Shown: positions 1 to 18,164 of the stretch, in pieces
Layout of the letters: each line of letters begins with the position of its first letter
Position numbering within the stretch: the first letter of the stretch is position 1
Notes under the pieces: generated by a model
What the model was told of the DNA's origin: nothing
Databases searched by the model: none
The model's input: only the letters and a program-made list of their open reading frames with translations
Source of the DNA: Hyphomicrobiales bacterium
GTDB taxonomy: Bacteria; Pseudomonadota; Alphaproteobacteria; Rhizobiales; HXMU1428-3
Reading direction: 5' to 3'
Assembly: GCA_021775385.1 (NCBI GenBank)
Contig: JAJFHW010000009.1
Location: 1 to 18,164, forward strand
Length of the DNA: 18,164 bases
Program-made: the position numbers and the translations under genes

Positions 1-2242
1 CATTGCGCCGCCAACTCCGCCCTATTTAAATGGGCTGAATGAGGAACAAGCAGATGCCGTCCTCACAACAGACGGCCCCGTTTTAGTGCTTGCAGGCGCC
101 GGTACTGGCAAAACACGCGTTCTCACCACCCGCATCGGTCATATCCTGGCCACCGGCAAAGCTCGGCCCAATGAAATTCTCGCCGTAACCTTCACAAACA
201 AAGCTACCAGAGAAATGAAAAACCGCATCGGCGCGATGATCGGCGGCATGGTTGAAGGCATGCCATGGCTTGGCACGTTCCACTCAATCGGTGTGAAAAT
301 CCTCCGCAGACACGCCGAAATGGCAGACCTCAAATCCAACTTCACCATTCTGGATAGCGATGACAGCCTGCGCCTGATGAAACAACTCATCAAAGCTGAA
401 AACATAGATGAAAAACGCTGGCCCCCTCGCCGCCTTGCTACCATCATTGACGGCTGGAAAAACCGCGGGCTCACACCAGAAAAAGTCCCCTCAAATGAGC
501 GCGGCCTCTTCGCTGATGGGCGCGGCCTCAGCCTTTATGCCGCCTATCAAAAACGTTTGAAAGAACTCAATGCCGTTGACTTCGGCGATCTCTTATTAGA
601 GATGAACAAACTCCTCGCAGACAACCCAGACATCTTAAAAGAATATCACCGCCGCTTTAAATATATTTTGGTCGACGAATATCAAGATACCAACGTTGCA
701 CAATATATGTGGCTCCGCCTCATCGCCCAAGGGACAGGCAACATCTGCTGCGTTGGCGACGATGACCAAGCCATTTACGGCTGGCGCGGCGCTGAAGTGG
801 ATAACATCCTTCGTTTTGAGAAAGATTTCCCCGGCGCCAAAACCATCCGCCTAGAGCGCAATTATAGATCAACCGGCCACATCCTCGCGGCCGCCTCTGG
901 CCTCATTGCCCACAATGAAGACCGCTTGGGCAAAACATTGCACACAGAAGATGGCCTCGGCGATCAAGTCACCCTCAAAGGTGTGTGGGATGATGCCGAA
1001 GAAGCCCGCTCCATTGGAGATGAAATCGAAAGCTTACAAACAAAACAACATCCCTTAAACGAGATCGCCATTCTCGTCCGCGCCTCCTTTCAAATGCGCG
1101 CCTTTGAAGATCGCTTCGTCACCTTAGGGCTACCATACCGCGTCATAGGCGGCCCGCGCTTTTATGAACGGCTAGAGATTAAAGACGCCTGCGCTTACTT
1201 TGATGTAGTCTTGAACCCGGCTAATGATCTCAAATTCGAGCGCATCATCAACACACCAAAACGCGGCCTCGCCAAAGCAACACTAGAAGTCCTCCATCAT
1301 CACGCACGGTCCAGAGGCATCTCGCTGTTTGAATCAGCAATGGAAATCGTCGACACAGAAGAACTCCGCCCCAAACCACGCGGCTCCTTGCGCGCACTTA
1401 TCGAGCGCTTTGGGAACTGGCGCTCGCTTGTAGAAGCCACACCGCACACAGAACTCGCCGAGCAAATCTTAGATGACAGCGGCTACACAGAGATGTGGCA
1501 AAAAGATAAAAGCCCACAAGCCCAAACCAGACTGGAAAACTTAAAAGAACTTATTCGTTATATGGGTGAATTTGAAAACCTGGCTGGCTTTATGGAACAC
1601 GTCTCGCTTGTCATGGATGCCGACGCAAACAATGACGGCGACCGAGTAAACCTAATGACATTACACGCCGCAAAAGGCCTTGAGTTCGACACTGTCTTTC
1701 TTCCCGGATGGGAAGAAGGCCTGTTCCCCCACCAACGCTCACTCGACGAAGAAGGCAAATCAGGCCTCGAAGAAGAGCGCCGCTTAGGCTATGTCGGTAT
1801 AACGCGGGCCAAGAAAAAATCACACATCAGCTTCACCCAAAACCGCCGCATCCACGGCTCCTGGGTCACCCAGCCACCATCGCGCTTCATTGATGAGCTG
1901 CCCGAAAAAAACATTGAAGTGATTGAACAAATGGGTAATTTCGGCGGCTATGCAACCTCACGCTTTGAAAACATGCCCCAAAATTATGAGCGCACCCCAA
2001 GCGGAAATGCTAATGCTGGAAAAAACTACAACCGAAAATCAGCTAGTAATTTCACCAAAACGATCGACGCAAAAGTCATCGCTAAGAAAACAGTGACGAC
2101 AGATTATGAAGTTGGCGAGCGCATCTTCCACCAAAAATTCGGCTATGGTGAAATCACAAACATCAACGGCGACACCCTGGACATAGACTTCGAAAAAGCC
2201 AGCCCGAAAAAAGTGAAGGCCAGCTTTGTCGAACGTCATTGA
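1..2242 (+). CDS. uvrD: ATP-dependent DNA helicase UvrD/PcrA (5' partial)
   Basis: Superfamily 1A 3'-5' DNA helicase for nucleotide excision and mismatch repair and for clearing DNA-bound obstacles; cytoplasmic. The frame is open to the left edge (first whole codon at 2), so the start lies outside the window and the GTG at 86 is internal, within the coding sequence LVLAGAGTGKT. Motifs in order: Q-motif region LNEEQ (about 35-50), Walker A GAGTGKT (98-115), motif Ia TFTNKA, Walker B/motif II DEYQDTN (674-694), motif III GDDDQAIYGWRGA, motif IV LERNYRS, motif V LMTLHAAKGLEFD, and motif VI GYVGITRAKK near 1790-1815. The last ~45 residues (VGERIFHQKFGYGEI onward) form the Tudor-like C-terminal domain that binds RNA polymerase in PcrA/UvrD. 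At least 746 residues are present, so only a short N-terminal piece is missing. The 3' end is partly duplicated at 2904-2948. It converges with the next gene, 33 bp away. PcrA and UvrD cannot be told apart here. Confidence 0.96.
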   Translation, partial: IAPPTPPYLNGLNEEQADAVLTTDGPVLVLAGAGTGKTRVLTTRIGHILATGKARPNEILAVTFTNKATREMKNRIGAMIGGMVEGMPWLGTFHSIGVKILRRHAEMADLKSNFTILDSDDSLRLMKQLIKAENIDEKRWPPRRLATIIDGWKNRGLTPEKVPSNERGLFADGRGLSLYAAYQKRLKELNAVDFGDLLLEMNKLLADNPDILKEYHRRFKYILVDEYQDTNVAQYMWLRLIAQGTGNICCVGDDDQAIYGWRGAEVDNILRFEKDFPGAKTIRLERNYRSTGHILAAASGLIAHNEDRLGKTLHTEDGLGDQVTLKGVWDDAEEARSIGDEIESLQTKQHPLNEIAILVRASFQMRAFEDRFVTLGLPYRVIGGPRFYERLEIKDACAYFDVVLNPANDLKFERIINTPKRGLAKATLEVLHHHARSRGISLFESAMEIVDTEELRPKPRGSLRALIERFGNWRSLVEATPHTELAEQILDDSGYTEMWQKDKSPQAQTRLENLKELIRYMGEFENLAGFMEHVSLVMDADANNDGDRVNLMTLHAAKGLEFDTVFLPGWEEGLFPHQRSLDEEGKSGLEEERRLGYVGITRAKKKSHISFTQNRRIHGSWVTQPPSRFIDELPEKNIEVIEQMGNFGGYATSRFENMPQNYERTPSGNANAGKNYNRKSASNFTKTIDAKVIAKKTVTTDYEVGERIFHQKFGYGEITNINGDTLDIDFEKASPKKVKASFVERH

Positions 2243-2275
2243 TATAAAGAAGTGATATTGACTATGGCAGAGGCT

Positions 2276-2737
2276 TTAAAATAGCTGACCAATTTTTTTA
2301 ATTTCAGCAATCCCCTTATCAGCCTGAGCTTTGCTCACTAATCTACCTTCAAATTGCCCAAACCCTGACGGTTTCATATAAATATACTGAGTATGTCCGG
2401 GCTTAAACGCCATAGAAGATAAATGACCACCACCATGACCTGACAAAATACTGCTTGAAAAATGAGATGCCCAGTACCCAGAAGGAACGTTAAAAGTCTT
2501 ATAGCTACAAGTCTGCATAGAACCTATTTTTTTACCATTAACAACATATGTCATCGTGACGCGATTCATAGTCGTCTTAATAAGGTGATCCATAGGAACA
2601 CAAAACCCATAAACAACAACTGTGGTTCTACCACCTTGTAACTTAGCAATCATCTCCGCTGATCGCTGTTTTGTTGTCAAACAACCAGCAAGACCAATAA
2701 CAGACACAAGAAGCACAAATATAATACGATACAACAT
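2276..2737 (-). CDS. Small predicted lipoprotein, function unknown
   Basis: I do not recognise the family with confidence. The start chosen is the ATG at 2737, because GGGGGA sits 5 nt upstream on the minus strand and the protein then begins MLYRIIFVLLVSVIGLAGC, a type II signal peptide with lipobox LAGC. The frame also opens upstream at 2785, but that would add an odd N-terminal extension without a clear ribosome-binding site. The mature part of about 135 residues has a beta-rich look. It includes TTVVVYGFCVP, VVNGKKIGSMQTCSYKTFNVPSG and a Gly/His patch SGHGGGH. A bacterial lipoprotein domain of the DUF2846 type has similar spacing (VxVxxxxVNGxxxGxL, then YxxxxxxxG), but this is a weak guess. 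The gene lies tail-to-tail with uvrD and inside the segment bounded by the two copies of the uvrD 3' end, so it may be acquired. Confidence 0.7.
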   Translation of the reverse strand: MLYRIIFVLLVSVIGLAGCLTTKQRSAEMIAKLQGGRTTVVVYGFCVPMDHLIKTTMNRVTMTYVVNGKKIGSMQTCSYKTFNVPSGYWASHFSSSILSGHGGGHLSSMAFKPGHTQYIYMKPSGFGQFEGRLVSKAQADKGIAEIKKIGQLF

Positions 2738-2889
2738 ACAATTCCCCCAATAAACAGAACAAAAAACTGCCAGCCAATACTGCAATAGTCAAGCAATTCA
2801 AAAACATAAATGTTAACAAAATTTCATCGTTGCTGAAGAACAACATTGCATGAAATATTCAGGACGATATAGTAAGAAGTACAATTGCA

Positions 2890-2976
2890 GTGCCACCAAA
2901 AAACATAAACGGCCACACCCTAGACATAAACATCGAAAAAGCCAGCCCCAGAATTGAAATATTTAAATTTAACTGA
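2890..2976 (+). pseudogene. Degenerate duplicate of the uvrD 3' end
   Basis: Bases 2904-2948 match 2161-2205, inside the last codons of uvrD, at 40 of 45 positions without gaps (743 bp apart, same orientation). The reading frame is preserved: the copy reads NINGHTLDINIEKASP against NINGDTLDIDFEKASP in the helicase. It then diverges and ends at TGA 2974-2976. The frame can be followed back to a GTG at 2890, but there is no helicase domain, so this is a remnant and not a gene. It may be a relic of tandem duplication, or the distal flank of an element that inserted at the end of uvrD and restored it. AGTGCCACC at 2889-2897 also occurs in the repeat at 4046-4054, possibly by chance. Confidence 0.75.
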
Positions 2977-3908
2977 TGGAAAAATTCATTATGATTAGGT
3001 CTATATTGGGTTTTATGTTGCTATTAATTATTGTTTTAAGCTTCTATTTATTGCTTTCTCTCAAAATACAAAATCTAATCAAATTCGACATCTCGATATT
3101 TTTTATTTTATTATTTATCACAACACATTTCTATCCAAAGATAGAAACAAAGTTAGTAAATGTATCTTACTGGAAAGAGCATTCTTTGCTTCTAACTCCT
3201 TTAATTTTACTCCCCGCTATTGTTTTATTTATTGAAATGACCTACATCCGTGGCGGCTTTATCTCCAGCAAACCATTTTGGGAATATTTCATTTCTCAAA
3301 ACATCAGTAACGCTGAAAAATTCATTCTAGATAACCATGCAAGTGAATGCGTGTACTTTGCATTGCTCTTTTCTTCTTGTTTTTATCTTTATGCAAAAGT
3401 TACAAAAAAAGGAGGCTTAATCAATGTGATTCTTGTGAATGAGAAACAACAACAAAAATCAATTTTTTTCGCTGTAATGGGCTTGTTAATATCTTCAGTC
3501 GTAATTTTCTACGTGATTAATTATGCAGAGATTAATTCACATATTTCCTCTAACTATTCTAGAGCACTCGAAGTGCTTTTTGTTGCCTTTTCATCGTTTA
3601 TTGCAACCACTTTATTTACAGCACACAAACAAAGAAAAATGTCACTTACAGAAAGATTTATTTTTATTTTCACACCTTTAATTCCACTAGCTTTAATAAG
3701 TTTTGAAATGAACCTTTTAATAAAAACACTCCAACATAATAGTTTTTCATTTTCCAATTATCCAACCTACCATCTAGAGCTATGGAACCAATTACTAACG
3801 CTCCCATTTTTAAAGAATGTTATGATTTATATTAGCTTATTAGCTGGGAGCATTGCTTTAATTACAAGTTTCAATGAAACTTTAAAGACTAAAATTATTA
3901 AAGTTTGA
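2976..3908 (+). CDS. Polytopic inner-membrane protein, unknown family
   Basis: No family recognised. The 310-residue product has about eight hydrophobic segments (near residues 6-28, 36-55, 68-90, 121-140, 161-184, 196-215, 226-245 and 275-298). These are linked by short polar loops with no visible catalytic motif, nucleotide-binding motif or large soluble domain. The first ATG (2976) overlaps the TGA of the uvrD remnant as TGATG and has no Shine-Dalgarno. The ATG at 2991 has GGAAAA about 8 nt upstream and gives MIRSILGFMLLLIIVL, so it may be the real start. The gene is clearly more AT-rich than uvrD on the left or the DUF3754 gene on the right, with many TTA, ATT and AAA codons, which suggests horizontal acquisition. 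It stands alone: the next gene on the strand is 400 bp away across a structured repeat. Confidence 0.7.
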   Translation: MEKFIMIRSILGFMLLLIIVLSFYLLLSLKIQNLIKFDISIFFILLFITTHFYPKIETKLVNVSYWKEHSLLLTPLILLPAIVLFIEMTYIRGGFISSKPFWEYFISQNISNAEKFILDNHASECVYFALLFSSCFYLYAKVTKKGGLINVILVNEKQQQKSIFFAVMGLLISSVVIFYVINYAEINSHISSNYSRALEVLFVAFSSFIATTLFTAHKQRKMSLTERFIFIFTPLIPLALISFEMNLLIKTLQHNSFSFSNYPTYHLELWNQLLTLPFLKNVMIYISLLAGSIALITSFNETLKTKIIKV

Positions 3909-3973
3909 GTCTTTTAGTCATACTTATTTCTTGACTTCTTAAATATAAAAAATAAGAAAACAAAATCCTCAAT

Positions 3974-4081
3974 CCTAAGAGGGAGTATTACCCATTTTCG
4001 GGTAAAGGGACATGATGCCAGCTCAAGTGTAGGTCCGTAACCTCAAGTGCCACCCCAAAAAAAACAATAGCCCTTGAGAGG
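3974..4081 (+). repeat. Structured intergenic repeat, copy 1 (degenerate)
   Basis: This is the most diverged copy of the family seen at 5797, 7010 and 10185. The shared skeleton is CCTAAGAGGGAG (3974-3985), then a hairpin with stem TTACCC/GGGTAA (3988-3993 with 4000-4005). This is followed by GGGACATG (4007-4014) and, near the end, CAATAGCCCTTGAGAGG (4065-4081). Inside it are a small stem AGGT/ACCT (4031-4034 with 4040-4043) and two copies of CTCAAGTG (4022-4029 and 4042-4049). CTCAAG in either copy can pair with CTTGAG at 4073-4078. The outer closing stem of the better copies is lost. It lies more than 200 bp upstream of the next start codon. Confidence 0.7.
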
Positions 4082-4310
4082 CAAAAAAATCACGCTCCTC
4101 TCTTTATTCCTCAAATTAACCCTATCCTCTGCTAGATTAATTGCACTGCTTGCGCCAAAAAGTTATAAACAAGGCTTAATTTACAATAAAATTATGTAAT
4201 GTTTGTTATGCGTTTTTCGCTATATTTTCAAAAAATTCAGCAATATAGTTATATTTAAAGATGAAGGCCTAAAGCGTTTTTAAAGGCAGCTAAATAAGCG
4301 GAGTAGAGTA
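4082..4310. other. AT-rich leader region before the DUF3754 gene
   Basis: No open frame of note and no convincing sigma-70 promoter that I would place with confidence. Many TTTA, TATA and ATTT runs between 4130 and 4260 fit a promoter-bearing region for the gene starting at 4311. The ribosome-binding site GGAG at 4300-4303, 7 nt before the ATG, fixes that start. Confidence 0.4.
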
Positions 4311-5768
4311 ATGAGTAATGGGGACGTAGCTTTAGGGACTGACCACCCGTCAGCGCATCAGGAGCATAAAGCAAAAGGTTTTAAGCGCTTTTATAATCTC
4401 TTTCGCCCCTCCAGTGCAGACGCCCGTAATAAAGAACGCACAGACAGAACAGCACCTAAAAAAATCGTCAAAGAAGGCCTCACCGCCATTGACGGCCCAG
4501 AAAAAGAGCGCTTCATCCCCGTCTCTCGCCAAGCAATTTTAGACTATCTAAACAGACCAGAAGTCTGGGCAGAAGGCGAGCATAGCGACGCTGCAACTTT
4601 CATAGACCATCTGGATGCCTGGCGTCATCAATCTTATCGCTCCCGTCTCTCGGTTTTAAAAAGTTCATACCTAACTTTCAGCCCCGATAGAGACACAGTG
4701 AAATCCCTTGAGTTCACACCCATCCAACTCCTCAAAATGCGCCATAACCTAATGGAACATTTAGGAGACCTGTTAGAGTCAGCCAATTATGAAAAAGTAA
4801 CTCAAAAAGATCTCGACCTTCTCCTTACATCGGACAGCCCCTATGGCTTGCGGCTTCATGTGGACTTGGATGCATTTGATGATGTGGTGATTTATTTCAG
4901 AGGCGCCGGCACAAAAATTGTCGAATATCGCGACTGGAAATGGGCCTACCTGAAAAAGAAAGGCGTAGAGACGCCAATCTTCCAACGTCTCTTTATAGCC
5001 TTAAAATTAAAGCCTGAAGAAGAGATGATCAACCACCTCATGATGAGGGAAGAACTCACCCATAAAAAAGCAGCAAAACTAGTTCAGAAAAATCGCAAAA
5101 TGATGCCAGACGGCGTGACCAGCGATAATATCTATTTAAAGCTATTTAAAAACATCCCTCAAGACGACCTCGAGATGATGTTCCCAAACACAAAAGTCGA
5201 ATTCAAACTCCTCGACAAATTAAAAATTGGCCTAACCGCAGGCGGTGGTACCATTGCTGGCTTAGCGACCGCAATTCCAAAATTAATCCTCGGCCTTACA
5301 GCCGCCGCTTTAAACCCTATATTCCTATTAACCTCTCTTGCCGGCATCATTGGCCTACTTGTGCGCCAGGTTACAAAAGTCTTCCACCAGCGCAACGAAT
5401 ATATGATGACCCTCGCGCAAAACCTATATTTCCACAATCTTGCCAACAACCGAGGCGTGCTCACACTACTGGTCGATCGAGCTGAAGAAGAAGACATCAA
5501 AGAAGAGTTGCTGCTTTATAATTATCTGGTGAGAAATAAAGACAAAGGCACAAACCTAAGCACAGCCAAAGCTGATATTGAGCAATTCCTACAAATGGAA
5601 TTCGGCGTTGATATCAGCTTCGACCTTGAAGATGGCTTCTCTCGCCTGGTTCGTGATGGATTGGTTGAAAAAACTGCAGATGGCAGCTATAAAGTGTTAC
5701 CACCCAAACGCGCCTCAGCTCAAATAAAGAGATTATGGCGCGGCGTCTTAGAACCCGTTGCACGTTAA
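4311..5768 (+). CDS. DUF3754 (TMEM143-like) family membrane protein
   Basis: The protein belongs to the family defined by DUF3754, whose eukaryotic relatives are the TMEM143 mitochondrial proteins; its biochemical role is unknown. The family signature is visible as IYLKLFKNIPQDDLEMMFP (residues 274-292), followed by a basic hinge and two adjacent hydrophobic segments (about 306-330 and 334-352), then RNEYMMTLAQNLYFHNLANNRG (361-382). Upstream is the block GLRLHVDLDAFDDVVIYFRG (179-198), also typical. The N-terminal ~65 residues are polar and low in conservation signals, and the C-terminal part (about 395-485) resembles a small winged-helix-like fold ending in a basic tail. The start is supported by GGAG 7 nt upstream. 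Length (485) is normal for the bacterial family. It is separated from prmA by a structured repeat, so joint transcription is possible but not shown. Confidence 0.85.
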   Translation: MSNGDVALGTDHPSAHQEHKAKGFKRFYNLFRPSSADARNKERTDRTAPKKIVKEGLTAIDGPEKERFIPVSRQAILDYLNRPEVWAEGEHSDAATFIDHLDAWRHQSYRSRLSVLKSSYLTFSPDRDTVKSLEFTPIQLLKMRHNLMEHLGDLLESANYEKVTQKDLDLLLTSDSPYGLRLHVDLDAFDDVVIYFRGAGTKIVEYRDWKWAYLKKKGVETPIFQRLFIALKLKPEEEMINHLMMREELTHKKAAKLVQKNRKMMPDGVTSDNIYLKLFKNIPQDDLEMMFPNTKVEFKLLDKLKIGLTAGGGTIAGLATAIPKLILGLTAAALNPIFLLTSLAGIIGLLVRQVTKVFHQRNEYMMTLAQNLYFHNLANNRGVLTLLVDRAEEEDIKEELLLYNYLVRNKDKGTNLSTAKADIEQFLQMEFGVDISFDLEDGFSRLVRDGLVEKTADGSYKVLPPKRASAQIKRLWRGVLEPVAR

Positions 5769-5796
5769 TGAATTCATATAAACCACCAGCCCATTC

Positions 5797-6015
5797 TTTA
5801 CGAAGAAGGAGTGACGCTTTTTCAGCGTCAGGACATGGCGAAGCGACAGCGAAGCCCGTCGCATAAGATCAGCCCGAACGGAGCGTAGCAAGTACGGATA
5901 AGCTGATCGAAAAAATGCGACGCACCTCGTAGGGCCTGCCGCTTCAGCAGCGCGGATGCTTTGTGGGCATCTAAAGCGCAACTAAAAAGCAATAGCCCGT
6001 GAGAGAATTAAAGAG
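5797..6015 (+). repeat. Structured intergenic repeat, copy 2 (longest, composite)
   Basis: It begins TTTACGAAGAAGGAG (5797-5811). The outer stem TACGA/TCGTA pairs 5799-5803 with 5927-5931. Hairpin P2 is TGACGCT/AGCGTCA (5812-5818 with 5824-5830, loop TTTTC). Then comes GGACATGGCGAAGCG (5831-5845). Hairpin P4 has stem GTCGCAT/ATGCGAC (5858-5864 with 5915-5921) and encloses a further stem GATCAGC/GCTGATC (5867-5873 with 5902-5908). A distal module holds GCGGATGCTTTGTGGGCATC (5952-5971), itself containing the stem GATGC/GCATC, and it recurs at 13781-13800. The repeat closes with CAATAGCCCGTGAGAGAATT (5990-6009) followed by AAAGAG, which serves as the ribosome-binding site of prmA at 6021. The family is unnamed as far as I can tell. 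Confidence 0.85.
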
Positions 6016-6020
6016 CCCAA

Positions 6021-6926
6021 ATGACCGACACACAACTTTATCAACTCACCATCCGCGCTGAAAAATCAATCAATGCCGGAATAGCAGATCTATTGGAAAA
6101 CATATTTCCAGAACCACTGTCTGTTAGTCATTTTGAGGAAAATGAGAAAGAGAATAAGTGGACCACCACAGCTCATTACGAAGAAAAACCTGATCAAGAA
6201 AATATAACAGAGCAAATCTCAAACATCCTCAATATCTCAGCTGAGAGTTATAAAGTTGAAGTCTCAAAAGTTGAGAATATCGATTGGGTCTCTCATGTTC
6301 AAAAAGGCCTCAAGCCCGTTAGAGCAGGTCGTTTCTTTATCCATGGCAGCCATGACAGTGACAAAGCAGAAGATAAATCCTATTCCATCCTCATAGACGC
6401 AGCACAAGCTTTTGGCACCGCCCATCACGGCACAACAGAAGGCTGCCTCAGAGCAATTAGTGAACTAAGCGAAACTCACAAACCAAAAAAAATTCTCGAT
6501 CTTGGCGCAGGCTCAGGCATCCTCGCCATCGCTGCCTCAATGGTCTTTAAAGAAGCTAAAATTATCGCAAGTGACATAGATCCCATTTCAGTAAAAGTCG
6601 CCAAAACAAATGATGACCTCAACCGCCCAGAAAATTCTAACAACGCAAAAATCACCCACATTTGTGGTGATGCTCTAAATGATAAAAACATACAAGAAAC
6701 AGCCCCTTTTGAGCTTCTCATTGCAAATATTTTAGCCAAACCACTCATAGCAATGGCACCAGATATCACAAACGCAGTTGCTACAGATGGCACGCTTCTT
6801 TTATCTGGGATCCTAGATGTCCAATCAGATGATGTAATCGAAGCTTATGTGGCTCAAGGGCTAACACATTTAAAAACAGATTTAATAGGGGAATGGACAA
6901 CAAGTCTGTTCCACAAAAAAGGATAA
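6021..6926 (+). CDS. prmA: Ribosomal protein L11 methyltransferase
   Basis: SAM-dependent enzyme that trimethylates lysines and the N-terminus of ribosomal protein L11; cytoplasmic. The PrmA layout is visible: an N-terminal L11-recognition domain (about 1-65), a linker helix, then the class I methyltransferase domain. Key motifs are FGTAHHGTT (131-139), which is the PrmA form of the substrate loop, the SAM-binding ILDLGAGSG (158-166), the acidic SDID (184-187) that contacts the ribose, and IANILAKPL (234-242), the NIL-type catalytic motif. Length (301) is normal for the family. The start ATG follows AAGAG with 5 nt spacing, and that sequence is the conserved end of structured repeat copy 2. 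The gene precedes pepP, an order I know from Rhizobiales genomes; the two are separated by another repeat copy. Confidence 0.95.
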   Translation: MTDTQLYQLTIRAEKSINAGIADLLENIFPEPLSVSHFEENEKENKWTTTAHYEEKPDQENITEQISNILNISAESYKVEVSKVENIDWVSHVQKGLKPVRAGRFFIHGSHDSDKAEDKSYSILIDAAQAFGTAHHGTTEGCLRAISELSETHKPKKILDLGAGSGILAIAASMVFKEAKIIASDIDPISVKVAKTNDDLNRPENSNNAKITHICGDALNDKNIQETAPFELLIANILAKPLIAMAPDITNAVATDGTLLLSGILDVQSDDVIEAYVAQGLTHLKTDLIGEWTTSLFHKKG

Positions 6927-7009
6927 TGTGTTTTATCTTTTTAATTGTTGTTTATAAAAATAGGTTGCCAAAGCAAGAAAAGTTATTGGTGCAATAAAGT
7001 AAAAACGCA

Positions 7010-7140
7010 CCTTACGAAGAAGGAGCATTGCCCACTTCGGGCAATGGGACATGGCGAAGCGCCAGCGCAGCCCGGCGTTTAACGCCGCACCTCGTAAGCC
7101 CACCGCCTTAGCGGTGGAATAGCCGTGAGAGAAATAAAGA
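7010..7140 (+). repeat. Structured intergenic repeat, copy 3 (most compact)
   Basis: This is the clearest copy. Outer stem P1 CTTACGA/TCGTAAG pairs 7011-7017 with 7092-7098. P2 CATTGCCC/GGGCAATG pairs 7026-7033 with 7039-7046, loop ACTTC. GGGACATGG follows (7046-7054). P3 TGGCG/CGCCA pairs 7052-7056 with 7060-7064. P4 GGCGT/ACGCC pairs 7074-7078 with 7082-7086, loop TTA. P5 CCACCGC/GCGGTGG pairs 7100-7106 with 7111-7117, loop CTTA. It ends AATAGCCGTGAGAGA (7118-7132) and AATAAAGAG, where the GAGAG that follows is the ribosome-binding site of pepP (ATG 7150). The flanks of P2 and P4 are identical to copy 2 while the stems differ in sequence and still pair, which is covariation. Confidence 0.88.
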
Positions 7141-7149
7141 GAGAAAAAA

Positions 7150-8985
7150 ATGTTCCAATCATATGAAAATCGCGGCGGACCAGAACATTGTGCAGAGCGC
7201 ATCAAAGCCTTAAGAGACGTTTTAAGAAAACAAAAGATTGACGGCTTCATACTTCCTCGCAGCGACAAGCATCTCAACGAATATGTCGCGCCCCATGATG
7301 AGCGCCTCTTATGGCTCACTGGCTTTTCAGGCTCTGCCGGCCAAGCCATCATTCTGCAAAATAAAGCCGCCATTTTCATTGATGGAAGATACACCCTTCA
7401 AGTACAAAGCGAAGTCGATCTTGAATTAATCACACCAGTTCCAATCACCGATCAACTCCCAAGCAAATGGTTGGGCAAACTAATTAAACGCGGCCAAACC
7501 ATCGCAATTGACCCAACACTCCATAGCGTAAAATCTTATGAAACTTTTCTTAATGTGGTTGAAAAGGCTGGCGCAACACTTCTCTCTGTGCAGAAAAACC
7601 CCGTGGATGAGGTTTGGCAAGATCAGCCATCCGTGCCTGAAAACCCTGTTATCTCACACCCTAAAAAATATGCTGGACAAGATCCATCTGAAAAAATAGA
7701 GCTTATACAGGCAAAGCTAAAAGAAAAAAAATGCGAAGCTTTTGTCATCACAGCACCAGAATCTATTTGCTGGTTATTCAACATCCGTGGCAACGACATC
7801 AGCCACACGCCCATCATGCTTGCAAATGCGATAATCCACTCTAAAGCCAAACCTGAAATATTCTTAAAAGCTGATCGTCTAAACTCAAGGTCTTTAGAAA
7901 CAATTCGCGCAAACGCAAAACTACTCCCCCCTGAACAATTTGAAGATCGGTTAAATTCCCTTGGTGCTAAATTTAAAAAAGTACTCATTGACCCAACAAG
8001 AACCAACAGTGCAATTTATCAAACCCTACGTTCAGCCAGAGCAGAAATCATTCGTGGCGAAGATCCTTGTTCCCTGCCCAAAGCAAAAAAGAACAAGGCA
8101 GAAATTGAAGGAAGCCGCCAGGCTCACATTCGTGATGGGTTAGCTGTAACAAAATTTCTTCATTGGTTATCAGAAAACTCTACGAATAGTAGCTTAGACG
8201 AAATCAACAGCGCCAAAGCTTTAGAGAATTTCCGCATCGATACAGGCGCGCTAAAAGACATCAGTTTCGAGACAATCTCGGGAGCCGGCCCCAATGGAGC
8301 GATTGTTCATTACAGAGTGAGCGAGCAAACAAACCGACGCTTAAATATGGGTGATCTTTACTTGGTAGATTCAGGCGCCCAATATCAAGACGGCACAACA
8401 GACATCACCCGCACAATAGCAATTGATGCACCAACAACAAAACCAACCGGCCCCATGCGCCGGCACTACACACTTGTTCTGAAAGCCCACATTAATTTAG
8501 CAACAGCTTATTTTCCGAAAGGGACGCGGGGCTGCGACCTAGACCCCCTAGTAAGAGCACCCCTCTGGCAAGCTGGCCTTGATTTTGCCCACGGCACTGG
8601 GCACGGCGTTGGGAGTTTCTTATCCGTTCATGAAGGGCCCCAAGGCATCTCAAGAAGAGCCACAGTTCCACTAGAACCAGGAATGATCCTATCAAACGAA
8701 CCAGGCTATTACCGCGAAGGCGCATACGGCATCAGGTTAGAAAACCTAATATTAGTAAAAGAACCAGAAGACATCACAGGCGGTGAACAACCTATGATGC
8801 ATTTTGAAACCTTAACTTTGGCTCCATTTGATCGTCATTTAATTGACTGTAAATTGCTCAGCAAAAACGAACTCAAATGGCTAAACAATTACCACAAAGC
8901 CGTCTACAAAACGCTGTCACCCGAACTCAAAGGGCCCGTGAAAGCATGGCTTAAATCTTCCACCAGCACAATAAAGCCAGAATAA
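7150..8985 (+). CDS. pepP: Xaa-Pro aminopeptidase, three-domain M24B type
   Basis: Metallo-aminopeptidase that removes an N-terminal residue preceding proline; probably cytoplasmic, as no signal peptide is seen. The 611-residue length and layout match the eukaryotic-type APP1/XPNPEP1 group. An N-terminal creatinase-like domain (about 15-145, with DKHLNEYVAPHDERLLWLTG and FSGSAG) is followed by a second creatinase-like domain (about 175-320), the catalytic pita-bread domain (about 330-545), and a short C-terminal extension. The dinuclear metal ligands are all present: D407 and D418 (VDSGAQYQDGTTDITRT), H485 (HGTGHGVGSF), E517 (NEPGYY) and E531 (GIRLEN). H387, H481 and H494 fit the substrate-binding and catalytic histidines of the family. 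The start follows AAAGAGAG from the repeat. The FAD monooxygenase gene begins 44 bp downstream, so co-transcription is likely. Confidence 0.95.
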   Translation: MFQSYENRGGPEHCAERIKALRDVLRKQKIDGFILPRSDKHLNEYVAPHDERLLWLTGFSGSAGQAIILQNKAAIFIDGRYTLQVQSEVDLELITPVPITDQLPSKWLGKLIKRGQTIAIDPTLHSVKSYETFLNVVEKAGATLLSVQKNPVDEVWQDQPSVPENPVISHPKKYAGQDPSEKIELIQAKLKEKKCEAFVITAPESICWLFNIRGNDISHTPIMLANAIIHSKAKPEIFLKADRLNSRSLETIRANAKLLPPEQFEDRLNSLGAKFKKVLIDPTRTNSAIYQTLRSARAEIIRGEDPCSLPKAKKNKAEIEGSRQAHIRDGLAVTKFLHWLSENSTNSSLDEINSAKALENFRIDTGALKDISFETISGAGPNGAIVHYRVSEQTNRRLNMGDLYLVDSGAQYQDGTTDITRTIAIDAPTTKPTGPMRRHYTLVLKAHINLATAYFPKGTRGCDLDPLVRAPLWQAGLDFAHGTGHGVGSFLSVHEGPQGISRRATVPLEPGMILSNEPGYYREGAYGIRLENLILVKEPEDITGGEQPMMHFETLTLAPFDRHLIDCKLLSKNELKWLNNYHKAVYKTLSPELKGPVKAWLKSSTSTIKPE

Positions 8986-9029
8986 TAAGATAGTCAAAAT
9001 AATTTTCCTTCAACCTGAGGAATGGCACA

Positions 9030-10139
9030 ATGTCTGATAAACCAATTGCAAATCTCATAATAGGTGCAGGCCCGGTTGGTTTAACGGCTGCGCTGGAATT
9101 AAACCGTCGCGGCTTACCTTTTAAAATTATCGATAATGATGGTGAGCCCACCCCAGAAAGTCGAGCCCTTGCAATAAACGCACGCACTCTCGAAATTCTG
9201 GAAAGCTCTGGTGTCTCAGAAAAATTAATTGAGGCCGGCAATAAAGTTGAAAAAATCACAGTAAGAAATCAACAGCAGACTTTATTAAATGTCGATATCA
9301 CTCAAAGCCCACACAAATATAATTTCCTTCTAGTTCTCCCTCAATCTCAAACAGAAACAATTTTAATTGAAGCGTTAAAAGAGCAAAGTCAAAATGTAGA
9401 ATGGTACACATCTCTCAAATCCATAACTCCCATGGATAATCTTTTTAAATGCAATCTCGAAACCAATGATGAACTTAAAACCATCTCGGCAAAAAACTTA
9501 ATCGGAGCAGATGGTGCCCATTCAACAGTACGCAAAACTTTAGATTTCTCATTCGATGGTGAAAGCATTCCAGATATTTGGAGCTTGGCTGATGTAGAAA
9601 TCAGTGAATGGCCATATCCCTTTAATAATGCAGTCGTGACCTTAACTGAGGTAGGCCCTATAGCTTTTTTCCCCTTCGGCGAAGGAAAGGGACGTTTAGT
9701 CTCATCAAAACCAGACATACTCAATAATTTACCGAGTGGTATGAAAGTTTCAAAATCCACATGGCAATCTGAATTCAAAATAAGTTATCGTCAGGTCGCA
9801 TCTTATCAAAAAGGCAACGCTTTTCTTGCTGGTGACGCCGCCCACATCCATTCACCAGCAGGTGGACGAGGAATGAATATGGGAATAGAAGATGCTGCAA
9901 CTCTCGCCTATTTAATAGAGAAAAACCAAACGGAGAGATATACCGACTTACGCCACCCAGTTGGTGAAAAAATCCTAAACTTCACCAGACAACAAACAGA
10001 ACGTATCACATCCCCAGGCATGGGCTTAAGCATAGCAATCAAATACTTAGCACCCCTAGCATTCTCAATCCCACCAATTAGAAACAAAGCACTTAAAACT
10101 CTAATCGGCTTAGACACACCTAAACCCGAATGGCTCTAG
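9030..10139 (+). CDS. FAD-dependent aromatic-ring monooxygenase (PHBH/UbiH-like)
   Basis: Flavoprotein hydroxylase of the p-hydroxybenzoate hydroxylase fold (FAD_binding_3 family). It would use NAD(P)H and O2 to hydroxylate a phenolic or related substrate. Evidence is the Rossmann ADP-binding GAGPVG (residues 12-17), a DG motif IGADGAHSTVRKTL (158-171), and the second FAD motif FLAGDAAHIHSPAGGRGMN (265-283) followed by GIEDA. Length is 369 residues, shorter than the phenol hydroxylase/PheA subgroup, and no thioredoxin-like C-terminal domain is present. The start is supported by GAGGAA ending 7 nt upstream. Substrate cannot be read from the sequence; ubiquinone-ring hydroxylation and aromatic catabolism are both possible. 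Its stop codon TAG (10137-10139) lies inside the left arm of an inverted repeat at 10135-10148. It follows pepP by 44 bp, probably in one transcript. Confidence 0.88.
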   Translation: MSDKPIANLIIGAGPVGLTAALELNRRGLPFKIIDNDGEPTPESRALAINARTLEILESSGVSEKLIEAGNKVEKITVRNQQQTLLNVDITQSPHKYNFLLVLPQSQTETILIEALKEQSQNVEWYTSLKSITPMDNLFKCNLETNDELKTISAKNLIGADGAHSTVRKTLDFSFDGESIPDIWSLADVEISEWPYPFNNAVVTLTEVGPIAFFPFGEGKGRLVSSKPDILNNLPSGMKVSKSTWQSEFKISYRQVASYQKGNAFLAGDAAHIHSPAGGRGMNMGIEDAATLAYLIEKNQTERYTDLRHPVGEKILNFTRQQTERITSPGMGLSIAIKYLAPLAFSIPPIRNKALKTLIGLDTPKPEWL

Positions 10140-10351
10140 AGCATGTCACATAGTATTGAATTCATTAAAATGATTTTCAAGTATCTTAACGAAGAAGGGA
10201 GTGCTCTTTTCCAGAGCATGAACATGGCAGCGCATGCTGCCCCGTGCCTAGCACCGCCCCGTCGGAGGCCCAAACGCCATAATCGTTTGGAATAGCCGTG
10301 AGACAAAACAAAACATGTCTTTAAATTGAATACAAAATGACATGCTCTAGA
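10135..10351. repeat. Perfect 14-bp inverted repeat enclosing repeat copy 4
   Basis: TCTAGAGCATGTCA at 10135-10148 is the exact reverse complement of TGACATGCTCTAGA at 10338-10351. Weaker complementarity continues inward (GTATTGAATT near 10153 against AATTGAATAC near 10324). The arms overlap the stop codon of the monooxygenase and end 9 bp before the ligA stop, so they lie at the junction of two convergent genes. The AGAGCAT...ATGCTCT form recalls the palindromic intergenic repeats common in Rhizobiales genomes, which is from memory and not checked. It may be terminal inverted repeats, or an old palindrome split by insertion of repeat copy 4. Confidence 0.8.
10185..10305 (+). repeat. Structured intergenic repeat, copy 4
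   Basis: Skeleton: CTTAACGAAGAAGGGAG (10185-10201), P2 GTGCTCT/AGAGCAT (10201-10207 with 10213-10219, loop TTTCC, first pair G-T), ACATGG (10222-10227), and P3 GGCAGC/GCTGCC (10226-10231 with 10236-10241). P4 GTGC/GCAC (10244-10247 with 10251-10254, loop CTA) follows, then P5 CCAAACG/CGTTTGG (10270-10276 with 10284-10290) and the end AATAGCCGTGAGACA (10291-10305). All stems differ in sequence from copies 2 and 3 yet fold the same way. The outer stem P1 is reduced to about three pairs. It lies between convergent 3' ends, not before a start codon, which argues against a purely 5'-leader role for the family. Confidence 0.82.
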
Positions 10352-10360
10352 AAGTTCAAG

Positions 10361-12493
<2,133 letters not shown>

Positions 12494-12597
12494 TTAAACA
12501 CTCTAAATGGATAACAGCTTTAAAAAAATCAGCAAGAGCTTGAGAGCCCCAAGACATAAAACATATGAAGATATACAGAATTTTATTTTAGGCTTTT

Positions 12598-12640
12598 CTC
12601 AAAAAAAACCTCGTGGAATATACTGTTCCACGAGGTTCAA
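12598..12640 (-). terminator. Intrinsic terminator of bamD
   Basis: A perfect 12-bp stem, AACCTCGTGGAA (12607-12618) with TTCCACGAGGTT (12626-12637), has a 7-nt loop and on the minus strand is followed directly by a T run (A6 at 12601-12606 on the plus strand). It lies 30 bp beyond the bamD stop. On the plus strand there is no comparable T run, so it acts on the minus strand. Confidence 0.93.
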
Positions 12641-12669
12641 TTTTAAAAAATCAACAGTTGAGTATTCAA

Positions 12670-13578
12670 CTAAATTGGATTTAGTTTTTTCGCTGCGTTT
12701 AAAGTATTTTTCCACGTTTTAGACAGCCAAGAACCTGAATTGTTTCTCGGTGCCAAACCACCAGATTTCAAAAGAGCGTAAGTATCTTTATACCAAGGTG
12801 AGTTCGGGAAGTTATGCCCAAGAATAGCACCAGCTGTTTGCGCTTCAGAAGCAATACCAAGCGCCATATATGCTTCAGCAATTCTTGCTAATGCTTCTTC
12901 TACATGCTGAGTAGTTTGATAGTTTTTAATCACAGATTTAAAACGATTAATCGCTGCTAAATAATTTTTACGGGTCAAATAATAACGCCCAACATTCATA
13001 TCAGCTGCAGCCAAAACATCACGTGCTACACGGATCCGATTTTTAGCATCAGCAGCATAGCGGCTATTTGGATAACGGCGCACCAAAGTCTCTAAAGATT
13101 TAAGAGCTTCTTTCGTCCGTTTCTGATCACGTTTTGGGTCCGCAATTTGATCATAATAAGACATGGAAATCACATGCTGCGCTAGCGCGGATTCTTTTGT
13201 ACCTGGATGCAAAGCAACATAACGTTTACCACCAGAAATAGCTTCAGGGTATTTACCACCTTTATAATTAGAGTAAGCCGCCATAACAATCGAACGACGC
13301 GCCAAAGGTGAATAAGGATGAAGACGATCAACATCTTCAAACTTCTTGGCTGCATTATCAAATTTACCTGACGTCAAAAGTTGGTCAGCCTCTTTGTAAA
13401 GCTTTTCCGCAGGCTCAACTTTTTCGGCATCCTGAAATTCTTTATTCTTTCCGCCAAACCAGCCCCCTAAAGAACTAACCGAAGAGCCAACATCTGACAA
13501 AGGAGAGGATGAACACCCACCCAAACCAGCAGTAAATAAAATGACTGTAACAAAAGCAAGTCGCTTAAGCGTCAACAT
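12670..13578 (-). CDS. bamD: Outer membrane assembly lipoprotein BamD
   Basis: Periplasmic lipoprotein of the BAM complex that inserts beta-barrel proteins into the outer membrane. The N-terminus is a type II signal peptide with lipobox LGGC; C22 would be the lipidated cysteine. The mature protein carries TPR-like helical pairs: AEKLYKEADQLLTSGKFDNAAKKFEDVDRLHPYSP (about 57-91) is the canonical first repeat, followed by YPEAISGGKRYVALHPG, LETLVRRYPNSRYAADAKNR and YYLTRKNYLAAINRFKSVIKNY, as in ComL/YfiO proteins. The 302-residue length is slightly above the E. coli protein, mainly from a Ser/Gly linker after the lipobox and a C-terminal tail. The start is supported by AGGGGGA 5 nt upstream. 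It has its own terminator, and lpxC upstream also ends in a terminator, so it is probably a single-gene unit. Confidence 0.95.
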   Translation of the reverse strand: MLTLKRLAFVTVILFTAGLGGCSSSPLSDVGSSVSSLGGWFGGKNKEFQDAEKVEPAEKLYKEADQLLTSGKFDNAAKKFEDVDRLHPYSPLARRSIVMAAYSNYKGGKYPEAISGGKRYVALHPGTKESALAQHVISMSYYDQIADPKRDQKRTKEALKSLETLVRRYPNSRYAADAKNRIRVARDVLAAADMNVGRYYLTRKNYLAAINRFKSVIKNYQTTQHVEEALARIAEAYMALGIASEAQTAGAILGHNFPNSPWYKDTYALLKSGGLAPRNNSGSWLSKTWKNTLNAAKKLNPI

Positions 13579-13746
13579 AAAATCCCCCTAAAGGAAAAGA
13601 GAAAAACCAAAAATAAACAGGCAAAGGACCAATAAACCGATCAATAACAGACTTATTGCCAAAAGCCTCATAAAATATTCCCGTCAGCTAAATCCTAAAT
13701 CAGTATTTCGCACAACTAAAATCCCAGAAACTTCACAGGTTACTCT
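13579..13746. other. Gap upstream of bamD, no gene seen
   Basis: The 529-bp gap between lpxC and bamD holds this AT-rich stretch, then a structured repeat module, then about 190 bp without a supported gene, then the lpxC terminator. Because of that terminator, a bamD promoter is expected here, but I could not place one with confidence. Confidence 0.4.
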
Positions 13747-13747
13747 C

Positions 13748-13826
13748 TGCCGATTGCTAATAAGCAATCCGAAGCACTAAGCGGATGCTTTGTGGGCATC
13801 AGAAGCACAAAAAAAGCAACTTAGTG
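13748..13826 (+). repeat. Partial structured repeat sharing the distal module of copy 2
   Basis: GCGGATGCTTTGTGGGCATC at 13781-13800 is identical to 5952-5971. The similarity continues as AGAAGCACAA...AAAAAGCAA against TAAAGCGCAACTAAAAAGCAA, and CTGCCG lies upstream in both. This copy has its own hairpins: GATTGCT/AGCAATC (13752-13758 with 13763-13769, loop AATA), and CACTAAG/CTTAGTG (13775-13781 with 13820-13826) enclosing the shared 20-mer. The GAAGAAGG half and the AATAGCC end are missing, so the distal module exists as an independent unit. Confidence 0.72.
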
Positions 13827-14019
13827 TGCAAAAAAAAACTCAGCAACTGAAACACAATCAAAAATTTCCAATAACAGCTTCTCAAAAGAAGCCAAGAATG
13901 TGGAGATTCTATGCTCAATTATACGACTTTTTAGTGCAATTGCACAGATCTAGAAAAAAATATAAAGAATTACTTAACAAAGTGTCTTATTTACATGGAT
14001 CAAATGGTTGAATCACACA

Positions 14020-14050
14020 CAAAAAAAGCAAGTACAGTTTTGCACTTGCC
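14020..14050 (-). terminator. Intrinsic terminator of lpxC
   Basis: Bases 14028-14036 pair with 14041-14049 (one A-C mismatch, loop GTTT). On the minus strand the stem is followed by T7 (A7 at 14021-14027 on the plus strand). It lies 58 bp past the lpxC stop, and transcription from lpxC should end here before bamD. Confidence 0.88.
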
Positions 14051-14107
14051 TTAAAAGGTTAACAAAATCAATGATATAATCATCAAAAAAGTGTTACAAA
14101 CACTCGA

Positions 14108-15079
14108 TTAATTCCGGTCTGCCGCAAAATTAGCAGCAGAAAGAACAGCAGCCCCTTGTCTGTCCCCAACACTATGATGTTCAACAACATGAGCAGGTAC
14201 GTCAGGTACAGAAACCCTCGTCCAAGCATCTTTATCAGCTAACAAGGTCGAAATCGCCTTTGCATTCAAAGCATGGCCACCACGATAGGACTTATAAGAA
14301 CAAAGCAAAGGAGATCCAGCTAAAGCCAAATCACCAACGGCGTCTAAAGCTTTATGACGAACAAATTCATCATCCCAGCGAAGCCCTTCGCGGTTCAGAA
14401 CTTTGTCTTTATCAATAGCAACAGTATTTTCCAAAGAAGCACCAAGAGCACGTCCTGCAGCCCAAAGGCCTTCAACTTGCTCCATAAAACCAAAAGTTCG
14501 TGCTCGTGCTAATTCTTCACGAAACACACCAGGGTTCAAATCAGACTTGAACCTCTGACGACCAATAACAGGAGTTTCAAAATCAATCTCAACGTCAAGT
14601 CTAAAGCCGTTGTAAGGCAATAATTCACCCCAACAACCATTTTCTTCAACACGAATAGGCTTCAAAACTTTAATGAAGCTGCGCGGTGCATCAAGGTCTT
14701 TCAAGCCAACCTCTTCAATTGCGCGCACAAATGGCATTGCACTGCCATCCATAATAGGCACTTCACCATTATCAATTTCAACTAAAACATTATCAATTGA
14801 AAGCCCGCGAAGTGCAGACATAAGATGTTCAACAGTTGCCACAACAGCACCGCACTCAGAGCCTAGAATTGTACAGAGTGTTAAATTTTTAATGAAATCG
14901 CAATGCGCTTGAATCTCGACGTCTTTGCCGTCTTTCAATACAGAAAAGTTAATTCCGCTATCGGCATCAGCCGGATGAAGAGTGATAGAAACCGGAGCCC
15001 CTGAATGAACACCAACACCAGTCATGACAACAGATTGACTGAGCGTGGTCTGTTTCGCTCCAACATATGAATTACCCAT
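14108..15079 (-). CDS. lpxC: UDP-3-O-acyl-N-acetylglucosamine deacetylase
   Basis: Zinc-dependent deacetylase that performs the committed step of lipid A synthesis; cytoplasmic. The family fold signatures are clear: TGVGVHSGAPVSITLHPA (20-37), NLTLCTILG, VATVEHLMSAL (80-90) with catalytic base E84 and zinc ligand H85, and MDGSAMPFV. RHKALDAVGDLAL (241-253) supplies the other zinc ligands H242 and D246. GGHALN (267-272) contains H269, equivalent to the transition-state histidine of E. coli LpxC. Length is 323, slightly longer than the E. coli enzyme because of a C-terminal tail. The start is supported by GAGGG about 8 nt upstream. The position downstream of ftsZ is the usual one in proteobacteria, but here the two are 834 bp apart with a terminator between, so lpxC needs its own promoter. 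Confidence 0.97.
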   Translation of the reverse strand: MGNSYVGAKQTTLSQSVVMTGVGVHSGAPVSITLHPADADSGINFSVLKDGKDVEIQAHCDFIKNLTLCTILGSECGAVVATVEHLMSALRGLSIDNVLVEIDNGEVPIMDGSAMPFVRAIEEVGLKDLDAPRSFIKVLKPIRVEENGCWGELLPYNGFRLDVEIDFETPVIGRQRFKSDLNPGVFREELARARTFGFMEQVEGLWAAGRALGASLENTVAIDKDKVLNREGLRWDDEFVRHKALDAVGDLALAGSPLLCSYKSYRGGHALNAKAISTLLADKDAWTRVSVPDVPAHVVEHHSVGDRQGAAVLSAANFAADRN

Positions 15080-15850
15080 GAGAGTACACCCTCTAAATTA
15101 CCCTGTCTTCTCTAGACATCCAGAACGCATAGGAACTTTAAAATTCAAGTTCAGCTAGCAATTCGGAGCCCCCCATCCATAAGCCTGACTGCTGTCAAAT
15201 AATCTGATTAACAATTTGGAATAAAATTTTTACATTTTAATAATTAAAGCCCACACATCACTTTGAGCATTAATCTTCCAAACGAAATAAAAAACTTTAG
15301 TCTAAAATCTTACCAAGTTTTTTATTTAACCAGCTTATGAAACGCTAAGAGCCATGCTTATATTTTTATCACAGCCCTGAATTCCATAATCTCTCAAAAC
15401 TATAATTTTGTGAAACTTAATTCATAATTTCAAAATCATAACTAAATTTGTAAAATTCTGTAAATTGCAACTTTAACAAAGTATAATAAATACCACCAGT
15501 AACGTAGTGTAATAAACACCAACTGTGCTAAAGCGAAATGAACAAAGATACAAACTCATTTCAAGAGTTACAAACAACCAATCCTAAACTTTGAAAACAA
15601 CACGATTAATAAAATTAATCTGAAATCTTAATCTAGAACAATCAAGCCTATAGCTATCATTAAAGAAACCTTACTATAGAGAAGAATGCTCACACAAATC
15701 ACGGTTTCTTACAGTCTGTTACCAACACGTTAAGTTACTGAAAAATATCAATAAAACATAAGATTCAGCCTGTGTATTTCATAAAAACTAAGCTTTACTG
15801 ATATATTTCTGAAACAAAAATCCTCTGCAACGGTTTGATTCGCCAGAAAT
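15080..15850. other. Long AT-rich gap between ftsZ and lpxC
   Basis: No open frame worth calling on either strand. The stretch is strongly AT-rich and must contain the lpxC promoter. The only repeated motif I could resolve is an imperfect direct repeat: 15480-15500 against 15506-15526 agree at 17 of 21 positions (shape AGTxTAATAAAxACC), offset by 26 bp. ATTAAT-like motifs cluster at 15606-15635, but none fits a clean CtrA box (TTAA-N7-TTAA). Confidence 0.5.
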
Positions 15851-15883
15851 CTTACAAAAAAAGCGGAGATCAAATCCCCGCTT
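15851..15883 (-). terminator. Intrinsic terminator of ftsZ
   Basis: Bases 15861-15870 pair with 15874-15883 (stem AAGCGGAGAT against ATCCCCGCTT, one A-C mismatch, loop CAA). On the minus strand the stem is followed by a T run (A5 at 15856-15860 on the plus strand, extending the two A of the stem). It lies 31 bp beyond the ftsZ stop. Confidence 0.9.
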
Positions 15884-15913
15884 AATATATAAAAAGTTTA
15901 AATGATAAAATTC

Positions 15914-18136
15914 CTAGCCCTTACGCTTCTCTTTAAGAAAAGGCGGAATGTCCGTAATTGTTTCTTCTTCATCCAAAGGTAAAGATCCAACACCAGTTTT
16001 ATTCAGTTCTAATGTCGGATAACGCTCAGCAGGAGTTTCAGGTCGAGATGGTACCCAATCTTCCTGAGGTTGATTTTGATGTGGATGATTTTGTTGAACT
16101 TGTGATGGATCCTTTAAGGTAGGCCCATCTGAATTTTGTTCAGGCTCTGTAGAAGGATGCATTTTATAATGCTCTTCCATTCTTAAGTCATACTCACCTT
16201 TCGGAGCTTTTCCTCTTAATTGAGGCTGAGGCGGGCCACCAACAGGTTGAGCAGATTGTAAATTACGCTGCTCGTCTTGATCTCTTTGAGCTTTGCCTCT
16301 GTTATTGTCAGGTCTGTGATCATGCCGGTCTCGAGACGCATGATCCTGAAATTCTTTTTCCTGATATCTAGGGTCACGAGTTTGCTCACCCGGAGTTTCA
16401 TATGGCATTTGTTTATCTGTCCGATCACCATCAGGTCTTTGAGGAGCGATAAACGCTCCATCACCTTGACGATGCTCTTGAACAGGCTCTTGGTTTAAAG
16501 GCTCATGACTTAGAGTTTCATGGCTTAAAGGCCCTTGATTTAAAACCTCTTGAGAAGGTTCATATATCTCAGTTTCTTGCTTCCGGTTTCGTCCCGTTAA
16601 GCGACTAAAAAAGCCACCCTTTTTCTTAGGTTCAGCTTCTTTAAACTGACCTTCTGGCGCCTTATAAGCACGTAATTGATTTTGTCCAGTAACAGGCAAA
16701 TCTTCCATACTAGGCATGCGGCGCATTGAGCGATCAACACTTTGCGGCGCACCAGCGACAAATTCACGTCCTGTCATAGGGTTATTTGCACCTGGTGTTG
16801 CAGGTGGCGAATAACTAGCATCACTATCAGGAGACATAAAGCGAGGCGGTTTGTTCACAATCTGAACATTACCCCGTCCTCCATTAGATTGCCCACCATT
16901 TGGTCCACCATCTTGCCCTTGAGGCAAAGGACGGTCACCCTTTTGTCCGTTAGTTCCTACAAGAGATTGAGGAGGTTGAGGACGCAAACGTCCAGACGAA
17001 TTATGCAATGCCGGATCACCTTGCCTCCCCCCTTGGCCATTATTAAGAGCAGCAGGTTGGTCAGCAGCACCATCTAGAGACTGTAGACGTTCATTTAAAC
17101 CAAGTGTATTTTGTTCAATCGTAGCATCAATTTCCATCCGGCGACGGTCAGCTTCTTGATGCATAGATTCTGGGTGTCCACGATTGAGCCCCGATGCAAC
17201 TAAAGAAACCCTTAAATAGCCCTCTAATTGCTCATCAAAAGTTGCACCAACAATAATATTCGCGTTCAGGTCAACTTCTTGCCTGATCCGGCTTGCCACT
17301 TCATCCACTTCAAACAAAGTCATATCTTGACCACCCGAAATAGAAATGAGTAATCCTTTAGCCCCTGCAAGGGAAATATCATCAATCAACGGATTGGAAA
17401 TCGCTTCTTCGGCAGCTTTGCGTGCACGGCCCTCGCCATGCGCAACGCCCGTTCCCATAACGGCAGCGCCCATTTCAGTAATCACGGTTTTCACATCCGC
17501 AAAATCAAGATTGATCAATCCTTCTTTCATGATGAGATCAGTTACACAAGCAACACCAGAATTCAAAACAGAATCAGCCAAGCAAAATGAATCAGAAAAT
17601 GTGGTTTGCTCATTTGCCAAGCGAAATAAATTTTGATTTGGAATGACAATCATCGTGTCAACATATTGGCGAAGCTGCTCAATACCAGATTCAGCAATCC
17701 GCATACGACGCTGACCTTCAAATTGGAAAGGCTTCGTCACAACAGCAACGGTAAGAACTCCTAGTTCTTGCGCTATACGAGCAATAACCGGTGCAGCACC
17801 TGTCCCAGTGCCACCACCCATGCCACAAGCAATAAAAACCATATGAACTTCAGAAAGAAGCTCTTTCATTTCTTCCATAACTTCTTCGGCAGCACCCTCC
17901 CCAATTTCTGGGTTCGAGCCAGCACCAAGCCCTTCAGTCAGGTTAACCCCCAACTGCAAGCGAACATCAGCACCAGAAGTAGATAGCGCTTGTGCGTCAG
18001 TGTTTGCCGCAACAAACTCAACACCATGCAGCCCAGATGCGATCATATTATTAACCGCATTGCCACCAGCACCACCAACACCCATCACAATTATGCGTGG
18101 GCGTAATTCTTGAAAATTATGGACATTTGAACTCAT
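15914..18136 (-). CDS. ftsZ: Cell division protein FtsZ with very long C-terminal linker
   Basis: Tubulin-like GTPase that forms the cytokinetic ring. The start chosen is the ATG at 18136: GGGGAAA sits just upstream and the product then begins [15 protein letters not shown], directly before the GTPase core. The in-frame GTG at 18163 would add nine residues without support. The core spans about 12-318. It includes [13 protein letters not shown] (19-31), the tubulin signature GGGTGTG (107-113), the NQNLF loop (167-171) and the T7 synergy loop NLDFAD (209-214). The remaining ~420 residues are a low-complexity linker rich in Q, P, G, N, D, R and E, ending in [12 protein letters not shown], a variant of the conserved peptide that binds FtsA and other partners. 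Total length is 740, long even among alphaproteobacteria. A four-unit pentapeptide repeat lies in the linker. ftsA and ftsQ would lie beyond the right edge. Confidence 0.97.
16484..16543 (-). repeat. Four tandem 15-bp repeats in the ftsZ linker
   Basis: Units at 16484-16498, 16499-16513, 16514-16528 and 16529-16543 encode LNQEP, LSHEP, LSHET and LNQGP (listed from the protein C-terminal side). The period is exactly five codons, so unit gain or loss would keep the frame. The second and third units are the most similar pair in protein sequence. Confidence 0.8.
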
Positions 18137-18164
18137 TTGTTTCCCCGCTTCATAAGGAAGCACA

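Follow-up and report, generated by a model that had tools for sequence, protein, structure and literature searches.

Interspersed four-hairpin repeats of Hyphomicrobiales with covarying stems, near-independently assorting hairpins and an orientation that follows a compositional strand marker

Do the covarying stems of a repeat found between ordinary bacterial genes reflect selection on a folded RNA, or the way in which the repeat is replicated? The question is raised by a contig of a Hyphomicrobiales bacterium (GCA_021775385.1, contig JAJFHW010000009.1, positions 1 to 18,164, forward strand), the 18,164 nucleotides of which are referred to here as the window. The genes next to the repeats encode a DUF3754 protein, PrmA, an M24 peptidase, a FAD-binding monooxygenase-like protein and LigA. 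An earlier note, made from the sequence alone, described four copies of a structured repeat (3974-4081, 5797-6015, 7010-7140 and 10185-10305) and ascribed the preserved pairing to selection on RNA or single-stranded DNA folding. A covariance model, R1, seeded with 23 clean copies, recovers all four on the + strand with 29.2-126.8 bits, the next-best match in the window scoring 9.8 bits (Table 1). The copies starting at 7001 and 10176 are part of the seed, so that their recovery is not independent; R1 omits the P3 pairs, underscores distant members and gives rough E-values. The first copy (A) does belong to the family but is degenerate, its P4 and P5 not being clear in the alignment, and the orthologous place in genome G002 holds an intact copy (L298:4867-5002). 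In the clean copy C, the stems P2, P4 and P5 described in the note are present, P5 pairing CCACCGC with GCGGTGG (7100-7106/7111-7117). Copy D is 96% identical to its counterpart at the orthologous place in G002 and is the only one with a 42-nt flanking inverted repeat, the arms of which contain AGAGCATGTC; similar flanks are present in G002, and the 13 AGAGCATG motifs in the G002 windows comprise 6 along the element direction and 7 against it. The window also carries a 53-nt direct repeat (2158-2210 / 2901-2953, 87% identical, 743 bases apart), the first copy of which lies near the end of a helicase ORF.

Table 1. Repeat copies, their hairpins and associated modules in the window
Feature	Coordinates	Strand	Evidence
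Copy A, degenerate	3961..4085	+	R1 29.2 bits; 5' block, P2 and GGGACATG retained, remainder decayed
Copy B, full element with two nested hairpin modules	5787..6010	+	R1 73.4 bits
E3 nested hairpin GATCAG..CTGATC in the P4 loop of copy B	5867..5908	+	read directly
E2 mini-element nested in P5 of copy B	5944..5991	+	R2 61.1 bits
Copy C, clean full element, interval between prmA and the M24 peptidase gene	7001..7136	+	R1 126.8 bits
P2 hairpin, copy C	7026..7046	+	CATTGCCC/GGGCAATG at 7026-7033/7039-7046; fold, alignment, covariation
P3 hairpin, copy C, GGC-GNA-GC type	7053..7072	+	sequence and alignment
P4 hairpin, copy C	7074..7086	+	GGCGT/ACGCC at 7074-7078/7082-7086
Basal helix CTC/GAG, GNA/GUGA internal loop and P5, copy C	7091..7131	+	
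Copy D, interval between the FAD monooxygenase gene and ligA (convergent)	10176..10309	+	R1 108.2 bits
Inverted-repeat arms, 42 nt, around copy D	10135-10176 / 10310-10351	.	76% complementary
Free-standing E2 mini-element	13773..13820	+	R2 50.6 bits

The main element is about 115-135 nt long and consists of four hairpins, P2-P5, with near-invariant linkers between them and an A-run at the end. Read 5' to 3', an A-rich stretch and CTATACGAAGAAGGAG are followed by P2, GGACATG, P3, CC and P4, and then by GCNCC, a basal helix enclosing a GNA/GUGA internal loop and P5, and finally GAGAGAAAAA. The most conserved part is the linkers outside the stems, and P3 comes in at least three unrelated sequence types, each able to pair. 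The borders are sharp: logos built from 241 left and 193 right ends reach background information some 25 bases ahead of CGAAGAAGG and some 10 bases past the last GTGAG. Since 19 of 41 tandem neighbours abut at these borders, spaced by 1-6 bases, the unit is well delimited. The end logos contain no conserved signal of the promoter or T-run kind. The gapped pattern CGAAGAAGG-N15-45-ACATGG has 40 matches in the genome of the window against 0 for the same pattern read backwards, and the single sequence 7000-7145 folds with z = -3.3. Taken alone, the 3' block AATAGCCNTGAGA does not reach significance: its 3 matches within the window, at most two mismatches being allowed, are equalled in 34 of 200 shuffles. 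A possible peptide read from the ATG within ACATGG was dropped after inspection by eye. On the minus strand of 7026-7046, P2 of copy C followed by CTCCTTCTTC makes a terminator-like site (1 found against 0.5 expected from shuffles).

Copy B is long because two further hairpin modules are nested in it, E3 in the P4 loop and E2 in P5. E2 is a mini-element of about 45 nt with an outer and an inner stem, both of which covary: 42 cells show double changes, and the score is 0.312, compared with 0.113 for shuffles. All 99 free E2 copies found in 788 kb of G002 have the orientation of the main element, and 24 of the 25 copies lying inside main elements run along the direction of their host copy; the reversed-sequence control in the G002 windows gives 0 matches. 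Genome-wide in G002, 43 of 45 E2 copies among the matches listed are on the majority strand, and all nine in the G004 windows agree in orientation. E2 is present in 8/8 genomes of the genus, with 4 to 112 matches (100 candidates scored), and outside the genus in 3 of 53 genomes with 1-3 matches each. It also forms short tandem arrays of five copies with 37-38-bp units (L309:2502-2697 and L317:14389-14589), and in the latter the outer stems vary between units. E3 sits in the P4 loop of other copies too (e.g. L025, L057), where by eye its direction is that of the host. In a single case (L116:6983-7201), the host copy is on the minority strand and E3 points opposite to it, as would fit a polarity set by replication.

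The repeat is abundant. The search for further copies that the earlier note called for yields at least 150 matches in its own genome (a 2.88-Mb draft, 79% complete), the weakest of them partial, and the family is found in 8/8 genomes of the genus with 23 to at least 54 matches each. Across the order, diverged members are found at E <= 1e-5 in 33 of 397 genomes, at least twice per genome in 20 of these. A draw of 385 genomes from the class, the listed rows of which include four other members of the order, returns only the own genome and three single weak matches. Pattern scans are less specific: at least 97 stretches match in genome contigs, the scattered taxa among them being taken for chance, and a short pattern matches at least 120 stretches of viral contigs, which are likewise taken for mostly chance. 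Plasmid or phage copies were rejected, as the query 6990-7150 has no match in either collection. A tRNA or tmRNA identity was also rejected.

Comparison with Rfam 15 supports the view that this is no known Rfam family. The whole window has 0 matches, and a permissive scan of 3900-10400 gives only E 0.31 and E 0.79, the former lying on the other strand across copy A with 21 of 128 bits. Among 16 distant loci, the sole gathering-level match is YrlA at L378:1361-1498, which does not overlap the element, and identity with a known Rfam RNA was therefore rejected for the window and these loci. L378 (+ strand) comes from genome G255, of another family of the order; its YrlA match (Y RNA-like, RF02553) scores 69.9 bits, a second weak match lies at 1242-1341, and both adjoin a repeat cluster, the nearest element being L378:1501-1626. 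RIME, mosaic repeats that lie between genes in rhizobia, occur in this order as well and may be comparable to the element. Searches of the open-licence literature in PubMed Central list neither this family nor a bacterial repeat combining these properties. We place the family among the known interspersed hairpin repeats, as a presumably new form of them.

The pairing claimed from four copies holds in larger sets. RNAalifold on 23 copies gives 26 pairs, 16 of which change on both sides, and the two prevailing length classes of P2 comprise 37 and 50 distinct sequences, in which each pair position shows 1-4 Watson-Crick types and is Watson-Crick in 78-98% of cases. The basal helix is CTC/GAG in most copies of the genus, GTC/GAC in some, and CGC/GCG or ATC/GAT in other families, and the GNA/GUGA internal loop is preserved across families. 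Its outer pair exceeds all of 1000 shuffles both in the genus (137/204 against at most 126) and in the distant loci (39/70 against at most 31), whereas for the second pair this holds among the distant loci (34, shuffle maximum 33) but not in the genus (130, shuffle maximum 133); the triplets parsed for these counts include misparses such as AGC/GAG. Within the main element, internal non-Watson-Crick pairs read on the + strand comprise 38 G.T and 12 A.C, an excess that favours folding of the + strand. This argument is not general, because E2 has no such excess (18 G.T against 31 A.C). Selection on RNA or single-stranded DNA folding, the conclusion originally drawn from the covariation, is plausible rather than proven, since template switching can create and repair hairpin stems and thereby yield compensatory double changes, as described in passages of PMC8794818. 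The recombination of hairpin types among copies is a second reservation.

The copies are strongly polarised within contigs. In G002, 145 of the 150 copies listed lie on the majority strand of their own contig, as do 46 of 49 in G004; in G032, a genome of another family, all 19 copies on six multi-copy contigs agree within the contig. Over 40 G002 windows, mostly picked because copies were known there (two are without copies), copies are distributed 122 to 7 by strand, and ORFs 316 on the element strand to 327 on the other. Base composition served as the strand marker, so that orientation is given relative to this marker, not to a mapped origin or terminus. A exceeds T along the element strand in 39/40 G002 windows, for 98/107 copies, and in 20/20 G004 windows, in 19 of which C also exceeds G. 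Only 54/107 copies in G002 have a negative GC skew along their own strand, and the orientation argument is therefore carried there by the AT marker; GC skew is strong on contig C1 and on parts of C2 and C4 and small elsewhere, in contrast to a consistent AT skew. In C1 and in the first 240 kb of C2, the sampled windows have GC skews of -0.11 to -0.20. The leading strand is usually richer in G and T, and by this convention the element strand would be the lagging strand. A fixed orientation with respect to replication, as in IS200/IS605, is thus found against the compositional marker. That the unrelated E2 has the same polarity points to a cause outside the individual element. Neighbours less than 400 bp apart are tandem in 41 cases, head-to-head in 12 and tail-to-tail in none, and the head-to-head partners are not near-identical (identity 0.56-0.78). 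Polarity is not universal, since in G018 22 of 42 diverged matches are arranged as 11 head-to-head inverted pairs (e.g. L262, L267, L272) rather than as polarised singles. The first 250 kb of contig C4 of G002 hold none of the 150 copies listed, and two 20-kb windows taken from this region have no element match.

Relative to genes, copies lie preferentially behind a 3' end and seldom separate divergent neighbours. We considered 107 G002 copies, namely 129 less 18 with more than half of their length inside crudely called ORFs and 4 at an edge. The flanking genes run in the direction of the copy on both sides in 41 cases, converge in 36, both run opposite in 23 and diverge in 7; the upstream-side gene accordingly reads into the element in 77/107 copies, and the element is antisense to it in 30/107.

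The hairpins assort nearly independently of each other. For the six pairs of modules among P2, P3, P4 and P5, the observed mutual information is reached by 55-688 of 1000 shuffles; P2 may be weakly linked to P4 or P3, given the lowest counts of 55 and 90, and the test covers the 136 of 265 copies that could be parsed, the module parser having failed on 129. Orthologous places were searched with R1 at all 30 BQJJ01 loci, the recognised JAEPQF loci, two JAJFHF loci, L075, L108 and L110, of which L108 gave no match. Among 43 reciprocal orthologous pairs, 7 are identical at 0.93 or above and 36 at 0.34-0.85, with flanks of 78-100%. As some of these pairs join non-corresponding members of tandem arrays or carry nested inserts, we used a stricter set of 16 pairs, in which the aligned flanks of both members approach the element to 60 bases or less at either end. 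Four of these are at 0.93 or above and 8 are at least 0.10 below their flanks (5/16 when gaps are ignored), half of the strict pairs thus being without excess divergence. L052 and L053 have identical P3 and P4 hairpins and different P2 and P5 hairpins, and L023 and L321 are identical as far as P5, which is replaced as a unit. Some sites have thus undergone hairpin replacement and others have not. The positions themselves are stable: a copy is present at the orthologous place in 110 comparisons and absent in 7, which concern 6 elements, in a sample biased to occupied sites. Copy B is one of the six, missing upstream of prmA in both G002 and G003, and the place of copy C is occupied in both genomes, but with other hairpins. 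No clean insertion with a target duplication was seen among the filled and empty sites compared, which differ over tens of bases.

A search for an enzyme that could mobilise the family gave little. The Y1 transposase domain (PF01797) is found in 1/8 genomes of the genus, in a search whose control set was positive in E. coli and Caulobacter, and reverse transcriptase (PF00078) in 2/8; stretches around these genes (L290-L293, L364, L366) contain no element. Mobilisation by either enzyme was consequently rejected as a genus-wide explanation, which sets the family apart from group II introns and retrons as well as from repeats served by a cognate Y1 enzyme. Terminal inverted repeats of the MITE kind are lacking too, both ends being A-rich on the same strand. 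Mitochondrial double-hairpin elements are small mobile hairpins able to nest in each other; they differ in being organellar and in having two hairpins, and we know of no replication polarity in them. REP/BIME/REPIN repeats with TnpA_REP (RAYT) are alike in being high-copy intergenic hairpin repeats that occur as singles, clusters and inverted pairs, according to sections of PMC6006769 and PMC3116915. A REP is, however, a palindrome of 20-40 bp (as given in part of PMC3733652) with a GT[AG]G foot (PMC6006769, same sections), whereas the unit here is 115-135 nt with four hairpins, its left end is A-rich and then CTATACGAAGAAGG, 7/8 genomes of the genus have no Y1 gene, and near-total replication polarity is combined with near-independent hairpin types. 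With IS200/IS605, the family has in common what the same sections of PMC6006769 describe, insertion tied to the lagging-strand template, as used by IS608 and ISDra2, and recognition of hairpins; it differs in that no transposase gene accompanies the element and no left/right end pair was identified. KOPS and AIMS share the orientation fixed relative to replication, but AIMS are 8-bp motifs, as passages of PMC5993296 put it, and not structured repeats.

Several explanations have to be weighed against these data. Covariation as strong as this, a GNA/GUGA loop preserved across families, the G.T excess on the element strand, an upstream-side gene that mostly reads into the copy and the rarity of divergent contexts would all suit a structured RNA element that acts in transcripts, through 3'-UTR stability, processing or attenuation, and whose pairing is kept by selection on the RNA. 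Selection on folding would also best explain the near-invariant linkers and the mostly conserved positions. Nevertheless, 30 of 107 copies are antisense to the upstream-side gene and yet keep to the replication marker in their orientation, hairpin types are exchanged by recombination, a G.T excess is missing from E2 and the ends carry neither a promoter-like nor a T-run signal, so we regard an RNA function as somewhat unlikely. The near-complete polarity in G002, G004 and G032, common to the unrelated E2, together with stable positions, could point instead to a polar chromosome signal under selection, comparable to KOPS/AIMS or to a single-strand initiation site and read by an orientation-dependent protein. 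Against such a signal speak the length of 45-135 nt on the A-rich strand, compared with the 8-bp leading-strand motifs that are AIMS in the passages of PMC5993296, the copy-free beginning of C4 and the many inverted pairs in G018; we consider it unlikely. It is less probable still that the covariation is a mere by-product of template switching at the fork, which would perfect the stems of imperfect palindromes and invert copies without any selection on folding. The creation and repair of stems described above, a strand bias of quasipalindrome mutation reported in part of PMC7202029, head-to-head pairs without tail-to-tail ones and the swap of P5 as a unit in L023/L321 are in line with it, but template switching alone does not explain why the linkers outside the stems are most conserved, and the modest likeness of head-to-head partners and the G.T excess also stand against it. 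REP/IS200 systems are characterised by palindromes between genes, by inverted pairs and by a single-strand transposition linked to the lagging strand (sections of PMC6006769), which might suggest a REP/BIME-type repeat mobilised by RAYT, the enzyme having been lost or lying in the missing part of the assembly. With PF01797 in a single genus genome despite positive controls, no element around the four Y1 genes found and a four-hairpin unit of this length, this idea, already weakened, is very improbable.

The explanation that we prefer, with a probability of about 40%, is a non-autonomous hairpin repeat whose copies are placed, and in part rewritten, by a process that is strand-specific and coupled to replication. 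The hairpins would act as DNA that is single-stranded at the fork, where copies and replacement hairpins would arise either through a single-strand recombinase or through ectopic template switching between like-oriented copies, and the preserved pairing may follow from this fork process, perhaps together with selection on folding. A replication-coupled process explains the polarity of two unrelated families, the occurrence of head-to-head without tail-to-tail pairs and the unit-wise differences of hairpins. Its present activity need not be high, because most positions are common to related species. The mobilising enzyme, if one exists, is hypothetical; none is assigned because Y1 and reverse transcriptase genes are not general in the genus and have no element near them. 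The lack of such an enzyme and of a clean target duplication, the stable positions, the inverted pairs of G018, the half of the strict pairs without excess divergence and the mixed GC skew of G002 all count against a replication-coupled repeat. A rather unlikely variant, which would make the family a new class of structured DNA repeat, dispenses with a dedicated enzyme: combinatorial hairpin elements would be spread by the replication of the host itself, via strand-specific ectopic template switching, the hairpins being the recombining units, each copy keeping the orientation of the strand on which it was made, and the smaller E2 and E3 landing in loops of the larger element. A categorically new mechanism is possible but unproven.

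Base-pair covariation is normally taken as strong evidence of RNA function. Here, textbook covariation, replication polarity and modularity come together in one repeat, which makes it a natural test of whether replication events at hairpins generate covariation. The family also links interspersed repeats with fork polarity in genomes where the customary enzymes are mostly missing. Searches for noncoding RNAs that rely on covariation could be led astray by repeats of this kind.
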